Positions 1 to 64,000 of a DNA stretch of 64,000 nucleotides are shown here, piece after piece (positions within the stretch are counted from its first letter, which is position 1; every line of letters begins with the position of its first letter). Made by a program: the position numbers and the translations under genes. The notes under the pieces were generated by a model. It saw nothing but the letters and a program-made list of their open reading frames with translations. It made no database searches and was not told the origin of the DNA. Source of the DNA: Bradyrhizobium zhengyangense (lineage in GTDB: Bacteria > Pseudomonadota > Alphaproteobacteria > Rhizobiales > Xanthobacteraceae); NCBI RefSeq assembly GCF_022012435.1, contig NZ_JAKLUA010000009.1, forward strand, positions 1 to 64,000, in the 5' to 3' direction.

Positions 1-168
1 TCCAAAAAACAGTTCATGCCAGGCTGTATCGCAGCTCATTCGCGCGATGCCCAGGTGGGGGGCTCATGCCGGTTACACCCAATGTTGACCCCAGGGTTCC
101 GCCTTCGATACCGGAATTTCTGAGGCGGCGGTAACAGGACCGAATCTGCAGCGGGCTGGCGTGTGGCT

Positions 169-640
169 CTAAGCGGTTGGCTGATACAGTGTTGGAAACC
201 AACGATCGACAACCGCAGTTGGGAAGCCGAGCTTCACCGGCGAGCGTGTTGTGGACGAGACGAGGTAACCCTTTTCAATAAGGGAGTTGAGCACCGCCCG
301 CGCCTGGCGCTCTTTGTAGCCGGTGAGGCCGCGCGCAGGGCCCCGAGCATATTCGCCCGCCATGACCGCTTCGCGCAGCAAAGGCCATGAACCCTTTGGA
401 AGGCGCTTTGCACGCGTCTCCTCCTCGGTCCAAATCTCCATCCGCCTCAGTAATTCTTCCGGCTCCAAAAGCCCGGCCATGAAGTTGACCTGGTCAACAC
501 AGGTGGCCAGGAAGAATTTGCAGAAATCAAGAAGCCCTGCCATCGTAAGATTGCCTCGGCTATCGAGGTCGCCGCGACGCGGCTCGTCAGCAGCCTGCAG
601 ATAGGCGTGGTATTCCTCGTGAAGCCAAGTCAGTCGATTA
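169..640 (-). pseudogene. Fic-family protein, C-terminal relic
   Basis: The minus strand encodes the tail of a Fic (AMP-transferase fold) protein. Translated from about 640 downward it gives a helix with LTWLHEEYHAYL, then the Fic-typical PRRGDLDSRGNLT, then a C-terminal winged-helix-like segment (LTGYKERQARAVLNSLIEKGYL). The N-terminal part with the catalytic HPFxDGNGR loop is absent. Beyond 640 the sequence changes abruptly to an EAL-domain fragment on the other strand. An ATG at 543 could start a 124-residue product, but it would be only the C-terminal domain. A relic is the most likely reading. Confidence 0.72.
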
Positions 641-641
641 C

Positions 642-941
642 CTCCACGCTTTCCTATTCGATCGCATCAAAGTCGATCGCCCCTTCGTCGCGGAGCTTGG
701 AACCAACCAGCGCTCCGACGCGATCATGCGTGCCATCGTGAGCAGGACCAGGAGTCTTGGAATACCGCTGCTGGCCGAGGGTATCGAAACGGAGCAGCAA
801 TGGTCGTGGTTGCCCAAACTCGGCTGCAACGCAGCACAAGGCTATTTGATCGGTAGGCTAAAACTGCCACACGCCGTTTTGTCCCACATGATGAGTGGCA
901 GGTCACGTCGACGAAAGATGGGGCTTGGGCACTCCGTGTAA
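642..941 (+). pseudogene. EAL-domain (c-di-GMP phosphodiesterase) C-terminal relic
   Basis: The frame starting at 642 reads FLFDRIKVDRPFVAEL and then GIPLLAEGIETEQQ and GCNAAQGYLIGR. These are the last third of an EAL domain, including the conserved (I)K(V)D and AEGIET signatures. The EAL motif itself and every upstream part are missing, and there is no start codon or ribosome site at the junction. It abuts the Fic relic head to head, so both were probably truncated by the same rearrangement. It ends with a short unrelated tail at a stop at 939-941. Confidence 0.75.
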
Positions 942-1165
942 TGCACATTGTAGCATACCGTTCGGGACCGTGAAGATCATGAAGTCTGCTTGATTTGCCG
1001 ATGACAGCAGATCTTTCTGGTCGCTTTCCGTGACGCGCCTTTTCTTATCATTTTTCGAAATAATTTCGATCGGGAAGTGGGCATTGCGACGACGGCGCCG
1101 GAAGGCGCGCGACCAAAAAATTCGACGGTTGCGGGCGAGGGGGCCAGACGGCTTGGCCGGCAGGT

Positions 1166-1406
1166 CACTACACCCCGAAACACGCCAGTTGGCTCATCAT
1201 GGTCGAGTGCGAGATCAGCGTGTTTCAGCGCCAGTGTCTTGGCCGCCGCATCGACGACCCCAAAAGGTCCCGAAACGAGATCGCAGCATGGCAAAGCCGG
1301 CGAAGCAAAACTCGAGCTCGCATCAAGTGGATGTTCGCAACCTGACAAAGCACGCGCCAAACTCGGCCGCGCCTATCCAGCCACCGCAAAGAGTCAAAAT
1401 CACTGA
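1166..1406 (+). pseudogene. IS630-family transposase C-terminal relic, frameshifted
   Basis: The plus strand encodes the end of an IS630-type DDE transposase: HYTPKHASWLIMVECEI (the region of the last catalytic Glu), then RARIKWMFAT. A one-base insertion produces a premature TGA, and the next frame continues DKARAKLGRAYPATAKS, the normal family ending. The upstream two thirds are not recognisable. A 127-residue minus-strand reading across this stretch is only its antisense shadow. It is a small decayed IS fragment, unrelated in position to the second IS630 copy near 29-30 kb. Confidence 0.72.
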
Positions 1407-1785
1407 GCTGAACCACTAGGTGCTCGCGCATTTTAGTCGTTCCAAAAAACGTTAGGGTGATCCCGCTCAAATTTCGGAGTTTCAGTCGTTTCCGACACCG
1501 ATAAGCCGGGCTAGTAAGAGCAATAACCAGAAGGCACCGTTCATTCGAACACTCCCTTCTTCTCTACGCCGAAACGACGCACTCCATCCTGCTTCGATCC
1601 GTCGCGGAACGAGGAGCGGAGCTCCTCGCCGGGGGCGCTCGGGAACGGCATGCATGCCTATCTGTAGGTTCAATCCTAATTCGGACTCCGTAACGATGAA
1701 TTAGGACACCGCGGTTAGGCGGAGATCGTCGGGTGCTTCCTCAGTCCCACCCGACACAGCTTAAATGCGTATATCGGAAAAGGGA
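1407..1785. other. Intergenic stretch without a recognised gene
   Basis: This is the first part of a roughly 650-base non-coding gap between the IS630 relic and the end of kynU. Short frames exist on both strands but none resembles a known protein or has a plausible ribosome site. Two hairpins lie just downstream and are listed separately. Confidence 0.4.
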
Positions 1786-1812
1786 GGTCCCGGCGGCAAA
1801 CCGGGGCTTTTT
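1786..1812 (+). terminator. Hairpin followed by a T-run, terminator-like
   Basis: A stem CCCGG (1789-1793) pairs with CCGGG (1801-1805) and can be lengthened outward by G-U and G-C pairs. The loop is seven bases and a run of T follows (1808-1812). The T-run favours plus-strand transcripts. No intact plus-strand gene lies just upstream, so it may be a leftover. On the other strand it could weakly terminate the kynA-kynU transcript. Confidence 0.4.
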
Positions 1813-1846
1813 CGTTTGGCTCAAGGCGGTAAACACAAAAAGGCAA

Positions 1847-1885
1847 AAACGCCGCCCGCTTGAAAAACCGATGCGAGCGGCGTTT
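1847..1885. repeat. Inverted repeat, 9-bp arms
   Basis: AAACGCCGC at 1847-1855 pairs exactly with GCGGCGTTT at 1877-1885, leaving a 21-base loop. It lies about 170 bases past the kynU stop, so it could be the terminator of that minus-strand operon or an end of a decayed element. The sequence alone does not decide. Confidence 0.4.
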
Positions 1886-2053
1886 AGCCAGCCAAGGGAA
1901 GGTGATGCAAAATCCCAGCGAGCACTAGTATGCACAGACTGTAACACGATTTTGTGTCGGGGAAAGGGACACCCGCCAGACGAGTACCTGCTATCTCGCA
2001 GCAGGGTATTGTGTGTGAGCAGACTTGGTGGAGACGCACGCATTGCTAAGCGC

Positions 2054-3268
2054 TCATGTCACGGCATGCACAACGTCATATTCTGGCCGCCGCCAAAGCT
2101 CCCGCGTAAATACCCGCTCGATCACCTCGATTGCTCTCATCACTTCGGCCTTGCCGATATAAAGCGGGGTGATACCGAACCGCATGATGTCGGGCGCCCG
2201 AAAGTCGCCGATCACGCCATGGGCAATCAGGGCTTGCATCGCTGCGTAGCCCCTTTCAAATGCGAACGAAACCTGTGAGCCTCGCTCTTCATGCGAGCGC
2301 GGCGTCACCAGCCTGAGCTGCGGGCAGAGACGCTCGACTTCGCCAATCAGCAGATCGGCGAGCTCGAGCGAGCGAGCGCGGACTTCATGCATGTCGATGC
2401 GGTCCCAGATATCGAGCGAGGCTTCCAGCGCTGCCATAGCGAGCACGGGCGGAGTGCCGATCCTCATGCGCTCAATGCCAACTGCTGGTGCATAGCCGAG
2501 ATCGAAGGCGAAGGGCTTGGCGTGGCCCATCCAGCCCGACAGAGCAGGCCGCGCGTGATCAGCATGGCGCGGCGCAATGTAGAGAAACGCCGGCGCCCCA
2601 GGGCCGCCGTTGAGATACTTGTAGGTGCATCCGGCCGCGAAGTCGGCGCCAACGCGTGCGAGATCGACGGGCAACGCGCCGGTAGAATGTGCGAGGTCCC
2701 AGACAGTGACGATGCCCAGTGCGTGGGCTCTTGCGGTGAGCTCGGCCATGTTATGACGCCGCCCCGTGCGATAGTCCACCTCCGTGATATAGAGCACCGC
2801 GATTTCCTCGGACAGCGATTCCTCTATCTCCTCAGGCCGAACGAGCCGCAATTGGTGCCCGCGTCCCAAGGTCGCGATCAAGCCTTCGGCCATATAAAGA
2901 TCGGTCGGGAAATTGCCGGTATCCGACAACACGATTTTGCGATCACGATTCATCTCGAGCGCGGCGGAGAGCGCCTGATAGACCTTCAACGACAGCGTAT
3001 CGCCAACGGTGACAGACCCAGTTTCAGCGCCAATAAGCCGTGCAATCCGATCACCCAGCTTGCGCGGCTGCACATACCAGCCGGCAGTATTCCAGGCGCG
3101 GATCAGCTCGACGCCCCACTGCTGCTGGATGACGCGGCCCATTCGATCAGCCGTGCTAAGCGGCAGCGGACCAAGCGAATTGCCATCCAGATATGTCACA
3201 CCGTCCGGAATGTTGAACAGCGGCTTTGTCTGTTCGTAAACGCGCAATCTGTTTTCTGTAGTGCTCAT
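2054..3268 (-). CDS. kynU: Kynureninase
   Basis: PLP-dependent kynureninase (EC 3.7.1.3), cleaving L-kynurenine to anthranilate and alanine in the cytoplasm. The 404 residues match the family length. Visible features are [11 protein letters not shown] near the N-terminus (kynureninase signature), the cofactor aspartate in [12 protein letters not shown] (about D191), and the Schiff-base lysine in [12 protein letters not shown] (about K217). The start overlaps the stop of the tryptophan dioxygenase gene by four bases (ATGA), indicating translational coupling. The pair would convert tryptophan to anthranilate except for the formamidase step, which is not encoded nearby. Assignment is firm. Whether the product is used catabolically or for signalling is unknown. 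Confidence 0.95.
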
Positions 3269-4104
3269 AGGACCGTTCGGACGCGCCAGAGTTCCGGGAA
3301 TAGTTCGACCTCCAGCATTCGCTTGAGATAGCTGACGCCGCCGGTGCCTCCCGTACCTCGTTTGAAGCCGATGATGCGCTCCACGGTGGTCACATGGTTA
3401 AAGCGCCAACGGCGGAAATAGTCCTCGAAGTCGACGAGCTTCTCAGCAAGCTCGTAGAGCAGCCAATGCGTTTCCGGCGCCTCATAGACACAGCGCCAGG
3501 CCTCGACCACTGCATCGTTGAGGCGATGCGTTTCACGGACATCACGTTCCAGTACGGAGCGCGGAATCGCAAGCCCCTTGCGGTTGCCGAGGCGCAGCAC
3601 CTCGTCGTACAGGCTTGGGATTGTGAGCTCCCTCTCAAGAAGCCGTGTCGCCTCCGCATCATGCGCGTGCGGCTTCAGCATGGCTGGATTGCGATTGCCC
3701 AAAACATATTCGATGAGGCGGTACTGACGGGATTGGAAGCCGGACGACTGTCCGAGCTTCGCCCGGAAATGCGTATACTCGCTTGGCGTCATCGTGCGCA
3801 GCACGTCCCATGCGCTGTTCAACTGTTCGAAGATACGTGAGACGCGCGCCAGCATTTTCATTGCCGGCGCGACGGCGTCGCGTGCAATCGCGTCGCGGGC
3901 CGCACCCAATTCATGAATGGCAAGTCGCATCCAGAGCTCCGAGGCCTGATGCTGCACAATGAACAGCATCTCATCGTGCGCATCCGACAGCGGATGCTGC
4001 GCGCTGAGAATGGTCTCCAATCGCAGATAATCGCTATAGGACATCCGCGCAGCGAAATTCGTTTCTGCGCCTTCTGCTGTTGGATCGTAGTCATTGTTGG
4101 CCAT
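3265..4104 (-). CDS. kynA: Tryptophan 2,3-dioxygenase
   Basis: Haem-dependent tryptophan 2,3-dioxygenase (EC 1.13.11.11), opening the indole ring of L-tryptophan to N-formylkynurenine. At 279 residues it has the normal bacterial length. Family features are [18 protein letters not shown] near the start, [18 protein letters not shown] (substrate and haem pocket histidine), [12 protein letters not shown], and the C-terminal [12 protein letters not shown], which closes over the active site. It is the first gene of a two-gene minus-strand operon with kynU (four-base overlap). The preceding gap carries a possible ferredoxin relic and no clear operator. Confidence 0.95.
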
Positions 4105-4115
4105 CGCGGGCGTCC

Positions 4116-4330
4116 TTAGTCAGACCGATCAGACAAGGGGTGAGCTCTGACCAGGGATCTCTTAGTGGGACGACTGCGCCTGCAGGGGTTGCGATTTGGC
4201 TCGACGACGAGACGACTCGGAACCTCCCGCCTGATCCGGACATCCCCCATCAGCTCGGCTTGGCAACTTAAGCTGAGACGTTCACCGCCGCCCACCCGCG
4301 CTGCGAGCGTGCCAAATTGCGCATTCATCG
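4116..4330 (-). pseudogene. Possible 2Fe-2S ferredoxin C-terminal relic
   Basis: The minus frame between kynA and the ABC permease reads LAARVGGGERLSLSCQ followed by AELMGDVRIRREVP. This resembles the end of plant-type 2Fe-2S ferredoxin domains, where the last cluster cysteine lies in an RLxCQ motif followed by GDV. The three N-terminal cluster cysteines are not visible and the tail runs on without similarity. It could be chance. It is reported as a weak relic. Confidence 0.3.
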
Positions 4331-4360
4331 TCGCTGTTCCATCATCTGCCGGTCGACGAT

Positions 4361-5218
4361 TTATGCAGATCTTTCGAACTGCGGCTGCCAACGCAAGAGG
4401 TATGATTGCAAATATTGTACAAGCAGCGCCAGCATGGTTCCGACGATCATCATTATAAAGATCGCGACCATCATTTCGCTGGCATTGGCGCGTGCCTCTG
4501 CCTCAATGATGAGCTTGCCGAGGCCACGTTCAGCGCCGATAAACTCTCCGACGATCACGCCGACAAGTGCAAACGACACTGCAGGGAGCAGAGACGCGAA
4601 CACCCAGGCCAGCGCAGACGGAATGACAACGGTACGCAAGATGGTCAGCTCGCTCGCGCCCAATAGGCGGGCGGCGGCAATTTGATCTCTGTCGACCGCC
4701 CGCGTGCCTTCGAACGTATTAAAGAACACGATGAAGAACACGACGAGTGCGGCGGTCACCACCTTCGACACATCGCCAAGGCCAAACATGAGAATGATCA
4801 GTGGCACGAGCGCGATGCGTGGGATCGAATTGAACGCCAGAATGAACGGTCCAAATATGCGCGCAAGAACGTCCGAGCGTCCGAGGAGGAGGCCAACGAC
4901 GATGCCGGCGGCCGAGCCGAACAGAAATCCCCACCAAGTATTCTTCAGCGTGACAAGCGTCGCTATCCAAAGATTGTTATCGGCATTCCTGAAGCAGACC
5001 AGAAAATCCGATGGGTCGTTGAGGCAGCTAAGCCGCAAGAAGCTCTGCCAGATCAATGACGGCTTCGCCACGAAATACGGGTCGAGAATCTTGGGAACAT
5101 AGGCTCTTGGCAGAACTGCTTTGCTCCATTCAAAGCCCCATTGCCAAATCACAAGCAGAAAAGCGAAAATTGCGATCTGCCAGAGCACGATCACCTGACG
5201 ACGGGTAGCCATGATCAA
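4361..5218 (-). CDS. ABC transporter permease, SsuC/TauC type
   Basis: Inner-membrane permease of a nitrate/sulfonate/taurine-type importer, 285 residues. There is an N-terminal membrane helix (about residues 10-28), then the binding-protein-dependent permease domain with several hydrophobic segments. The EAA cytoplasmic loop is visible as DQIAAARLLGASELTILRTV, which contacts the ATPase. It ends 4-7 kb of tightly packed minus-strand genes: its start overlaps the ATPase stop by four bases. The substrate cannot be read from this subunit. Neighbours suggest an aromatic, amino-acid-derived or organic acid compound. Confidence 0.92.
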   Translation of the reverse strand: MIMATRRQVIVLWQIAIFAFLLVIWQWGFEWSKAVLPRAYVPKILDPYFVAKPSLIWQSFLRLSCLNDPSDFLVCFRNADNNLWIATLVTLKNTWWGFLFGSAAGIVVGLLLGRSDVLARIFGPFILAFNSIPRIALVPLIILMFGLGDVSKVVTAALVVFFIVFFNTFEGTRAVDRDQIAAARLLGASELTILRTVVIPSALAWVFASLLPAVSFALVGVIVGEFIGAERGLGKLIIEAEARANASEMMVAIFIMMIVGTMLALLVQYLQSYLLRWQPQFERSA

Positions 5219-6060
5219 TCGGCCTTGGTACGGCGAAACTCTTCGCCAAGCGAATGCCAGATGTGAGAATACAGGCGGCCGAATTCGGCCGTTTCGCGCA
5301 ACCCGACTGGATCTCGCGGACGAGGAAAGGGCACCTGGAAGTCATCCTTCAGCCGTCCGGGCCTTGCGGACAGGACGATGATGCGGCTGGCCAGTGTAAG
5401 CGCCTCGCCGAGGTCGTGAGTTACGAACAGCACAGTCTGCCGTTCGCGCTCCCAGATATCGAGCAATGTCTTGTGCATTTCCAGCTTGGTATGAGTATCA
5501 AGCGCGCCGAAAGGCTCATCCATCAGGAGAATTTCAGGTTCGAGGATGAGGGTGCGCATTAAGGCCACCCGCTGACGCATCCCGCCCGAAAGCATCCGAG
5601 GAAAGCTCTGGCCGAAGCCAGTCAACCCGGCCTTTCCAATCGCATCGGCAACCCGCGCGGAACGCTCCGTCTTCGTGATACCGGAGATTTCGAGCCCGTA
5701 GCCGATATTCTGCTCGACCGTTCGCCAAGGAAATAGTGTGTCGCGCTGAAACACGTAACCGACGTTGGAATTTACCTTGCCGGTATCAACTAAGTCGCCG
5801 TCGACGAGAATTCGGCCGCCTGAATGTGGCAAGAGCCCGGCCACCATGTTGAGGATCGTGCTCTTTCCGCAGCCGGAGGGGCCGAGCAAGGCAACGAATT
5901 CGCCTTGGCGAACCTCGAATGATACATTGTCGACGGCAGCAAAATCGCCTCGACCGGCGCTGAAGCGCTTAACTAGTCCTTGCACAGCAATCCGAGTGCG
6001 ACCAGCGTCCGCATTCGTCGTTTCTCGGGCAACGGCGAGGCTGGGGCCAGGCGCGGACAT
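5215..6060 (-). CDS. ABC transporter ATP-binding protein, SsuB/TauB type
   Basis: Cytoplasmic ATPase of the importer. Visible motifs are Walker A GPSGCGKST, the Q-loop in VFQRDTLFPW, the signature LSGGMRQRVAL, Walker B ILLMDEPFGALD and the H-loop FVTHDLGEA. The start chosen is the ATG at 6060, which touches the preceding stop as TGATG. An upstream in-frame ATG at 6153 would extend 31 residues into the binding-protein gene and lacks family similarity. It lies between the permease and binding-protein genes of the same operon. Confidence 0.93.
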   Translation of the reverse strand: MSAPGPSLAVARETTNADAGRTRIAVQGLVKRFSAGRGDFAAVDNVSFEVRQGEFVALLGPSGCGKSTILNMVAGLLPHSGGRILVDGDLVDTGKVNSNVGYVFQRDTLFPWRTVEQNIGYGLEISGITKTERSARVADAIGKAGLTGFGQSFPRMLSGGMRQRVALMRTLILEPEILLMDEPFGALDTHTKLEMHKTLLDIWERERQTVLFVTHDLGEALTLASRIIVLSARPGRLKDDFQVPFPRPRDPVGLRETAEFGRLYSHIWHSLGEEFRRTKAD

Positions 6061-7106
6061 CACTTGTATTTTGCCTTCGCTACATTGAGAAAGCTCATAT
6101 CGACAACGTCCTCGTATGCAGTCTCCGGAATTTCTGTACCCTTGCGGGACCAAATTCTGCTGCCCCGATCATAGGCGGCTTTGTCGATGTTTCCGTCATA
6201 TGCCCAAGTCAATTTGTCAAAGCCAAGCTCTGCGCTAACGGCGGTGGGATCGATTCCAGAAAACCACTTGGGCGCAACCAGTGCCTGGACTTCGGCGAGC
6301 GGCGTCGTTTTGACCCACTTCATCGCCCGATAAATCGCGTTCACGAAGGCCTGTACCGTCGGCTTGTCCTGCTCGATCGTGTCCGCCAGCGTGTAGACGA
6401 CCAGCACCGGAACCGTGCCCCCGAAATCTTTCTCAAACATCCCCGGTTGGGAGGTATCGTAGATCAGAGTGCCAAAGCCCTTTTTCTTGATTTCGATGAT
6501 CCAACTTGGCGGTGCCATGATGGCATCAAACTGCTTGGTTTCGAGAGACGGAAACATGATCTCCTGCCCGCCGCCAGCGACCCAATTCACTTTTCCGCCA
6601 AGCCCTCGTGCTTCAAACAGATAAGTGCCATAGACCCAACTGCCCGATCCGATGGCCGTGGCCGCGATGATCGGCTTGGCCCCGTCTGGGCGCTTGTAGG
6701 CCGCTAGCTTCTCGAGCGACGTGATGCCGCTTTCATAGAGGTCTTGCCGCACAACAACATTGGCGTACGAGCACGCCATTTCAGTTGCGAGCAGAATTTT
6801 GCATGCCTTGCCGCGCGCCGTGAGTTGAAGGGGGTGACTGGCGTCACCGTGGGCGAACATCGCTTGGTCCGAAGCGAGCATCTGGCGACCGAAACTGCCC
6901 GAGTTGCCTGTAATCAGTTTCGAATTGAGTCCTTCATCCCTGAAATAGTTCTTGAGCTCGGCGATCATGCCGATGGCATAGATTGGCGTTGTGGGGCCGA
7001 AGGCGAGGGTGACCGGCTTGCCTTGAGCGCGCGACTGGCTCGGCAGCAACGAGGTGCCCGCAAATGCGGAGCCCGAAACAAGGACTCGGCGCCGTGTGAT
7101 GGTCAT
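6060..7106 (-). CDS. ABC transporter substrate-binding protein (NMT1/SsuA-like), Tat-exported
   Basis: Periplasmic receptor of the importer, 348 residues. The N-terminus MTITRRRVLVSGSAFAG is a twin-arginine-type signal followed by a hydrophobic stretch, with cleavage likely after SRAQG. The mature part has NMT1/THI5-like features: TLAFGPTTPIYAIG at the start of the domain and a middle ATAIGSGSWVYG turn. Tat export suggests folding before export. It is the first gene of the receptor-ATPase-permease operon. Ligand unknown. NMT1-type receptors bind sulfonates, aromatic acids, pyrimidine precursors and similar small molecules. Confidence 0.9.
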   Translation of the reverse strand: MTITRRRVLVSGSAFAGTSLLPSQSRAQGKPVTLAFGPTTPIYAIGMIAELKNYFRDEGLNSKLITGNSGSFGRQMLASDQAMFAHGDASHPLQLTARGKACKILLATEMACSYANVVVRQDLYESGITSLEKLAAYKRPDGAKPIIAATAIGSGSWVYGTYLFEARGLGGKVNWVAGGGQEIMFPSLETKQFDAIMAPPSWIIEIKKKGFGTLIYDTSQPGMFEKDFGGTVPVLVVYTLADTIEQDKPTVQAFVNAIYRAMKWVKTTPLAEVQALVAPKWFSGIDPTAVSAELGFDKLTWAYDGNIDKAAYDRGSRIWSRKGTEIPETAYEDVVDMSFLNVAKAKYK

Positions 7107-7152
7107 GCATTACTCCCCTGCTGCTTGTTGCGAACCAGGCGCTTAAGATCCG

Positions 7153-8370
7153 TCATACGGCCGACGAGGCGATTGTCCCCGCTTTTTCTAACGCAGCGAT
7201 TTCGTTTGTCGAAAACCCGATATCGCCGAGGATGTCGTGTGTATGTTCGCCGACCTGAGGCGGGTCATTGCCATTTGCGAGGCGGCGGCCGTCGAGCGAT
7301 ATCGGCAGCAAGGGGGTTTTGGTGTTACGGCCATCGGGCAAGCGGATCTCGGTCAAACCACCCGATTTATTGAGGTGGGGATCGCTGAACAAATCACCCG
7401 GTTTGTTCACGGGCGCATAGGGCAGCTCAAGTTCTTCCAGCTTCGCGGCAAGTTCGGCCTTGTTCCAGCCGCCAAATATCTTGGCGACTTCCGGGATCAG
7501 CCAGTCGCGATGATCAACTCGACCTTGAGCCGTGATGAAACGCGGATCGCTCAGCCAGGCAGCCCGATCAAACGCGAGGCAGAACGCCTGCCATTGCTCC
7601 TCCCCAACGACAGTGACGAAAAGCTTTGATCCGTCCTTTGTATCGAACAGGTCATAGATCGGCCAAGGACTGTCCTTCACCGAGTACGGAATTGAAGGGC
7701 GTCCGGTGACGACCTCGCACATCATCGCCTGTGCCATTAGAAAGACGTTGTTCTCGAAGAGGGCGCTTTGGATGTAACGACCGCGGCCGGTGCGCTGTCG
7801 TTCGGCGAGCGCGGCTTGGATCGCGATCACCCCAAACATGCCACCCATGACGTCATTCACTGAGGCGCCCGCGCGCATTGGCTGGCCCGGCAGGCCGGTC
7901 ATGTAGGCGAGCCCGCCCATCATCTGAACGACTTCATCGAGCGCAAGACGGTTCTCGTAGGGTCCGGGGAGATATCCCTTGAGTGAGCAATAAATCAGCC
8001 GCGGCGCGAATGCGGCCACTGAATTGTAGTCGAGACCGACCCTCTTCATCAAACCCGGTCGGAAGTTTTCGATCAAAACATCGCTGCGCTCAGTGAGCCG
8101 GCGCGCCACCTGTTTGCCTCCCGGGCTCGACGTGTCGAGCGCGATGCTGCGTTTGTTCCTGCTGTATGTCGCAAAAAAACCCGCGGCAGGCCCCTTGAAA
8201 TAGCGAGTGCGATCGCCCTTGAGCGGCTCGACTTTGACCACATCGGCGCCCAGGTCGGCGAGGATGAGCCCACAGGTAGGGCCCATGACCATCTGACTGA
8301 ATTCAACGACGCGCACGCCTTCGAGGGGGCGGGGAATTGTCGGCCCTGATGTGGGATTGCCGCCCATCAT
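7153..8370 (-). CDS. CaiB/BaiF family III CoA-transferase
   Basis: Family III acyl-CoA transferase, 405 residues, moving CoA between carboxylic acids through an aspartyl-CoA thioester. The N-terminus carries PLEGVRVVEFSQMVMGP and LGADVVKVEPLKGD, then NKRSIALD and VLIENFRPG. The catalytic aspartate is the one in GASVNDVMGG (about D173). The stop side lies 46 bases from the binding-protein gene, and the start overlaps the HMG-CoA-lyase-like stop by four bases. A transferase plus lyase pair would activate a hydroxy-dicarboxylic acid and split its CoA ester, as in citramalate or hydroxymethylglutarate use. The actual acid is not identifiable. Confidence 0.92.
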   Translation of the reverse strand: MMGGNPTSGPTIPRPLEGVRVVEFSQMVMGPTCGLILADLGADVVKVEPLKGDRTRYFKGPAAGFFATYSRNKRSIALDTSSPGGKQVARRLTERSDVLIENFRPGLMKRVGLDYNSVAAFAPRLIYCSLKGYLPGPYENRLALDEVVQMMGGLAYMTGLPGQPMRAGASVNDVMGGMFGVIAIQAALAERQRTGRGRYIQSALFENNVFLMAQAMMCEVVTGRPSIPYSVKDSPWPIYDLFDTKDGSKLFVTVVGEEQWQAFCLAFDRAAWLSDPRFITAQGRVDHRDWLIPEVAKIFGGWNKAELAAKLEELELPYAPVNKPGDLFSDPHLNKSGGLTEIRLPDGRNTKTPLLPISLDGRRLANGNDPPQVGEHTHDILGDIGFSTNEIAALEKAGTIASSAV

Positions 8371-9302
8371 GCCACCCTCCGCAACACCCTTGGAATTCCA
8401 GCCTCGTGCAGATGACCTGTCAGGTGCTTCTGCTCAACGTGCCGGGCGAGAATTTCGCGTGTCGCCATCAACCGATCCAGATCGATCCCAGTGGAGAGGC
8501 CCATCCGTTCGAGCATGAACACGAGATCCTCAGTCACAATATTGCCCCGTGCGCCCGGTGCGAAGGGACAGCCGCCAAGCCCCGAAACAGCAGCATCGAA
8601 GCGCCGGACATCCGCTTCGAGCCCCGCGACGACGTTGGCAAGACCGGCGCCAAGCGTGTCATGCAGATGTAGCCTGAGCATCATTTTTGGGCCGGTCTCG
8701 TTGCGAACCGCGCGTACGATCCGCTTAACCTGCGTTGGGGTGCCGTAGCCGACGGTATCTGCTAGTCCGATCTCGTCCGCACCCGCCTCGGCGAAACCCT
8801 GCACAAGGCGACACACCGCGGCCTCACTGACGTCGCCTTCCATTGAGCAGCCAAAAGCTGTCGCTACAGCGCCCACAAGATGCGGCCGCTCAGGAGCTTT
8901 TTGCGCGTTGATCCTCGCACGAACTACACGGAATGCTTCGAGCTGTTCCTCAATCGTGCGGCGCACATTCGCCCGGTTGTGCGTTTCGCTCGCCGAGATC
9001 ACGAAATACATGCTGTTGACTCCGGCCGCGAGCGCGCGCTCAGCACCTTTAACGTTCGGTACGACCGCGCCGATGGTCGTAGACTTATGGGTCAACGCGT
9101 GCGCAACAACTGCTCCAACGTCGCCGAATTGCGGCACGACCGTAGCCGGTACAAATGAGCCCGCATCGACCTCGCTCACCCCCGCGGCGACGATCGCACT
9201 GATCAGCTCGCATTTTGCGCCTGTTGGCACAATGACATCCAAGTTTTGAAGGCCATCGCGCGGTGCAACTTCGCAGATGTGCACATCCGGTGAATTGTCC
9301 AT
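8367..9302 (-). CDS. Hydroxymethylglutaryl-CoA lyase-like enzyme
   Basis: DRE-TIM metallolyase of the HMG-CoA lyase branch (EC 4.1.3.4 or a related citramalyl-CoA lyase). Seen are EVAPRDGLQN (metal and substrate motif), the HLHDTLGAGLAN metal histidines and the catalytic-cysteine signature GLGGCPFAPGARGN. I start it at the ATG at 9302, giving 311 residues that begin MDNSPDVHICEVAPRDG. An upstream ATG adds 12 residues without similarity. It is the first gene of a minus-strand unit with the CoA-transferase and probably the ABC importer downstream. A TATTGT dyad lies just upstream. Confidence 0.9.
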   Translation of the reverse strand: MDNSPDVHICEVAPRDGLQNLDVIVPTGAKCELISAIVAAGVSEVDAGSFVPATVVPQFGDVGAVVAHALTHKSTTIGAVVPNVKGAERALAAGVNSMYFVISASETHNRANVRRTIEEQLEAFRVVRARINAQKAPERPHLVGAVATAFGCSMEGDVSEAAVCRLVQGFAEAGADEIGLADTVGYGTPTQVKRIVRAVRNETGPKMMLRLHLHDTLGAGLANVVAGLEADVRRFDAAVSGLGGCPFAPGARGNIVTEDLVFMLERMGLSTGIDLDRLMATREILARHVEQKHLTGHLHEAGIPRVLRRVA

Positions 9303-9310
9303 TGGCGCCC

Positions 9311-9340
9311 TATTGTATATTCTTGCATTAAAGAACAATA
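9311..9340. promoter_or_regulatory. TATTGT-N18-ACAATA dyad upstream of the lyase gene
   Basis: TATTGT at 9311-9316 and ACAATA at 9335-9340 are perfect 6-bp arms, enclosing an inner dyad TTCTT-N6-AAGAA (9320-9335). It sits 9 bases upstream of the lyase ATG, in an operator-like place. The same half-site TATTGT occurs at 11946-11951, just upstream of the GntR regulator. A GntR binding site is therefore a reasonable guess. Nothing else in the 446-base gap to the aminotransferase resembles a gene. Confidence 0.4.
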
Positions 9341-9748
9341 TGTGACATCATCTGTCAATGAAGATTCCGAACCGCTTCGGGGGCCCCGGAACGAGGCTCT
9401 GCCGGTGGGCGGCCAGGACATGATCCGCTCGCATTCCGCGGAATTCTATTTTCGGGTGAGGTTTGCATGGATTATCCTGTTGGCTGAACTGCCTGGCGCT
9501 GCCTGTTCGCGCGCCGCGCGGCGATATTCATCGGGCGTCCGCTTCAGGGGTGCATCCCGACGGAATCCTTTCGCCCTGCGGTTCTGGCGTAAGCCAAATA
9601 GCGTTCTTGGTGAAACGGAAGCGCCGCACCAAGAATGCCTTTCGTCCACGAAGCCACGCCCGTGCCCGATTGAAGAGGCGCGCCAACTCCAGCCCTCATT
9701 GCATAGAGCCAATGAGCCGCACAAACGATCGTTCAGTAAGGAGAAGCT

Positions 9749-10909
9749 ATGTTTCAAGCCCTGCCTGATCTGCCGGCCGACGCCGTGTTGGCGTTAGCCG
9801 AGGCATGCCGCAACGATCCTCGGCGGGACAAGATCGACCTGAGTGTGGGGGTCTATCGAAACGATAACGGCGTTACGCCCGTCCTGTCCGCGGTGAAGGC
9901 CGCCGAACATCTCTTGCTCGAGGGACAGGACACCAAATCATACGTAAGCCCACTCGGTGACACAAAGTTCGTCAGCCTTATCCGCGAGCTCGCGATCGGA
10001 AACATCGAGGTGGATCGACTAGGTGGCGTTCAGACACCTGGCGGCGGCGGTGCGGTCCGGTTAGCTTGCGAGGTCATAAAGCTGGCGGCACCCTTTAGCC
10101 GGATATTTGTGGGCCTGCCGACATGGGGCAACCACATTCCAATCTTTGAGGCCGTGGGATTGGAAATAGGTACGTACACCTATTACGACGTCATTTCTCA
10201 AACGCTTCGCTTCGACGAAATGCTCTCATCGCTCAAGAGCGCAAGGAGAGGGGATATCGTGCTGCTTCACGCGACTTGCCACAATCCATCGGGCACGGAT
10301 CTTAGCCTTGATCAATGGCGGGCGATCGCGCAACTTGTGGAGGAGAGAGGCCTCATTCCTCTCATCGACTTTGCCTATCAGGGATTCGGTGATGGTTTAG
10401 AGCAGGATAGAGAAGGACTAGAAATAGTGCTGTCCAGCGTGAGCGAAGCGTTCGTCGCTTATTCTTGTAGCAAAAACTTCGGACTGTATCGGGAGCGGAC
10501 CGGAGCGCTCTTCGTCTATGGCACGAACCCGGTCTCAGTAGGGCGGACTGTTCAAGCCATGGCTGCCCTAGCGAGAGTTAACTGGTCCATGCCGCCCGAC
10601 CATGGTGCTGCGGTCGTCGGCACTATCCTGTCGAACACCGCCCTTCGTCAGGATTGGCTTCGCGAGCTCACGACGATGCGGGAAAGAATTTTAAAAATTC
10701 GTGCGGCCGTCGGACGGGGTATGCCCGAATTTTCTCAGCTCGGGGCGCAAAAGGGAATGTTCTCCACCTTACCCTTGCATTCTGCCACGATCGACCGTCT
10801 CCGCAAGGATGATGCGATCTATATCGTTGGAAACGGCAGGATCAATCTGGCCGGCCTTACAACTGACGACGTGCCACGCTTTGTCGACAGTGTCCGGCGA
10901 GCAGTTTAA
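9749..10909 (+). CDS. Aromatic/aspartate aminotransferase (AspC/TyrB family)
   Basis: Class I PLP aminotransferase, 386 residues. It starts MFQALPDLPADAVLALAEACRN, as in the AspC/TyrB subgroup, with AAGGAGAA-type ribosome site eight bases upstream. Seen are SVGVYRNDNGVTPVL, the HNPSG cofactor loop, the LIDFAYQGFG aspartate/tyrosine pair, and the Schiff-base lysine in SCSKNFGLYRER (about K242). It would interconvert tyrosine, phenylalanine, tryptophan or aspartate and their 2-oxoacids. It faces the GntR gene tail to tail and lies next to the tryptophan-degrading block, so arylpyruvate formation fits the context. An indolepyruvate oxidoreductase lies at the far end of the window. Confidence 0.92.
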   Translation: MFQALPDLPADAVLALAEACRNDPRRDKIDLSVGVYRNDNGVTPVLSAVKAAEHLLLEGQDTKSYVSPLGDTKFVSLIRELAIGNIEVDRLGGVQTPGGGGAVRLACEVIKLAAPFSRIFVGLPTWGNHIPIFEAVGLEIGTYTYYDVISQTLRFDEMLSSLKSARRGDIVLLHATCHNPSGTDLSLDQWRAIAQLVEERGLIPLIDFAYQGFGDGLEQDREGLEIVLSSVSEAFVAYSCSKNFGLYRERTGALFVYGTNPVSVGRTVQAMAALARVNWSMPPDHGAAVVGTILSNTALRQDWLRELTTMRERILKIRAAVGRGMPEFSQLGAQKGMFSTLPLHSATIDRLRKDDAIYIVGNGRINLAGLTTDDVPRFVDSVRRAV

Positions 10910-10950
10910 GCTGTCGAAATGCAACTCGGAAACGGATCCGCCTGTGGCAC

Positions 10951-11937
10951 CTATCTGAAGACGTACACCTTAAGCGGGCGTCGAATATGACGCATCATCA
11001 GAGCCGATGCATCAGCATACCGGCGGGCCTCCAGGACGTCGAGCAGCCTCAGGTGTTCCTTCACGTGCCGGCGCATGCCGTCGCGATCAGCGAAGCTTCG
11101 GTATGCAAACAAGCGACGAATCGAATTTACGCGCTTAAGTGACTCGACGAAGAAGGGATTCTTGGCACCGCGCGCGATCTCCTCATGGAAATCACATCCC
11201 CATTGAAACACTTCACCTATCGTGAATTTTTCCAGCTCGCCATCAAAAATGCGCAGCTGGCGCTCGCGAAGTCGCTCGATGACCTCTGGCGCCAGAGCGT
11301 AACCAGGTTGAGCAATTGCTGCTGGTTCGATCACCGCGCGGAACGCCATAACTTGTGTCTGCGCTTCGGGACTTGATACAGTTTCAGCAAAACGCCACCC
11401 GTAGCCCGGTGAGCGCGCGATCCACCCTTCCGCTGCGATCCGATCCAGCAGTCGTTGTAATTCGGTGCGTGTTAGATCGTAACGGCGCAGCAATTCGGCT
11501 TCCGTGACATCGGCGGGAAGGCGCTTTGCGACCACGTCCGTTGCAATCGTCGCGTAGGCCTCTTCCGCGCGGCTTACCGCCGCCAGTGTGGATTGTGCGG
11601 CTACGCTCGTAGGGTCTCTTGTCAAGACAAAGCCGCGGTGCAATTCACCGCGCGCGAACCCCGCCTCTTCTAGAGCCTTTAAGCCTAGGCGAATTGGCGC
11701 GCGCGACAGGCCAAGCGCATCGGCAAGCTTTTGCTCGATGAGGCGATCGCCGGTCTTCATCCCATCGCGACGGACAACGGACAAAATGAGCCCAGCCAAG
11801 TGCTCGGCACGACCGAGCGGGCTCTTTTTCTTGGGCCGTCGTGAGATGGGCGACAACGGCCGAGCATCTCGATTCAAAGGTCTTTCTTTCCCGTTTGCCA
11901 GCATGTGGATGTAACTCGTGGCCAAGAGCGAAGTCAA
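10951..11937 (-). CDS. GntR/FCD regulator with two winged-helix domains
   Basis: Transcription factor of 328 residues. A GntR winged helix spans about 44-106 (GDRLIEQKLADALGLSRAPI, then LKALEEAGF). A second winged-helix-like segment follows at about 124-186 (VTEAELLRRYDLTRTELQRL, then IAAEGWIARSPGYGWRF). An FCD ligand domain spans about 195-328, with metal-binding histidines in DFHEEIARGAKN, EHLRLLDVL and MMRHI. FadR/FCD regulators normally have a single N-terminal winged helix, so the second is unusual. The start could be the ATG at 11937 or the one 11 codons later. It probably controls the lyase/CoA-transferase/importer unit (shared TATTGT half-site). Confidence 0.88.
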   Translation of the reverse strand: MTSLLATSYIHMLANGKERPLNRDARPLSPISRRPKKKSPLGRAEHLAGLILSVVRRDGMKTGDRLIEQKLADALGLSRAPIRLGLKALEEAGFARGELHRGFVLTRDPTSVAAQSTLAAVSRAEEAYATIATDVVAKRLPADVTEAELLRRYDLTRTELQRLLDRIAAEGWIARSPGYGWRFAETVSSPEAQTQVMAFRAVIEPAAIAQPGYALAPEVIERLRERQLRIFDGELEKFTIGEVFQWGCDFHEEIARGAKNPFFVESLKRVNSIRRLFAYRSFADRDGMRRHVKEHLRLLDVLEARRYADASALMMRHIRRPLKVYVFR

Positions 11938-12856
11938 CTTGGAGCTATTGTACTAAGGATGCGAACATTGCCGCTGTGGCAAGGCTCCAAGTCCGCCGCC
12001 TTCCAACTTAAGGAGGCGCAACGCGAAGTTTGGCGAAGCCAGTTGCGGCTTTCGGATGGACGCGTCTGATTTCGCGCTCAATCTCGTCGAGGCGCACTTC
12101 GATCCGGCGTACTCCTGGTTCGCGTCCTCCTTTCTACGTAGATGCATCGACAAACTCGGTAACAATCTTATGCGCGAGATGCTGGCATAGCCCTCCTAAT
12201 CTTGAACGCCTCAAGCCCATCGAGGTAGATTGCGCGACCGTCAACACAAGCCTTCGTCCATGGATCGAGATGAAGCGTCGGCAGATAGAACAGCCGGCGT
12301 TCCAGTTCGATGTCCTCTGATGCGGTACTTCCGGCTGCGCTCATGGCACCCCTCAACGTAACCTAATTTTTTGCGAGCAGCGTCAGCTATTTCCCGGAAG
12401 GGTATTGCTGCGGCAAGATCGCCAAGAAAGTGCCAGATCCCGAGCTGTCGTTCCAGGAAAGCGGACTTGAGGATGTCAACCATCTGGTTCGGCTGCACCC
12501 GTCCTCGGAGCTTGGGTTGCGTCTATGGACTTCTGGCCTGGGCTGCCATTCTTAATGCCGCCCGACCCGCGGGCGCGTCTCACCGCGCCCCAAATACAAC
12601 CCTCCGCGGACGCACACGCCTGAAGGGGCGGTCGGCTCGGCGAGCCACGGTGAGGAGCAGCCGAATAGTCGCCACTGGTCTGCTGATCTTTCACCGGGAA
12701 AATACGGGACCGACGGCATTCATCTCCTGCTGAAATGGCCAAGATTCTGGAGAGGGTAAGATCAAACCGGAAATCAAACGGAATATTTACGCTTCGCCGA
12801 AGTGGTCCGGTAACGCATAGAAACTATACTGCCGCTTGTCCGAGTGGCAGGTTGGA
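11938..12856. other. Non-coding or degenerate stretch
   Basis: About 900 bases without an intact gene. Two minus-strand readings look protein-like but are too broken to name: VRRIEVRLDEIEREIRRVHP near 12020-12125, and LERQLGIWHFLGDLAAAIPF near 12400-12460. They are probably remains of one or more decayed genes. A TATTGT half-site lies at 11946-11951, upstream of the GntR start. The diguanylate cyclase promoter must lie in the last part, but no clear -35/-10 pair was identified. Confidence 0.4.
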
Positions 12857-14113
12857 ATGAACGAGATCGCAGTAACATTAGCTTCCGTCGACGCCTGCGT
12901 GAACGGGCGACGGACGCGATCGATCAGATTCCCCCCGGACATCGAACGGCAATTTGAAGCCGACATGCACGACAAGCGGTGTAAGCGCTTGACGATCGGA
13001 CTGCTCGTTTCGGCTCCCCTCTATAACCTTTTTCTGCTCGGAGATTGGCTGCTGGTCCCGGACGTCGTGCGGCTGGCCATGTGGGTACATTTCTCAATAG
13101 TGACTCCGTGGATGCTATTGGTCGCCTGGCTCGTATCGCGCAAACCGAGGCCCTTCGTACGGGAGCTCCTAGCAGCCAGTGTTCCGCTACTCATCATCTT
13201 GCAGATCGACCTCGGTTTTGCCCTGACGGCGAGCGAGAGCGCTGCGCACTACCAGTACGTGGTGATTCCAACTTTGCTCTACACCAATGTCTCACTGCAC
13301 AGACTCGAATTCCGCTTCGCTCGTGTCGTGACTGCCGCGATCCTGTTGCTTCACACCGCGTTCGTCATATCCGCAAGCTACATCTCCGCCCCGATAGCGG
13401 TGACCATCATCGTTCAGCTCCTCATCTGCGGTTACATCACTCTGATCGCAAACTATACAATGGAGCGCGATCTCCGTAGAGCCTACCTCTATTCGCTGAG
13501 AGATCGGCTCAGGCACGCCGATGCGGACGCCGCTTCACGCCGCGATCCATTGACGGGGTTAGCAAACCGGCTGCATCTTGATGATGAACTGTCGCGAGTT
13601 TGGTCTCGCCCCGAGTGCCGAGCATCGCCCGTTTCAGCTGTCATGATCGATATCGACCATTTCAAGCACTTGAACGATCGCTACGGACATGCTGCAGGCG
13701 ACCTCTGCCTGAAACGAGTCGCCGCCATACTTCAGGCAGAGATACGAAGGACGGGTGACCTCGTCGCCCGATATGGAGGCGAAGAATTCCTGATAATCCT
13801 GCCGGATATGGCGATGATGGATGCCGTGCGGCTGGCCGAACGCATTCGCCGATCGATCGAAATTGCTGCGATCCCCAATGAAGGCCGGAGCCTCTTAGGC
13901 ATCGTCACCGCCAGTTTTGGCGTCGCAGCTTGTTCGCCGTCGGATTTGTCTCCTCTGGAATTAATTGCTGCGGCCGATCACGCCCTGTATGCCGCCAAAG
14001 GCAAAGGACGTAATCAGGTCTGGCCTCCACTTGTGGCCGACGCCACCGTTCGCTCGTTGACTGAACCATTGACGTTTATGGCGTCGTCCTCAGAAGCAGC
14101 ACGAGGGGTTTGA
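12857..14113 (+). CDS. Membrane diguanylate cyclase (GGDEF domain)
   Basis: Predicted c-di-GMP synthase of about 418 residues. The N-terminal half has six hydrophobic segments (for example LTIGLLVSAPLYNLFLLGDW, LLIILQIDLGFAL, VVTAAILLLHTAFVISAS, VTIIVQLLICGYI), forming a membrane sensor that I cannot assign to a named family. The C-terminal GGDEF domain begins RRDPLTGLANRLHLD. Its active-site motif is GGEEF, preceded by RTGD and five residues, which fits the RxxD inhibitory c-di-GMP site. I prefer the ATG at 12857. An earlier in-frame TTG at 12836 is possible. It stands alone between degenerate regions. Confidence 0.9.
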   Translation: MNEIAVTLASVDACVNGRRTRSIRFPPDIERQFEADMHDKRCKRLTIGLLVSAPLYNLFLLGDWLLVPDVVRLAMWVHFSIVTPWMLLVAWLVSRKPRPFVRELLAASVPLLIILQIDLGFALTASESAAHYQYVVIPTLLYTNVSLHRLEFRFARVVTAAILLLHTAFVISASYISAPIAVTIIVQLLICGYITLIANYTMERDLRRAYLYSLRDRLRHADADAASRRDPLTGLANRLHLDDELSRVWSRPECRASPVSAVMIDIDHFKHLNDRYGHAAGDLCLKRVAAILQAEIRRTGDLVARYGGEEFLIILPDMAMMDAVRLAERIRRSIEIAAIPNEGRSLLGIVTASFGVAACSPSDLSPLELIAAADHALYAAKGKGRNQVWPPLVADATVRSLTEPLTFMASSSEAARGV

Positions 14114-14307
14114 TTTTCCTGCTTGGGCAAACCCGTGGGAAGCTGCGTAAGCCAGGGACATACGCTAAGCTCTCGATTGCTTCCGTGCCTCCCCCGATCC
14201 GGGCTGGGGTAGCCGATCTCGCGTCGAGTCTGATCCACTTGAGCAGTCATATTCAGATTCCAGGATCTGAAAAAGCGATACTCGCTCGCTGCACGGCAGA
14301 GACTTGG

Positions 14308-14943
14308 CTACGGCTCTGCTTTGCCAAATGAACCTGCGTATAACTGTTCAATCCTCTCGACTTCCTCTTGGGTCAGCGCCGCGAACTCATTGGCTCGTGC
14401 GCGGTTTGATAGCTTACCTTGATTTTGCCGAAGAAAGCCGAAGAGGTTATTCAGCGTCCTCTCGGGCATATCGACTAAACGCTCGACGCCGGCGCAGAAC
14501 GTGTCGAACCCTTGAAGAACTCTGGCTTCATTCGGAAGATCTTTCTCAGTTCAGCTCTCGACCGAGCAGCCACTCATACAGGAACCAGATGCGACGCCTG
14601 TAAAGACCGGTCAGCTTCTGTTTGACCAGCTCGACGATTTCGCCTTCGGCCACAGCAAGAAAAAGCCGCTTCAGGACGGCAAGATCCACGCCCTCGTATT
14701 TCAGCGCAATGTTAGATGCGCCTCAAGGGAAGCTTCTGGGGCGTGCCGAGGTGTGTAAAGGCGCCAGCCATCCTGCTCTAGGATACGATGCTTGGTCCCG
14801 ATCGCCGAGAGCGTCCGTGGAATTGGAGCGGAGAGGTGATAAGCGTCGATGAGGGCGGCATAGCCGGCCGGAGCACCGGCTTCGGGCAAACGCCGGTCAT
14901 GAAAAATCGTCCCTGCTCCTGAAAACTGTGCGCTCAACGACAT
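14308..14943 (-). pseudogene. Fic-family protein pseudogene, catalytic core deleted
   Basis: Three collinear pieces of a long Fic protein lie on the minus strand. From 14943: PAGYAALIDAY, KHRILEQDGWRLYTPRHAPEA and LEAHLT. After a one-base deletion near 14705 the next frame continues ALKYEGVDLAVLKRLFLAVA and RRRIWFLYEWLLGREL before a stop near 14550. A third piece then gives the normal C-terminus: MPERTLNNLFGFLRQNQGKL, RARANEFAALTQEEVERIEQ. The whole central part, including the HPFxDGNGR AMPylation loop, is missing. It belongs to a different Fic subgroup from the relic at 169-640. Confidence 0.75.
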
Positions 14944-14989
14944 ATTCCCGAAAGTTCAGCGGCATTAGAGGAGGCGGACGTCGCCGATC

Positions 14990-15220
14990 TTACGAGATGA
15001 GATTCTTCAAGGCCGGATAGCTCGCGCCGAACACGAAACCGTCCACGCTGCGGGAATCGAAGGCGAGCAACCAGAGACCTTGGGCTTCATTGCCTGAGAA
15101 CCTGAGAATTTCAAAGGTGCAAAAGCTGCGCCGTTTGGCCCGGGATTTCAACCTCTTGGATTGATGCGGCACCTCCGGGCACCTTAGGCAGGCCCATCGC
15201 TGGTGAGATCCGTCTTTCAA
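14990..15220 (-). CDS. Small hypothetical protein (76 residues), doubtful
   Basis: A 76-residue minus-strand frame just upstream of the Fic pseudogene and downstream of the subtilase gene. It is rich in Arg, Lys and Ser in the first half (HQSKRLKSRAKRRSFCTFEI) and ends with LWLLAFDSRSVDGFVFGA. I recognise no family. It could be a real small protein, the end of a decayed gene or chance. No good ribosome site was seen. Confidence 0.22.
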   Translation of the reverse strand: MKDGSHQRWACLRCPEVPHQSKRLKSRAKRRSFCTFEILRFSGNEAQGLWLLAFDSRSVDGFVFGASYPALKNLIS

Positions 15221-15238
15221 AGGTCGAGCACAATCGAG

Positions 15239-17773
15239 CTAGCGGACCGGAACGGCAATGGGCGGCGCAATCCGCGCTCGAGCCTCATTGTAGACCTCAA
15301 TGATGCCTGGCATGGCTACGGTTACAGCAACGCCGAACGGAACTTGCTCGTCTATCTTGCTGCCTCTGTCAGGCTCGCGTTGAATGATCAGCTCGATTTC
15401 AGAATCGACTGTCAGAGCCGGCGCCTTGTCGCCCAGCCAGCGCCGAGAGAAAACGGTCCCCTTGCTTGCCTGATTGACATCAGGCTGCGTCTTGGATGGC
15501 TGCACGCGGAACTGATCGATCTCATCTGAACTCGCCAAAAGCGAAAGCTTCACTGAGCGATACGATTGTCGACCGGGATGCACGGGCGTGAACCATGCAA
15601 GCGTTGCGGTCACCGAGTGGGGGAGAGATTGGCCGCTCATGCAAGCCGGTAACGGAACAACAACCGAACGTCTTGTCTCCTGCGCCAGCGTTCCGACGGC
15701 CCAAAACGTCGCCCTGTCGGAAGCGCAATAAATTGCATCGTCCGGACTAACAACGCCGTAGCCTAAGAAGCGCCGGATATTATCCTTCTGCCTGACGAAT
15801 TGCTTTGCATCAGCTGGACCTAGCACGCTCTTGATGAGCTCGGCGCTATCTTGCGGCCACGAGGCTGTATGCACTAACAGCGCCTTGAGAAGCGCGGCGC
15901 GCTGATGGTGGGGCAGGGACAGAAAGTCCTGCCCGTACGTGTCTTCCAAAGCGTCATGAATTCTGTGAGCCGTCCTGGAGGCCAGAGCTGCCGCAGCACT
16001 TGTGCCGGAAGTGTAATGCTCCCAATTGCTGCTGCCCTCGCGCGGCGGAGCTGCAACCTTGAGCCCATGCGGTCGAGCAGGTCCACTTGGCCTTACAGCA
16101 AGCGCCGTTCCACTGGCCACCATGGTTAAATGCTCACGAGAGCCAGGCATCAAAATATCCGGTTTGACGCCGTTTGCAAATCCTGGACCCAATCCGCTGG
16201 ATGGATTGGTGATGATCATCGGATGATACGGATCGACCCTGCCTCTAGCGCTACGGCGATCGGCTGCGCTAACGGCGTCGATATTGGCGGAGCCTACCGT
16301 GATCCCGTTCACTGTTTCCGACGGTGAAAGCAGCCGGCGAGAAGTGATCAATCGCGACAGCGCGGACAACGTATGTCTGGCCCGATCGGGCTGGTCCGTC
16401 GCTTCATAAGCAGCCATGGTGGGGATGGATGCTATCTCGAATGAGCCGGCGTGATTGCCGGCACTCACGCAGAACAGAATTCCATATCGATGGGCCAATC
16501 TGTCGACCAACCTCGCCCAGGGCGACAGCCGCCCATGAAATGGCTTTCGGACATTGCCGAGCGAAAGATTGACGATCACAACTGACGGAGCGCTCGGATC
16601 GTCGTTGCGCCGCATCGAGACCACAGCTTGATAAACCAGGTCGACAATCAGCCGGTCCTCAGGAAATTGATCAGCAGCCCCCAAGAGCGGTATGCAATGG
16701 ATGCGGCGCGCCAGCGGCGGCTCATTGGTGTTTCGGTCGCCATGCACGATCAGAGAAGCCATAGCTGTGCCGTGAGCCCTTTCAGCCACGACGGCTGCGC
16801 CCTCTAAATCGAATTGATCGTCGACATTCATTCGATCACGAAGCAGAGGGTGCTGGGAAACGGGCACGCCATCCAATAAGGCCAAAATTGGTTGGCCTTC
16901 AGAAGGAAGCGGTCCCAGTCCGCCTTGGAGCTGACTGGCGTCTTCGACTTGCACCGGCGCAACAATACTCTGTGGCCGAATGTGCATGACCGGGTCCATG
17001 CCGCTCAACCCGGTCGCGGAGCGCTCGGTAATTTGCCGGATCGCGGCAACTGGCAGGTTAGCCAAAAGGGCATGATAGGCGATGTCCGGGATCCGGCACT
17101 GCGTCACAAGAGTGCCACCGACCGCCCTAATCTCGCTGATGACTCCTTGTTGGTTCGAAGCCGCCATGTCCTCCGACGATCGAAACACAAGCTCGATCTC
17201 AACGGGGAGAATTTCCTCATCTCCCATGAGCTCGATCTCGTGCGCAAGGATCTCTCGATCACCATCTTGAACACGATCTCCCGGCCCCCATACTCTGATG
17301 TCACGGAGCGTCGCAAAGACATCCCGCCAGGGTGCGAACCCCTCCCCAATTGCTTGCCCGGATACCCATCTCTTCCAGAGCGACAGGATGTTCTGCAAAG
17401 CCGTGACATCTGGCACAAGAAGATAGGCCTCAGGCGACTTGTCCTTCTCATCGCCCTCCAGCTCCTCTTCATCGATGAGCTCCAGACCAGGCACTCTTCG
17501 GATCGCATTCGCAAAATTCGCAACTGCCCCCCGAACCTCAAAAACCAGCAGCCGCTCTGGCGCCAGCGCGGACGGGTCTGATCGCAAAGTTAAGCCGCTT
17601 GGGTCTCGACCCAAGACTTGTTCGAGGCGACGGAAGCGGGGGCCAAATGCTGCATTCTGTGCAGCAGCCGTGAATTTAGCCGGCCTGGGGATCGGTTGCG
17701 GCCTGCCTTTTGGTCTTGCCGCCTGATTGCCTGGCGTCAGTCGCAGCAGAGGCTTCGTTGGATCGGCCGCCAT
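15239..17773 (-). CDS. S8-family subtilisin-like protease, AAA-partnered
   Basis: Large subtilase of 844 residues. The catalytic triad can be placed at D301 (ILALLDGVPV), H334 (AERAHGTAMAS) and S592 (TSGTSAAAALAS), with oxyanion Asn N440 (VSAGNHAG). About 290 N-terminal residues precede the protease fold and about 220 follow it. There is no signal peptide, so it should act in the cytoplasm. The start lies 98 bases inside the end of the upstream AAA-ATPase gene, so the two are translated together. AAA-ATPase plus subtilase pairs recur in bacterial islands. The ATPase may deliver or regulate substrates for the protease. Function in this organism is unknown. Confidence 0.88.
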   Translation of the reverse strand: MAADPTKPLLRLTPGNQAARPKGRPQPIPRPAKFTAAAQNAAFGPRFRRLEQVLGRDPSGLTLRSDPSALAPERLLVFEVRGAVANFANAIRRVPGLELIDEEELEGDEKDKSPEAYLLVPDVTALQNILSLWKRWVSGQAIGEGFAPWRDVFATLRDIRVWGPGDRVQDGDREILAHEIELMGDEEILPVEIELVFRSSEDMAASNQQGVISEIRAVGGTLVTQCRIPDIAYHALLANLPVAAIRQITERSATGLSGMDPVMHIRPQSIVAPVQVEDASQLQGGLGPLPSEGQPILALLDGVPVSQHPLLRDRMNVDDQFDLEGAAVVAERAHGTAMASLIVHGDRNTNEPPLARRIHCIPLLGAADQFPEDRLIVDLVYQAVVSMRRNDDPSAPSVVIVNLSLGNVRKPFHGRLSPWARLVDRLAHRYGILFCVSAGNHAGSFEIASIPTMAAYEATDQPDRARHTLSALSRLITSRRLLSPSETVNGITVGSANIDAVSAADRRSARGRVDPYHPMIITNPSSGLGPGFANGVKPDILMPGSREHLTMVASGTALAVRPSGPARPHGLKVAAPPREGSSNWEHYTSGTSAAAALASRTAHRIHDALEDTYGQDFLSLPHHQRAALLKALLVHTASWPQDSAELIKSVLGPADAKQFVRQKDNIRRFLGYGVVSPDDAIYCASDRATFWAVGTLAQETRRSVVVPLPACMSGQSLPHSVTATLAWFTPVHPGRQSYRSVKLSLLASSDEIDQFRVQPSKTQPDVNQASKGTVFSRRWLGDKAPALTVDSEIELIIQREPDRGSKIDEQVPFGVAVTVAMPGIIEVYNEARARIAPPIAVPVR

Positions 17774-18752
17774 GCAGGTTCTCTGGCTTTACTCTCGATG
17801 ACCAAAATTCGAGTTCAGTCTTGACCGCAGAATCGATCGAGATCTCACCAAGACCAAGAATTTGTCGCCGTCGAACGTTCTGACAGAAATCAAGCACTTC
17901 AGCATAGGAGGTTGCGTCAATCTTTTGCGCGAGTTCAAAAGCCGACAGCGAAGGGCGCTCGGGCCAGCCCATATAAATTCGTTCTATGAAATGTGCGATT
18001 TCCGCAACTTGCGGAGCGGGAAATGCAATCTTTATCTGAAAACGTCTCCATACGGCTCGATCAAGCAATTCAGCATGATTCGTAGCCGCTATTGTTACCA
18101 CGTAACTGGGAAGTTTATCGATCTGCATCAAGAGAAACGAAACAACGCGCTTGATTTCGCCCGTTTCGTGATCATCTCCACGCTCTTTTCCAATCGCATC
18201 GAACTCGTCGAAAAACAAAACGCAAGGTTGGGTTCGCGCATAGTCGAATAGCGCGCGAAGACGCGCGTTTGTTTCGCCTAGATAGCTTCCTACGAGCGCG
18301 TCGTACCGCACCACGAAAAACGGCAGAGAAAGGCCCTCTGCAATCGCTTCTGCAAAGGAAGTTTTGCCGTTGCCTGGAGGACCAGACAGGAGAACCCGAT
18401 GCCGCGGCTCATATCCGCTTGCCCGCAGCACGTCTGCCCGCACATGCTCCTCGATCAGCTGCATCCCTTCGGCGCGCGCAGGCAAGGGTAAAACCAGCTC
18501 ATCGAGAGATATGCGTGGCGTAACTTCTAAAATCGTGTCGCGCCCAGCAGCTTGCGGAGACCGCTGAGAGGCAACCAGACTTGGCGGCGTCACAGCTATC
18601 GTCTGCAGCGCTCGCTCAAGCCGATCGGCCAGCGCGTGATGACTCTTTGCGCGCTCATCAGCCACAATCGCTTCGACCGCCGAGCGCATCATTGGCCGAT
18701 CGCCGGTCACACCGGCGCGCACGAGAGATATGAGTAAGTCGCTCTTGGCCAT
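17676..18752 (-). CDS. AAA+ ATPase partnered with subtilase
   Basis: Single-domain AAA+ ATPase of about 358 residues starting at the ATG at 18752. In that numbering: Walker A GPPGNGKTS (124-132), pore-like segment GSYLGETNARLRALF, Walker B VLFFDEFDAIG (178-188), sensor 1 TIAATNH and the arginine finger region WRRFQIKIAFPAP (about 235-247). An upstream in-frame ATG at 18998 lies inside the IS5 element and is not the native start. The gene overlaps the S8 protease gene by 98 bases. An IS5 element inserted 153 bases upstream of the start may have separated it from its promoter or supplied a new one. Confidence 0.9.
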   Translation of the reverse strand: MAKSDLLISLVRAGVTGDRPMMRSAVEAIVADERAKSHHALADRLERALQTIAVTPPSLVASQRSPQAAGRDTILEVTPRISLDELVLPLPARAEGMQLIEEHVRADVLRASGYEPRHRVLLSGPPGNGKTSFAEAIAEGLSLPFFVVRYDALVGSYLGETNARLRALFDYARTQPCVLFFDEFDAIGKERGDDHETGEIKRVVSFLLMQIDKLPSYVVTIAATNHAELLDRAVWRRFQIKIAFPAPQVAEIAHFIERIYMGWPERPSLSAFELAQKIDATSYAEVLDFCQNVRRRQILGLGEISIDSAVKTELEFWSSRVKPENLHGGRSNEASAATDARQSGGKTKRQAATDPQAG

Positions 18753-18905
18753 GACAGACAGCCTATTACAGGATTGCGCGCCCACGCTGCTAGAAATGGT
18801 CCCAGCTTGTGAACAACTCGCCGATAACCAAGGTTCCTTGCCGGGGTCGCTCGGCGAGCCTATCCGGCGGGGATTAACATATTGAAAAGCTGCAACAAAT
18901 AAGAC

Positions 18906-20428
18906 GTCGTCCGTTAAGAAGCCGATTTGAGCGGTGAGCCGTCGCTGCTGGCGGCGATGAGGGTGGCCAGGAAGAGGCACCAGAGAGCTCTCAGCCATGC
19001 GAGGATGCGCCGGAAGTTATGGCCGACGGCGGAGAGGATGACGTTGGCCGCATCGCCGGCGCGGCCTTTGAGGTAGCAGCGGCCGAGGTGACCATCGGCC
19101 TTCAGGTGTCCGATGATGGGTTCGATGGCGGAGCGGCGGCGCAGCTCGCGCTTGATGACCCCGAAGACGCCGCGCTTCTGGCCGGAGATGAAGACACGGC
19201 GCGGGTTCTGCGCGTCATGGCCGCGGTATCCCTTGTCGACATAGGCCCGCTCGATCGCACAGCCGGTGAGTGTCTCGGTGCGGTCGATGACATCCCGCAA
19301 GGTGTGACCGTCGTACGGGTTATCCGGTAGCGCCCTGGCGTGCAGCACGAACAGGCCGCCGGGAGCCCGGCGGTTGTTGGTGACGATGGAGGCTTTGACC
19401 CCGAACTCGTAAGGGGCGGCTGCTTTGCCCTTGCCGATGCACTCGACCTCCGGAGCGTGGAAGGAATAAAGCTTCCAGCCGCGCTGGCGCTGCTGCTGCG
19501 AGCGGATCTGGGAGGCCCGGCTGAGCGGGAGGACGAAGGCGTTCTCGAGCACGGTCTGACCTTCGATCTTGCGGCGGATATCGCGGATGATCCGGCCCAG
19601 CCGGCTGCGCAGGATGCGCAACTGCCGCTGATGCCGCTTGAATTGCTTGGCATGGGCGTAGCGCCCCGCCATCATGGCCGCGGTCTTGGCAATGCGAAGA
19701 TAGGACTGCCGCAGCCTGACCCCGTGCTTCCTCGCCAGACGGTTGAGCCCCTTGATCGCGGCGTGCAAGAGCTTGGCATCGGTCGGGAAGGTGATGGCCT
19801 TCGGCTGCACGGTGGTATCGACCGTGACCCGCTTGAGGTCCTGACTGCGCAACGCGCCGGCCTCGTGCGCCACCCGCAGGCTCTCGGCCAAGAGCAGCTC
19901 CAGCTTGTCGCCGAGCCGCTTGCGCCAGTGGCTCAGGTCCGAGCGCTCGTGCGGGAAGGCGTGCTGAAAGAACTCTTCGCCGGTGAAGTACTGGAAATAC
20001 GGGTCGTGGACCCAGCGCTCGCACACCCCCTCATCGGACAGGCCGTAAATGTGCTTGAGCAGCAGCAGCCCGATCATGAAGCGGGTCGCGATCCCCGGCC
20101 GGCCGTTCTCGCTGTAGAGCGGCGCGATCTCGCCGTCGACCCAGTCCCAATCGACCTTGCCGGCGAGCTGAACCAGCTCGTGCTTCATGTTGATGATCTG
20201 GTCCAGTCTGGCCCGGAACAGATCGCCAGATCCCGTCGTCCTTTGCTTCTTCGGTCGCATCGCCACCTCCGATGCGACGACGGAATCATGACTGGCGATT
20301 CGACGGAATCCTGAAAATGAAATCGCAAGGTTCCGAGGCCCGAAGCATCAAATCCCTGCAATCCCAAAACAGCCCACAACGATAAATGCGATTCTACCTC
20401 AATCGCTTAGCCGCTCCTCACGGACGAC
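18906..20428 (-). mobile_element. IS5-family insertion sequence, intact (1523 bp)
   Basis: Complete insertion sequence bounded by 9-bp perfect terminal repeats (GTCGTCCGT and its complement), extendable with mismatches, and a 6-bp direct repeat outside. It carries one full-length transposase gene on the minus strand whose stop codon begins in the last base of the left terminal repeat. It sits upstream of the AAA/subtilase pair in the same orientation, so transcription out of the element could reach those genes. Confidence 0.85.
18914..20266 (-). CDS. IS5-family transposase
   Basis: DDE transposase of 450 residues, full length. The N-terminal domain has GRPGIATRFMIGLLLLKHIY and FQYFTGEEFFQHAFP, typical of the IS5 group. 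The first catalytic Asp lies in RVTVDTTVQPKAI, the second in AYVDKGYRG, and the Glu in RRSAIEPIIGHLK. No frameshift or internal stop is present, so it may be active. Two long opposite or out-of-frame readings over the same stretch are GC-rich shadows. Confidence 0.93.
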   Translation of the reverse strand: MAMRPKKQRTTGSGDLFRARLDQIINMKHELVQLAGKVDWDWVDGEIAPLYSENGRPGIATRFMIGLLLLKHIYGLSDEGVCERWVHDPYFQYFTGEEFFQHAFPHERSDLSHWRKRLGDKLELLLAESLRVAHEAGALRSQDLKRVTVDTTVQPKAITFPTDAKLLHAAIKGLNRLARKHGVRLRQSYLRIAKTAAMMAGRYAHAKQFKRHQRQLRILRSRLGRIIRDIRRKIEGQTVLENAFVLPLSRASQIRSQQQRQRGWKLYSFHAPEVECIGKGKAAAPYEFGVKASIVTNNRRAPGGLFVLHARALPDNPYDGHTLRDVIDRTETLTGCAIERAYVDKGYRGHDAQNPRRVFISGQKRGVFGVIKRELRRRSAIEPIIGHLKADGHLGRCYLKGRAGDAANVILSAVGHNFRRILAWLRALWCLFLATLIAASSDGSPLKSAS

Positions 20429-20434
20429 TAAGAC

Positions 20435-20896
20435 TTCTCGTCCGCCGTCATGACTGGTCGAGTCTGTTCTGCCTGCTCAAGCATTCCCCGTCATCCTGTT
20501 GACTGCCTGCCTCTGACAAAACTAGCCAGCCTTCATAGCTAGCGCCGACCGAAAGTCCGGCAGAGCCTTCGAGCACTCGCCTCGCGCGCTTTGGCGCTTT
20601 ATGCCCATCCGAGAGGGGTCGTCAGGGGATTGTTCACTTTTTGTTCAATGCCGTCAAGTCGCAGTCCAATACCGGCGTTCGACCTGTTCCGGAGCGAGAA
20701 TCGTGAGCAAATGGATCAAGCCCACCGGGGGCGCCGATGCTCGTATCCGTGCATAGTCGAGCTGCTGCAAGCAATGGATGACCCTAATCCCTAAAAGGCG
20801 TTGGAATCGCATGCGCTGAACTTTCTCGCGTCGATGCAAATATTCACGGCCGCCGAGCAAAGTAGCCCCCTATCGAAAGTCATGGTCCCGATTGAC
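20435..20896. other. Intergenic stretch without a recognised gene
   Basis: About 460 bases between the IS5 element and higA. Only short frames without ribosome sites or similarity are present. It is downstream of higA on the minus strand and upstream of the element, and may contain remains of the locus into which the element inserted. Confidence 0.4.
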
Positions 20897-21274
20897 CTAA
20901 GCCGCAACACTTCCGCTCGCGGAGATCAGCAAATCCGCTGGAATATGGAAACGTTCGCGCAGACGCTTCACCATCGTCATGCTCAATTCGCGCTTGCCGG
21001 ACATGACCTCACTGACGCGACTAGCAGTGCCCAGAAGCGGCACAAGATCAGCGCGCGTCAAACCATGTTGTTCCACCAGATAGGTTAGCAAATCGGGCAA
21101 CGGCGGCGCTTTGCGCGGCCAGCGTGCGCGTTCATAAGCCTCGATAAGGCGAGCCTGAGCTACCATACGCGCTCGATCGGCAGCCTCGTTAGATTGCATC
21201 AGCTTGCCGACAAGCGCCTTGGCCGCCTCATGATCGGCCTGGTTCTGGATAATTATCAATGTTGCCTTCATCAC
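20897..21274 (-). CDS. higA: HigA-type antitoxin, HTH domain
   Basis: Antitoxin of 125 residues. The C-terminal half is an XRE-type helix-turn-helix: LTRADLVPLLGTASRVSEVM followed by GKRELSMTMVKRLRERFHIP, characteristic of the HigA group encoded next to HigB toxins. The N-terminal half is helical and probably wraps the toxin. The start overlaps the toxin stop by four bases. It would neutralise HigB and bind the operon operator, most likely the large inverted repeat at 21602-21642. Confidence 0.9.
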   Translation of the reverse strand: MMKATLIIIQNQADHEAAKALVGKLMQSNEAADRARMVAQARLIEAYERARWPRKAPPLPDLLTYLVEQHGLTRADLVPLLGTASRVSEVMSGKRELSMTMVKRLRERFHIPADLLISASGSVAA

Positions 21275-21582
21275 ACCGTCTCCGCGTCCACCTTGTCACA
21301 GTCTTCATGACTGCCGAAAAAGCGGATCATCAACACGCCATCACGATATTGAACCATGGCGATCAGGCGGTAGTCATTGGCCTTGATGTTGAACACCACG
21401 CGTCCGCCTTTCAGGATGCTTGCCTTGGGATGCGATCGCTTCACCTGTTGCGGCGTCCGCCAGTCCGAAGCCTCAGCAATTGCCAGCCATGCCCTGTATT
21501 GAGCGCGCGCTGCATCGATGCCCCGATGACCAGAGCGTTCGGCAAAATAGCGCTCACCAAGGTCCGTGCCGACCACCAGCAT
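21271..21582 (-). CDS. higB: HigB-type mRNA interferase toxin
   Basis: RelE-fold toxin of 103 residues, expected to cleave mRNA on the ribosome. Family features are the middle WRTPQQVKRSHPKASIL, the strand GGRVVFNIKANDYRLIAMV, and the C-terminal RDGVLMIRFFGSHEDCDKVD. Toxin precedes antitoxin, the usual higBA order. The start is the ATG at 21582, twenty bases downstream (in gene direction) of the perfect inverted repeat. A longer overlapping frame upstream is not conserved in style and is rejected. Confidence 0.92.
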   Translation of the reverse strand: MLVVGTDLGERYFAERSGHRGIDAARAQYRAWLAIAEASDWRTPQQVKRSHPKASILKGGRVVFNIKANDYRLIAMVQYRDGVLMIRFFGSHEDCDKVDAETV

Positions 21583-21601
21583 GAAGGGATACTACCGTCG
21601 A

Positions 21602-21642
21602 TTTCCCAAAAATGGAAGAGGGGAATTTCCATTTTTGGGAAA
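21602..21642. promoter_or_regulatory. Perfect 16-bp inverted repeat, probable HigA operator
   Basis: The arm at 21602-21617 (TTTCCCAAAAATGGAA) is matched base for base by its complement at 21627-21642, separated by a nine-base spacer. It lies just upstream of higB, where autoregulation by the HigBA complex takes place in known systems. It could also form an RNA hairpin in the leader. The rest of the 297-base gap to the next gene shows no coding signal. Confidence 0.7.
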
Positions 21643-21879
21643 CGCATGCCGCCCGCCGACAGTAAGATAGTCTTGCCACTCGGGGCTAATTCACGATCCG
21701 ATCGGCTCGCACTTTCGCGGCGAAGCCGAAGCCCGCCGCGAACGCTTCTAGGCACGCCCCGCGGTTGATAAATCAAAATCGCATTTCGAACTCAGAATGA
21801 CGCGGTCAATTGCGACTGGACAATTTTGTGCGTTAGAAGCAAAAGAATCGTCTCGCCGCAGATGCTCTCAAGACTTCCG

Positions 21880-22341
21880 CTAGGGAAGATTGGGCGGCTG
21901 ACCAATTCGCTCCAGATCGGCGAGACACTTGTCCAGGTTGCTTTTGGCGTCCTGCAGGAACCTGCTCGTTTCGGCAAGCCGCCTGAGATCAGGCTTGACC
22001 GGTCCCTCGCTCACAGCGCTCAGCTGGTGGCAAACAGTTGCAAGATCACCCGAGATGTCTTCGAGGACGAAGGCGAGGTTTTCCAGCGGCACGAGCTCCG
22101 AAAAGAAAGACTTCAAGGCGCTTTCGTCCTGGCCAGAGGGACCTTCGAATCTGACTTCGACCAGTGGCACCAACACCTCGCGGTTGTCGCGCCCGACCCT
22201 TCCCATGCTCATGATGAGCGAGCTGAACGTCGTCGAAACAAAGGTCAACCGATCGAGCAGGGTGTTTCCATACAATACTAGCGATTCCGATTCGCCTTGC
22301 GCCTGCTCCGTTGTCGAAGCCCCGAGATCCTCATTCGACAT
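21880..22341 (-). CDS. Hypothetical helical protein, last gene of nitrilase/winged-helix operon
   Basis: A 153-residue protein with no recognised domain. It looks largely alpha-helical: LVLYGNTLLDRLTFVSTTFS near the N-terminus, then an acidic middle (LKSFFSELVPLENLAFVLED) and a C-terminal helix (LRRLAETSRFLQDAKSNLDK) that could form a coiled coil. No signal peptide or membrane helix. Its start overlaps the end of the winged-helix gene by 11 bases, so it is part of the same transcript. A small partner or adaptor of the other two proteins is an inference from context only. Confidence 0.7.
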   Translation of the reverse strand: MSNEDLGASTTEQAQGESESLVLYGNTLLDRLTFVSTTFSSLIMSMGRVGRDNREVLVPLVEVRFEGPSGQDESALKSFFSELVPLENLAFVLEDISGDLATVCHQLSAVSEGPVKPDLRRLAETSRFLQDAKSNLDKCLADLERIGQPPNLP

Positions 22342-23299
22342 GCTCGGAGTCCTCTCCTGCGCTCAAGTGCAGCATACCCGAAGGGAACGAGACGGGCTTT
22401 GGACTGTTCACCGCCTCAATCGATGTGGAGGCGCCGTGACCTTCGGCTTTCTTCACCTGCACGACCGTCACCGACGAGCCATGATACGAGCTCTTCGTTC
22501 GCGCCTTCATATAGCCGGGAGCTGTCGGTGCCGGCGGATGAAGCAGGTAGTCCTCCATCACCTGACGGACGCCAAGCGGGTCACGCATCACTAGTCCCGC
22601 CGCATGCAACGTAGGATGCATCGGGCTCGGCAAATCAAACAGGCTGCGAAGAACGACATTTTCTTCAGCCGTGAGGGCAGGGTGGGTTCTGAGACCCATT
22701 TTCCTGCGCATAAGCTGCGCCAATTGGCCAGCGCCCCTTGCTGTGGGCCCTTCGTGCCTTTCAAGCGCCATAAGGCCATCGCGCGTCAGCGCGAAATGAG
22801 CAAACTTTCCAGCCGCCGTTCGTTCCACAAAACGCGCATTGGTCATCAGGCGAAGAATGCGGCTGAGATTGGCATCCTTCAGATCCAGTTTCTTAGCAAT
22901 GACCGTCTTCTCCAGCTGACGCGACGGTGCATCCCGCAACAACCGAAGTATCTCGACGACATGCTGACGGTGCATGACCTCGCTTGGACGAGCAACCTTG
23001 GCGGTGTTGATCGACATCTGCAGAAGATCGTAAAACGCTCTGAAGCGCTCGGCATAGGCGGCATTCTTCGGCGCGAGCGAGGCGCTCACCCGACGCAGAA
23101 TATCAAACCATTCCCGCAGCTCCGGATCGCGGCGCCGGCTCTCCAGAGAATTCCAGAGCCAAGCCCCAAGTGTTGCGTAAATACGCTCCAGGCTGCTTTC
23201 GGATCCCTCTTTAAGGAATTCCGAAATGACGCTCCGCGCCTCAGTCGCGGTGGCCTCGCCGCTCTCTATCTTTTCCAATGCTACGTCCGACATGGCCAT
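22331..23299 (-). CDS. Winged-helix protein of the nitrilase operon
   Basis: A 322-residue soluble protein. Residues 1-105 are helical without a known name. A winged helix spans about 110-175: VVEILRLLRDAP, KTVIAKKLDLKDANLSRILR as recognition region, then ERTAAGKFAHFALTRDG as the wing, similar to MarR-type folds. The C-terminal third is less structured with a basic stretch (ARTKSSYHGSSVTVVQVKKA). It lies 70 bases downstream of the nitrilase-like gene and overlaps the next gene by 11 bases. It could regulate the operon or bind nucleic acid as a working part of a system. Confidence 0.75.
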   Translation of the reverse strand: MAMSDVALEKIESGEATATEARSVISEFLKEGSESSLERIYATLGAWLWNSLESRRRDPELREWFDILRRVSASLAPKNAAYAERFRAFYDLLQMSINTAKVARPSEVMHRQHVVEILRLLRDAPSRQLEKTVIAKKLDLKDANLSRILRLMTNARFVERTAAGKFAHFALTRDGLMALERHEGPTARGAGQLAQLMRRKMGLRTHPALTAEENVVLRSLFDLPSPMHPTLHAAGLVMRDPLGVRQVMEDYLLHPPAPTAPGYMKARTKSSYHGSSVTVVQVKKAEGHGASTSIEAVNSPKPVSFPSGMLHLSAGEDSEHVE

Positions 23300-23369
23300 A
23301 CCCTACGTCACAACCCTTAAGATCATTTTACAACGCTTTACTCTGATTTTAGTCTCTGAATCTAGGGTG

Positions 23370-24731
23370 TCACCGGCCCCATTTGTAGGCAGTCCAAACG
23401 GTCTTTTGACCGAGTTCCCGGGCGGAAACAGCGTTCGGCTCTTTGAGGAGGGGTAATATAGTACCAAGCCGGCCATCCCCGTAGCGGTTGTGGGTGGGAT
23501 GTTGCACGACAAAACTTCGCGTGCCGAACTTCACTTCCACCTGGCTCGCAGTCGTCTGGTGGCCCTGCATGGTGCGGTCGTTCCCCATCGAGGGGACCAG
23601 CATCACATCGACATCCAGGTCCCTGAAGGGCGTGTCGCAGACGTCACAGAAGTCGAGGCAAATTGCGACGCCAATCAGGGCGCCTTCAGTCGCAAGCACG
23701 CACATCCGCTCGCCAGCAGTTATGTTTTCGATCCCCCAGTCGTCATCGGCGTAAGGGGCGATCTTGTCGTAGACGAGCCGCTCCTCGCCATAACCGTCAT
23801 AAATCCGGGCCCGATTCACAATCTCCTTGCCTGCCACCTCGTGCCACGTTCCCGGAATGACGATCTCCGGAGGCTCCAGCGGGTCGGCCACATCTCGCTC
23901 GCGGATGAACTTGACGATCTTTTCTCGCAGTCCTGGTGGTACCGTGAGCTCGGGCCAGACGATTGCGATGCAGTTCTCCTGCAACGCGTTCGCCATCTGA
24001 AGCAAGACCGCGTTCCCCGCCGCCGGCGCATCGACGCCGCTGACGATGAAACGCTTGTCCCCGTCTACCGTTGCGAACTCCGCCTCAAGCTTGAGCGCCT
24101 CGAAAAGGCAGGCGCCCATTTTCCAATTCGTGGGGTCTTGAGCGGCACTATGCAAGGTACGGCTATCGACCACCTCGACGGCATAGCCGTCAATGAAGGT
24201 GGGCAGGATCCGATGAAATAGCAGGCCTCGCTTTGAATAGGCTTGGCTCCGCCGGGCAGGGCGGCCGGCGCTCACGCCCTGTCGCGGAATGAACCAGCAT
24301 CCGAGCGCCTCCAGGCGCCACTCGCCCGATGCAATCGGCCATTGCGACCGCCGCTCGAGCAGCACGCGGTCGATGGCCCGGATGAGACCTCCAAGCGACA
24401 CAGCAACCTGCTCGGGGGTCTCCTCGGAAACGGACCAAAGGAGGCGGCCTTCTCCGACGCTGTCACCGAAACTCCGGGCAGATTCTTCAAGACGCCGCTC
24501 CGAAAGATTGCGGTAAGCCTTGTACACGCTCGGCGGCGCCTTGCGGAACAACTTGTCGAGCTCGATCAGAGCCTTCCTCAGTTCGTCCCTTCTGGCATGC
24601 GTCATCGAGGCCTGTGATTGAGCAAGCTCACCAGCTGCCTTCTTCCACTTGCCGAACTCCGTTGTCTTCAGGCGGCTGTCCGCAGGCCCAGGCAAACGAC
24701 TCGTCCAAACGACTTCGCCAATATGTGCCAT
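23370..24731 (-). CDS. Nitrilase-superfamily protein with novel N-terminal domain
   Basis: Protein of 453 residues. The C-terminal 250 residues have the carbon-nitrogen hydrolase fold with its Glu-Lys-Cys triad: E261 in IVWPELTV, K323 in VYDKIAPYA, C358 in GVAICLDFCD. The first 200 residues are a separate helical region (KKAAGELAQSQASMTHARRD, FRKAPPSVYKAYRNLSERRL) that I cannot name. Most nitrilases are 260-350 residues and have no such domain. It would cleave or transfer an amide or nitrile carbon-nitrogen bond. It is the first gene of a three-gene minus-strand operon with a winged-helix protein and a small helical protein, inside an island of toxin, protease and IS genes. Confidence 0.8.
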   Translation of the reverse strand: MAHIGEVVWTSRLPGPADSRLKTTEFGKWKKAAGELAQSQASMTHARRDELRKALIELDKLFRKAPPSVYKAYRNLSERRLEESARSFGDSVGEGRLLWSVSEETPEQVAVSLGGLIRAIDRVLLERRSQWPIASGEWRLEALGCWFIPRQGVSAGRPARRSQAYSKRGLLFHRILPTFIDGYAVEVVDSRTLHSAAQDPTNWKMGACLFEALKLEAEFATVDGDKRFIVSGVDAPAAGNAVLLQMANALQENCIAIVWPELTVPPGLREKIVKFIRERDVADPLEPPEIVIPGTWHEVAGKEIVNRARIYDGYGEERLVYDKIAPYADDDWGIENITAGERMCVLATEGALIGVAICLDFCDVCDTPFRDLDVDVMLVPSMGNDRTMQGHQTTASQVEVKFGTRSFVVQHPTHNRYGDGRLGTILPLLKEPNAVSARELGQKTVWTAYKWGR

Positions 24732-24974
24732 TGATAGGCGTACGGTTCGCTATTTGCAATCGGCCCGACTGTGACTTACGCGCGTCTCATCATCTAGCTG
24801 CGGGCGCAGTTGCTCTGAATGTCAGAACGCGCAGAAACTCTGCATCGAATTATACGATGGCAACGAAAAGCTGCATATGGCTTCCGATACTCTTGACGAA
24901 GCACGAGCAAAGCATTTCAATCTGGGCGGGAGATCCGCGCGCGAGCGACGCGAAGCGGACAGGGGGCACAATCG

Positions 24975-26063
24975 ATGTGGAAGATCAGCCGGGCCGCGGC
25001 TTGCCTTGGCGCCTGCTTTGCGATGGGCGGATGCACCAGCCTGTACTATGTGCACGATCCGCAGACTGGCGTGATCACAGCCGGCGAACTGCCATATTTT
25101 CTCAAATCGATCCGGTGCGAGGTCGTCACCTTTTATCAGATCGAGCGCGAAAGGCGGAAGCACTACCTCAAGATCTACAAGACCAGGCCGGAAGAGGCGT
25201 TCGACCGCTTCGCCCATTTCGACATCGACCCGTTCCTATACGGCACCTTCTTCCTGGAACTGAAAGTAACCGATACCGGCGGTGTCGGGTCCGGCACCGC
25301 CTTCGACTATAAGCGCGTTCTAAGTGCCACCACCGCCGAAGTGACCCATGTCGGCCCCACGGCTTCGGCGCAGGACACCTACGACCTGATCTGGTCATTT
25401 CTCTTGAAACAGAATGCCGAGCTTGCGTCTGATACCTTGCCGCTGGCATCTAGCCCGGCAACATATGAGCGCGGCTGCTACCGGGGAACGCCGACCGAGC
25501 TCCTCGAGCTCGAAGCTCTCGCCGAAAACAAATATCCGGAACGGGCCGCTTTCAAGCGCATCACCGTCGATGCCTCCAAGCCATTGGCGGCCTGGCTGCG
25601 CGACAATGCAATTTTGATCGCCGCCAACAACCTGACGCCGGCTATGCCATCGGAAATAGCTGAGCCAGCGCAGATGACCTATACTTTTTCGATCCAAGTG
25701 ACCGGAGGCATCGAGGCCAAATACTCCCTTACATCGGCGCGCTGGACACCGGCCGCCATCCAAGCCTCCGCATCTGCGCAGCAATTCAGCAATCTCGGTA
25801 TCTACATCAATGGGCCGAATGCCGTCTTGGCCAACGGAGCAAAGTCTGGCTCGGCCAGCTATGCAGCCAAACAGCCGGCGCTCGGATCAAAGGACAATCC
25901 GATTTACACGACACCAATCCCGGGAGGGGAAAAGTCGCAGGAGTTGCCGGAGAGCGGGGGGGCCGCAGCCCGCCGGCCAAGGGCTGGTGGTGGCCCGCGG
26001 ACGAACGGCTTTATCTTCGCGCCGGTGCCAGTCTTCCCGCCATCTCCAACGCCTACTCAATAA
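24975..26063 (+). CDS. Lipoprotein of unknown function, first gene of protease cluster
   Basis: A 362-residue secreted protein with lipoprotein signal MWKISRAAACLGACFAMGGC (lipobox MGGC, then TS). The body contains no domain I recognise: FYQIERERRKHYLKIY, HFDIDPFLYGTFFLELKVTD, and a repeat-like Ala/Ser-rich part. The last 60 residues are proline- and glycine-rich with low complexity (GGAAARRPRAGGG, PVPVFPPSPTPTQ), suggesting an exposed linker. It is three bases from the metzincin gene, and four plus-strand genes are packed to 29278. It may anchor or receive the secreted proteases in the envelope. Confidence 0.8.
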   Translation: MWKISRAAACLGACFAMGGCTSLYYVHDPQTGVITAGELPYFLKSIRCEVVTFYQIERERRKHYLKIYKTRPEEAFDRFAHFDIDPFLYGTFFLELKVTDTGGVGSGTAFDYKRVLSATTAEVTHVGPTASAQDTYDLIWSFLLKQNAELASDTLPLASSPATYERGCYRGTPTELLELEALAENKYPERAAFKRITVDASKPLAAWLRDNAILIAANNLTPAMPSEIAEPAQMTYTFSIQVTGGIEAKYSLTSARWTPAAIQASASAQQFSNLGIYINGPNAVLANGAKSGSASYAAKQPALGSKDNPIYTTPIPGGEKSQELPESGGAAARRPRAGGGPRTNGFIFAPVPVFPPSPTPTQ

Positions 26064-26066
26064 AAC

Positions 26067-26741
26067 ATGACTCGTTACTGCCTGCTCGGATTGCTGGTTC
26101 TTCTCGTGCTCCTCCCCTGCAGCAGCGCGAAGGCTCAGCCTGCGCTTCCCTCAGGGGTGTCGGAGATGGAGCTCTTCGGAACTGTGATCCGCAGCTCCAA
26201 ATGGGACGTGAAGGAAATCCCGGTCTGCTGGGAAAACCTCAATCCTCATGACCAGAAATATGCAGAACTCGTCCGAAAAGCCGTGGCCGAGACCTGGGAA
26301 AGCGCAGCACAAGGAGGCGTTTGGTTCGCCAAGACCTGGCCTGCCTGTAAAGAGGGCGCAGCCGGCGTCCATGTGCGCATCGCCGACGAGGGCGCGCACA
26401 CCGACGTCGTCGGCAAGTATCTCGATGGCAAGTCTTCGGGCATGACCTTGAATTTCAGCTCCAATCATTGGAGTAAAGGATGCATCAATAAGCGCGAATT
26501 CTGCATTCGTGCGGTCGCTGTCCACGAATTCGGGCACGCGCTCGGCTTTACTCACGAGCAGAACCGCGACGATGCTCCGGAACAGTGCCGCAACGAGAAA
26601 TTTTCAGGATCGGTCGGCGACTACAAAGTCACTAAATACGACCCCAATTCCATCATGAACTATTGTAATCCAGCATGGAACGGAAGCGGACAACTCAGCC
26701 CACTCGATATCGCAGCCGTCAGAACGTTTTATCCGTCCTGA
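26067..26741 (+). CDS. Secreted metzincin zinc metalloprotease
   Basis: A 224-residue exported protease. The signal peptide MTRYCLLGLLVLLVLLPCSS ends near AKA-QP. Zinc motif HEFGHALGFTH (H153, H157, H163, E154) with EQNR after it, and a Met-turn SIMNYC (M197), place it with astacin/matrixin-type metzincins. Four or more cysteines in the mature part suggest disulfides and a periplasmic or outer location. It lies between the lipoprotein gene and the trypsin-like protease gene, with which its end overlaps by 67 bases. No propeptide with a cysteine switch was obvious. Confidence 0.9.
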   Translation: MTRYCLLGLLVLLVLLPCSSAKAQPALPSGVSEMELFGTVIRSSKWDVKEIPVCWENLNPHDQKYAELVRKAVAETWESAAQGGVWFAKTWPACKEGAAGVHVRIADEGAHTDVVGKYLDGKSSGMTLNFSSNHWSKGCINKREFCIRAVAVHEFGHALGFTHEQNRDDAPEQCRNEKFSGSVGDYKVTKYDPNSIMNYCNPAWNGSGQLSPLDIAAVRTFYPS

Positions 26742-27916
26742 CCCTCGCCTTGCTCTTTGTCATCTCCGGGCAGGCGCTAGCCGATCGCGCCGCGGTGCAG
26801 ATCGCCGCGCGCTATAACGTCAGGACTGTTCATGTCCAGTTTGTCGGCGTTATGTACAACGGCAAGCAGGAAGTCGGAGGCGGCTCCGGCCTTCTGATCG
26901 GCGACAACCTCGTGCTCACCAACAGCCATGTGGTCGGACGCGAGGAAAACTACAAGAGCTTTGAGGTCGATGCTCGCCTTGGCTCGCGCAACGCAAACCC
27001 AATCAAAGTCAGCGCGATTCACCGCGACGACGCCAACGATCTTGCCCTTCTCGAGTTGGCCCAGCCGGCCAGCAACAGCGGCGGAGCATCGCGCTGCCCA
27101 ATGCCGGTCATCAATGAAAGCCAGCAGGCCCCAATGGGAACCCAACTCTATCTGCTCGGCTATCCCCTCGACCTGGATCTGAGCATATCGAGCGGCCTGA
27201 TCAGCAATCAAACCAGCCCAAATGGGCGCTGGCAAACCGATACTGTCATGAACGTCGGCAACAGCGGAGGTCCCGCGTTCAACGAGTTCGGCGCGCTCCT
27301 CGGTATCGCTGTCGGCGGCATCGTCAAATGGAACGATGCCCAGGTCAACGGAGTGAATTTCATCATTCCTGCCACGGTCATAGCCGCGAGTCCGCTCTAC
27401 AAGCTGATTGCGGCTATCCCCCAACCATCCGTCTGCTGGACCAAATGGGTCGACACTACAATCTCATTCGAGAACTGGAGCAAGCTCAACTCGACCCATG
27501 TGCAGACGCAAGCCAATCAGGGCGTGAAAATTCCCGAGATCCTGGCCGGCGCGCTTCACACGTTGCTTCCAGAAGACCGGCGGCTCATCGTCAATGTTCC
27601 GCTATCGCAACTCGTCGAGCTCAAGCAGATCGAGCGCTCATACACCGTCGACAAGACCAAGGATGATCATCCCGTCGTGTTTGCCGAGCATTCGGCCGAC
27701 TACGCCGAGACGTTCCCAGCCGAGCCGGGCTACCGTATCACCGGCTGCTCCTGGCATGTCGAGACGGCAAACGGAGCCGGCAACATTGCTTGCGCCATCA
27801 ACGATGGCGGTGCAGAGGCGCGCTTCACCTACAAGCTGACCAGTGGACCCGCCGTCGATCGGTACCGTGGATGGCTCGGTGCTACCGTCAATCTATCTCA
27901 AGTTCTTGCGAAGTAA
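26675..27916 (+). CDS. Secreted trypsin-like serine protease
   Basis: A 413-residue protein with signal segment VLSVLTLALLFVISGQALA after a basic N-terminus. The S1-type catalytic triad is H85 (LTNSHVVG), D122 (DANDLALLEL) and S197 (VGNSGGPAF). No PDZ domain is present. The last 170 residues form an extra domain without a name (WTKWVDTTISFENWSKL, GYRITGCSWHVETANGAG). It starts inside the end of the metzincin gene, 67 bases overlapped, so the two are coupled. Two different protease classes encoded back to back suggest a processing cascade or joint secretion. Confidence 0.9.
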   Translation: MERKRTTQPTRYRSRQNVLSVLTLALLFVISGQALADRAAVQIAARYNVRTVHVQFVGVMYNGKQEVGGGSGLLIGDNLVLTNSHVVGREENYKSFEVDARLGSRNANPIKVSAIHRDDANDLALLELAQPASNSGGASRCPMPVINESQQAPMGTQLYLLGYPLDLDLSISSGLISNQTSPNGRWQTDTVMNVGNSGGPAFNEFGALLGIAVGGIVKWNDAQVNGVNFIIPATVIAASPLYKLIAAIPQPSVCWTKWVDTTISFENWSKLNSTHVQTQANQGVKIPEILAGALHTLLPEDRRLIVNVPLSQLVELKQIERSYTVDKTKDDHPVVFAEHSADYAETFPAEPGYRITGCSWHVETANGAGNIACAINDGGAEARFTYKLTSGPAVDRYRGWLGATVNLSQVLAK

Positions 27917-27928
27917 GGAGGAGGGGCC

Positions 27929-29278
27929 ATGGTCGTCTCGACATTGCGAGCCGATTCTTCAAATGCGCTGCACTGGCTCTCGTCGTTCCGGCAGCTCCGC
28001 GCGGCTTTAATTGCTCTGGTCTGCATGTTTGTCGTCGGCTGCGCTCATCAAGCACCTATCTCGAGACCGTCAAAGCCCCAAGCCCAAAACACGCATCAGC
28101 ACCACGGGCGTGCATTGACAGGATATCACCATCATGCCGCAAGGTATTACGGCCCGAGGTATTATGGTCCGAGACGCCATGATTATGGCTATCATCGCCC
28201 CACAACGGGTGAGGCAAGTGAGGAAGCACCTCCCGAGAAACCGACGCCAACTGGCGCCGAGGCTCCCAACAAGCCCGCCATCAAGGGCTTGGTGCCCGTT
28301 TATTTTGCGACCAACCGCGAGGTGATGGGAGGCCCGAATCTGCAGCTGAAACAGATCACCTATGATCGTTCGGCCACGAATACCTATGGCTGCGTGACTG
28401 TGAGCATACCGATCGTTCACAAGATGGGCGAAGTCGAAACGCCAAAGACATATCTGTACGGCATTTGGACAGAGGCCGAGCAGGACGGAAAGCACTTTCG
28501 AATCCAGACTCTATCGAAGCTCTCACGAGAGGAGTTTGCCTCCGCGATCGCCAATCCTGCCGACAGCCTGATGCTGTTCGTCCATGGCTACAATGTTCCT
28601 TTCTCGGATGCAGCGTTCAAGGCCGCTCAGATTGCCTTCGATGCAAATTACAAGGGCCGCGTCATGATTTATTCCTGGCCCTCGAAAGGCGGGTTGGCGG
28701 ATTACGATTACGACCGCGAAAGTGCTTTGCATGCCACCGATGGATTGTTCGATCTTCTCAAGCTCATCAAGACGGAGGGGAACGTTTCGCGGATCATCCT
28801 GATCGCACACAGCCTTGGCAGCGAAGTGGTATTGGGCGCCTTGCAGCAGGCAGCGCTGAGCCAAACAGCGCTTGGCATTACCGAGCTGATTTTCGCAGCA
28901 CCCGACGTCGACCGTGACCTCTATCTGGAGCGGGCTAACCAGATCAAAGCGGCCGCGGGTGCGGTGACCGTGTACGCCTCGTCAACTGATCTGGCTCTGC
29001 TCGCCTCGATGAAGAAGGCGCAGTCGAAATCGCGAATGGGCTATGTGACTAAGAGCGGTCCAACTCTCGTCTCGGGCATCGAGACGATCGATGTCTCTGC
29101 GGTCGGAAGCGAAATGTTCGCGCTCAATCATAGTACCTATTCAACGAGCCGGGCGGTCCTCGACGATATCGGCCGGATCATCTCCTCATCTAGCCACCTC
29201 AAGCCACCGCAGCGGACCCCAACTTTGCGCTCGATGCCTAACGAGCTCAACGCGACCTATTGGATGTATCCTTACTAG
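27929..29278 (+). CDS. DUF900-type alpha/beta-hydrolase lipoprotein
   Basis: A 449-residue protein. The N-terminal hydrophobic stretch LIALVCMFVVGC ends in a lipobox-like VVGC (C38). A His/Tyr/Gly-rich low-complexity part follows (about 57-92, with the repeated unit RYYGP). The hydrolase domain begins VPVYFATNREVMGG (the DUF900/COG4782 signature), with LMLFVHGYNVPFSDAAF and nucleophile elbow AHSLGSE (S295). GGAGGAGG ribosome site upstream. Its stop codon TAG (29276-29278) coincides with the TA target of an IS630 insertion: the final G is the first base of the element. It closes the four-gene protease cluster. Confidence 0.88.
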   Translation: MVVSTLRADSSNALHWLSSFRQLRAALIALVCMFVVGCAHQAPISRPSKPQAQNTHQHHGRALTGYHHHAARYYGPRYYGPRRHDYGYHRPTTGEASEEAPPEKPTPTGAEAPNKPAIKGLVPVYFATNREVMGGPNLQLKQITYDRSATNTYGCVTVSIPIVHKMGEVETPKTYLYGIWTEAEQDGKHFRIQTLSKLSREEFASAIANPADSLMLFVHGYNVPFSDAAFKAAQIAFDANYKGRVMIYSWPSKGGLADYDYDRESALHATDGLFDLLKLIKTEGNVSRIILIAHSLGSEVVLGALQQAALSQTALGITELIFAAPDVDRDLYLERANQIKAAAGAVTVYASSTDLALLASMKKAQSKSRMGYVTKSGPTLVSGIETIDVSAVGSEMFALNHSTYSTSRAVLDDIGRIISSSSHLKPPQRTPTLRSMPNELNATYWMYPY

Positions 29279-30458
29279 TCATCTGGAACGCAAGTTCATC
29301 ACATTAGTTGATGGCTCGAATCTTTGTAGAGGAGAGCGCTTGTGGGGAATGCAGGTGTGAGAGGCCGGCCGATCGCGCCGTTAGTGCTCAGTCCGCAGGA
29401 GCGCACGTACCTAGAGAGGCAAGTTCGTCGTCATCGTGTCGCGCGGTGCTATCTGAGCGATGCCGCGCGATCCTGCGATGTGCGGATGGCCTGCCAAGCA
29501 AGTCTGTGGCTGCTGAACTCGGCATCCATGAACACACCGTTGGCAAGTGGCGCCGTCGGTTTTTTTAGAAGGATCGCTGTGATGGCCTGCTTGATGAAGC
29601 CCGCCCGAGCCGCCCTCGCACCATCGACGACGATCAGGTTGCTGAGGTAATCGAGCGGACATTGCGTACGACGCCGGCCGACGCGACGCACTGGTTGATC
29701 CGCTCGATGGCTGCGGAAACTGGCTTTTCCCACACCACGATCCGCCGAATGTGGTCGGCGTTCAGCTTGCAACCGCACCGTAGCCAGACATTCAAGTTGT
29801 CGAGCGATCCACTGTTCGTCGACAAGGTACATTGTCGGCCTTTATCTATCCCCACCGAACCGAGCCGTTGTCCTCAGCGTTGATGAGAAAGCCAGATCCT
29901 GGCACTCGATCGCGAGCAGCCGGTCTTGCCGATGATGCCTGGGATGCCAGAACGTCGCACGCACAGTTATGTGCGACATGGCACGACCACACTGTTTGCC
30001 GCGCTCGATGTCGCTTCCGGCTTTGTCATTGGCAAATGCTACAAGCGTCATCGGGCGGTCGAGTTCTTGAAGTTCCTCAAGGAAATCGACGCTCAAATCC
30101 CCGAGGGGCTTGCGGTCCACATCGTCATGGACAACTACGCCACCCACAAGACACCTAAGATCAAGGCGTGGCTCGCTCGCCGGCCGCACAACCATGTCCA
30201 CTTTACGCCGACTTCCGCGTCATGGATCAATCAGAACGAGCGCTGGTTCGCTGAACTCACCAGAAAGCAGATCCAGCGAGGTGTTCACACCTCCGTCAGA
30301 CAGCTCGAGGCCGACATCCGTACCTTCATCGAACTGCACAACAATAACCCGAGGCCCTTCAAATGGACCAAGTCTGCAGACCAGATCTTGGCTTCCGTCA
30401 AACGCTTCTGCCACAAAGCCCAGCAGACTTTATGCGGCGAACTTTAGATTCACGTGAC
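29278..30458 (+). mobile_element. IS630-family element, defective (1181 bp)
   Basis: TA dinucleotides at 29276-29277 and 30459-30460 flank an element whose ends begin GTCATCTGGA and, on the complement, GTCACGTGAA (imperfect inverted repeats). IS630 elements duplicate TA on insertion. The encoded transposase is broken in three places, so it cannot move on its own. It inserted precisely in the stop codon of the DUF900 gene without changing its reading, since both the element and the restored empty site give TAG. Confidence 0.72.
29342..30447 (+). pseudogene. IS630-family transposase, multiply broken
   Basis: The coding sequence can be followed across frames: GTG start, RPIAPLVLSPQERTYLERQV, then a frameshift near 29455 to SERCRAILRCADGLPSKSVA and HTVGKWRRRF, then an in-frame stop near 29566, TPADATHWLIRSMAAETGFS, and another frameshift near 29830 to GLYLSPPNRAVVLSVDEKSQ. 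The rest is intact from about 29926: ALDVASGFVIG, the catalytic Asp in VMDNYATHKT, and the final Glu region HFTPTSASWINQNERWFAEL. The last 173 residues could be expressed alone but would lack the first catalytic Asp and the DNA-binding part. Confidence 0.88.
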
Positions 30459-30460
30459 TA

Positions 30461-30997
30461 GGGGGGCGTGCGCATTAATCCTCGTTGATGTGCGGCTCGT
30501 TCCTATTTCGAAGCCTTTATGTAACGGCAGCAAATGTCGCGCAGCTTTCGCGGAATCGAGCAGTCTTGCACGATAGTGAGAAGCGGGCCGTGGTGAGATC
30601 GGGGACCGTACATGCATGCGCCCGGGAAGACCACAGTTTGGATCGGGATAGCGCGCATCTCGTCGTACGAGTGCCGCTTACTCAGTTGATGGTAAAAGTC
30701 CGTTCGGGCTTTTGATGTTTGAGCGTGCGACGCTCCATCATAACAGCCAGCCTTTGCGCTTTTTAGGTCTTGCCGAAGGAGGCGCCCTCTGGGTCCTCTG
30801 GCCGGGTCCGCTCTTCAGCATGAAGCCCATCAGAATGAGAGCTGAATACAGGGCTGCGCCGTCACCGCACTTGATCGCGGGGCGAGCATCTCTGAGGGGC
30901 CGCTCAGTCCGTGGTGGCGGCGCAAAGATCCGGCAGGCCAAAAGCATGATGGGCAACGACTGCAGTGTCCGAACGGATCCTCCGCTATTAATACTTC
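30461..30997. other. Intergenic stretch without a recognised gene
   Basis: About 540 bases between the IS630 element and the hipA promoter region. Short frames of 70-100 residues exist on both strands (for example 30712-31005 plus and 30738-30956 minus), but neither resembles a known protein. The two overlap on opposite strands, as expected for chance frames in GC-rich DNA. Confidence 0.35.
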
Positions 30998-31051
30998 CAT
31001 TATAATGGGTTGATTCTTGAGCTCACCTGCCATATACATCCCTAAAGGGAT
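30998..31051 (+). promoter_or_regulatory. Two palindromes before hipA, candidate operators
   Basis: CATTATAATG at 30998-31007 is a perfect 10-bp palindrome that includes a -10-like TATAAT (31001-31006). ATCCC-TAAA-GGGAT at 31038-31051 is a second dyad, ending six bases before the hipA ATG. E. coli HipB binds TATCC-N8-GGATA; here the ATCC/GGAT half-sites recur with a six-base spacer. Autoregulation by the downstream HipB-like protein is a reasonable inference. Confidence 0.5.
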
Positions 31052-31057
31052 TTGTAA

Positions 31058-32389
31058 ATGGACCTGACTGTAGAAACTTTCATAGAAGGCACGTGGCACG
31101 AGGCGGCCATTGTCAACTTGGAAGCCCCCGAAAAGGGCTACACGACGCCTTCCAGAACTAGCTACGAAATGGGCTATTTTGCCAAGTTCGGCGCCATTCC
31201 ATTTGCGGAAGACCGTCCCCTTAAAGGCGTACATGCTTACTCGATCAACGCCCCAGTCGATCTGGTGGATCGCGCAGCAAGCACCTGGCCAGCTTTTCTA
31301 CTGGACCTAATTCCTCAAGGTCACCACGCCGAGAGGATCGCGCGATTTCTGAACCTTCCGGTCGAGGCGCCTTCTACCCAAGTCCATCTTCTCATGAGAG
31401 CTGCGAGTTCTCCCGTCGGCAATATTCGCATCAAAGAAGCATATGATCAGGAGGTCGAACGTCTTCAGGACATATCGGTCGCGGGAATCACTATGGAAGA
31501 AATTCTCGATCGGAGCGATGCGTTTCTCGAAGTTGCTGATCGCTTTTCCTTGCTTGCCTCGGGTTCGAGTGGGCTGCAAGGTGACTGGCCCAAGGTGTCA
31601 CTGACTCGCTCCCGAGACGGACTTTGGTATCCGAATTCGATGGTCCCGGACGCGGACGCCCTCGAATTTATCATCGTAAAGCTTCTGCGTAGTGATGAGC
31701 CGGTGGATCAGCGGATCCTGGAGTCTGAATCGGGCTATTCGGTGGTCGCAAAAGAGTTTGGCGTCAACGTCGAACGCACGAGCACCTACGGCAATGGTGT
31801 GCTTGTCATTCCACGGTTTGACCGCAGGGTGACGTCGGGTGGTCTAATCCGCTACGGACAAGAGAGTCTGGTCTCTGCGATTGGCGTTGCGGAGTTTGCA
31901 TTTCAGAGCAGGCACGAAACTTATCTGAAAACAATCCAACAGGTCTCGTCGTGTCCGCTGGAGGACACGACGGAGTATCTGCTGCGAGATGTCTTGAACC
32001 TGGCTATGGGCAATCCCGATAATCATGGTCGAAACGCCGCGCTTAGAAAATTCCCGGATGGAAGCATACGTCTCGCCCCCTTGTTCGATTTCGCACCAAT
32101 GAAGATCGCGACAGCGGGCATCGTCCGTTCCACAAGGTGGGGGTGCATGCTCGATGGTGGAGGACAGGACACCAATCCTGATTGGAGGCTCGTCTGTGAG
32201 ACAGTTTCTAGCCCCAAGGTGCCCGCCCACAAATTGATGTCCGCTTTGGCAGCTAAGGAAGATCTTCTCCGGGCCCTTCCAGAGATTGCAAGAAAGTGCG
32301 GCGTGCCGGTCTCCGTCGTGACGAATGCAATCATTCGCAACGAAGATATGGCGAACGGTGTTGCCAAACTGCGCAATGTGACAGATTAG
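31058..32389 (+). CDS. hipA: HipA-family Ser/Thr kinase toxin
   Basis: Kinase-fold toxin of 443 residues. In E. coli, HipA phosphorylates glutamyl-tRNA synthetase and induces persistence. Visible are the N-terminal subdomain ending near ASTWPAFLLDLIPQG, a Gly-rich loop and lysine region SGSSGLQGDWPKVSL (about 168-182), the catalytic loop GNPDNHGRNAAL (D321) and the metal motif LAPLFDFAPM (D344). All key residues are present, so it may be active. The gene order toxin-antitoxin is the reverse of E. coli hipBA. The HipB-like gene starts nine bases downstream. Confidence 0.9.
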   Translation: MDLTVETFIEGTWHEAAIVNLEAPEKGYTTPSRTSYEMGYFAKFGAIPFAEDRPLKGVHAYSINAPVDLVDRAASTWPAFLLDLIPQGHHAERIARFLNLPVEAPSTQVHLLMRAASSPVGNIRIKEAYDQEVERLQDISVAGITMEEILDRSDAFLEVADRFSLLASGSSGLQGDWPKVSLTRSRDGLWYPNSMVPDADALEFIIVKLLRSDEPVDQRILESESGYSVVAKEFGVNVERTSTYGNGVLVIPRFDRRVTSGGLIRYGQESLVSAIGVAEFAFQSRHETYLKTIQQVSSCPLEDTTEYLLRDVLNLAMGNPDNHGRNAALRKFPDGSIRLAPLFDFAPMKIATAGIVRSTRWGCMLDGGGQDTNPDWRLVCETVSSPKVPAHKLMSALAAKEDLLRALPEIARKCGVPVSVVTNAIIRNEDMANGVAKLRNVTD

Positions 32390-32398
32390 GCGAGCCTC

Positions 32399-32725
32399 AT
32401 GGCCAGATGGCGTAAACCTACGAAAGAGGAGATCCGAGATCGTCGCGCCGCAATTGCAGCCAAAGCGCGCGCGGGTACTCTCCGCTTGCCGGAGGCTGTC
32501 GCCGAGATGCGTCAAGCCCTCGGGCTCACCCAGATTGAGTTCGCCCGACTGTTTAAGCTGACACCGCGCCAAGTCGCCGACATTGAAAGAGGAGCGGCCA
32601 ATCCTACTGCGCAAACGCTAGACAAAATAGGTCGCGCATTCGGTTTCCAAATCGGCTTTATTCCGATCGCTGCTGGGGCGACAACGGCCTCTCGCGAAGA
32701 TGAGAAATCTGCCGGGCCACATTGA
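32399..32725 (+). CDS. hipB: HipB-like XRE-family antitoxin
   Basis: A 108-residue DNA-binding protein with a helix-turn-helix at about 38-85: MRQALGLTQIEFARLFKLTP, RQVADIERGAANPTAQTLDK. The N-terminal 35 residues are basic and helical (RWRKPTKEEIRDRRAAIAAK). It is nine bases from the hipA stop, so co-transcribed. It probably neutralises HipA and represses the operon through the palindromes at 30998-31051. Confidence 0.88.
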   Translation: MARWRKPTKEEIRDRRAAIAAKARAGTLRLPEAVAEMRQALGLTQIEFARLFKLTPRQVADIERGAANPTAQTLDKIGRAFGFQIGFIPIAAGATTASREDEKSAGPH

Positions 32726-33372
32726 TGATGAGCGCGTCTCGAACCGAATAGATTCTTCCGAATGGCCATTCGTGAGGAATCTCTTTGGCGTGTTCGCAAA
32801 CGGTCCGTAATGCTCTGGAGTTTTGAGGAGGCGCAAATCCGGTACGCTGGTCTATTTCAAGATGACACTGCCGGTGTGCCGGGCGAGCCCTTGGCCGACC
32901 AAAGGAGCGACGCTGATCGCAAAAAACAGCGGCAAGAGGTTGCGTCGAAGTGCAATTCTGCGAGATCTTGGCCTCTTTTCATCCACCTTGGTCGCCTTCG
33001 AACATCTTCGGCCGGTCGGCTTCCCCGTGGCGTTGCTGCAAGATCTTCGTTCAAACTTGACTGGAGGACGAATGTCTTGAACTGAAGAACTGACCTCGTA
33101 CCCAGGAGGACAATGTCATAATCTTGAGCCGTGGGGTTCACAAACAAAGACAGCGCTCCATATCCCCAGCGAAAGTCGCGAGGCTTTTCGCATAGGAGAG
33201 AAGCCGAGCCCGGGCTGGATGCGCGTTAAACCCAAGCTCGCTCCAAGAGATTCGTATCATCAAATGTCGTGGAATGCGTAACCATTTGCGTCTTTTCGTT
33301 TCCGCTAGCGTTCACCGGACGACAGAGCCTTGAATTGCCAAGGCTCCCACCACGAAACTGACGTCATCAGCT
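32726..33372. other. Intergenic stretch without a recognised gene
   Basis: Nearly 650 bases between hipB and the end of the LeuD-like pseudogene. Overlapping short frames occur on both strands, none with similarity or a ribosome site. The stretch marks the boundary between the toxin/mobile island and the catabolic island. Confidence 0.4.
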
Positions 33373-34007
33373 CTACGGCGATCGGCCAAAAGATGACGTG
33401 GGGCGACGCATCCATGGCCGCGCGACCCCGTCGAAGGCCTCGAATGCGTCGATATCGCTGACATAACGCAGCGTCAGCTGGATATCGTCGAGCCCTTCAA
33501 GCAATGCTGTCCGACGCGAAGGCGACACGACAAACGGTATCGATAGCGAACACGACATCCTGATCTCACATCGCTCAAGATCGACCTTAATTTCACGCCC
33601 GGGGTCTTTCGCAAGCGCGCCTAGGATTTGCTCATAGTCGGCTTTGGGCAATGTGATCGGAAGAACGCCATTCTTGAAGCAGTTCTCGAAGAATATTTCC
33701 CCGAAGCTCTCGCGATAACGCAGCGAATACCAAATTGCTTCAGCGCCCAGACTGCTGCTTCTCGCGAGCTGCCGCAGCCAAAGTTATCGCCTGCCACGAG
33801 GATCGAGCTGCTCCGAAATGGCGGAATATTCAGCACAAAGTCGGCGCGTTCGGATCCGTCGTCCTGAAATCGGCTGTTGGCGAACAGGGCCTTACCCAAA
33901 TTAGCGTTCGCAGAACGCATGAAGCGGGCAGGGATAATTGCATCTGTATCAATATTCGGGTCCGCCAGCACTGCGGCGACACCTTCCAACGTCACAAACT
34001 TTTCCAT
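33373..34007 (-). pseudogene. LeuD-like isomerase/hydratase small subunit, frameshifted
   Basis: Small subunit (swivel domain) of a LeuCD-type hydro-lyase. From the ATG at 34007: [39 protein letters not shown] and [20 protein letters not shown] (active-site loop). After IRCVIAR a one-base deletion near 33701-33712 shifts the frame. The other frame continues [20 protein letters not shown], then [12 protein letters not shown] to the normal end. Everything else is conserved, so the lesion is recent or a sequencing error. Ten bases downstream of its LeuC-like partner. Confidence 0.88.
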
Positions 34008-34016
34008 TTGCCGCCT

Positions 34017-35429
34017 CTATGCGTGCGCGAGCTTGCGAACGTCGGTGATGACACCCGTCACGGCGGCCGCCGCCACCGATGCCGGACTTGCAAGATGCGT
34101 GCGGCTATTTGGTCCTTGGCGATGCTCGAAGTTGCGATTAGAGGTCGCCATGCAGCGCTCACCTGGCGCGACTTGGTCGTCGTTGATCCCCAGACACATT
34201 GAACACCCGGCCTCTCTCCAGTCGAAGCCTGCATCGAGAAATACTTTGTTTAGACCGAGGGCCTCAGCCGCGCGCTTGACCGACGTCGATCCAGGCACAA
34301 CCAGCGCCCGCACGCCTTTGGCGACCTTGCGCCCCTTGACGATGGCCGCTGCCGCCTGAAGGTCCGATAGGCGGCTGTTGGTGCAGGATCCAATGAAGGC
34401 GACGTTGATCGGAATGCCTTCAAGAGGCTGATTAGGTTTGAGGCCGATATAGTGCAGCGCCTGCTCCGCCATGGCGCGACGGACAGGATCGCCAATCAAC
34501 ACGGGATCTGGGATGTTTTCGTCGATACCTACGACATCGCCAGGTGTTGTCCCCCACGTCACCTGGGGGGCAATCTCGCTACAGTTAACCCTGATTTCCT
34601 TGTCGAAGAGAGCTTGCTCGTCTGTGTTAAGAGTGCGCCACTGATCTAATGCGGCCTGCCAATGCGCACCTTTGGGAGCATAGTCGCGGCCAGCGATATA
34701 TTCATACGTGGTATCGTCCGGCCCGATCATGCCAGCACGTCCACCAAATTCAATGGACATGTTGCAGATCGTCATCCTGCCTTCCATGGACATCGCACGA
34801 ATGACGGGTCCGCAATATTCGATGGCATATCCGCGCGCCGCCTGTGTTCCCTCTTTGCCGATCAAGTAAAGTATGAGGTCCTTGGCACAGACATCCTTTC
34901 CCAGACGTCCGGCGAACGTCACCCGTAGCGCCTTTGGCTTGCGCTGAAGTACGGTTTGGGTTGCTAGAACGTGCTCGACATCGCTTGTGCCAAAACCCCA
35001 CGCATAGGCACCGAGCGCGCCATTTGTTGGTGTATGGCTGTCTGCGCAAACAACAGTCATCCCTGGCGTGATAAGCCCGAGCTCCGGCGCCACGACGTGT
35101 TCGATACCCTGCCTGGCATCAGCCAAGTCAAACAGCTCAATTCCGTGTTCGCTGCAGTTCCGTTCCATCAAGGTGATTAGCTCGCGCCCCTCGGGGTTCG
35201 AATCGACCGTGCGCCCAGGACGTGTCGAAACGATGTGATCCGTGACACCGAAAGTGAGATCAGGTCGACGCACAGATCGCGAGGCGCGCCGTAGCCCATC
35301 AAATGCTTGTCCGCTCGCCGATTCCTGGATGATGTGGCGATCGACATAGAGCAAGAAGACGCCGTCACCCATTTCCCGGATGACATGACTGTTCCAGATC
35401 TTTTCAAAGATAGACCGCGGTTGGATCAT
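34017..35429 (-). CDS. LeuC-like hydro-lyase large subunit (aconitase superfamily)
   Basis: A 470-residue 4Fe-4S protein of the 3-isopropylmalate dehydratase large-subunit family. Cluster cysteines lie in GSCTNSRLSD and GCSMCLGIN; other family blocks are VCADSHTPTNGALGA, GTSDVEHVLATQT, and the end SRTHLASPASVAAAA. I start it at the ATG at 35429 (MIQPRSIFEKIW) rather than nine codons earlier. Bacteria use such paralogues for leucine synthesis but also for maleate, citraconate or dimethylmaleate hydration. The catabolic neighbours (HpcH aldolase upstream, Liv importer) favour a catabolic role. Its small-subunit partner is frameshifted. Confidence 0.88.
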   Translation of the reverse strand: MIQPRSIFEKIWNSHVIREMGDGVFLLYVDRHIIQESASGQAFDGLRRASRSVRRPDLTFGVTDHIVSTRPGRTVDSNPEGRELITLMERNCSEHGIELFDLADARQGIEHVVAPELGLITPGMTVVCADSHTPTNGALGAYAWGFGTSDVEHVLATQTVLQRKPKALRVTFAGRLGKDVCAKDLILYLIGKEGTQAARGYAIEYCGPVIRAMSMEGRMTICNMSIEFGGRAGMIGPDDTTYEYIAGRDYAPKGAHWQAALDQWRTLNTDEQALFDKEIRVNCSEIAPQVTWGTTPGDVVGIDENIPDPVLIGDPVRRAMAEQALHYIGLKPNQPLEGIPINVAFIGSCTNSRLSDLQAAAAIVKGRKVAKGVRALVVPGSTSVKRAAEALGLNKVFLDAGFDWREAGCSMCLGINDDQVAPGERCMATSNRNFEHRQGPNSRTHLASPASVAAAAVTGVITDVRKLAHA

Positions 35430-35600
35430 GTTACACCATGGCCGAGTTGCTCCCACGCTAAGAGCGGGTAGGCTTCACGCCAATTGCGTGATCGGCGACA
35501 CCGGTCTTGATGCAGGAGGAGCTCGTCGACTAGTAAGAAATTGCAATTTCGAGCGGATGAGGGCTTATGGTCCGGTCGCCCACTTTTTGATATTTAGTCC

Positions 35601-36410
35601 TTACCCCTTCAGGCCCGATGCACCGGTAACACGGGACGGCTCTCGACTGAGCAGTCGAAACTTCTCAACCCAAGACTTGGCCTGGAACGCCAATGCGCGA
35701 GCGTCAGTGGAAAGCGTGACGAATCGAAAGCCACGCGTGACCATGCGCCACGCTTGTTCGGGACCAGGTGCGAAAATGCCTGCAATCAGACCCTTCTTAA
35801 TGCACCCCTTCAAAACGCGATCGATGGCAGCGTCCACCTCGGTATCAAACTCCTCCAGCTGCGGCTTCCTGTTCAGGGACAGCGAGAGATCGCCTGGTCC
35901 GATATAGACACCATCCAGACCTGGCACATCAAGAATACTCTCGATGTTGGCGACGGCTTCAGCGGTTTCAATCATAGCGATGACGCTGAGCTCCCGGTTC
36001 GCATGCGCAGCATAGTCCTCGCCATAGGCCGTCGCCGCACGGACGGGGCCTAAGCTGCGCTGGCCCATCGGTGGATATTTGCAATATTGGACGAGGCGCT
36101 CAGCGTCCGCTGCCGTGTTGACCATAGGGCATGTCACACCAAGAGCACCTGCATCAAGCGCTTTCATGATGATTGCCGGGTCGAGCCAGGGGATGCGTAC
36201 CAACGGGAGCACGTCCACGGCCGTAATGGCTTGTAGCATCGCGACGGCGGCATCGTACCCGATGAGACCATGCTGCAGGTCAAGCGTGATTACGTCGAAG
36301 CCTTGTCGAGCATAAAGTTCTGCCGAAAACGCATCGGGGATCGCGCAATAGCCGTTCAGTAAATGGCCATTTTCGGCCATGCGGCGATTTAGTCCTCGAA
36401 AGGGGGCCAT
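35601..36410 (-). CDS. HpcH/HpaI-family class II aldolase
   Basis: A 269-residue metal-dependent aldolase of the HpcH/HpaI (2,4-dihydroxyhept-2-enedioate aldolase, citrate-lyase-beta-like) superfamily. Seen are FDVITLDLQHGLIGYDAAV (His base), VRIPWLDPAIIMKALDAGA, the metal Glu in IAMIETAEAVAN and the Asp in GVYIGPGDLSLSL. It would split a hydroxy-oxoacid to pyruvate plus an aldehyde. It is first in a minus-strand unit with the LeuC/LeuD-like genes, suggesting hydration of an unsaturated diacid followed by aldol cleavage, or the reverse order. Confidence 0.9.
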   Translation of the reverse strand: MAPFRGLNRRMAENGHLLNGYCAIPDAFSAELYARQGFDVITLDLQHGLIGYDAAVAMLQAITAVDVLPLVRIPWLDPAIIMKALDAGALGVTCPMVNTAADAERLVQYCKYPPMGQRSLGPVRAATAYGEDYAAHANRELSVIAMIETAEAVANIESILDVPGLDGVYIGPGDLSLSLNRKPQLEEFDTEVDAAIDRVLKGCIKKGLIAGIFAPGPEQAWRMVTRGFRFVTLSTDARALAFQAKSWVEKFRLLSREPSRVTGASGLKG

Positions 36411-36661
36411 AAGGAAGCTTTCTTTGCTGTGAATATGACGACTGGCCTCGATATCCTGTTGACGGCTGCTGGCATCGGAATGTCGTCGACGCCGCGCGCA
36501 ACAAGTACACCACTGACCGCGTGATCACTTGACTGCTCCGATTGCGCCGGCAACCGCGCCTTGTTGTGCGCCGGAGCGGATTAGACCCTCAAGAACTCTA
36601 GACAAGCTTTTGCAAAAGGTCTGTCGCCAGTGGCGAACTTCTCATGCGCTCGATTTGCCAG

Positions 36662-37054
36662 CTAGCTGGTGGCTACCGCAACATAGCGCTTTGGCGTCAC
36701 GCCGTGGACACGCTTGAAGTGCTTCGTGAAGTGACTTTGGTCAACGAAACCGACCTCGTAAGCTACTTGTGCCGCTGGCTCTCCCTGAAGAAGAAGATCA
36801 GCGCCGCGCGCGACGCGCCGTTTTATCAGATAGGCATGGGGCGTTACTCCCAAATCTCTTCGGAATGCCCTAATCAGTTGAAAGATACTTGCGCCCGTCT
36901 GACGCTCAAGATCGCGAAGCGTAATCCTGATCTCAGGGCTCTTCTTAATAAACGCGAGCGCAACTTCTGTAATGCTTCCGTCAGGGTCGCCGGGCGGAGC
37001 AGAGAATGCGTCTGCCGATACGACTGCCGTTTCCATCCCACAAGTCATGTCCAA
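36662..37054 (-). CDS. AraC-type regulator, DNA-binding domain only
   Basis: A 130-residue protein consisting of an AraC/XylS DNA-binding region: two helix-turn-helix units, ITLRDLERQTGASIFQLIRA and GEPAAQVAYEVGFVDQSHFT, ending with the family signature FKRVHGVTPKRYVA. Typical members are 260-330 residues with an N-terminal ligand or cupin domain, missing here. It may be a short member or a truncated gene with a secondary start. It is divergent from the LysR gene 133 bases away. Confidence 0.8.
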   Translation of the reverse strand: MDMTCGMETAVVSADAFSAPPGDPDGSITEVALAFIKKSPEIRITLRDLERQTGASIFQLIRAFRRDLGVTPHAYLIKRRVARGADLLLQGEPAAQVAYEVGFVDQSHFTKHFKRVHGVTPKRYVAVATS

Positions 37055-37187
37055 CTCTTGCTGCAGTGGACGAGTTTCATCGCGGGGCTGAGGATGAAGG
37101 CGATCAGCATGCCGCGCAAAGCAAGTTAACTGATGACTTGCATGAGTTTTTGCGATATAAGCGAAAACCTAGGGAGAATAATGGGTT

Positions 37188-38063
37188 ATGGGCCAATACT
37201 TGCCCATGAATGCGCTACGAGCCTTCGATGCTGCGGCGCGTCATGGCAATTTCAGTCGAGCGGCGGAAGAGCTTTGCATTACCCAAGGGGCCGTCAGCAG
37301 GCATATCGCGGTACTTGAGACCCACCTCGGAATAAAGTTATTTGTTCGTAAGCATCGTCGCATCGAACTGACGGAAGAGGCTCGACGATATCATAAGCGG
37401 CTTCAGGTTGCGTTTGACGAGATAAGGTCCGCGACGTCCGAGATCTGCGCGTCGTCAAAACACAATGTCCTAAAGCTTAGGTGTTTACCCACCTTTGCCA
37501 TGCGCTGGTTGATCCCTCGCCTCGCGAGGTTTCGCGAGCAATATCCGCAGGTGGAAATTCAGGTCTCAACCTCACAACAATCCCCTGCCAATTTTGAAGC
37601 GCAAGGCATCGATGCCTCGATCGAGTACGGATTGGGCCAGTGGCCTGGGCTCGAGGCCAAACATCTGTTCGACGAACTGCTCATCGTCGTATGCGGCCCC
37701 AAGCTTGCGAATGGAATGCCGGTCCCGCGCTATCCGCACGAACTCGATCATCACGTTCTTCTCCATTCCTTGCAGCGCCCGGATTTTTGGCGGCAATGGC
37801 TCCAGACTGCAGGCGCGCCGCAGGTCCCGGCCAACACGGGCCTACGATTTGAAAACTCGGGGCTCGCGTGCCAAGCAGCTATCGACGGCCTTGGTATTGC
37901 AATTGTGCATCTTCCCTTGATTGAAAGGGATCTCGAAACCGGCCGACTGATCGCACCGTTCAATCTCATTGTCCGCAACCAGATGGCATTCTATCTCGCT
38001 TATCCAACCGAAAAGAGCGATTTGCCGGCACTTGTCGCGTTCCGCGCAATGGCTGCTCGGTGA
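37188..38063 (+). CDS. LysR-family transcriptional regulator (GcvA-like)
   Basis: A 291-residue regulator. The N-terminal winged helix has MNALRAFDAAARHGNFSRAA and ITQGAVSRHIAVLETHLGIK, as in the GcvA/AmpR branch. The C-terminal two-lobe effector domain includes LKLRCLPTFAMRWLIPRLAR and the AIDGLGIAIVHLPL segment. Start taken at 37188 (MGQYLPMNALRAF). It is upstream of the Liv importer in the same direction, with a 270-base gap, and divergent from the AraC-type gene. It probably controls the Liv operon or the LeuCD/aldolase unit. Confidence 0.9.
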   Translation: MGQYLPMNALRAFDAAARHGNFSRAAEELCITQGAVSRHIAVLETHLGIKLFVRKHRRIELTEEARRYHKRLQVAFDEIRSATSEICASSKHNVLKLRCLPTFAMRWLIPRLARFREQYPQVEIQVSTSQQSPANFEAQGIDASIEYGLGQWPGLEAKHLFDELLIVVCGPKLANGMPVPRYPHELDHHVLLHSLQRPDFWRQWLQTAGAPQVPANTGLRFENSGLACQAAIDGLGIAIVHLPLIERDLETGRLIAPFNLIVRNQMAFYLAYPTEKSDLPALVAFRAMAAR

Positions 38064-38333
38064 GGCGGCGGCAACCGTCAGATCCATCGATCTGAAATGG
38101 ACGGGAAAGAAGCGACTCTCAGCCCCGGACATGGACCTTGTGACATCCGCGTAATATAGCGTGAGCAGCCCTTAACTGGTCTGCCCTCCGCGACCTGCGA
38201 CTAACAGTCCCGGCGTCCCGCAAGATTATACAAGAATGCACTCCTCTAATGCCCTCTATCTGGGCCGAACGATGGGCGCAGTCGTCGCCTTGCTTGCGGC
38301 GCATGGCGGTGCACAAATAGGGGGACGGAAACA

Positions 38334-39523
38334 ATGAAGCGCTTCAGCTTGCTGGCCTTCGCGGCGGTTCTTGCCTCACTGTCCATTTCTACAGATGCGC
38401 ATTCTGCCGAGGTCAAGATCGGCATCATCGGCTCTTTTAGCGGCCCCTATGCCGAGTGGGGCGTCCAATTCAAACGAGCCGTTGACCTCTATGTCGAGAA
38501 GCACGGAGGAAAGCTTGGAGGCCACACCGTTGAGGTCCTCTATCGTGATTCTGGCGGCCCAAATCCCGCTCGAGCGAAACAACTCGCTCAAGAGCTGATC
38601 ACCCGAGAGGGGGTACAATTTCTCGGCGGTATGGACTTCACGCCTAACGCGGTAGCCGTTGCCGATGTTGTGACGCAAGCGAAAATTCCCTTCGTCATTT
38701 TCAACGCAAATACCGCAGATACCACACGTAAATCGCCATATTTTTTAAGAGTGGGCTGCACCATCTGGCAATTGGCGTATGGCATCACGCGCTATGCTAT
38801 TGATCAGGGCAAGAAGAAAGCTGTTGTCTTTGCCGTCGACTACGCCCCCGGTCACGACGCAATTGCAGCTTATGATGCCAATTACGGCAAGCTCGGCGGC
38901 AAGATCGTCGATGTCGTAAAGGTGCCTTTGGATACAACTGACTTCTCCAGCTACTTCCAGCGGCTGCAGGACGCGAACGCTGACGTTCTATTTACGTTCG
39001 TCCCGAACGGGCCCATCTCCGTTGCACTGTTCAAAGGGTATTTCGAGCGCGGCTTGGCACAACGGGGCTTGCAGTACTTTGGCCTCGGTGAAACCGAGGA
39101 GGCACCCCTCGCGGCATTGGGACAAACCGGCGAACTGGCCATCGGTGTATATTCCTCTCTCTTTTATGGTCCTCATTCGCCAGAAAGCACCGCGAATAAG
39201 GAGTTCGTCAATGCGCTGGAAGCAAAATACGGGAAGGGCGCCATACCTAATATCGGGACCGTTGAGGCGTGGGACGGCATACACCTGATCGCCCATATGA
39301 CCGAAGCAACCGACGGGAAACTTGATGGTGAAAAAGCCTTGGCGGCCGCCAAAGGGTACTCCTGGGAGAGCCCGCGCGGATCGATCCGGTCGAACGGGAC
39401 CTGATCCAAAACGTCTATATCCGAAAGGTCGAGAAGATCGACGGCGTCCTCGTAAATAAACAGGTCGCCGTAATTCCGAATCTCAAAGATCCCTGGAAGG
39501 AGGCCAATCCTGCCTCGCGCTGA
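38334..39523 (+). pseudogene. Liv-type branched-chain substrate-binding protein, frameshifted near C-terminus
   Basis: Periplasmic receptor of a Liv-type importer. Sec signal MKRFSLLAFAAVLASLSIST then SAEVKIGIIGSFSGPYAEWG, the usual start of the type I periplasmic fold. The frame ends early at 39404 (GSIRSNGT). In the next frame IDPVERDLIQNVYIRKVEKI, then DGVLVNKQVAVIPNLKDPW continue the normal C-terminus to a TGA at 39521-39523. A small indel near 39378-39386 is responsible. The truncated 356-residue product lacks about 45 residues and may be non-functional, unless the indel is an assembly error. Confidence 0.85.
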
Positions 39524-39644
39524 CGACGTTTAGGCGCGCGAAAATAGGGGAGTAGAATCAGGCCGCATGACTCCAGGCCAATGCGGCGGGACGTAATGGC
39601 CATTGGCAGCATGCTTGTGATGCAGGCGGTGTTTGAGGGATCAA

Positions 39645-40517
39645 GTGAATAGCTACTGGACGACGGGTATATCGCTTTTGATCGACGGCCTGTCCTTCGG
39701 GATGATCCTCTTTCTGATCTCCTCTGGCCTGACGATCACGCTCGGCGTGATGCGTCTTCTAAACATTGCACATTGTGGTTTCGCCATGATCGGCGGTTAC
39801 ACTGCACTCTCGCTCGTCAATCATTTTGGCCTGGGTTTGCTCGCCGCGCTTCCGATTGCTGTTGCAATCACGGCGATACTCGGGGCCATTCTTGAACGGA
39901 CCGTATATCGATGGATCTATGAGACGAGTGCTCTCGGTCAAATCCTGATGACAATTGGCCTCACATTCATAATGATCGCCTCGATCAACGCCGGTTATGG
40001 CTCGCTGACGCATACATTACCAACGCCTGAATTCCTGGCGGGAGCATGGCATTTTGAAGAGATATCGATTTCTGCTTACCGTAGCTTTCTTTCAATCGTC
40101 AGCCTGACAATCGCAGGCCTGATTTGGTACGTCATCGAACAGACCGATTTTGGCGCCCGCTTGCGCGCCTCCGTCGATAATCCGCGCATGGCTCGCTGTG
40201 TCGGGATCAATGTGCGGCGGGTGTTCGCTCAGACCTTCGTTGCTGGGTGCGCGTTAGCGGCCATAGCCGGCGTACTTGGAACGCAGATGCTGCCGCTGCA
40301 GCCATACTATGCCACGAACTATATGGTCATGGTTTTGATCGTCGTTGCGGTTGGCGGCTTTGGCAGTCTCAAAGGATCGCTTATCGCCGCGCTCGGCTAT
40401 AGCATCTTCGATACCTATTTTCGCTATCTCTTTCCGGCGGCCGGCGCTTTCGGCATCTACATTCTTCTGGCCCTCATTCTGTCCATTCGACCTTTTGGGC
40501 TTTATGGCCGTGCTTAA
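39645..40517 (+). CDS. livH: LivH-type ABC permease
   Basis: Inner-membrane permease of about 290 residues with eight or so hydrophobic segments. Typical LivH features: LLIDGLSFGMILFLISSGLT, ITLGVMRLLNIAHCGFAMIG and the cytoplasmic coupling segment RASVDNPRMARCVGINVRRV. I favour the GTG at 39645, four bases after a GAGGGA ribosome site; an in-frame TTG at 39633 adds four residues. Overlaps the LivM gene by 14 bases. The importer's solute is unknown; Liv paralogues often carry aromatic acids in related bacteria. Confidence 0.9.
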   Translation: MNSYWTTGISLLIDGLSFGMILFLISSGLTITLGVMRLLNIAHCGFAMIGGYTALSLVNHFGLGLLAALPIAVAITAILGAILERTVYRWIYETSALGQILMTIGLTFIMIASINAGYGSLTHTLPTPEFLAGAWHFEEISISAYRSFLSIVSLTIAGLIWYVIEQTDFGARLRASVDNPRMARCVGINVRRVFAQTFVAGCALAAIAGVLGTQMLPLQPYYATNYMVMVLIVVAVGGFGSLKGSLIAALGYSIFDTYFRYLFPAAGAFGIYILLALILSIRPFGLYGRA

Positions 40518-41523
40518 GGTAACTCCCTCAAAGGACACACCTAAACGGGACATCGCCGCGTCCTTTGGATCCCACCGCTTGGGACTTAGCGATGCGCTGG
40601 TGTGGGCGCTTGCAATTTTCGCTTATTTCTTCTTGGGCGCCTATCACCAGCTCGGCACCCAAGTCATCATCATGATCATCTTGGCTCTGTCGCTCGATCT
40701 CGCCATCGGTTACTCTGGAATCGAAAGTTTAGGTCATGCCGTCTTTTTTGGTATCGGAGCCTACGCCGCCGCCCTTTTTGCGCTCAATGTTTTATCTGAA
40801 CCCTTGACCGGCCTTGTGGTAGGAGGGCTAGCTGCCGGCGCGTTCGGCTTCGTCACGGGTTTGCTGGTTCTTCGTGTTCGCGGCTTGACTCAAGTCATCC
40901 TCACGATCGCCATTGGTGCCGTCGTCCTCCAAGTTGCGACAACCTGGAAATCAGTAACGGGCGGAGATGATGGCCTTGCGGGGTATCAGGTCGCACCCAT
41001 CTTGGGACGTTACTCGTTCGACCTCTATGGCCATACTGCCTATCTCTATTCGCTTTGCGTGCTGGCCTTCGTGTTTGCCCTTGCCCGGATCTTGGTAAAC
41101 TCGCCATTTGGATATGTTCTGCGTGGGATACGCGACAACGACCAACGCATGCGCATGCTAGGCGTACCGGTCGCCGCACGGTTGCTTCTCATCTATTCGA
41201 TTTCGGCAGCAATAGCGGGTGTGGCCGGTGCAATTTCCGCACAAGTCACCGGGCTTGTCGCAACCGACTCACTCTCATTCCTGCTATCCGGAAACGTCCT
41301 CATCATGTTGCTAATCGGCGGGATGGGGCGCCTGACCGGCGCATTCATTGGGGGCATTATTTTCGTCATTTTTTCTGATCGGGCCGCGGCGATAGACCCC
41401 TTCAATTGGTTGTTTATGCTGGGTGGACTCCTCATTCTCGCCGTCAGGTTTACACCTCAAGGCGTTGGTCCCTGGATTGATCGTATGGGTGGCTATCTCC
41501 TCGATCGCAGGCGGAAACCATGA
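40504..41523 (+). CDS. livM: LivM-type ABC permease
   Basis: Second permease of the Liv importer, about 339 residues from the ATG at 40504. An open frame extends upstream into livH but that part is out-of-frame shadow. Visible: IIMIILALSLDLAIGYSGIE, LGHAVFFGIGAYAAALFALN and the coupling loop LRGIRDNDQRMRMLGVPVAA. It overlaps livH by 14 and livG by 4 bases, so the four genes are one transcript. Confidence 0.92.
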   Translation: MAVLKVTPSKDTPKRDIAASFGSHRLGLSDALVWALAIFAYFFLGAYHQLGTQVIIMIILALSLDLAIGYSGIESLGHAVFFGIGAYAAALFALNVLSEPLTGLVVGGLAAGAFGFVTGLLVLRVRGLTQVILTIAIGAVVLQVATTWKSVTGGDDGLAGYQVAPILGRYSFDLYGHTAYLYSLCVLAFVFALARILVNSPFGYVLRGIRDNDQRMRMLGVPVAARLLLIYSISAAIAGVAGAISAQVTGLVATDSLSFLLSGNVLIMLLIGGMGRLTGAFIGGIIFVIFSDRAAAIDPFNWLFMLGGLLILAVRFTPQGVGPWIDRMGGYLLDRRRKP

Positions 41524-42275
41524 ATGATACGGTCCTCGAAATCGTCGGTCTGCACAAAAGCTTCGGTGCTCTCGCCGTCACGCGTAATATCAACTTCCGC
41601 CTTGAGATTGGTGCAAGACACGCTCTGATTGGTCCGAATGGCGCAGGAAAGACCACCCTTGTAAATCTCATCACGGGAGCGTTGGCTCCATCCTCTGGGT
41701 CGATCCGACTTGAAGGACGTGACATCACACGGTATTCGCCGCAACGCCGAGTCTCTCTGGGGCTCGCGCGAACGTTTCAAATAAACTCGCTATTCCCGTC
41801 CATGACGGTGGTCGAAAATATTGCCCTCGCGGTCGTTGCAAATATGCATATCGACGCAAAACTGTGGGGCGCGCTCAATAGGCGCAAGCAGGTTCTGATC
41901 GAACTCGAGCGGCTCCTAGACGTTTTTAACCTCAGTGGTTCGGCATGCCAATTGATTTCCAATCTCGCATATGGTCAACGGCGGCTCGTTGAGCTCGCGC
42001 TGGCGCTGGCTCTCAAGCCAAAGGTGCTCATTCTCGACGAACCTGCTGCTGGCTTGCCGAAAGAAGACAGCGGAAAACTTTCGGAATTGCTGCGGCGGTT
42101 GCCCGCCGACCTCGCAGTCATCGTCATCGAGCACGACATGCAGATCGTTTTTGGTTTCGCTGACCGTATCACGGTGTTGGCAGAGGGAAGCGTGCTGACG
42201 CAGGGAACCCCGTCCGAGATTCGAGCAGATGCTAAGGTACGAGAGGTTTACCTCGGACAGGCGCGCAATGACTGA
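41520..42275 (+). CDS. livG: LivG-type ABC ATPase
   Basis: ATPase of 251 residues. Walker A GPNGAGKTT, Q-loop in RTFQINSLFPSMT, signature LAYGQRRLVELALAL (the LivG form of LSGGQ), Walker B VLILDEPAAGLP, H-loop VIEHDMQIVF. The C-terminus GTPSEIRADAKVREVYLGQA is the characteristic LivG ending. Overlaps livM by 4 and livF by 8 bases. Confidence 0.94.
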   Translation: MNDTVLEIVGLHKSFGALAVTRNINFRLEIGARHALIGPNGAGKTTLVNLITGALAPSSGSIRLEGRDITRYSPQRRVSLGLARTFQINSLFPSMTVVENIALAVVANMHIDAKLWGALNRRKQVLIELERLLDVFNLSGSACQLISNLAYGQRRLVELALALALKPKVLILDEPAAGLPKEDSGKLSELLRRLPADLAVIVIEHDMQIVFGFADRITVLAEGSVLTQGTPSEIRADAKVREVYLGQARND

Positions 42276-42975
42276 TTTGCTGAGACTGGAAGCTGTCACC
42301 GCAGGATATGGCTATGGCGCCGCGGCTATTGAAAACGTGGCTCTTTCGCTCCCGAGAGGGTCGTCATTGGCCGTGTTGGGACGCAATGGTGTCGGCAAGA
42401 CGTCCCTGCTTGCGACCATTATGGGCCTAACGCAAATGGCCTCCGGCAAGATCACATTTGACGGCGGCGAGATCGGAGGCATCGATACCTACGAGCGGGC
42501 TCGCCTGGGCCTCGGTTACGTGCCTCAGGAACGAGAGATCTTTCCTTCCCTGACGGTAGAGGAAAACCTTTCCGTTGCAAGGGTTGATCGGGGAAAGTGG
42601 AACATTGAATCCGTGTTTGAGCTATTCCCCCGGCTTGCTGAGCGACGGCAGAACTTCGGAAATCATTTGTCGGGTGGAGAGCAGCAGATGCTGGCTGTCG
42701 GCCGAGCGCTCGTCAGCAATCCCGCTTTGCTTATTCTCGACGAGCCGTTCGAAGGATTGGCTCCGGTCATTGTTGACCAGCTTGTGGAAGCGCTCAAACG
42801 CATCAGAAAAGAAAGCGATATGACGTTTATCCTCGTAGAACACCATGTTGATCTAGCGCTGTCACTAACGGTCCAGGCCCTAATTCTGGATCGAGGCCAA
42901 GTGGTTTGGAACGGCAAAAGCAACGATCTGGCGGGCAATAAGTCCGTTCTATCGAGCCTCGTTGGCATCAGCTAG
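42268..42975 (+). CDS. livF: LivF-type ABC ATPase
   Basis: ATPase of about 235 residues from the ATG at 42268. Walker A GRNGVGKTS, Q-loop YVPQEREIFPSLT, signature LSGGEQQMLAVGRAL, Walker B LLILDEPFEGLAP, H-loop LVEHHVDLAL. The first 13 residues of a longer frame overlap livG and are not used. Last gene of the Liv operon; a hairpin follows the stop directly. Confidence 0.94.
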   Translation: MTDLLRLEAVTAGYGYGAAAIENVALSLPRGSSLAVLGRNGVGKTSLLATIMGLTQMASGKITFDGGEIGGIDTYERARLGLGYVPQEREIFPSLTVEENLSVARVDRGKWNIESVFELFPRLAERRQNFGNHLSGGEQQMLAVGRALVSNPALLILDEPFEGLAPVIVDQLVEALKRIRKESDMTFILVEHHVDLALSLTVQALILDRGQVVWNGKSNDLAGNKSVLSSLVGIS

Positions 42976-42992
42976 GGAGGTAGACGACCTCC
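42976..42992. terminator. Hairpin between convergent livF and SDR genes
   Basis: GGAGGT-AGACG-ACCTCC directly after the livF stop: six perfect pairs and a five-base loop. No T-run follows, so it would be a weak or factor-assisted terminator. Its place between convergent genes supports a role in ending transcripts. Confidence 0.45.
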
Positions 42993-43029
42993 GATTACAT
43001 ACCTACCGGCAACGATACCAGTGCCGAGG

Positions 43030-43809
43030 TTACGGTACGGGACAATTGCCTCCATCGACATTAATGGCTGTTCCCGTTACGAACGAGGCTAGGTCCGAGG
43101 CTAGAAAGCAGGCCACATTCGCAACCTCGGTCACAGTTCCAAGCCGACCGAGACGCACGCTCTTTCCTTTCTGCAAAACGAAGTCTTCGTAGCTCGCTTG
43201 CGGTGCGGTGGACCGGTGCATTCGTTTCCACTGGTCGGTTTCGATCGATCCAAGGCAGATGGCGTTGATAAGGACGTTATCCGGCGCGCATTCGTTAGCC
43301 AGCAGCTTCGTCATGGATAGGCCGGCCGCCCGGCTCAGCGCCGACGGAGCGGCGCCGGTACCGGCCTTTGCCGCAATGCTGAGAATATTGACAACTCGTC
43401 CCCAGCGTCTTGCTCGCATTCCAGAGAGGCAACGCTGAGTTAAGTAAAGTGCCCCTCCGACTTTCAGCATGAAATCGGACTGGAGTGCGTCCCACTCAAC
43501 TCCCGATATTGGCTCGTGGGCAGCGTTGCCTGCGTTGTTAACGAGGACGTCAACATGACTGAAGTCGGGGGAGAGCCTCGACCAGGCCTGGTCAATCTGC
43601 AATTTGTTTCCGAGATCACATGAGATTCCAATCACGCGCTGACCGGTTGTGCTACTTATCTGGTCGGCGGTATCACTCACTTGTTGTTTATCTCGGGCGA
43701 GAATTGCAACAGAAGCGCCGGCCTCGGCGAACGCCAGAGCTATCGCTCGGCCAATGCCTCGGCTTCCGCCCGTTACGATTGCGGTTCGGCTTTTCAGCGA
43801 AATCTGCAC
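43030..43809 (-). CDS. SDR-family protein with altered catalytic motif
   Basis: Short-chain dehydrogenase/reductase fold, 259 residues. Cofactor motif TGGSRGIGRAIAL, then VLVNNAG (NNAG), and C-terminal FVTGTAINVDGG are normal. Where YxxxK should be, the sequence is APSALSRAAGLSMTK: the Tyr is absent and the Lys is replaced by Arg. A subgroup with SVSRAAG-like sequence exists as far as I recall, so the change may be ancestral, not a defect. Located 72 bases downstream of the isocitrate-lyase/PEP-mutase gene in one minus-strand unit. Confidence 0.88.
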   Translation of the reverse strand: MQISLKSRTAIVTGGSRGIGRAIALAFAEAGASVAILARDKQQVSDTADQISSTTGQRVIGISCDLGNKLQIDQAWSRLSPDFSHVDVLVNNAGNAAHEPISGVEWDALQSDFMLKVGGALYLTQRCLSGMRARRWGRVVNILSIAAKAGTGAAPSALSRAAGLSMTKLLANECAPDNVLINAICLGSIETDQWKRMHRSTAPQASYEDFVLQKGKSVRLGRLGTVTEVANVACFLASDLASFVTGTAINVDGGNCPVP

Positions 43810-43881
43810 TAAACTATCCTTGCTTGCTCTAGCACCGAGATTTCCATCGCAGCAGTCCGAAAATGCGGAACCGCGGACGAG

Positions 43882-44829
43882 TTACGTGGCGGGCGCAGAG
43901 GCCTGGGACCGGGCAACTTTGTCGAGCGCCTGCCAGTCTCGAAGTCCGACCGCCTCAGCAAAGGCCGCGCGAGCCGCCGGAAAATCGGCCAGTGCCGGGA
44001 GAGGGGACCCGTCGGCCGTGGACAACAACAACCCTGCGAGCGCGCTCGCCATCGCTTCTGTGGTCCGCAGCATCAAATAACTCGGATAAGCGATAAGATC
44101 GTAGCCCATCACAAAGAGATCTTGTGCCCGCGGCAGTTGCGCTTTCCCATCTTCAGTTAGGGCAAGCAGCTGGTGTTTCCCCCGGAAGGCACTCCCAACC
44201 GTCACGAGATCGTCATGTGCTTTCAATCCTGGAATAAATACACCATCCGCGCCCGCGGCTAAGCTGCGCTCCGCTCGCTTTAGGGCGCCATCTAGGCCAA
44301 GCGTTGTTAAGGAGTCCGTGCGGGCGATAATCAACATGTCGCCTGAACTGCGGGCATCAACAGCTGCCCGAAGCTTTGTTTCGAATTCTGCCATCGCGAC
44401 AACAGCAGGAGCAGGATTATCGCCGGGTTGCTTGCTCGGGCGAGCCTGGTCCTCCAGGATCACGGCGCCAACACCAAGCGCCTCGTACGCGCGGATCATG
44501 CGAACAACGCTCTTGATGTCACCGTAGCCGTCATCGCCATCGGTGATGAAGGGTAGATCGGAGGCCGCCGCAATATCCTGAATACCGGCGACCATCTCGC
44601 CAAGCGCCGCAATGCCTAGGTCCGGCAACCCGTAACGGGCAGCAAGCATTGCCGACCCACCAATTGCAAACGCTTTGAACCCAGCCCGCCCTATCAGCCG
44701 GGCGGCAAAAGCATCTTGAGCAACCGGAAGGACGAGCGGTCGTCCGGCTTCCATGACCTTGCGCAGAGGAATACGAGCTTTCAAAAGACACCCAATGATG
44801 CGAGTACGGCAACGACGCGAGTCCGACAA
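43882..44829 (-). CDS. Isocitrate lyase/PEP mutase-family protein
   Basis: TIM-barrel enzyme of about 300 residues. Family blocks: FAIGGSAMLAARYGLPD, the metal-binding region FITDGDDGYGD, GAVILEDQARPSKQPGD and IIARTDSLTTLGLDGALKRA. The catalytic loop KKCGH/KRCGH of isocitrate and methylisocitrate lyases is replaced by PSKQPGD, so it is probably not a classical lyase; oxaloacetate decarboxylase or 2,3-dimethylmalate/PEP-type chemistry are alternatives. Near LeuCD-like hydratases, dicarboxylate cleavage is a plausible role. The exact start is uncertain. Confidence 0.85.
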   Translation of the reverse strand: MSDSRRCRTRIIGCLLKARIPLRKVMEAGRPLVLPVAQDAFAARLIGRAGFKAFAIGGSAMLAARYGLPDLGIAALGEMVAGIQDIAAASDLPFITDGDDGYGDIKSVVRMIRAYEALGVGAVILEDQARPSKQPGDNPAPAVVAMAEFETKLRAAVDARSSGDMLIIARTDSLTTLGLDGALKRAERSLAAGADGVFIPGLKAHDDLVTVGSAFRGKHQLLALTEDGKAQLPRAQDLFVMGYDLIAYPSYLMLRTTEAMASALAGLLLSTADGSPLPALADFPAARAAFAEAVGLRDWQALDKVARSQASAPAT

Positions 44830-45378
44830 CCGTGAAAGCGGTTAGTGAAGGTCGCTCCAGTGCAGAAGACCATCGTTGGACTCAGCACGTTTCATAAAGC
44901 ACGTGTACTATCAACCGACAGGCGCCGGCATCACTAGGAGAAAATTGCACGATGGGCTGCCCCGATAGCATTGCAATTTCTTGCTAGCGGATCAGCGCCT
45001 AAAACCCTGTACTCGCGCAAAATCCTGTGGCGACACGGCGGGCCTCAGGGCTAGTACTGCTCAAGCCAGAGGAGAACGTCGCACTCTTCTTTCATGGACG
45101 AGGTCGCATGACGAGTGGCCACCTTAGCTAGCCAAAGGGTGCGCCATGCCATAGTGCACTCAGCCAAGCGCGTGGTCTCTTGGTTCGCTGGGTCAGTGTC
45201 CGACGTGACGACATGGAGTAGATCTCGACAGGCGCCAAGGCCGGTCGAGCCTGGCCTTTTACTCAACCGAGCTCGCAAGGCACACATCTGGGCAGCTCAG
45301 ACTAATGTTGCGTCCCGATGCGTGTGGCCGGTTCTGTCAACAATCCCATTCAATCGACCAGACACGGAGACTTCCACG
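44830..45378. other. Intergenic stretch between divergent units
   Basis: About 550 bases between the divergent isocitrate-lyase-like gene (-) and the SDR gene (+). One 78-residue minus-strand frame with coding-like base use is listed separately; otherwise no gene or clear operator was seen. Confidence 0.35.
45051..45287 (-). CDS. Small hypothetical protein (78 residues), doubtful
   Basis: Minus-strand frame with GC-rich third codon positions and a natural-looking composition: RDLLHVVTSDTDPANQETTR, LAECTMAWRTLWLAKVATRH, ending ECDVLLWLEQY. No domain recognised and no convincing ribosome site. It could be a small real protein or the tail of a lost gene. Confidence 0.25.
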   Translation of the reverse strand: MCALRARLSKRPGSTGLGACRDLLHVVTSDTDPANQETTRLAECTMAWRTLWLAKVATRHATSSMKEECDVLLWLEQY

Positions 45379-46203
45379 ATGACAGGACACACCAAACAGG
45401 AGCCTCGCCTGGCGGGAGGCGAAGATGCGTCCCTCCGGGGCAAGGTTGCGATCGTAACGGGCGCAAGCCGAGGCATCGGTGCTGCCATTGCGCTCGAGCT
45501 CGCGCAAGCAGGCGTCGATTCCGTTATCGTCGCCCGGGATGAGGCCATGCTCAACAGCGTTGCCGAACGCGCACGATCATTTGGAACAAGGGTAGAGGTC
45601 GTTGCTGGCGACCTGCGAAACGTGGAAACCGTTTCCTGGACGATCGACCGGGCCTTGGCCGCTTTTCAGAAGATTGATATTCTTGTCAACAACGCCGGTG
45701 CGACCACGCGGGGGCACTTCCTGGAGCTGCCCGATAGTGATTGGGAGGATGGTTTCGGCCTAAAATTCTTTGGTGCAATGCGCCTCTGTCGGGCGGCCTG
45801 GCCTACACTTGTTCAGACGAGTGGATCCGTCGTGAATATCGCCGGTGCAGGCGGCCGAACACCCGACATCTATTTCGCTATCGGTTCGCCAGTGAATGCC
45901 GCACTCAATAGTTTCAGCAAATTCCTCGCCGAGCTTGGCATTAGGGACGGCGTGAGGGTCAATTGTATCAATCCCGGCTTGGTGAGGACAGACAGATTGA
46001 CAAAGCGCCTGACGCTGGAGAGCCGCGAACGACGCATCGACCCTGCCGAAATGGAATATCAGCTCAGCCGCGAGTTGCGCATTGCGCGAATCGGCGAGCC
46101 TGAGGATATCGCGGCGCTGGTTAGATTTGTCTTGTCAGATCGCGGTCGTCTCCTGCAAGGGGCTGCTATCGATGCGGATGCAGGTCTGACAAAAACGCTT
46201 TAG
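45379..46203 (+). CDS. SDR-family protein with altered catalytic motif
   Basis: SDR fold of 274 residues from the ATG at 45379 (MTGHTKQEPRLAGGED). An open frame reaches 88 codons further upstream but without similarity. Cofactor motif TGASRGIGAAIALELAQAG, NNAG motif ILVNNAGATTRG, and VNCINPGLVRTDRL are standard. In the active-site region DIYFAIGSPVNAALNSFSKF the YxxxK spacing is broken: the expected Tyr is Gly and the Lys is Asn, though a Tyr lies a few residues earlier. Convergent with the LeuD-like gene 39 bases away. Substrate unknown. Confidence 0.88.
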   Translation: MTGHTKQEPRLAGGEDASLRGKVAIVTGASRGIGAAIALELAQAGVDSVIVARDEAMLNSVAERARSFGTRVEVVAGDLRNVETVSWTIDRALAAFQKIDILVNNAGATTRGHFLELPDSDWEDGFGLKFFGAMRLCRAAWPTLVQTSGSVVNIAGAGGRTPDIYFAIGSPVNAALNSFSKFLAELGIRDGVRVNCINPGLVRTDRLTKRLTLESRERRIDPAEMEYQLSRELRIARIGEPEDIAALVRFVLSDRGRLLQGAAIDADAGLTKTL

Positions 46204-46241
46204 ATTCGCCTAACCGCGCAACTCTGGTTCGTCGGCCCCAC

Positions 46242-46874
46242 TCAGGGAGAATGCCGAGGTTCAGGTCGCGCGTATAACCAGGGCTGGCACGCTCGGCTCT
46301 TCTGCTGGAAGTCCTCAATGTCGGCGACGAATCTTAGCGTTTGACCAATCTCGTCGAGGCCCTCTAGCAGCGTTGCGCGACGGGCAGTTGGAATGTTAAA
46401 AGCGATTGTCCTGTCGTTCGGTAATTCGATGGTGCAGCTTTCGAGATCCACCGACATCGTCGGATCGTTCGTGGTCGCCAGGTGGTGATGGATCTCATCA
46501 ACCTCTGCCTGCGGTAACGTGACGAGTAGCAGCCCGTTCTTGAACGAGTTTTCGTAAAAAATGTCGCCAAAGGTGGGTGCAATCACGCAGCGAATACCGA
46601 ACCGTACCAGGGCCCAAACCGCGAACTCGCGGGAGCTGCCACAACCAAAATTGGCTCCCGCAACAATAACTTTGCTCTTGCGAAAGGGGGCGCGGTTCAA
46701 GATAAAGTCCGGCACCTCTTGGCCTTGCAGATCATACCGCCAGATCGCAAACAGGCCTTCCCCCGGATTGCTCTTCAAGCTGCGTTGCCAAGCGACCGAA
46801 ATGATCGCGTCTGTATCGATGTTAGGGCGCGGGAAACTGGCCGCGACACCCTCGACACGTGTGTATTTCTCCAT
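46242..46874 (-). CDS. LeuD-like hydro-lyase small subunit (candidate maleate hydratase)
   Basis: A 210-residue swivel-domain subunit, intact. It starts MEKYTRVEGVAASFPRPNID (ATG at 46874; an upstream ATG extends into leuC). Active-site loop [18 protein letters not shown], then GDIFYENSFKNGLLLVTLPQ. Last gene of a five-gene minus-strand operon: hydroxylase/hydrolase fusion, FAH hydrolase, gentisate dioxygenase, LeuC-like, LeuD-like. In that context the LeuCD pair most plausibly hydrates maleate to D-malate after hydrolytic cleavage of maleylpyruvate. A second leuD copy at 33-34 kb is frameshifted. Confidence 0.9.
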   Translation of the reverse strand: MEKYTRVEGVAASFPRPNIDTDAIISVAWQRSLKSNPGEGLFAIWRYDLQGQEVPDFILNRAPFRKSKVIVAGANFGCGSSREFAVWALVRFGIRCVIAPTFGDIFYENSFKNGLLLVTLPQAEVDEIHHHLATTNDPTMSVDLESCTIELPNDRTIAFNIPTARRATLLEGLDEIGQTLRFVADIEDFQQKSRACQPWLYARPEPRHSP

Positions 46875-46891
46875 ACGAATTCTCCGGCGGC

Positions 46892-48301
46892 CTAGGTTAA
46901 GTACCTTCTGACGTCCGTTACCGCCCCGGCAATCGCAGCGGCGGCCACCGAGGCGGGACTGGCTAGGTGGGTGCGACTCTTTTGGCCTTGGCGCCCCTCG
47001 AAATTGCGGTTCGACGTAGAGATGCAACGCTTACCGGGTCCTACAAAGTCATCATTGATGGCGACGCACATGGAACATCCGGCCTCCCGCCACTCAAACC
47101 CAGCTTCCAGGAAGACTTTGTCGAGCCCCAGAGATTCAGCGGCATGTTTAACCTGCGCTGAGCCGGGTACCACAAGCGCGCGTACATGCGAAGCGACCTT
47201 GCGCCCCCGCACGACTTCGGCGGCAGCCTCTATATCGGAAAGGCGGCTGTTGGTGCATGAACCGATAAACGCCACGTCGACGGTGAGCCCTTCGAGAGAC
47301 TGACCGGCCTCAAGACCGAGATAAGTCAGCGAACGGTCCATTGCGGCGCGACGCGCAAGGTCGTTAACCGCCGCGGGATCAGGAATCGGATCGCTGACGC
47401 TGCCAACATCCTCGGGGGTCGTCCCCCAGGTGACCTGCGGGCCGATGCTCGTGCAATCAACATCGACCTCTCGATCGAAAACCGCTTCTGGGTCGGTCGG
47501 GAGCGAACGCCAGTAAGCCAATGACTGTTCCCACATTTCTCCCTTGGGCGAATAAGGCAGATCGTGGAGATATTCGAATGTGACGTCATCGGCAGCTATA
47601 AGTCCAGCTCTCGCACCGAACTCGATCGACATATTGCAGATGGTTTGGCGTTCTTCTATCGACAAAGACCGTATGACGCTGCCGGCATATTCCACAGCGT
47701 AGCCACGTCCCGCCGCAACGCCGATCTGACCAATCAATCTCAAAATGAGATCCTTGGCGTATACCCCTCGGTTGAGCTTGCCTTCGAAATTGATACGCAT
47801 GCGTTTCGGCCGCCGCTGGACGATTGTCTGGGTCGCGAGCACATGCTCCACCTCGCTGGTGCCAATGCCCCAAGCCCAACAACCAAGTCCTCCACACGTT
47901 GCCGTATGGCTGTCGCCGCATACCAGTGTTGTGCCGGGCAAGACGATGCCGAGCTCAGGTGCGATTACATGGACAATGCCTTGCCGAGGATCGTCAACAT
48001 CAATGAGTTCAATCTTATGAGCCTGACAATTTTCACGTAACAGCTGCACGAATTCCCGACCACCAGCGAACGTCTCTCCCGTACGACCTTTCGCCGTGGA
48101 AAGGATGTGATCGACAACAGCATAGGTCAGTTCGGGATTACGGGTCTTGCGGCCAGCACGCTTCAAGCCCTCGAAGGCGGCAGCCGATGTGCATTCATGA
48201 ACCATGTGCCGGTCCACATGAAGAAGAAACACGCCATCTTCAATCTCCCGGATAACATGCGACAGCCAGATCTTGTCGAACAGAGTTTCGCTGTTTGCCA
48301 T
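46892..48301 (-). CDS. LeuC-like hydro-lyase large subunit (candidate maleate hydratase)
   Basis: A 469-residue aconitase-superfamily protein starting MANSETLFDKIWLSHVIREI. The 4Fe-4S cysteines are in GSCTNSRLSD and GCSMCVAIN; other blocks are LVCGDSHTATCGGLGC, GTSEVEHVLATQT, and SRTHLASPASVAAAA at the end. It is 17 bases upstream of its LeuD partner. Maleate hydratase from other proteobacteria is a LeuCD-type heterodimer, which fits the gentisate context better than leucine synthesis. Closely similar in layout to the LeuC-like protein at 34-35.4 kb. Confidence 0.9.
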   Translation of the reverse strand: MANSETLFDKIWLSHVIREIEDGVFLLHVDRHMVHECTSAAAFEGLKRAGRKTRNPELTYAVVDHILSTAKGRTGETFAGGREFVQLLRENCQAHKIELIDVDDPRQGIVHVIAPELGIVLPGTTLVCGDSHTATCGGLGCWAWGIGTSEVEHVLATQTIVQRRPKRMRINFEGKLNRGVYAKDLILRLIGQIGVAAGRGYAVEYAGSVIRSLSIEERQTICNMSIEFGARAGLIAADDVTFEYLHDLPYSPKGEMWEQSLAYWRSLPTDPEAVFDREVDVDCTSIGPQVTWGTTPEDVGSVSDPIPDPAAVNDLARRAAMDRSLTYLGLEAGQSLEGLTVDVAFIGSCTNSRLSDIEAAAEVVRGRKVASHVRALVVPGSAQVKHAAESLGLDKVFLEAGFEWREAGCSMCVAINDDFVGPGKRCISTSNRNFEGRQGQKSRTHLASPASVAAAAIAGAVTDVRRYLT

Positions 48302-48617
48302 GGCGCTAATCGACTTGTCCCAAGGGGCTTGAATTCTCACGAGGTGAGCGAGCCGTACACGAGCTTTGGGAAGTTAAGAACCTCGGACATTGCCCAATAG
48401 GAGAAAATTGCAAACACCCCTTTTGCCCGGCTAGCAAATCGATGCTGTGCGTCAGATGCGCTTAAGTACTCGCGGTCCACGCAAAATAGAACGATCGGCC
48501 TGCATCAGGCCTGCGCTATCTACAAGAGCAACTTTCTGGAAACGCGGAGCGAGCCAACGGGTATTGCCTGCGCAAACAACTACGCCGGGCACAACGATTG
48601 CAAGAGGCGAAAGCTGC
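48302..48617. other. Gap inside the gentisate operon, no gene recognised
   Basis: About 316 bases between the dioxygenase stop and the LeuC-like start. One minus-strand frame (48452-48718) overlaps the dioxygenase end and has no similarity. The length is large for an operon gap and may hold an internal promoter or a processing site; none was identified. Confidence 0.35.
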
Positions 48618-49688
48618 CTATTGACGTCCGTTCGGATGATCTTCTTGGCGAGCCAAACCGAAAGGTTCCAATATAGGCTGATCGCTTGTCCGGAACAGAA
48701 TCGATTTCTCATACGCAATATATTCGCACCACGACCAAGCCGGCTCTGCGATCACATCGCGCTCTGACCATTCGTGCTTGACGCCATCGATAATGGTGGC
48801 ACCGCTTCCCTTCGCAACAACACAAAGACTACTCGATGTGCGTCGTCGTGCCTTCGAGTGGAAGCCTTTACGGAATCCGTTCACGTGACAGGCGATTGTC
48901 GGCATGACATGCCCACCCGTGATAGGATTTACGTATTCGTAAACGACACCCTCGTACGGGTCATCATCGTCGCGGTCCAGTCCGGCTTGTATCATTGCTT
49001 CGGCGGCAGCCCATTTGTACACCAACTGGGGCGAGGCCGGCGGTTGCGCGCGCGTCCGACCTTGTAGCATTCCGAGCGCGCCAATATCTTCGTAAGAGCC
49101 CACAGTATTGGTATAGGGTTCTAAGGATTTGCTAGGATGCATCTCGAAACAATCGGCTCGCATGTATGAAACGAATGGGGTATCGAGCGCATCGAACCAA
49201 ACCATTGGCTCCGTCCCGCCATTGTGCGCGTGACTATGCCAGCACCCTCCAGGCGTGAGCAAAAGATCAAGCTCGTGCATATCCGCGCGCGTGCCATCGA
49301 CGACCGTGAACGCACCACTTCCCGACAAGATGAAGCGCAGCGCTGAATAGGTGTGCCGGTGCGCCGGTGCGACTTCGCCAGGTAGGATCATCTGCAACGC
49401 GCCATTGAGCGTAGGCGTTGCTGCTGCGGACCGTGGCATCCCGGGATTCTCAAACAGAAGAATTCGGCGCTCAGTGCCCGGCCCGGCCAATGATGTCTTA
49501 ACAGCTTCCTCGAACTCAGCGTGCAAGTCGCGCCACCGCCATACATGGCCGCGCGCCTTGTAGCCCATCTCTTCGGCGACCCCGCTGGTATTCCAGATGG
49601 GAATGATACTCAGCCGCTTCATACGATCGGCCCGCTCGGCTGTGGGATCGGCATGTTTCGGATCTGGCTGAGCCGTGCTGTTCGACAT
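48618..49688 (-). CDS. Gentisate 1,2-dioxygenase
   Basis: Bicupin Fe(II) ring-cleaving dioxygenase (EC 1.13.11.4), 356 residues, opening gentisate to maleylpyruvate. First cupin: LPGEVAPAHRHTYSALRFIL (two iron His), SGSGAFTVVDGTR, LLTPGGCWHSHAHNGG (third His). WFDALDTPFV is a family signature. Second cupin: GVKHEWSERDVIAEPAWSWC. The ARMVLFENPG-like N-terminal segment is seen as ILLFENPG. It sits between an FAH-family hydrolase and the LeuC-like gene in one operon, consistent with gentisate catabolism by the hydrolytic maleylpyruvate route. Confidence 0.93.
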   Translation of the reverse strand: MSNSTAQPDPKHADPTAERADRMKRLSIIPIWNTSGVAEEMGYKARGHVWRWRDLHAEFEEAVKTSLAGPGTERRILLFENPGMPRSAAATPTLNGALQMILPGEVAPAHRHTYSALRFILSGSGAFTVVDGTRADMHELDLLLTPGGCWHSHAHNGGTEPMVWFDALDTPFVSYMRADCFEMHPSKSLEPYTNTVGSYEDIGALGMLQGRTRAQPPASPQLVYKWAAAEAMIQAGLDRDDDDPYEGVVYEYVNPITGGHVMPTIACHVNGFRKGFHSKARRRTSSSLCVVAKGSGATIIDGVKHEWSERDVIAEPAWSWCEYIAYEKSILFRTSDQPILEPFGLARQEDHPNGRQ

Positions 49689-49784
49689 TTTGGTTCCTCA
49701 ACTTTAGTTCGAGCTTGCCGCCACGCTGCGGTTGATTAGACCTGCCGGCTAGCATGAAATTGCAGGACGAGGACTGCGCCTCCT

Positions 49785-50693
49785 CTAATTTTTGGCTATG
49801 CGCGGTGATCGGAGCATTTCGTCCGCCGACCAATCGCCGGCCTCGATCAGGAGCGTCATTTCGCCAATATCCTGTACGCCAACGACGACGCGGTCGCCCG
49901 GTACAATTTCGGATACTCCTTCGGGAGTGCCGCTCATGATGATGTCGCCGGGATGAAGTGTATAATAGGCGGACGCGAACGCGATCAGCTTGGGAACCGA
50001 CCATATGAGGTGTCGCGTATTCGATCGCTGCTTCTCCTTGCCGTTTATGCTCAGATAAAGGTCAAGAACCCCGGGATCGGGAATCTCATCTCGCGTAACC
50101 AACCAGGGTCCCAAGACGGAATAGGTGTCGATTGATTTCCGCAGGCTCCGCTCTTCGGGACCACGGACAACCGCGTCGACAGCAACGGCGTACCCAGCGA
50201 CATACTGCAAGGCGTCTGCCTGCGGGATGTTGCGACCCCGTCGACCTATAACAACACCCAACTCGGCTTCGGGGTCGTGCCTTCGCGTCGGATCGCCCAG
50301 TCTGATCAGCGATCCCGGGCCCACTAGCGAACTATTGGCCTTCAAAAAAAGACCGGCTCTGTCGATCGTCTGAACCTCCGATCGGCCCTGCCGCAATTCT
50401 TGATTGTTCGTCCCCTCGTCGAGATGGAGCTGATAGTTGACAGGGGCAGCGATGATCTTAGACGGATTAGCGACGGGGCTATCAAGCCGAACCGAGCTCA
50501 CGGGAATGCGTCGAGCGCGCCCGGCCAGCTCCTGTGCCTTGGCGATGACGCGGTCCAAATGCTCGATCATGATGTCGTGCTGCGGAAACGGCCACTTGAG
50601 GCTGGGCAGCACGTCCAGCGCCTCGGTAACGACGAGAATTTCGCCATCTCGCACGATACCAAGCTGATTTCCATCGAAACGACAGAGCCGCAT
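49785..50693 (-). CDS. FAH-family hydrolase, candidate maleylpyruvate hydrolase
   Basis: A 302-residue protein of the fumarylacetoacetate hydrolase family. Metal-binding Glu in HDPEAELGVVIG, the dyad region YAVAVDAVVRGPEERSLRKS, and GDIIMSGTPEGVSEI near the C-terminus. Next to gentisate dioxygenase, the expected reaction is hydrolysis of maleylpyruvate to maleate and pyruvate; fumarylpyruvate hydrolase after an isomerase is an alternative, but no maleylpyruvate isomerase is encoded nearby. Gaps of 96 and about 63 bases to its operon neighbours. Confidence 0.9.
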   Translation of the reverse strand: MRLCRFDGNQLGIVRDGEILVVTEALDVLPSLKWPFPQHDIMIEHLDRVIAKAQELAGRARRIPVSSVRLDSPVANPSKIIAAPVNYQLHLDEGTNNQELRQGRSEVQTIDRAGLFLKANSSLVGPGSLIRLGDPTRRHDPEAELGVVIGRRGRNIPQADALQYVAGYAVAVDAVVRGPEERSLRKSIDTYSVLGPWLVTRDEIPDPGVLDLYLSINGKEKQRSNTRHLIWSVPKLIAFASAYYTLHPGDIIMSGTPEGVSEIVPGDRVVVGVQDIGEMTLLIEAGDWSADEMLRSPRIAKN

Positions 50694-50756
50694 ATTATTC
50701 TCTCCTATCCAGATAGAGCGGTTAGGGCAGCCAAGCCGCCGGCTTATGCCCTAACC

Positions 50757-52868
50757 CTATGGCGTCGCCCCGACGTAAGTGTTGGAGTGGGCGTGGCGCC
50801 GAATCGCGCGAAAGAACTCGTCCGTCTCCGGCAGAAACTCGAACAGCGCAAAACTATGAATGCTATCGTCGAACAAGTGCAGTTCGGCATCTCCGCCCGC
50901 CGATTTAGCAGCAGCGACCAATGCACGAGCGTCGTCAGCGAGGGCTTCTCCACGCGCCGCAAAGACGCGCATCGGTGGTAGCCCGGCAAGATTTCCGCGA
51001 AGCGGCGAAATGGCGGGATCATCGGGCTCTCGGTCTTGGATGAACGCACCAGCCAAAGTCAGTAGTCGCCGCCGGGTCATCCAGGGCTCGGTTCGTCTAT
51101 TGCCGTCGATACTGGCCGCCGTCAGCGTGAGATCGGCAAAGGGCGACAGGAGATAAAGGGCGGCGGGCCGAGTGACATTCTCGTGACGGAGCTTTGCGGC
51201 GAGACTTAAAGCAAGACCACCGCCCGAGCATTCGCCACTGACTGCAACTGGGTCTGCGCGCCGCGAAAGCCACGCAAAGGCCGCTCGCACATCCTCCTGC
51301 ATTTGCATTGGCGTATGTTCCGGGACAAGTCGGAACTCGGGTACCAACGCCCAGCCACCGATCGCGCGCGCTAGACCAGCTGCAAGCAAAACCGAGCTCT
51401 TAGCCGAACCAAACACATATCCTCCCCCATGAAGATGAAGAACGGCAGGACCACTTTTCCCGCCGGGGGGAATGACGCATAACGCAGGCACCCCGTCGCA
51501 GTCGACGGTTTCTACCGACACATCCTCTGGCAACGCACATAGACTCGACATGAACCGCTCGTAAGCAGCCCGTTCGCTCATCCAGTCTTCATCTTCGAAC
51601 TTGAGAGCATTCGACCAAAGATCGAACGCGCGGGCGGCGGCCGGCCGCGACGGCCGCACCAATGGACTGGCGTTAAACAGGTCGAATGGCTTGTTTGATT
51701 CGGCGACTTCATCATAGCCATAGAGCCACGCAAACCGCTCATACCCAGCTTGGTCGAGCTTCAGCATGCCCCGCCCCATCCGTCCGTAAGCCGCCTGACG
51801 CTCGGGTGCCTTTTCATGAAATGCCGTAAGATCGCCGCGACTTTGGTGAAGCAACCGAGTGGTCCGCGGCTTCCGCCGCGCTTGAAACTCGGAAAAAGCG
51901 GCTTCCAAGTTGCTCCCGCTCCGGTGCAAACAAGCCGCCAACGCCACCGAATCTTCGAGCGCCATCGCCGCACCGGAGCCGGATGTCGGCAGCACCGGGT
52001 GGGCCGCGTCGCCAATCAGAACTATTCGCCCGCGATGCCATTCTGGCAGGGGATAACGATAATTGATCGCCGTGATGAAAGCTTCGGTTACAGCCTCAGT
52101 GATCTCTCGGACGTCTTTGCAGGCGTCCTTAAATGAGGCGCGCAAATCCGCGACATCCCCAGCTGTGGCCCAGTCCTCACGATGGATCTCATCGGCAGGT
52201 ACGTAGAAGGCTGCATAAAACTGTTTGCCGCGACGAATCGGATAGCAAACCACGTGGCGACCCGCACCGCTCCACACATTGGTATCCAATGTTAGCGCTT
52301 TGCTGAGAAGCGTCGTTGGTAGAACGGTCCGCCAGGCGAGGAGGCCCGTAGATATCGACTCGCTTTCTCCAAAAATTGCGCTTCGCACCTTGGAACGCAG
52401 GCCATCGGCTCCGATTAGGAGATCGCCAAGAACAGCCTCACCCCTCTCGAGAATGACGGTAACACTTCGATCATCTTGCTTCACATCGACAACAGAGCAG
52501 TTGAGCCGGATCTCCGTTCCGTCCAAATGTCTTGCAAGAGCGTCGATCAAATCGCGGCGATGCGTCTTGTAAAGCGGGGCGCCATACAGCTTGGCTCCCG
52601 CTTCGCCCAGTTGGGTGCGATTGCGTACCTCACCGCTCACCATATCATAAAATGTAATCGTCTCGGGCGGCTCATCCGAGCGCTTTATCTCCGCCGCAAT
52701 GCCCAGCGATTCAAGAACGCGCATAGCATGAGGTCCAAGGACAACACCTGCTCCAACCTCGCTTAACTCCGCCGCTCGCTCGATGACGGTCACGTCGATG
52801 CCGTTACGACGCAAAGCAACCGCCGTAGCCAGTCCGGCCACTCCGGCTCCGACAATCAGGGCACGCAT
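50757..52868 (-). CDS. FAD aromatic hydroxylase fused to HSL-type alpha/beta-hydrolase
   Basis: One uninterrupted 703-residue frame holds two enzymes. Residues 1 to about 390 are a class A flavin monooxygenase of the salicylate/3-hydroxybenzoate hydroxylase type: GAGVAGLATA near the start, LIGADGLRSKVR (DG motif), LIGDAAHPVLPTSGSGAAMA (GD motif). Residues from about 400 to the end are an HSL-family esterase: HGGGYVFGS oxyanion motif (H480), nucleophile elbow GECSGGG where GDSAGG is usual (Cys547 in the Ser place), and final His in SIHSFALF (H671). I choose the ATG at 52868, six bases after GGGAGG. Gentisate dioxygenase nearby suggests that it makes gentisate, perhaps after releasing a hydroxybenzoate from an ester. 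Confidence 0.85.
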   Translation of the reverse strand: MRALIVGAGVAGLATAVALRRNGIDVTVIERAAELSEVGAGVVLGPHAMRVLESLGIAAEIKRSDEPPETITFYDMVSGEVRNRTQLGEAGAKLYGAPLYKTHRRDLIDALARHLDGTEIRLNCSVVDVKQDDRSVTVILERGEAVLGDLLIGADGLRSKVRSAIFGESESISTGLLAWRTVLPTTLLSKALTLDTNVWSGAGRHVVCYPIRRGKQFYAAFYVPADEIHREDWATAGDVADLRASFKDACKDVREITEAVTEAFITAINYRYPLPEWHRGRIVLIGDAAHPVLPTSGSGAAMALEDSVALAACLHRSGSNLEAAFSEFQARRKPRTTRLLHQSRGDLTAFHEKAPERQAAYGRMGRGMLKLDQAGYERFAWLYGYDEVAESNKPFDLFNASPLVRPSRPAAARAFDLWSNALKFEDEDWMSERAAYERFMSSLCALPEDVSVETVDCDGVPALCVIPPGGKSGPAVLHLHGGGYVFGSAKSSVLLAAGLARAIGGWALVPEFRLVPEHTPMQMQEDVRAAFAWLSRRADPVAVSGECSGGGLALSLAAKLRHENVTRPAALYLLSPFADLTLTAASIDGNRRTEPWMTRRRLLTLAGAFIQDREPDDPAISPLRGNLAGLPPMRVFAARGEALADDARALVAAAKSAGGDAELHLFDDSIHSFALFEFLPETDEFFRAIRRHAHSNTYVGATP

Positions 52869-53363
52869 AGCCATCCTCCCGTAGTTGGACATCTGTGACC
52901 GATATCCTTTATTCGCAGGTTAAGCTCACCAGTCGTCGAACCGACCAGAGCGCTGCGGGTTAAGGCGAGCTTTCCGGGCTACTCACTGCCCGGTCAATCA
53001 TCGACCTACGTCGCGCTGCCGCCTTGTCATTTTGGTAAACGTGTTTCCTATTCTGTCGTTTGTCAAGCAGCGCCCAGTCCTGGCGGCAAACCCCAAGCCA
53101 AACTCTTTCCGTCGCACAAGTATGCGGCGCAGTATTGTCCTATTCCGCTAGTCGCACCGATTGTAAGTTCCGGCGATACCCTCAAGCCCTGCGGCATGCA
53201 TACGCCCGCCGCTACACAACTTTTGCTGACCTATGAAACAGCTGATCTCTCCTGTTCGGTGCAGCTTTCCACTATGCGGGGCCGTTCAAAGCGCACCGCC
53301 GCCACATAGCAGTGCGACGTGCACCAATCGATGCGACCCTGCTGCGAGCGAGGTTAAACAATA
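52869..53363. other. Divergent promoter region of the gentisate operon
   Basis: About 495 bases between the divergent hydroxylase fusion (-) and an SDR gene (+). No gene is recognised. A partial dyad GGTAAAC/GTTTCC at about 53034-53048 could be a regulator site; it lies about 165 bases upstream of the fusion gene. Confidence 0.35.
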
Positions 53364-54107
53364 ATGGCTGGCCGTCTGGCTGGACGTCACATTTTGATCT
53401 CGGGCGGCGGAAGCGGAATCGGCCATGCCACCGCCATGCGATGCGCCGAGGAAGGAGCGGTGGTGACTGTTGTCGGACGGCGGCTCGATTGCTTGAAAGA
53501 GGTCGCCAGGTTGACGCGAGGACACGCTATTGCGGCGGATCTTACCGACGAGGCGCAAGCATTTGCCGCGGTGAACGACGCCGCGGCCCTTATGGGCTGT
53601 CTCGATGGTATCATCAATTGCGTCGGCAATGCCGAGGCCGCTGTTCTAGAAGATATCGACTTAGCTCGTTGGGACGCGAGTCTTCGCACCAACCTTACGT
53701 CTCACTACCTGGTCTGCAGAGCAGCATTGCCACATCTTCGAAAGACTCGAGCAGCAGCCATCGTCAACGTGTCGGCACTGGCAGGTATACGACCCGGTGT
53801 AAGCAGCGCGGCGTACGGAGCCGCAAAGGCCGGCGTCATCCAATTTACCAAGACACTTGCTGCCCAGTTGGCGCCCGATATACGAGTGAACTGCGTCTGC
53901 CCGGGGGCCGTCGATACTGAGATGATGGACCGATTTTTGGCCGGAAAGTCAGCCTCGCAACAAGACGCTTTTCTGGCGAGGTACGCGCTGAGGCGGCTGG
54001 CAATTCCCCTAGAAATAGCAAATCTCTTGCTGTTCCTGGTCAGTTCGGAGGCTCAGTACATCACAGGCAGCAACTATGTCTGCGACGGAGGTCGGGCCTA
54101 TCAGTGA
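53364..54107 (+). CDS. SDR-family oxidoreductase, canonical
   Basis: A 247-residue NAD(P)-dependent dehydrogenase/reductase with complete motifs: GGGSGIGHATAMRCAEEGA, IINCVGNAEAA (NNAG variant), catalytic Ser in VNVSALAG and YGAAK as YxxxK, and YITGSNYVCDGG at the end. It resembles 3-oxoacyl reductase or 2,3-dihydrodiol-type dehydrogenases; substrate unknown. Divergent from the hydroxylase fusion gene. Confidence 0.92.
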   Translation: MAGRLAGRHILISGGGSGIGHATAMRCAEEGAVVTVVGRRLDCLKEVARLTRGHAIAADLTDEAQAFAAVNDAAALMGCLDGIINCVGNAEAAVLEDIDLARWDASLRTNLTSHYLVCRAALPHLRKTRAAAIVNVSALAGIRPGVSSAAYGAAKAGVIQFTKTLAAQLAPDIRVNCVCPGAVDTEMMDRFLAGKSASQQDAFLARYALRRLAIPLEIANLLLFLVSSEAQYITGSNYVCDGGRAYQ

Positions 54108-54340
54108 TAGGGAGGTCCTACCGAACGGAACTTGTCACCTGTCCAGTCGACACTGGATCATGACGGCTAGGCTAAGGCTGGCACGCTTGGATAAGGCGAC
54201 CAGCCTAATTTGCAGATGAGATCGGGCCTAGACAGGCCCGCGATGGCTCGGTGTCGACAGAGCAGGCATGGCGCGCTGCCAAGCCCGCTCAGCCCTTTTG
54301 AAAGATCTGACAGTGCGAACCGCGGGTCGGACCGCTTGAA

Positions 54341-55297
54341 CTAGGTCGGCAGCCGCGAATTCGCGGGGACGATCCGCGGCGGCCCCAGAGCGCCACGCTG
54401 GGTGCGCGGCTTCTTCACGAAGTCTGCAAACTCGGCATCGACGCCGTATGGCCAGCTGCGCTTGAGAGGGTCCTCCACTAACGTCGTCAGCCGACCGAGC
54501 CCCGTTATTTCCTGAACGATGGTATCGCCATGCTGCATCGGACCTAAACCCTGACGGTTGCAGCCTGTCGCGATTATATCGCCTGGGAAGAACGTATTGA
54601 ACATCGAGGCCTTGTGAATGAGCGCCGGGATTCGATGGGCCATGTCACTTGTGTGGTAGTCCTGCCGTAGCTCGCCGTTGGCCCAAAGCCGGACCTGCAG
54701 ATCGTGAGGGTCCCGCACTTCATCCTTTGTCACGACCAAGGGACCAAGAGGCGCAAACGTATCCCAATTCTTTTGCGTGAAAAATGACATCTGACCGTTC
54801 GACAATATGCCGCGTGCGGACCCGTCTTGAACGATCGTGTATCCAAAAACATAATCCAACGCTTCGCTCTCCGAGACGTCCTTGCAGGTCTTGCCTATGA
54901 CCACGCCTAGTTCCAATTCGTGATGGACGATGGTCACTTCGACCTTAGGAAGAATCATTGTGTCGCCATCGCCAATGATCGCAGATGGCGATTTGTGAAA
55001 GAACTCAAGATCGCTGATATTGCCTTCGATCCCCTCTTTATAGTTCGCTGCGGCGCACAGAATTTTAGATGGTCGCGGCAGCGGCGCTCTCAGCCGCACT
55101 TCGGAGACTGGGCGGCCCTTCGTGCGCGACACGTAATCCTCCAAGAGCGGCCGGTAGGTCGCCCAGTTAGTCATCAGACCTTCCATCAGGTATTGAGGCC
55201 CGCATTTCGCGAGCGCGGAAACCGGCTTTGTGATGTCGACAATTTCATTCTCTTTGATTGCCCCGGGTATGAACTCGTTGAACAAAGCTAGTTTCAT
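54341..55297 (-). CDS. FAH-family protein (second copy)
   Basis: About 318 residues from the ATG at 55297 (MKLALFNEFIPGAIKENEIV); an upstream ATG at 55369 adds an unrelated stretch. Metal Glu in VHHELELGVVIGKT, GYTIVQDGSARG, and the C-terminal GDIIATGCNRQGLGPMQHGD. It is from a different branch than the protein at 49785-50693. It would hydrolyse or decarboxylate an acylpyruvate-type substrate of a ring-cleavage pathway. It stands between an SDR gene and an IclR regulator. Confidence 0.88.
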   Translation of the reverse strand: MKLALFNEFIPGAIKENEIVDITKPVSALAKCGPQYLMEGLMTNWATYRPLLEDYVSRTKGRPVSEVRLRAPLPRPSKILCAAANYKEGIEGNISDLEFFHKSPSAIIGDGDTMILPKVEVTIVHHELELGVVIGKTCKDVSESEALDYVFGYTIVQDGSARGILSNGQMSFFTQKNWDTFAPLGPLVVTKDEVRDPHDLQVRLWANGELRQDYHTSDMAHRIPALIHKASMFNTFFPGDIIATGCNRQGLGPMQHGDTIVQEITGLGRLTTLVEDPLKRSWPYGVDAEFADFVKKPRTQRGALGPPRIVPANSRLPT

Positions 55298-55434
55298 CGA
55301 AGTACTCCTCGCATCCCGCTGAAAGCCGCCGCCTAAGGTGCATAAACCAAGGCGCATCCGACGCTGCACGTCGCGACCGACGCAATGTCACTAGGCGTCA
55401 AACCCACCAATCAAAATAGTATGGAATTTTGCAA

Positions 55435-55449
55435 GCGCTGGAACAGCGC
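55435..55449. terminator. Hairpin GCGCT-N5-AGCGC flanked by AT-rich arms
   Basis: Five perfect pairs (GCGCT at 55435-55439, AGCGC at 55445-55449) with loop GGAAC, followed on the plus strand by AATTTTTTAC. It lies in the 458-base gap between the FAH gene and the IclR gene, both on the minus strand, so it may end the IclR transcript or serve as an operator before the FAH gene. The rest of the gap shows no gene. Confidence 0.4.
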
Positions 55450-55755
55450 AATTTTTTACTCGAATTGCACAGCGAAGCACCGAATACTCTGATGTAAAGC
55501 ATGGCAGGTCGGGGCTTGCATGACGGTAAGGAGAGCGGCCTCGGAAAGGCGACCGGACCGTAGCTCGCGGCCAAGTCTCTGACGGGAGGGGAGTGAAGGA
55601 GCGAGCCCGCCACCTGCGCTCGGCTTCACCTCGTCTGCGGCCATTGGCTTCCATGACCGAATGTGGACGCTGCGGCGCGGCGTGTCGAGCGGCAAGCCAA
55701 TGATTGGACTTCCACAACATTCGTCCAACTGCTGGCTCTTGCGAGACCAATGCTC

Positions 55756-56760
55756 CTAAGTTGGCGGCTCGGCTAGGCCGCCCAGGCGCCGCGAAGCTGC
55801 TTGCGCGGCGGCGCGGAGCTTCTTTTGAAGTGCAGGTTCGCTATTGATGGACGAACCATGGACTGACCCAAAAAACGTGAGGGCCATTGGCACACGGCCG
55901 CGATGATCGAAAATCGGCGCTGCTGTGGTTTCCAATCCTAGTCTGATGACTGTGGGAAATACGGGGTCGAGCAGACCATTGCGTTGCTGCGATGGAACCG
56001 ATGCTGAGAGACCGAACTCGCGAACCGCCGCACACATGCGCGTCACGTCCTGGCGCCGAATCTGCTGTTCGGGGTTCTCGCGATTCCACACGGCAAGCTC
56101 TTGCTTCACCAGCGGGGCAATTTCCCCTCCCTCGCGATAGGCCATGAGCACGCGCCCGGTTGCCGACCATAAGAGCGGGAGCACGCGGCCTTCGTCGATC
56201 CGGAAATGATAGCCCAAGCGTCCGGATTGCCAACGCACCACCGTCGGACCAAATGAGCCCCAAACGGAGAGATGTCCGTCAAAGCCGGTCTCCTCACTGA
56301 AGGCGACGAGCGCATCCACGCCGATCCGAATGTGATCCAATTGACCGAGGGCAACCAATCCTAATTCGACAACGGCTTGCCCCAAAGCGTAATGGCCTGA
56401 TCTGACGTCCTGCTCCATAAAGCCCGCCGCGAGCAGGCTTGACAAATACCTATGAGCCCGGCTCGGGCTGAGTCCGCTGACGGTGGCAACATCCTTAAGC
56501 GGAAGCGGCCGGCGCTCCTTCGCGATCGCCTGTAGCATTGATAGACCAACGAGCATGGCACGGATGCCGTTGCCGGCCTCTTCCCCGTCCTCCCGTTCAC
56601 GCAGCGGCATTCCCTTTGACCGGAGCCTGCCGCCAGCTGGAAGGCCCTTAGCTTTTTTCGGATCCGAGCGGAGGTTCTTTTTTCGGGCCATGTCTTTGAT
56701 AGCGGTGGCTGCGCCGTGGTTCGGATCAAGATCGTTATTCGGTTCCGTGCCGTGCTTCAA
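55756..56760 (-). CDS. IclR-family transcriptional regulator
   Basis: A 334-residue regulator (or 311 if it starts at the ATG at 56691, MARKKNLRSDPKKAKG). The winged helix is at about 80-140 (LPLKDVATVSGLSPSRAHRY, LLAAGFMEQD), then the IclR effector domain (LGLVALGQLDHIRIGVDALV, VWGSFGPTVVRWQSG, VFPTVIRLGLETTAAPIFDH). The N-terminus is long and basic, unusual for the family. It probably controls the neighbouring FAH gene and perhaps the gentisate operon. Confidence 0.9.
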   Translation of the reverse strand: MKHGTEPNNDLDPNHGAATAIKDMARKKNLRSDPKKAKGLPAGGRLRSKGMPLREREDGEEAGNGIRAMLVGLSMLQAIAKERRPLPLKDVATVSGLSPSRAHRYLSSLLAAGFMEQDVRSGHYALGQAVVELGLVALGQLDHIRIGVDALVAFSEETGFDGHLSVWGSFGPTVVRWQSGRLGYHFRIDEGRVLPLLWSATGRVLMAYREGGEIAPLVKQELAVWNRENPEQQIRRQDVTRMCAAVREFGLSASVPSQQRNGLLDPVFPTVIRLGLETTAAPIFDHRGRVPMALTFFGSVHGSSINSEPALQKKLRAAAQAASRRLGGLAEPPT

Positions 56761-57072
56761 GCGGCGGTCGGTTGAGACTTGGGGAGCGAGTGGCTAAAAG
56801 CCCGAGAGAAACTAACCGGCCGCTGGGCTGTTTCAAGCGCCAGGCACAACTGGGCAGCCTATCAAGATTACTGCCGGCTGAATGGCCGTGTGAGAGCGCA
56901 AACTTTGGTAGCTCCTCTGCTGGAGTAGCCGATCTGGAAGCGCAAAAGAGCCGATGTCGCCCTGCGCGGTGGCAGGTTTTGCTAGGCTACGTCGGATCAA
57001 CAAACCGGACCGATGATCGTGACAGCGACGATATCGCGGGCCGTGCCGAGCCTGGAAGGACACGAACCGACG
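56761..57072. other. Intergenic stretch, nothing recognised
   Basis: 312 bases between the IclR start and the end of the nhaA gene. Both genes are on the minus strand. No gene, hairpin with T-run or clear operator was found. Confidence 0.35.
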
Positions 57073-58413
57073 TCACGAACGTCGCACGTAGAAGGCGCCC
57101 CAGCCAAGGCCGAGCGTCACGGCTATGGCCGAGCCCAACAACACGCCCAATTTTGCTGCCCTTAAAAAACCTTCACTGGAGAAGGCCAGCATCGAGATGA
57201 AGATGGACATGGTGAAGCCGATGCCCGCTAGCAGTCCGACGAGAAAGACGCCGCCCCAAGAAACCCCGGGAGCAAGGCAGCAGAACCCCGATCGTACGGC
57301 GATCCAGGCCGCTCCGAAAATGCCAAGCGGCTTTCCCACTATCAAAGCAAGTGCGGTGCCCATCGTCACCAGCAGGCCGGCAGCGGGTAGATCCGCGCCC
57401 TTTATGCTGACCCCCGAATTCGCCAGCGCAAACATTGGCATCACTCCGTAAGCTACCCACGGATGAAGTACCATCTGCACGCGCGACGCGGGCGGCAAAA
57501 TCTCACGGTGAGCTATGCGAAGGTCGCGCAACGGCTGCTGCAACAAATGCAGATCTCCTGTTTTCATCGCATCGCCAGTTTTCAACTGTCCGAGCGCTTG
57601 CGACGCCACCTCCAGCGGAGGTTCTCGCATCGCTATGGGGCGAGCCGGAGTCATCAACCCGAGCACCACTCCAGCAAGTGTTGGGTGGACCCCGGCAACG
57701 AACAATCCGACCCAAACCAACAAACCTGGCACCACATATGGCGATGCCGCACCGATCCCCATCCGCTGGAATCCCAAGACCCCGAGAACGCCAACGGCTG
57801 CGATAGCAAGGCCGCCTAATTGCAGAGTTTCGGTGTAAAAGACGGCGATGATCAAAATCGCAATGATGTCGTCGATGATCGCTAGAGCGAGTAGGAACAC
57901 TCGCACATTGACCGGGATTCTTCGTCCAAGCAGGGCGAGGACGCCAACAGCAAAGGCGATGTCCGTCGCGGTCGGCACGGCCCAGCCGTGTCCCCGAGCA
58001 GCATCATTGTTGAGGCTTAGATAGATAAGCGCGGGAACGAGGACGCCACCGGCCGAAGCAATCAGCGGCAGAACGGCCTGGTCAAAGCGGCTCAGTGCGC
58101 CCTCATGAACCTCCCGCCGAATCTCCATGCCCACAACAAGGAAGAAGACGGTCATCAATGCGTCATTCACCCAGAAATGCAGCGACTGGGAAAAGACGTA
58201 CTCACCAAGGCCAATGGTGACAGGGAGAGTCCAAAAGAGGTGGTAACTCGGGGCCGCGGTCGAATTCGCCCAGATCAAGGCCGCGGCTGCTGCAACGAGA
58301 AGCACCGCGCCGCTTACTGCCTCAATATGCAGAAATCGGTTAAGTGTGTTCGCAGCCTGTTCTGCCAATCGCTGAGCTGTCGGAAGATCGCCGAATTTAG
58401 GATCGTGGTTCAT
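57073..58413 (-). CDS. nhaA: Na+/H+ antiporter NhaA
   Basis: Inner-membrane sodium/proton antiporter, 446 residues from the ATG at 58413 ([20 protein letters not shown]); a longer frame upstream is not conserved. Twelve or so hydrophobic segments. Key residues: [16 protein letters not shown] and the DD pair in [13 protein letters not shown], where sodium binds. [18 protein letters not shown] is the highly conserved loop with the pH-sensor region. A normal NhaA, slightly longer than the 388-residue E. coli protein. No obvious functional tie to the catabolic genes. Confidence 0.94.
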
Positions 58414-58579
58414 AGGCGCAGATCGTCCGCGTGGCGGCCCGACCATCGCGTTACCTGACGCCGCCCCAATGCAGCGAACACCCATGCGTCCCTATACAGG
58501 GTAATGGTGGCAATTCAACGTCGGGACGAGACCCTGGAACAAGGGCCAGCGGCAGATGGCTGTAAACTGCCGAGGGTCT

Positions 58580-59227
58580 TCATTTTGACTGTGCTCTAGA
58601 TGCCTTGGCTGGCTCAGTGGCGCGCGACAATTCGCCGGCCAATTTTCGATAGGCTTCCATAGCCGTCAGCTTCAGGTCGCGCGAGAGTCGAATGGCAGAT
58701 AGCAGGCAGAATTGGCGATGATTGCTCTGTGCCGGCTCCGGCAAACGGAAACGATCAACAAAATCGACCAAGTGTAGGTTGATGGCCGCTATCTCTCCTT
58801 CAACGAGCTCGATTTGCCGGTTGAGCACGGCCACAGCTTCACTGGGCGGAAGCAACCGCAATGCCGCCATCTTTACGCTGAACTCGTCCCGGACAGGCAC
58901 ATGGGTCGGACCTTTTCTCGCCCACTCCTTGAGAGCTTCGAGGCCGCGCTCCGTAACCTCGTAGACCTTCTTGTCCGGTTTGCTTTCCTGCGCAATGTCC
59001 TCGAACGTGACATAGCCGTGTTCCGCTAGCAGCTGCAGCGTCGGATAGACTTGGCTGTGCTTGGCCTCCCACATGTAATTGCGCGGGGGGCCCATCAATT
59101 GAGTCAGCTCATAACCGGTATGAGGATGGTGGGCCAAGCTCGTCAGAATGACATAACCAAGCGTCGGAATTGCTGGAGGAGTTGCCGCAGGGGCCTTCCG
59201 TTTTACGGTCGTCTTCTTCTTCGCCAT
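58580..59227 (-). CDS. PadR-family transcriptional repressor
   Basis: A repressor of about 215 residues from the ATG at 59227. The winged helix: ILTSLAHHPHTGYELTQLMG, HSQVYPTLQLLAEHGYVTFE and KKVYEVTERGLEALKEW. The long C-terminal helical domain (Vir_C/PadR-C type) has RQIELVEGEIAAINLHLVDF. The N-terminus is Lys-rich. PadR repressors sense phenolic acids. It is divergent from a phenol-type monooxygenase, and a consensus PadR site lies between them. Confidence 0.9.
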   Translation of the reverse strand: MAKKKTTVKRKAPAATPPAIPTLGYVILTSLAHHPHTGYELTQLMGPPRNYMWEAKHSQVYPTLQLLAEHGYVTFEDIAQESKPDKKVYEVTERGLEALKEWARKGPTHVPVRDEFSVKMAALRLLPPSEAVAVLNRQIELVEGEIAAINLHLVDFVDRFRLPEPAQSNHRQFCLLSAIRLSRDLKLTAMEAYRKLAGELSRATEPAKASRAQSK

Positions 59228-59370
59228 CGCTAGTTCCAAGCTCGCCTAATCTCCAAGCACAATCACGCTCTTACGGAGCATTCAGTGACCTTGCCCTGAC
59301 CCTGCATAGTCTGGAGGGCGAGCTTTTACCATCGGCAACATTTGACATATGCACATTCGCCTGTTACTCA

Positions 59371-59392
59371 CATATGTAATATATGACATATG
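59371..59392. promoter_or_regulatory. PadR operator, ATGT-N8-ACAT
   Basis: CATATGT (59371-59377) and ACATATG (59386-59392) are perfect 7-bp inverted arms around eight bases, giving ATGT-N8-ACAT, the known PadR-type consensus. More half-sites (ACATATG at 59346-59352) precede it, and a TTGACA-like -35 lies at 59342-59347. The position between padR (-) and the monooxygenase (+) fits control of both. The remaining 400 bases of the gap have no gene. Confidence 0.72.
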
Positions 59393-59661
59393 GAGGAAAT
59401 CGATGCTTCCCGGCGTCGAATGCCCACTAAGCCCCGTTGCGCAGCCGGCGTTCGGGTTATTGCGAGGGCCTCTGAAGAATGAGTGGCATGCCCGCAGAGG
59501 GACGTTCCGGAGAGCAGCGCGCCCGGCCAATTCTCAAAAATGCAGGGCAGGGGCATGCCTCTTGGAAAGCCTCGGTCGCTGCCGAAACACCACCTCTAGC
59601 GCCGCAGCCCATTGACCGGTGCGGCCAGACGGTCTCCGGCGAGCAGTTCAATTCAGGAGGA

Positions 59662-61350
59662 ATGTCCGTGGAAACGATCGATACGCCCGTCTTGATAGTC
59701 GGCGGAGGGCCGGTCGGCTTGTCGCTTGCAATCGATCTCGGTTGGCGCGGTGTCGAAGCGCTGCTCATAGAGCAGGAGCGGCCGACGGCCCGGATGGTTC
59801 ATCCTCGCATGGACAATGTCGGCATTCGCACTATGGAATTCTGCCGACGCTGGGGAATTGTCGAGGCCATCGAAATGGCCGGGTTTCCTCGCGATCTGCC
59901 GGTCAGCATCGTCTATGCGACGGGGGTCCTCGGCCACGAACTGGCGCGCGATGTCTACCCTGATAAAGCGCACGCGGTCCCGCCACCGTTTAGCCCGCAA
60001 AAGCACGAGCTATGCCCTCAAAATTTTTTCGACCCCGTACTCCAGAACGCAGCTTCGAGCTACTCGACCAACCAGTTGCTGTATCAGCACCGCCTAGAGG
60101 AATTCGAGGACAAGGGCGACCACGTCATCGCTCACGTGCGCCCGCTGCTTGGTGGCGAACCACTATGCGTGCGTGCGCAGTACCTTGCCGCCTGCGATGG
60201 GGCAAGCAGCACAGTCGCACAGCGACTCTCGCTTGGTCCGACAAACAGCAAGGTATTGAGTTGTAGCACGAACATCTTCGTTCGGTGTCCGGCTCTGGCG
60301 CAGAAGACGCTCGCCCAACGGGCGTATCGGTACGTGTTAGTCGGGCCTGAGGGGGTTTGGGGAAGCTTCGTCAATATAGACGGGCGCGATACCTGGCGGC
60401 TTCAACTGCTCGGCGACGAGACCTGGCCCAATTGGAGCGAGGCGCAGATCAACACTTTTGTGCGACGAGGAATCGGAGCCGATGTTGACTACGAGGTGCT
60501 CTCTTGGTTGCCGTGGTCCCGTCGTGAGATCACTGCGCCGAAGTTCAGCTCCGGGCGCTGCTTCCTCGTCGGCGATTCGGCCCATCAGCTCTCTCCGACC
60601 GGCGGATACGGCATGAATACGGGCATTGCCGAGGCGGTTGATCTGTCATGGAAGATCGCAGCTGTGTTGGAGGGGTGGGGCGGCCCCACACTCCTGGAAA
60701 GCTACGACACAGAGCGGCGCCCGATCGCCATGCGCAACGTGTCGCAGGCGTCCGCGAACCTAGCCGCGATGCGCTCGGTTCCTCCAGAGCCGATGCTGCT
60801 CGACCAAGGCCCTGCGGGCGAGACGGCGCGGCGCGCAACAGGAGCCTATACCCAGCAGGCCATGCAGCGGGAATGGAGGTCGTTCGGAATTCATCTTGGG
60901 GCGGTCTATCGCAATTCGCCGATCGTCGTCGCTGAATCGTTCGAACGAGCCGAGCCCGATGTCGCGAACTTCGTGCAAGTAGCCGAGGCCGGCGGCCGCG
61001 CACCTCATGTTTGGCTCTCGCCGGGCCACTCCACGTTAGACTTATTCGGTCGTGGGTTCGTGCTGCTGGAGTTCGCATCGGAGGTGGGTGCTGCTGTGGG
61101 CGGTCTGACCCGTGCGGCGCACGCGGTTGGGCTGCCAATCCGTCATCAGCTCATCCCGGAGCCAAACACCATCGCCGTCTACGGGCGCCGCTACGCTTTG
61201 GTCCGCCCGGACGGACACATCAGCTGGATTGGGGACGCTATTCCTGAAGAGCCGGCGCGGCTCATTGATCGCATCCGCGGCGCGGGCGGCGTGCAGGGCA
61301 CGTCGGCATTAAGAACGCTTCCCTTGAGCATGGGCAGCGTGGCCTCATGA
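59662..61350 (+). CDS. FAD-dependent phenol-type monooxygenase (MhpA/PheA-like)
   Basis: A 562-residue flavoprotein hydroxylase from the ATG at 59662, preceded by AGGAGGA; the open frame further upstream is not coding. GGGPVGLSLAIDLGWRGV (FAD Rossmann motif), LAACDGASSTVAQRL (DG motif), FLVGDSAHQLSPTGGYGMNT (GD motif), and a C-terminal thioredoxin-like domain (LDLFGRGFVLLEFAS). It resembles 3-(3-hydroxyphenyl)propionate hydroxylases. The expected substrate is a phenolic acid, consistent with PadR control. It overlaps the next SDR gene by four bases. Confidence 0.92.
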   Translation: MSVETIDTPVLIVGGGPVGLSLAIDLGWRGVEALLIEQERPTARMVHPRMDNVGIRTMEFCRRWGIVEAIEMAGFPRDLPVSIVYATGVLGHELARDVYPDKAHAVPPPFSPQKHELCPQNFFDPVLQNAASSYSTNQLLYQHRLEEFEDKGDHVIAHVRPLLGGEPLCVRAQYLAACDGASSTVAQRLSLGPTNSKVLSCSTNIFVRCPALAQKTLAQRAYRYVLVGPEGVWGSFVNIDGRDTWRLQLLGDETWPNWSEAQINTFVRRGIGADVDYEVLSWLPWSRREITAPKFSSGRCFLVGDSAHQLSPTGGYGMNTGIAEAVDLSWKIAAVLEGWGGPTLLESYDTERRPIAMRNVSQASANLAAMRSVPPEPMLLDQGPAGETARRATGAYTQQAMQREWRSFGIHLGAVYRNSPIVVAESFERAEPDVANFVQVAEAGGRAPHVWLSPGHSTLDLFGRGFVLLEFASEVGAAVGGLTRAAHAVGLPIRHQLIPEPNTIAVYGRRYALVRPDGHISWIGDAIPEEPARLIDRIRGAGGVQGTSALRTLPLSMGSVAS

Positions 61351-62228
61351 GTCTGACCGGCAAAACCCTGTTCATTACCGGCGCAAGCCGAGGCATTGGG
61401 CTCGCCATTGCGCTGCGAGCCGCGCAAGACGGCGCCAACGTTGCAATTGCAGCCAAGACTGTCGAGGCGCACCGGCATCTTCCCGGCACGATCTATTCTG
61501 CCGCCGAAGCCATCGAGCGAGCTGGGGGCAGGGCGTTGCCGCTGGCCGTCGACGTCCGTGATGAATCCTCCGTCGAGGCCGGCGTTGCCCAAGCGGCAAA
61601 GACGTTCGGCGGCATCGACATTTGCATCAATAATGCATCAGCGATCCATCTGGCCGGCACCCTACAAACGGATATCCGGCGCTTCGACTTGATGGCTCAA
61701 GTCAACGCACGCGGGACCTTCATCACTACCAAGGCATGCCTTCCGCACCTGATGAAGGCAGCTAATCCGCATGTCTTGATGATATCTCCGCCGCTTGACA
61801 TGACGCCCAAGTGGTTCGCGCCGCACACCGCCTACACCATGGCGAAGTTCGGCATGAGCATGTGCGTGCTCGGCATGAGCGCGGAATTTGCCGATCGCGG
61901 TATTGCTGTCAATGCTCTCTGGCCCCGAACCGCCATTGCGACGGCTGCCATCCAATTTGCATTGCTCGGAGAGAACGGAATGCGTCATTGCCGCAAGCCG
62001 GAGAGCATGGCCGACGCAGCCCATGCCATCCTCTCAAAGCCTGCGCGCGCCTTCACGGGCAACTTTCTGATTGACGACACGGTGCTCTATGACGAGGGGG
62101 TGCGCGAGTTTACGCATTATAGCGTGGATCCGGCGCTGCCTTTGATGGGAGACATGTTCGTTCCGGGCGACTTGCCGGCCCCACCCGGCGTGCAGATCAG
62201 CTCCGCTATCGATACCGCACGGAGCTAA
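61347..62228 (+). CDS. HSDL2-like SDR oxidoreductase
   Basis: A 293-residue SDR resembling the bacterial relatives of hydroxysteroid dehydrogenase-like protein 2. TGASRGIGLAIALRAAQDGA, AAKTVEAHRHLPGTIYSAAE (typical of this branch), ICINNASAI, and catalytic YTMAKFGMS (YxxxK). Its start overlaps the monooxygenase stop by four bases; the oxidoreductase gene follows after 51 bases. It could reduce or oxidise a carbonyl in the same phenolic acid route. Confidence 0.9.
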   Translation: MSLTGKTLFITGASRGIGLAIALRAAQDGANVAIAAKTVEAHRHLPGTIYSAAEAIERAGGRALPLAVDVRDESSVEAGVAQAAKTFGGIDICINNASAIHLAGTLQTDIRRFDLMAQVNARGTFITTKACLPHLMKAANPHVLMISPPLDMTPKWFAPHTAYTMAKFGMSMCVLGMSAEFADRGIAVNALWPRTAIATAAIQFALLGENGMRHCRKPESMADAAHAILSKPARAFTGNFLIDDTVLYDEGVREFTHYSVDPALPLMGDMFVPGDLPAPPGVQISSAIDTARS

Positions 62229-62279
62229 TGCCGGCGTGCCGGAAAGTCTTTTGCGCCAGCGCATCCAATGGAGTTGCGA

Positions 62280-64000
62280 ATGAGTAATTCCTCTATCTCG
62301 CTCGATGATCGTTATTCCAAGCGCGGCGGAACAGTTCTCCTCGGCGGAGTGCAGGCGCTCGTCCGCCTGATGCTATTACAGGCCGAGCGAGATCGGATGA
62401 ATGGCTTGTCGAGCGCGGGTTTCGTCAGCGGTTATCGGGGTTCACCCCTTGGTACGCTCGATGCCGCGTTTGCCTCTGCGAAGCGGCTAACGAGCGACCA
62501 AAAGATTGTGGTGCAGCCGGCGGTCAATGAAGAACTCGCGGCCACCGCCGTGGCCGGTACGCAGCAGATCCATCAATCACCCGGCGCCCGGGTCGATGGT
62601 GTTTTTGCGTTGTGGTACGGCAAGGGCCCTGGACTGGATCGCGCGGCGGACGCGATTAGGCACGGCAACTCGCAAGGTTCTTCGCCGAACGGCGGGGTGG
62701 TCGTCGCCGTGGGTGACGATCATCTGGCAAAATCCTCAACGGTCGCCTGCTACAGCGACGAGACTGTCGCCAGTCTCCTCCTCCCGCTGCTCTACCCGGC
62801 TGATCCCGGCGAGATCGTCAGCTATGGACTCCACGGCTTTGCCATGTCGCGGCTGACGGGATCTTGGGTTGCGCTAAAAGTGCTGACGGAAGTGGCCGAC
62901 AGTACACGCACCGTGCCGGCCGCAGAATTAGGTAATTTGCCCGTTCGGCCCGACGTCACTGTGCCGGACATTGGCCTGCATAACCGCTGGCCTGACTTGC
63001 CGCTCGATCAGGAACGGCGGCAGCATGAATTCCGTTTGCCGGCTGCGCTTGCTTATGTCCGGGCAAACGGTCTCGATCGCGTCGCGGTGAGGCCTAAGGA
63101 CGCGCGGGTCGGTTTCGTCGCGGCCGGCAAATCTTGGAATGATTTGCGCGAAGCACTCGACCTGCTGGGCCTTCACGATTCACGGCTGATCGAGCTCGGG
63201 CTGGCTCTCTACAAGCCGGCGATGATCTGGCCGCTAGAGCCTCAGGGCCTCACAGCCTTTGCCGAAGGCCTGCAGGAGCTCGTCATCGTGGAGGAGAAGG
63301 CGCCGCTGATCGAGCGCCAAGTAAAGTCTATACTCTACGGCCGGTCACAGGCTCCCTCGGTTTGGGGCAAATGTGGACCGGAGCAACACCCGATGTTTTC
63401 TGCAACGGGCGATCTAACGCCCGAGCAGATTGCTGTCCAGATCGCGGCGGTCATCGCAAGGATATCCGGTGATCAGGTCGTAGCAGCACGAGGCGAACGC
63501 TTGCGCCGGCACACGAACCAACGCGGATTTGCAGATGTGCCCGCATCCCGGCGTCCATTCTTCTGTTCCGGGTGTCCGCATAACCGGTCGACAGCCGTGC
63601 CAGATGGCAGTCGAGCTCTCGCTGGGATTGGCTGCCACGGTTTAGCCGCGCGCAATCGCCCTGACACGTTCAGCTATTCCCAGATGGGCGGCGAGGGAAT
63701 CCACTGGCTCGGCCTCGCTCCGTTCACCGACGAATCGCATGTGTTTTCGAATATGGGCGATGGCACGTATTTCCATTCAGGCCTGCTCGCAATCCGCCAG
63801 GCGGTCTCTGCTAAGCTGAACATCACCTACAAGCTGCTCTACAACAGTGCTGTCGCGATGACAGGCGGTCAAGCAGTCGATGGCGACCTTTCCCTCGAGC
63901 GGCTTCTGCGCCAGCTCCGGGCCGAGGGCGTCAGCACAATAATTTTGGTCACCGATGATCTGGCGTCCTATCGTGAGCATGCCGAGGTCCACTCCCTGGC
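62280..64000 (+). CDS. Indolepyruvate ferredoxin oxidoreductase, partial (cut by window end)
   Basis: An uninterrupted frame from the ATG at 62280 runs past the window end; 573 residues are visible of an expected 1100-1200. It matches the fused indolepyruvate:ferredoxin oxidoreductases: GGVQALVRLMLLQAERDR, VSGYRGSPLGTLDAAF, FALWYGKGPGLDRAADAIRH, VGDDHLAKSSTV, then CSGCPHNRS and the thiamine pyrophosphate motif FSNMGDGTYFHSG. It would convert an aryl-2-oxoacid to the aryl-acetyl-CoA with ferredoxin reduction. It follows the SDR gene in the PadR-linked unit. Confidence 0.93.
   Translation, partial: MSNSSISLDDRYSKRGGTVLLGGVQALVRLMLLQAERDRMNGLSSAGFVSGYRGSPLGTLDAAFASAKRLTSDQKIVVQPAVNEELAATAVAGTQQIHQSPGARVDGVFALWYGKGPGLDRAADAIRHGNSQGSSPNGGVVVAVGDDHLAKSSTVACYSDETVASLLLPLLYPADPGEIVSYGLHGFAMSRLTGSWVALKVLTEVADSTRTVPAAELGNLPVRPDVTVPDIGLHNRWPDLPLDQERRQHEFRLPAALAYVRANGLDRVAVRPKDARVGFVAAGKSWNDLREALDLLGLHDSRLIELGLALYKPAMIWPLEPQGLTAFAEGLQELVIVEEKAPLIERQVKSILYGRSQAPSVWGKCGPEQHPMFSATGDLTPEQIAVQIAAVIARISGDQVVAARGERLRRHTNQRGFADVPASRRPFFCSGCPHNRSTAVPDGSRALAGIGCHGLAARNRPDTFSYSQMGGEGIHWLGLAPFTDESHVFSNMGDGTYFHSGLLAIRQAVSAKLNITYKLLYNSAVAMTGGQAVDGDLSLERLLRQLRAEGVSTIILVTDDLASYREHAEVHSL

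What the first reader, a model, noticed from the sequence alone, without database searches (positions are those of the whole stretch)
50757..52868. Aromatic hydroxylase fused to an esterase with Cys in place of the nucleophile Ser
One frame joins a flavin hydroxylase and an HSL-type hydrolase. The elbow reads GECSGG instead of GDSAGG, so the nucleophile position is Cys followed by Ser. The fusion suggests channelled ester hydrolysis then ring hydroxylation, for example of a plant-derived hydroxybenzoate or salicylate ester, delivering gentisate to the next enzymes.
Basis: partly seen in the sequence, partly recalled or inferred. Interest (0 to 1): 0.7.

Follow-up and report, generated by a model that had tools for sequence, protein, structure and literature searches.

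The report
Flavin hydroxylase fused to degenerate hydrolase
A real two-part enzyme gene on a peanut-rhizobium plasmid joins an aromatic-ring hydroxylase to an esterase-like domain that has lost its usual catalytic serine, so it is probably a hydroxylase carrying a disabled or repurposed esterase rather than an ester-splitting assembly line.

Summary
Window 50757-52868 (minus strand) is one open frame: an FAD_binding_3 hydroxylase joined to an HSL-type Abhydrolase_3 domain, with Cys555 at the nucleophile elbow (GECSGG). It is not an artefact: 24 kb around it is 100.0% identical on seven ~980-kb peanut Bradyrhizobium plasmids.
The fusion is a recurrent family, most likely of one origin. In 38 of 38 other fused proteins outside the window's own lineage the nucleophile is Ser. 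The closest non-identical relative (57%, partly shared gene cluster) has Gly there. That pair's hydrolase domain diverges 1.65 times as far as its hydroxylase domain, against 1.01 ± 0.13 elsewhere. HGGG, the Glu of EXL and the His of HXF remain in both.
Best reading: an aromatic hydroxylase in a gentisate-type operon, carrying a folded hydrolase domain that has lost ordinary serine-esterase chemistry. A true Cys hydrolase in the window is not excluded (about 0.2). Unexpectedly, the Ser-bearing relatives lack the hydroxylase His213 that the window lineage keeps.

The parts
50757..52868 (-). Fused flavin hydroxylase / HSL-type hydrolase gene (703 aa from Met9; open to 52892 = 711 aa)
51693..52868 (-). 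Hydroxylase domain (residues 9-400)
   Evidence: FAD_binding_3; model matches TrlE 8rqh Z 52.9 and 3HB6H 4bk3 Z 47.8
52254..52256 (-). His213 codon, aligned with the active-site His213 of 3-hydroxybenzoate 6-hydroxylase
   Evidence: active-site label from passages of PMC5472690
52242..52244 (-). Tyr217 codon, aligned with the active-site Tyr217 of 3-hydroxybenzoate 6-hydroxylase
50757..51656 (-). HSL-type alpha/beta-hydrolase domain (residues 413-711, plus stop)
   Evidence: Abhydrolase_3; model matches EstD11 7at0 and E40 4xvc, Z 37.8 each
51420..51431 (-). HGGG oxyanion-hole motif (488-491)
51228..51230 (-). Cys555 codon (TGC) at the nucleophile position
50946..50948 (-). Glu649 of the EXL motif (acid of the triad)
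   Evidence: motif definition from passages of PMC10385968
50856..50858 (-). His679 of the HXF motif (base of the triad)
49785..50693 (-). FAH-family hydrolase, likely ring-cleavage product (acylpyruvate) hydrolase
   Evidence: FAA_hydrolase 174.1 bits; substrate inferred
48618..49688 (-). Gentisate-1,2-dioxygenase-family cupin protein
   Evidence: TIGR02272 252.1 bits, below its cut-off of 442.1; Cupin_2; HRH at residue 110
46892..48340 (-). LeuC-like hydratase large subunit (possible maleate hydratase: inference)
   Evidence: NF009116 713.2 bits, cut-off 531
46242..47027 (-). LeuD-like hydratase small subunit
   Evidence: NF002458 219.1 bits, cut-off 167
53364..54107 (+). Divergent SDR; homologue (62%) near the fusion in the L118 genome
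54341..55369 (-). Second FAH-family protein; homologue (74%) near the fusion in the L118 genome
55756..56760 (-). IclR-family regulator; homologue (67%) near the fusion in the L118 genome

Best explanation
The gene encodes a class A flavin hydroxylase that makes a gentisate-type (para-dihydroxylated) substrate for the dioxygenase and FAH hydrolase encoded next to it. Its C-terminal HSL-type domain descends from a Ser esterase fused once, long ago. In this lineage that domain has lost the Ser nucleophile (Cys here, Gly in the closest non-identical relative) and now most likely serves as a folded structural or ligand-binding part with little or no esterase turnover. Shown by sequence: the fusion, a single origin supported by two trees, the nucleophile change in both lineage members, and faster hydrolase divergence. 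Inferred: the reaction, the loss of turnover and the remaining role.
For: Single origin: the 23 fused hydrolase domains form one clade against 28 unfused HSLs (SH-aLRT 99). In the hydroxylase tree the 24 fused rows also group (SH-aLRT 94), together with L042, whose frame is cut by its contig end. Nucleophile: Ser in 38 of 38 other fused rows, Cys in the window, Gly in L118. Around L118, within about 11 kb, lie IclR, SDR and FAH homologues, and a gentisate-dioxygenase-like gene lies divergently beside the fusion. Divergence: hydrolase/hydroxylase path ratio 1.65 for window-L118, against mean 1.01 (sd 0.13) over 537 other pairs, none as high. Ser to Cys in hydrolase triads generally breaks activity, and CALB S105C is described as essentially inactive (PMC6642262, abstract and introduction). 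The hydroxylase keeps His213 and Tyr217.
Against: The window and L118 both keep HGGG, the Glu of EXL and the His of HXF, which an abandoned site need not keep. Cys is a competent nucleophile in some alpha/beta hydrolases (recalled; also stated in passages of PMC10385968). The lineage is known from only two different sequences, and L118 rests on one unnamed draft assembly. The 537 pairs are not independent, and the hydroxylase may simply be more constrained in this lineage; by raw identity the window pair is at the edge of the range of other pairs, not outside it. The gentisate-dioxygenase and 3HB6H matches score below their equivalog cut-offs, so substrates may differ from gentisate and 3-hydroxybenzoate.
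Confidence: 0.6

Rival explanations
1. Active cysteine hydrolase: Cys555-His679-Glu649 form a working thiol triad for a special substrate such as a lactone, thioester or activated ester made by, or fed to, the hydroxylase.
For: Cys sits at the elbow, while the oxyanion motif, acid and base are kept. TCC (Ser, 17 of 38 others) to TGC (Cys) is one base change. Evolved cysteine lipases exist (PMC6642262, abstract).
Against: The closest non-identical relative has Gly at that site, so the lineage does not require a nucleophile. The hydrolase domain diverges faster. Simple Ser-to-Cys exchanges usually abolish activity. No dienelactone hydrolase family was among the 15 Pfam families listed at E 0.01.
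Confidence: 0.2
2. One reading: classical ester hydrolysis followed by channelled ring hydroxylation, giving gentisate.
For: Fused domains, and gentisate-type genes downstream. The Ser-bearing relatives keep a complete esterase triad where their sequence covers it. In L104 separate hydrolase and hydroxylase frames lie near a dioxygenase homologue (34%) and a FAH homologue (32%).
Against: No Ser nucleophile in the window or in L118. No dioxygenase homologue in 28 of 28 loci around the other fused genes; one of them (L146) has a FAH homologue at 31% about 5 kb away. Their recurrent neighbours are an ABC solute-binding protein, a TetR regulator and an AMP-binding ligase. Nothing points to a particular ester.
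Confidence: 0.08
3. Non-covalent catalysis: His679-Glu649 act as general base without a nucleophile, in the manner of hydroxynitrile lyases or cofactor-free dioxygenases of this fold (recalled), so Cys and Gly are both tolerated.
For: His, Glu and HGGG are kept in both lineage members although the nucleophile varies.
Against: The analogy is recalled and was not tested; no substrate is indicated; the domain's best solved matches are esterases.
Confidence: 0.12

Closest known systems
3-hydroxybenzoate 6-hydroxylase (3HB6H, Rhodococcus jostii RHA1, PDB 4BJY) and related class A flavin hydroxylases (TrlE 8RQH, GsMNX1 8R2T, NicC 8UIQ)
   Same: Fold (Z 47-53), FAD domain, and His213 and Tyr217 of 3HB6H; the gene lies in a gentisate-type operon
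   Different: About 30% identity; below the NCBIfam equivalog cut-off (254.8 against 459 bits); carries a C-terminal hydrolase domain; in each of the 60 solved chains shown, the best matching stretch lies in one of the two domains only
Bacterial hormone-sensitive-lipase (family IV) esterases EstD11 and E40
   Same: Whole domain fold (Z 37.8, 287-292 residues), HGGG, EXL and HXF motifs
   Different: The nucleophile is Cys instead of Ser (Gly in the sister), and the domain is fused behind a flavin hydroxylase
Ser-bearing fused relatives in Bradyrhizobium, Afipia, Alloalcanivorax, Patulibacter and others
   Same: Same domain order and alignable linker; one fusion origin
   Different: Ser nucleophile intact; hydroxylase His213 replaced by Thr, Asn, Met or Ser in all 38; different neighbours
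Artificial cysteine lipase (CALB S105C plus four changes, PMC6642262)
   Same: Cys-His-acid triad on an alpha/beta-hydrolase fold
   Different: Engineered; the single Ser-to-Cys change alone was essentially inactive

Membership tests
Bacterial HSL / family IV esterase | Abhydrolase_3 domain above Pfam's cut-off | tested here: met
   127.8 bits against 25
Bacterial HSL / family IV esterase | HGGG oxyanion motif | tested here: met
   residues 488-491
Bacterial HSL / family IV esterase | GXSXG nucleophile Ser | tested here: not met
   GECSG; Cys at the Ser position
Bacterial HSL / family IV esterase | (E/D)XL acid and HXF base | tested here: met
   EAL 649-651 and HSF 679-681 (motifs from passages)
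Bacterial HSL / family IV esterase | NCBIfam GESAG subfamily score | tested here: not met
   171.9 bits against a cut-off of 430
Bacterial HSL / family IV esterase | Esterase activity | not testable with these tools
   needs an assay
3-hydroxybenzoate 6-hydroxylase | NCBIfam equivalog NF006021 score | tested here: not met
   254.8 bits against 459, though the best of all models listed
3-hydroxybenzoate 6-hydroxylase | Active-site His213 and Tyr217 | tested here: met
   both present, but His is also in 67 of 73 rows of hydroxylase-only frames, so it is not specific
3-hydroxybenzoate 6-hydroxylase | Converts 3-hydroxybenzoate to gentisate | not testable with these tools
   needs an assay
Dienelactone hydrolase (natural Cys hydrolase) | Match to its Pfam family | tested here: not met
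   not among the 15 families listed at E <= 0.01
Gentisate pathway operon | Gentisate 1,2-dioxygenase equivalog TIGR02272 score | tested here: not met
   best model, 252.1 bits against 442.1; a family member, but the substrate is open

The most novel reading that the evidence does not exclude
One ancestral two-domain enzyme split in opposite directions. Most descendants keep the esterase triad but lost the hydroxylase's active-site His213; the window lineage keeps His213 but lost the esterase Ser. If so, each lineage retained one half-reaction and reuses the other domain for something else. In the window this could be a natural Ser-to-Cys exchange with thiol chemistry.
Probability: 0.2. Interest if true: 0.65.

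Novelty: new variant of a known kind. Interest (0 to 1): 0.42.

Why it matters
It is a natural test of what happens to a fused enzyme pair when one partner loses its key residue. It offers a family with Ser, Cys and Gly at one nucleophile position, on which to ask whether a fused pseudo-hydrolase still helps its hydroxylase. It also warns against reading the protein as an esterase: its annotated name refers to the hydrolase domain only. The gene lies on a plasmid of peanut nodule bacteria, so its aromatic substrate may be plant-derived (inference).

Tried and rejected
Sequencing error or artefactual fusion: rejected. Independent fusion in the window lineage: disfavoured by the hydrolase tree and by the hydroxylase tree, which has long branches that limit certainty. 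Shift of the nucleophile to Ser556: considered and not favoured, because residue 555 is at the strand-helix turn and position 556 is Ala in 21 of 38 relatives. His213 as proof of gentisate formation: rejected, since 67 of 73 hydroxylase-only rows also carry His; of the six exceptions one, L042, is a fused copy cut by its contig end.

Searches for more of the window lineage: genome-contig scan with the window protein, no relative; genome-contig scan with alignment A1, whose patterns came from the main clade and say little about the window lineage; order, 2 of 397 genomes, being the window's own and G138, which is main-clade; class, 1 of 376, its own; 21 genomes of the genus with the L118 protein at E 1e-150, 1 of 21, itself; an order centred on G1024, 0 of 381, without a positive control; viral contigs, none. 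L104 (Ramlibacter lithotrophicus) looked nearly full-length, but its two domains are on separate frames. Coordinates of the structure model were not among the files I could read, so no Cys-His distance was measured. Literature: searches listed no report of this fusion; both were narrow, and the library holds open-licence papers only. The second structure job was not used.

Full report
Observation. Pfam recognises FAD_binding_3 at residues 10-349 and Abhydrolase_3 at 484-682, both far above their cut-offs. The elbow is GECSGG with TGC at 51228-51230. Against esterase E40, Cys555 aligns with the Ser of GDSAGG. An AlphaFold2 model (mean pLDDT 86.6, pTM 0.81) places residue 555 between a strand (549-554) and a helix (556-570). 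Residues from 413 or 415 to 706 match EstD11 and E40 (Z 37.8 each, 2.0-2.1 A), and the N-terminal part matches class A flavin hydroxylases (TrlE Z 52.9; 3HB6H Z 47.1-47.8).

Where it lies. The 24 kb at 40001-64000 is 100.0% identical on 7 of 7 matching plasmid records, all about 980-kb mobilizable Bradyrhizobium plasmids from peanut. Passages of PMC7324677 describe a symbiotic plasmid with identical sequence in 'Type II' peanut bradyrhizobia, strain CCBAU 53363 among them; that it is this plasmid is my inference from the strain name. The match argues against an assembly error, but the copies count as one observation of the sequence.

A recurrent fusion. Full-length fused homologues were found in 11 of 296 genomes drawn from the family, the window's own included, and in 27 of 265 genomes of the genus; of those 27, the window's own and six others carry the identical protein. 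They were also found in named records including Alloalcanivorax venustensis, Bradyrhizobium sp. C9, Afipia, Enterovirga and Ramlibacter MAGs, and the actinobacterium Patulibacter medicamentivorans, and on a Paraburkholderia plasmid, where the frame is broken into two pieces. After removing copies with the same last 250 residues, 40 of 71 fused rows remained: the window, L118 and 38 others, some of them close to each other. A hydrolase-domain tree used 23 of the 40 fused and 28 of the 40 hydrolase-only rows, and the fused ones form one clade (SH-aLRT 99). A hydroxylase tree used 24 of the 40 fused and 35 of the 76 hydroxylase-only rows. There the fused rows also group (94), together with L042, which is cut by its contig end, and window+L118 form a deep branch (100). 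Both were quick trees without bootstrap, and the hydroxylase tree has long branches.

The nucleophile. All 38 other fused rows have Ser at the Cys555 position. The window has Cys, and L118, the closest non-identical relative found (57% over the full length), has Gly in AEGSG. HGGG, Glu649 and His679 are kept in the window and L118. In the 38 others Gly491 is Ala in 3, and Glu649 and His679 are kept in 37 of the 37 rows with letters there; the broken Paraburkholderia row has none. Codons at the site are TCN in the 38, TGC in the window and GGG in L118. The motif roles (GXSXG, (E/D)XL, HXF) come from passages of PMC10385968. L118 comes from a single unnamed draft genome.

Divergence of the two domains. 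On one fixed topology with 39 of the 40 rows (the broken Paraburkholderia row dropped), the window-L118 path is 0.79 for the hydroxylase and 1.31 for the hydrolase, ratio 1.65. Over 537 pairs of the other rows with hydroxylase path above 0.3, the mean ratio is 1.01 (sd 0.13, highest 1.56). The pairs are not independent, so this is an indication and not a test with a probability. Raw identities point the same way, 61.9% against 52.5%; among 169 other pairs at 60-65% hydroxylase identity the difference averages +0.8 points but reaches -9.7, so by raw identity the window pair (-9.4) is at the edge of the range and not outside it. The domain is still recognisably constrained, since it folds well in prediction and keeps the other active-site motifs.

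The hydroxylase. His213 and Tyr217, named as active-site residues of 3HB6H in passages of PMC5472690, are at the same numbers here. His is also present in 67 of 73 hydroxylase-only rows, one of the six exceptions being the cut fused copy L042, so it marks the ordinary state. The surprise is that all 38 Ser-bearing fused relatives lack it (Thr 32, Asn 3, Met 2, Ser 1). The two lineages thus show opposite losses: esterase Ser lost with hydroxylase His kept, or the reverse. Whether the relatives' hydroxylase is impaired or has changed substrate is unknown.

The operon. Behind the fusion, on the same strand, lie a FAH-family hydrolase (63 bases away), a gentisate-dioxygenase-family protein (96 bases further) and LeuC/LeuD-like hydratase subunits (277 bases further). 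My inference is hydroxylation, ring cleavage, hydrolysis to a maleate-type acid and pyruvate, then hydration. A LeuCD-like maleate hydratase in a gentisate pathway is recalled, not retrieved. The dioxygenase and hydroxylase score below their equivalog cut-offs, so alkyl- or amino-substituted substrates remain possible. Around L118 there are homologues of the window's IclR (67%), second FAH (74%) and SDR (62%) within about 11 kb, a partial match (48%) to the gene annotated as an indolepyruvate oxidoreductase, and a gentisate-dioxygenase-like gene (36% to the window's) divergently beside the fusion.

The other fused genes. No homologue of the window's dioxygenase was found (tblastn, E 1e-4) in 28 of 28 loci around the other fused genes (21 of the 22, 7), which run from 4.3 to 26 kb, some cut by contig ends; one of them (L146) has a FAH homologue at 31% about 5 kb away. 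In the 22 loci clustered (21 with a fused or cut fused gene, and L104) an ABC solute-binding protein family occurs in 13, a TetR family in 12 and an AMP-binding ligase family in 8; representatives were confirmed with Pfam or NCBIfam. In L104, where hydrolase and hydroxylase are on separate frames, a dioxygenase homologue (34%) and a FAH homologue (32%) lie nearby. This is the one locus seen that supports a link between a Ser hydrolase, a hydroxylase and gentisate-type genes, and it is unfused.

Judgement. The gene is real and the Cys is real. A Cys alone could suggest a thiol hydrolase, but a Gly in the nearest relative, the faster divergence and the known penalty of Ser-to-Cys exchange (PMC6642262, abstract and introduction) make a degenerate or repurposed hydrolase domain more likely. 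The retained His, Glu and HGGG keep a Cys hydrolase (0.2) or nucleophile-free catalysis (0.12) open. Two different sequences are a thin basis, and no activity has been measured.

Noticed in passing
38 fused loci other than the window and L118, column of window residue 213: All 38 Ser-bearing fused hydroxylases lack His213, which the window lineage and 67 of 73 hydroxylase-only rows keep.
   Followed up: partly
L104:8001-14217: Ramlibacter lithotrophicus has an HSL-type hydrolase frame and a hydroxylase frame, unfused, near a gentisate-dioxygenase homologue (12569-13561) and a FAH homologue (13612-14211).
   Followed up: no
59479-63998: A second FAD_binding_3 hydroxylase with Rng_hyd_C, an SDR, and the start of a gene annotated on the identical plasmid as indolepyruvate ferredoxin oxidoreductase family (no Pfam match in the part inside the window); a homologue of the last lies beside the fusion in the L118 genome.
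   Followed up: no
34017-44829: A second LeuC-like gene, a HpcH-type aldolase, a PEP-mutase/isocitrate-lyase-family gene and a branched-chain-type ABC transporter: together they look like a dicarboxylate-processing catabolic set.
   Followed up: no
1-24000: The identical plasmid records carry kynureninase, an amino acid aminotransferase and a CaiB/BaiF CoA-transferase under this stretch, hinting at tryptophan-related catabolism nearby.
   Followed up: no
beyond the window end; L110:3672-4997: On the identical plasmid p53363 a carotenoid-oxygenase-family gene lies near the cluster; this family includes stilbene-cleaving enzymes, and peanut makes stilbenes (both recalled).
   Followed up: no
L111:11938-14064: The Paraburkholderia sp. 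PGU19 plasmid copy of the fusion is broken into two frames and has no gene in the table shown.
   Followed up: no
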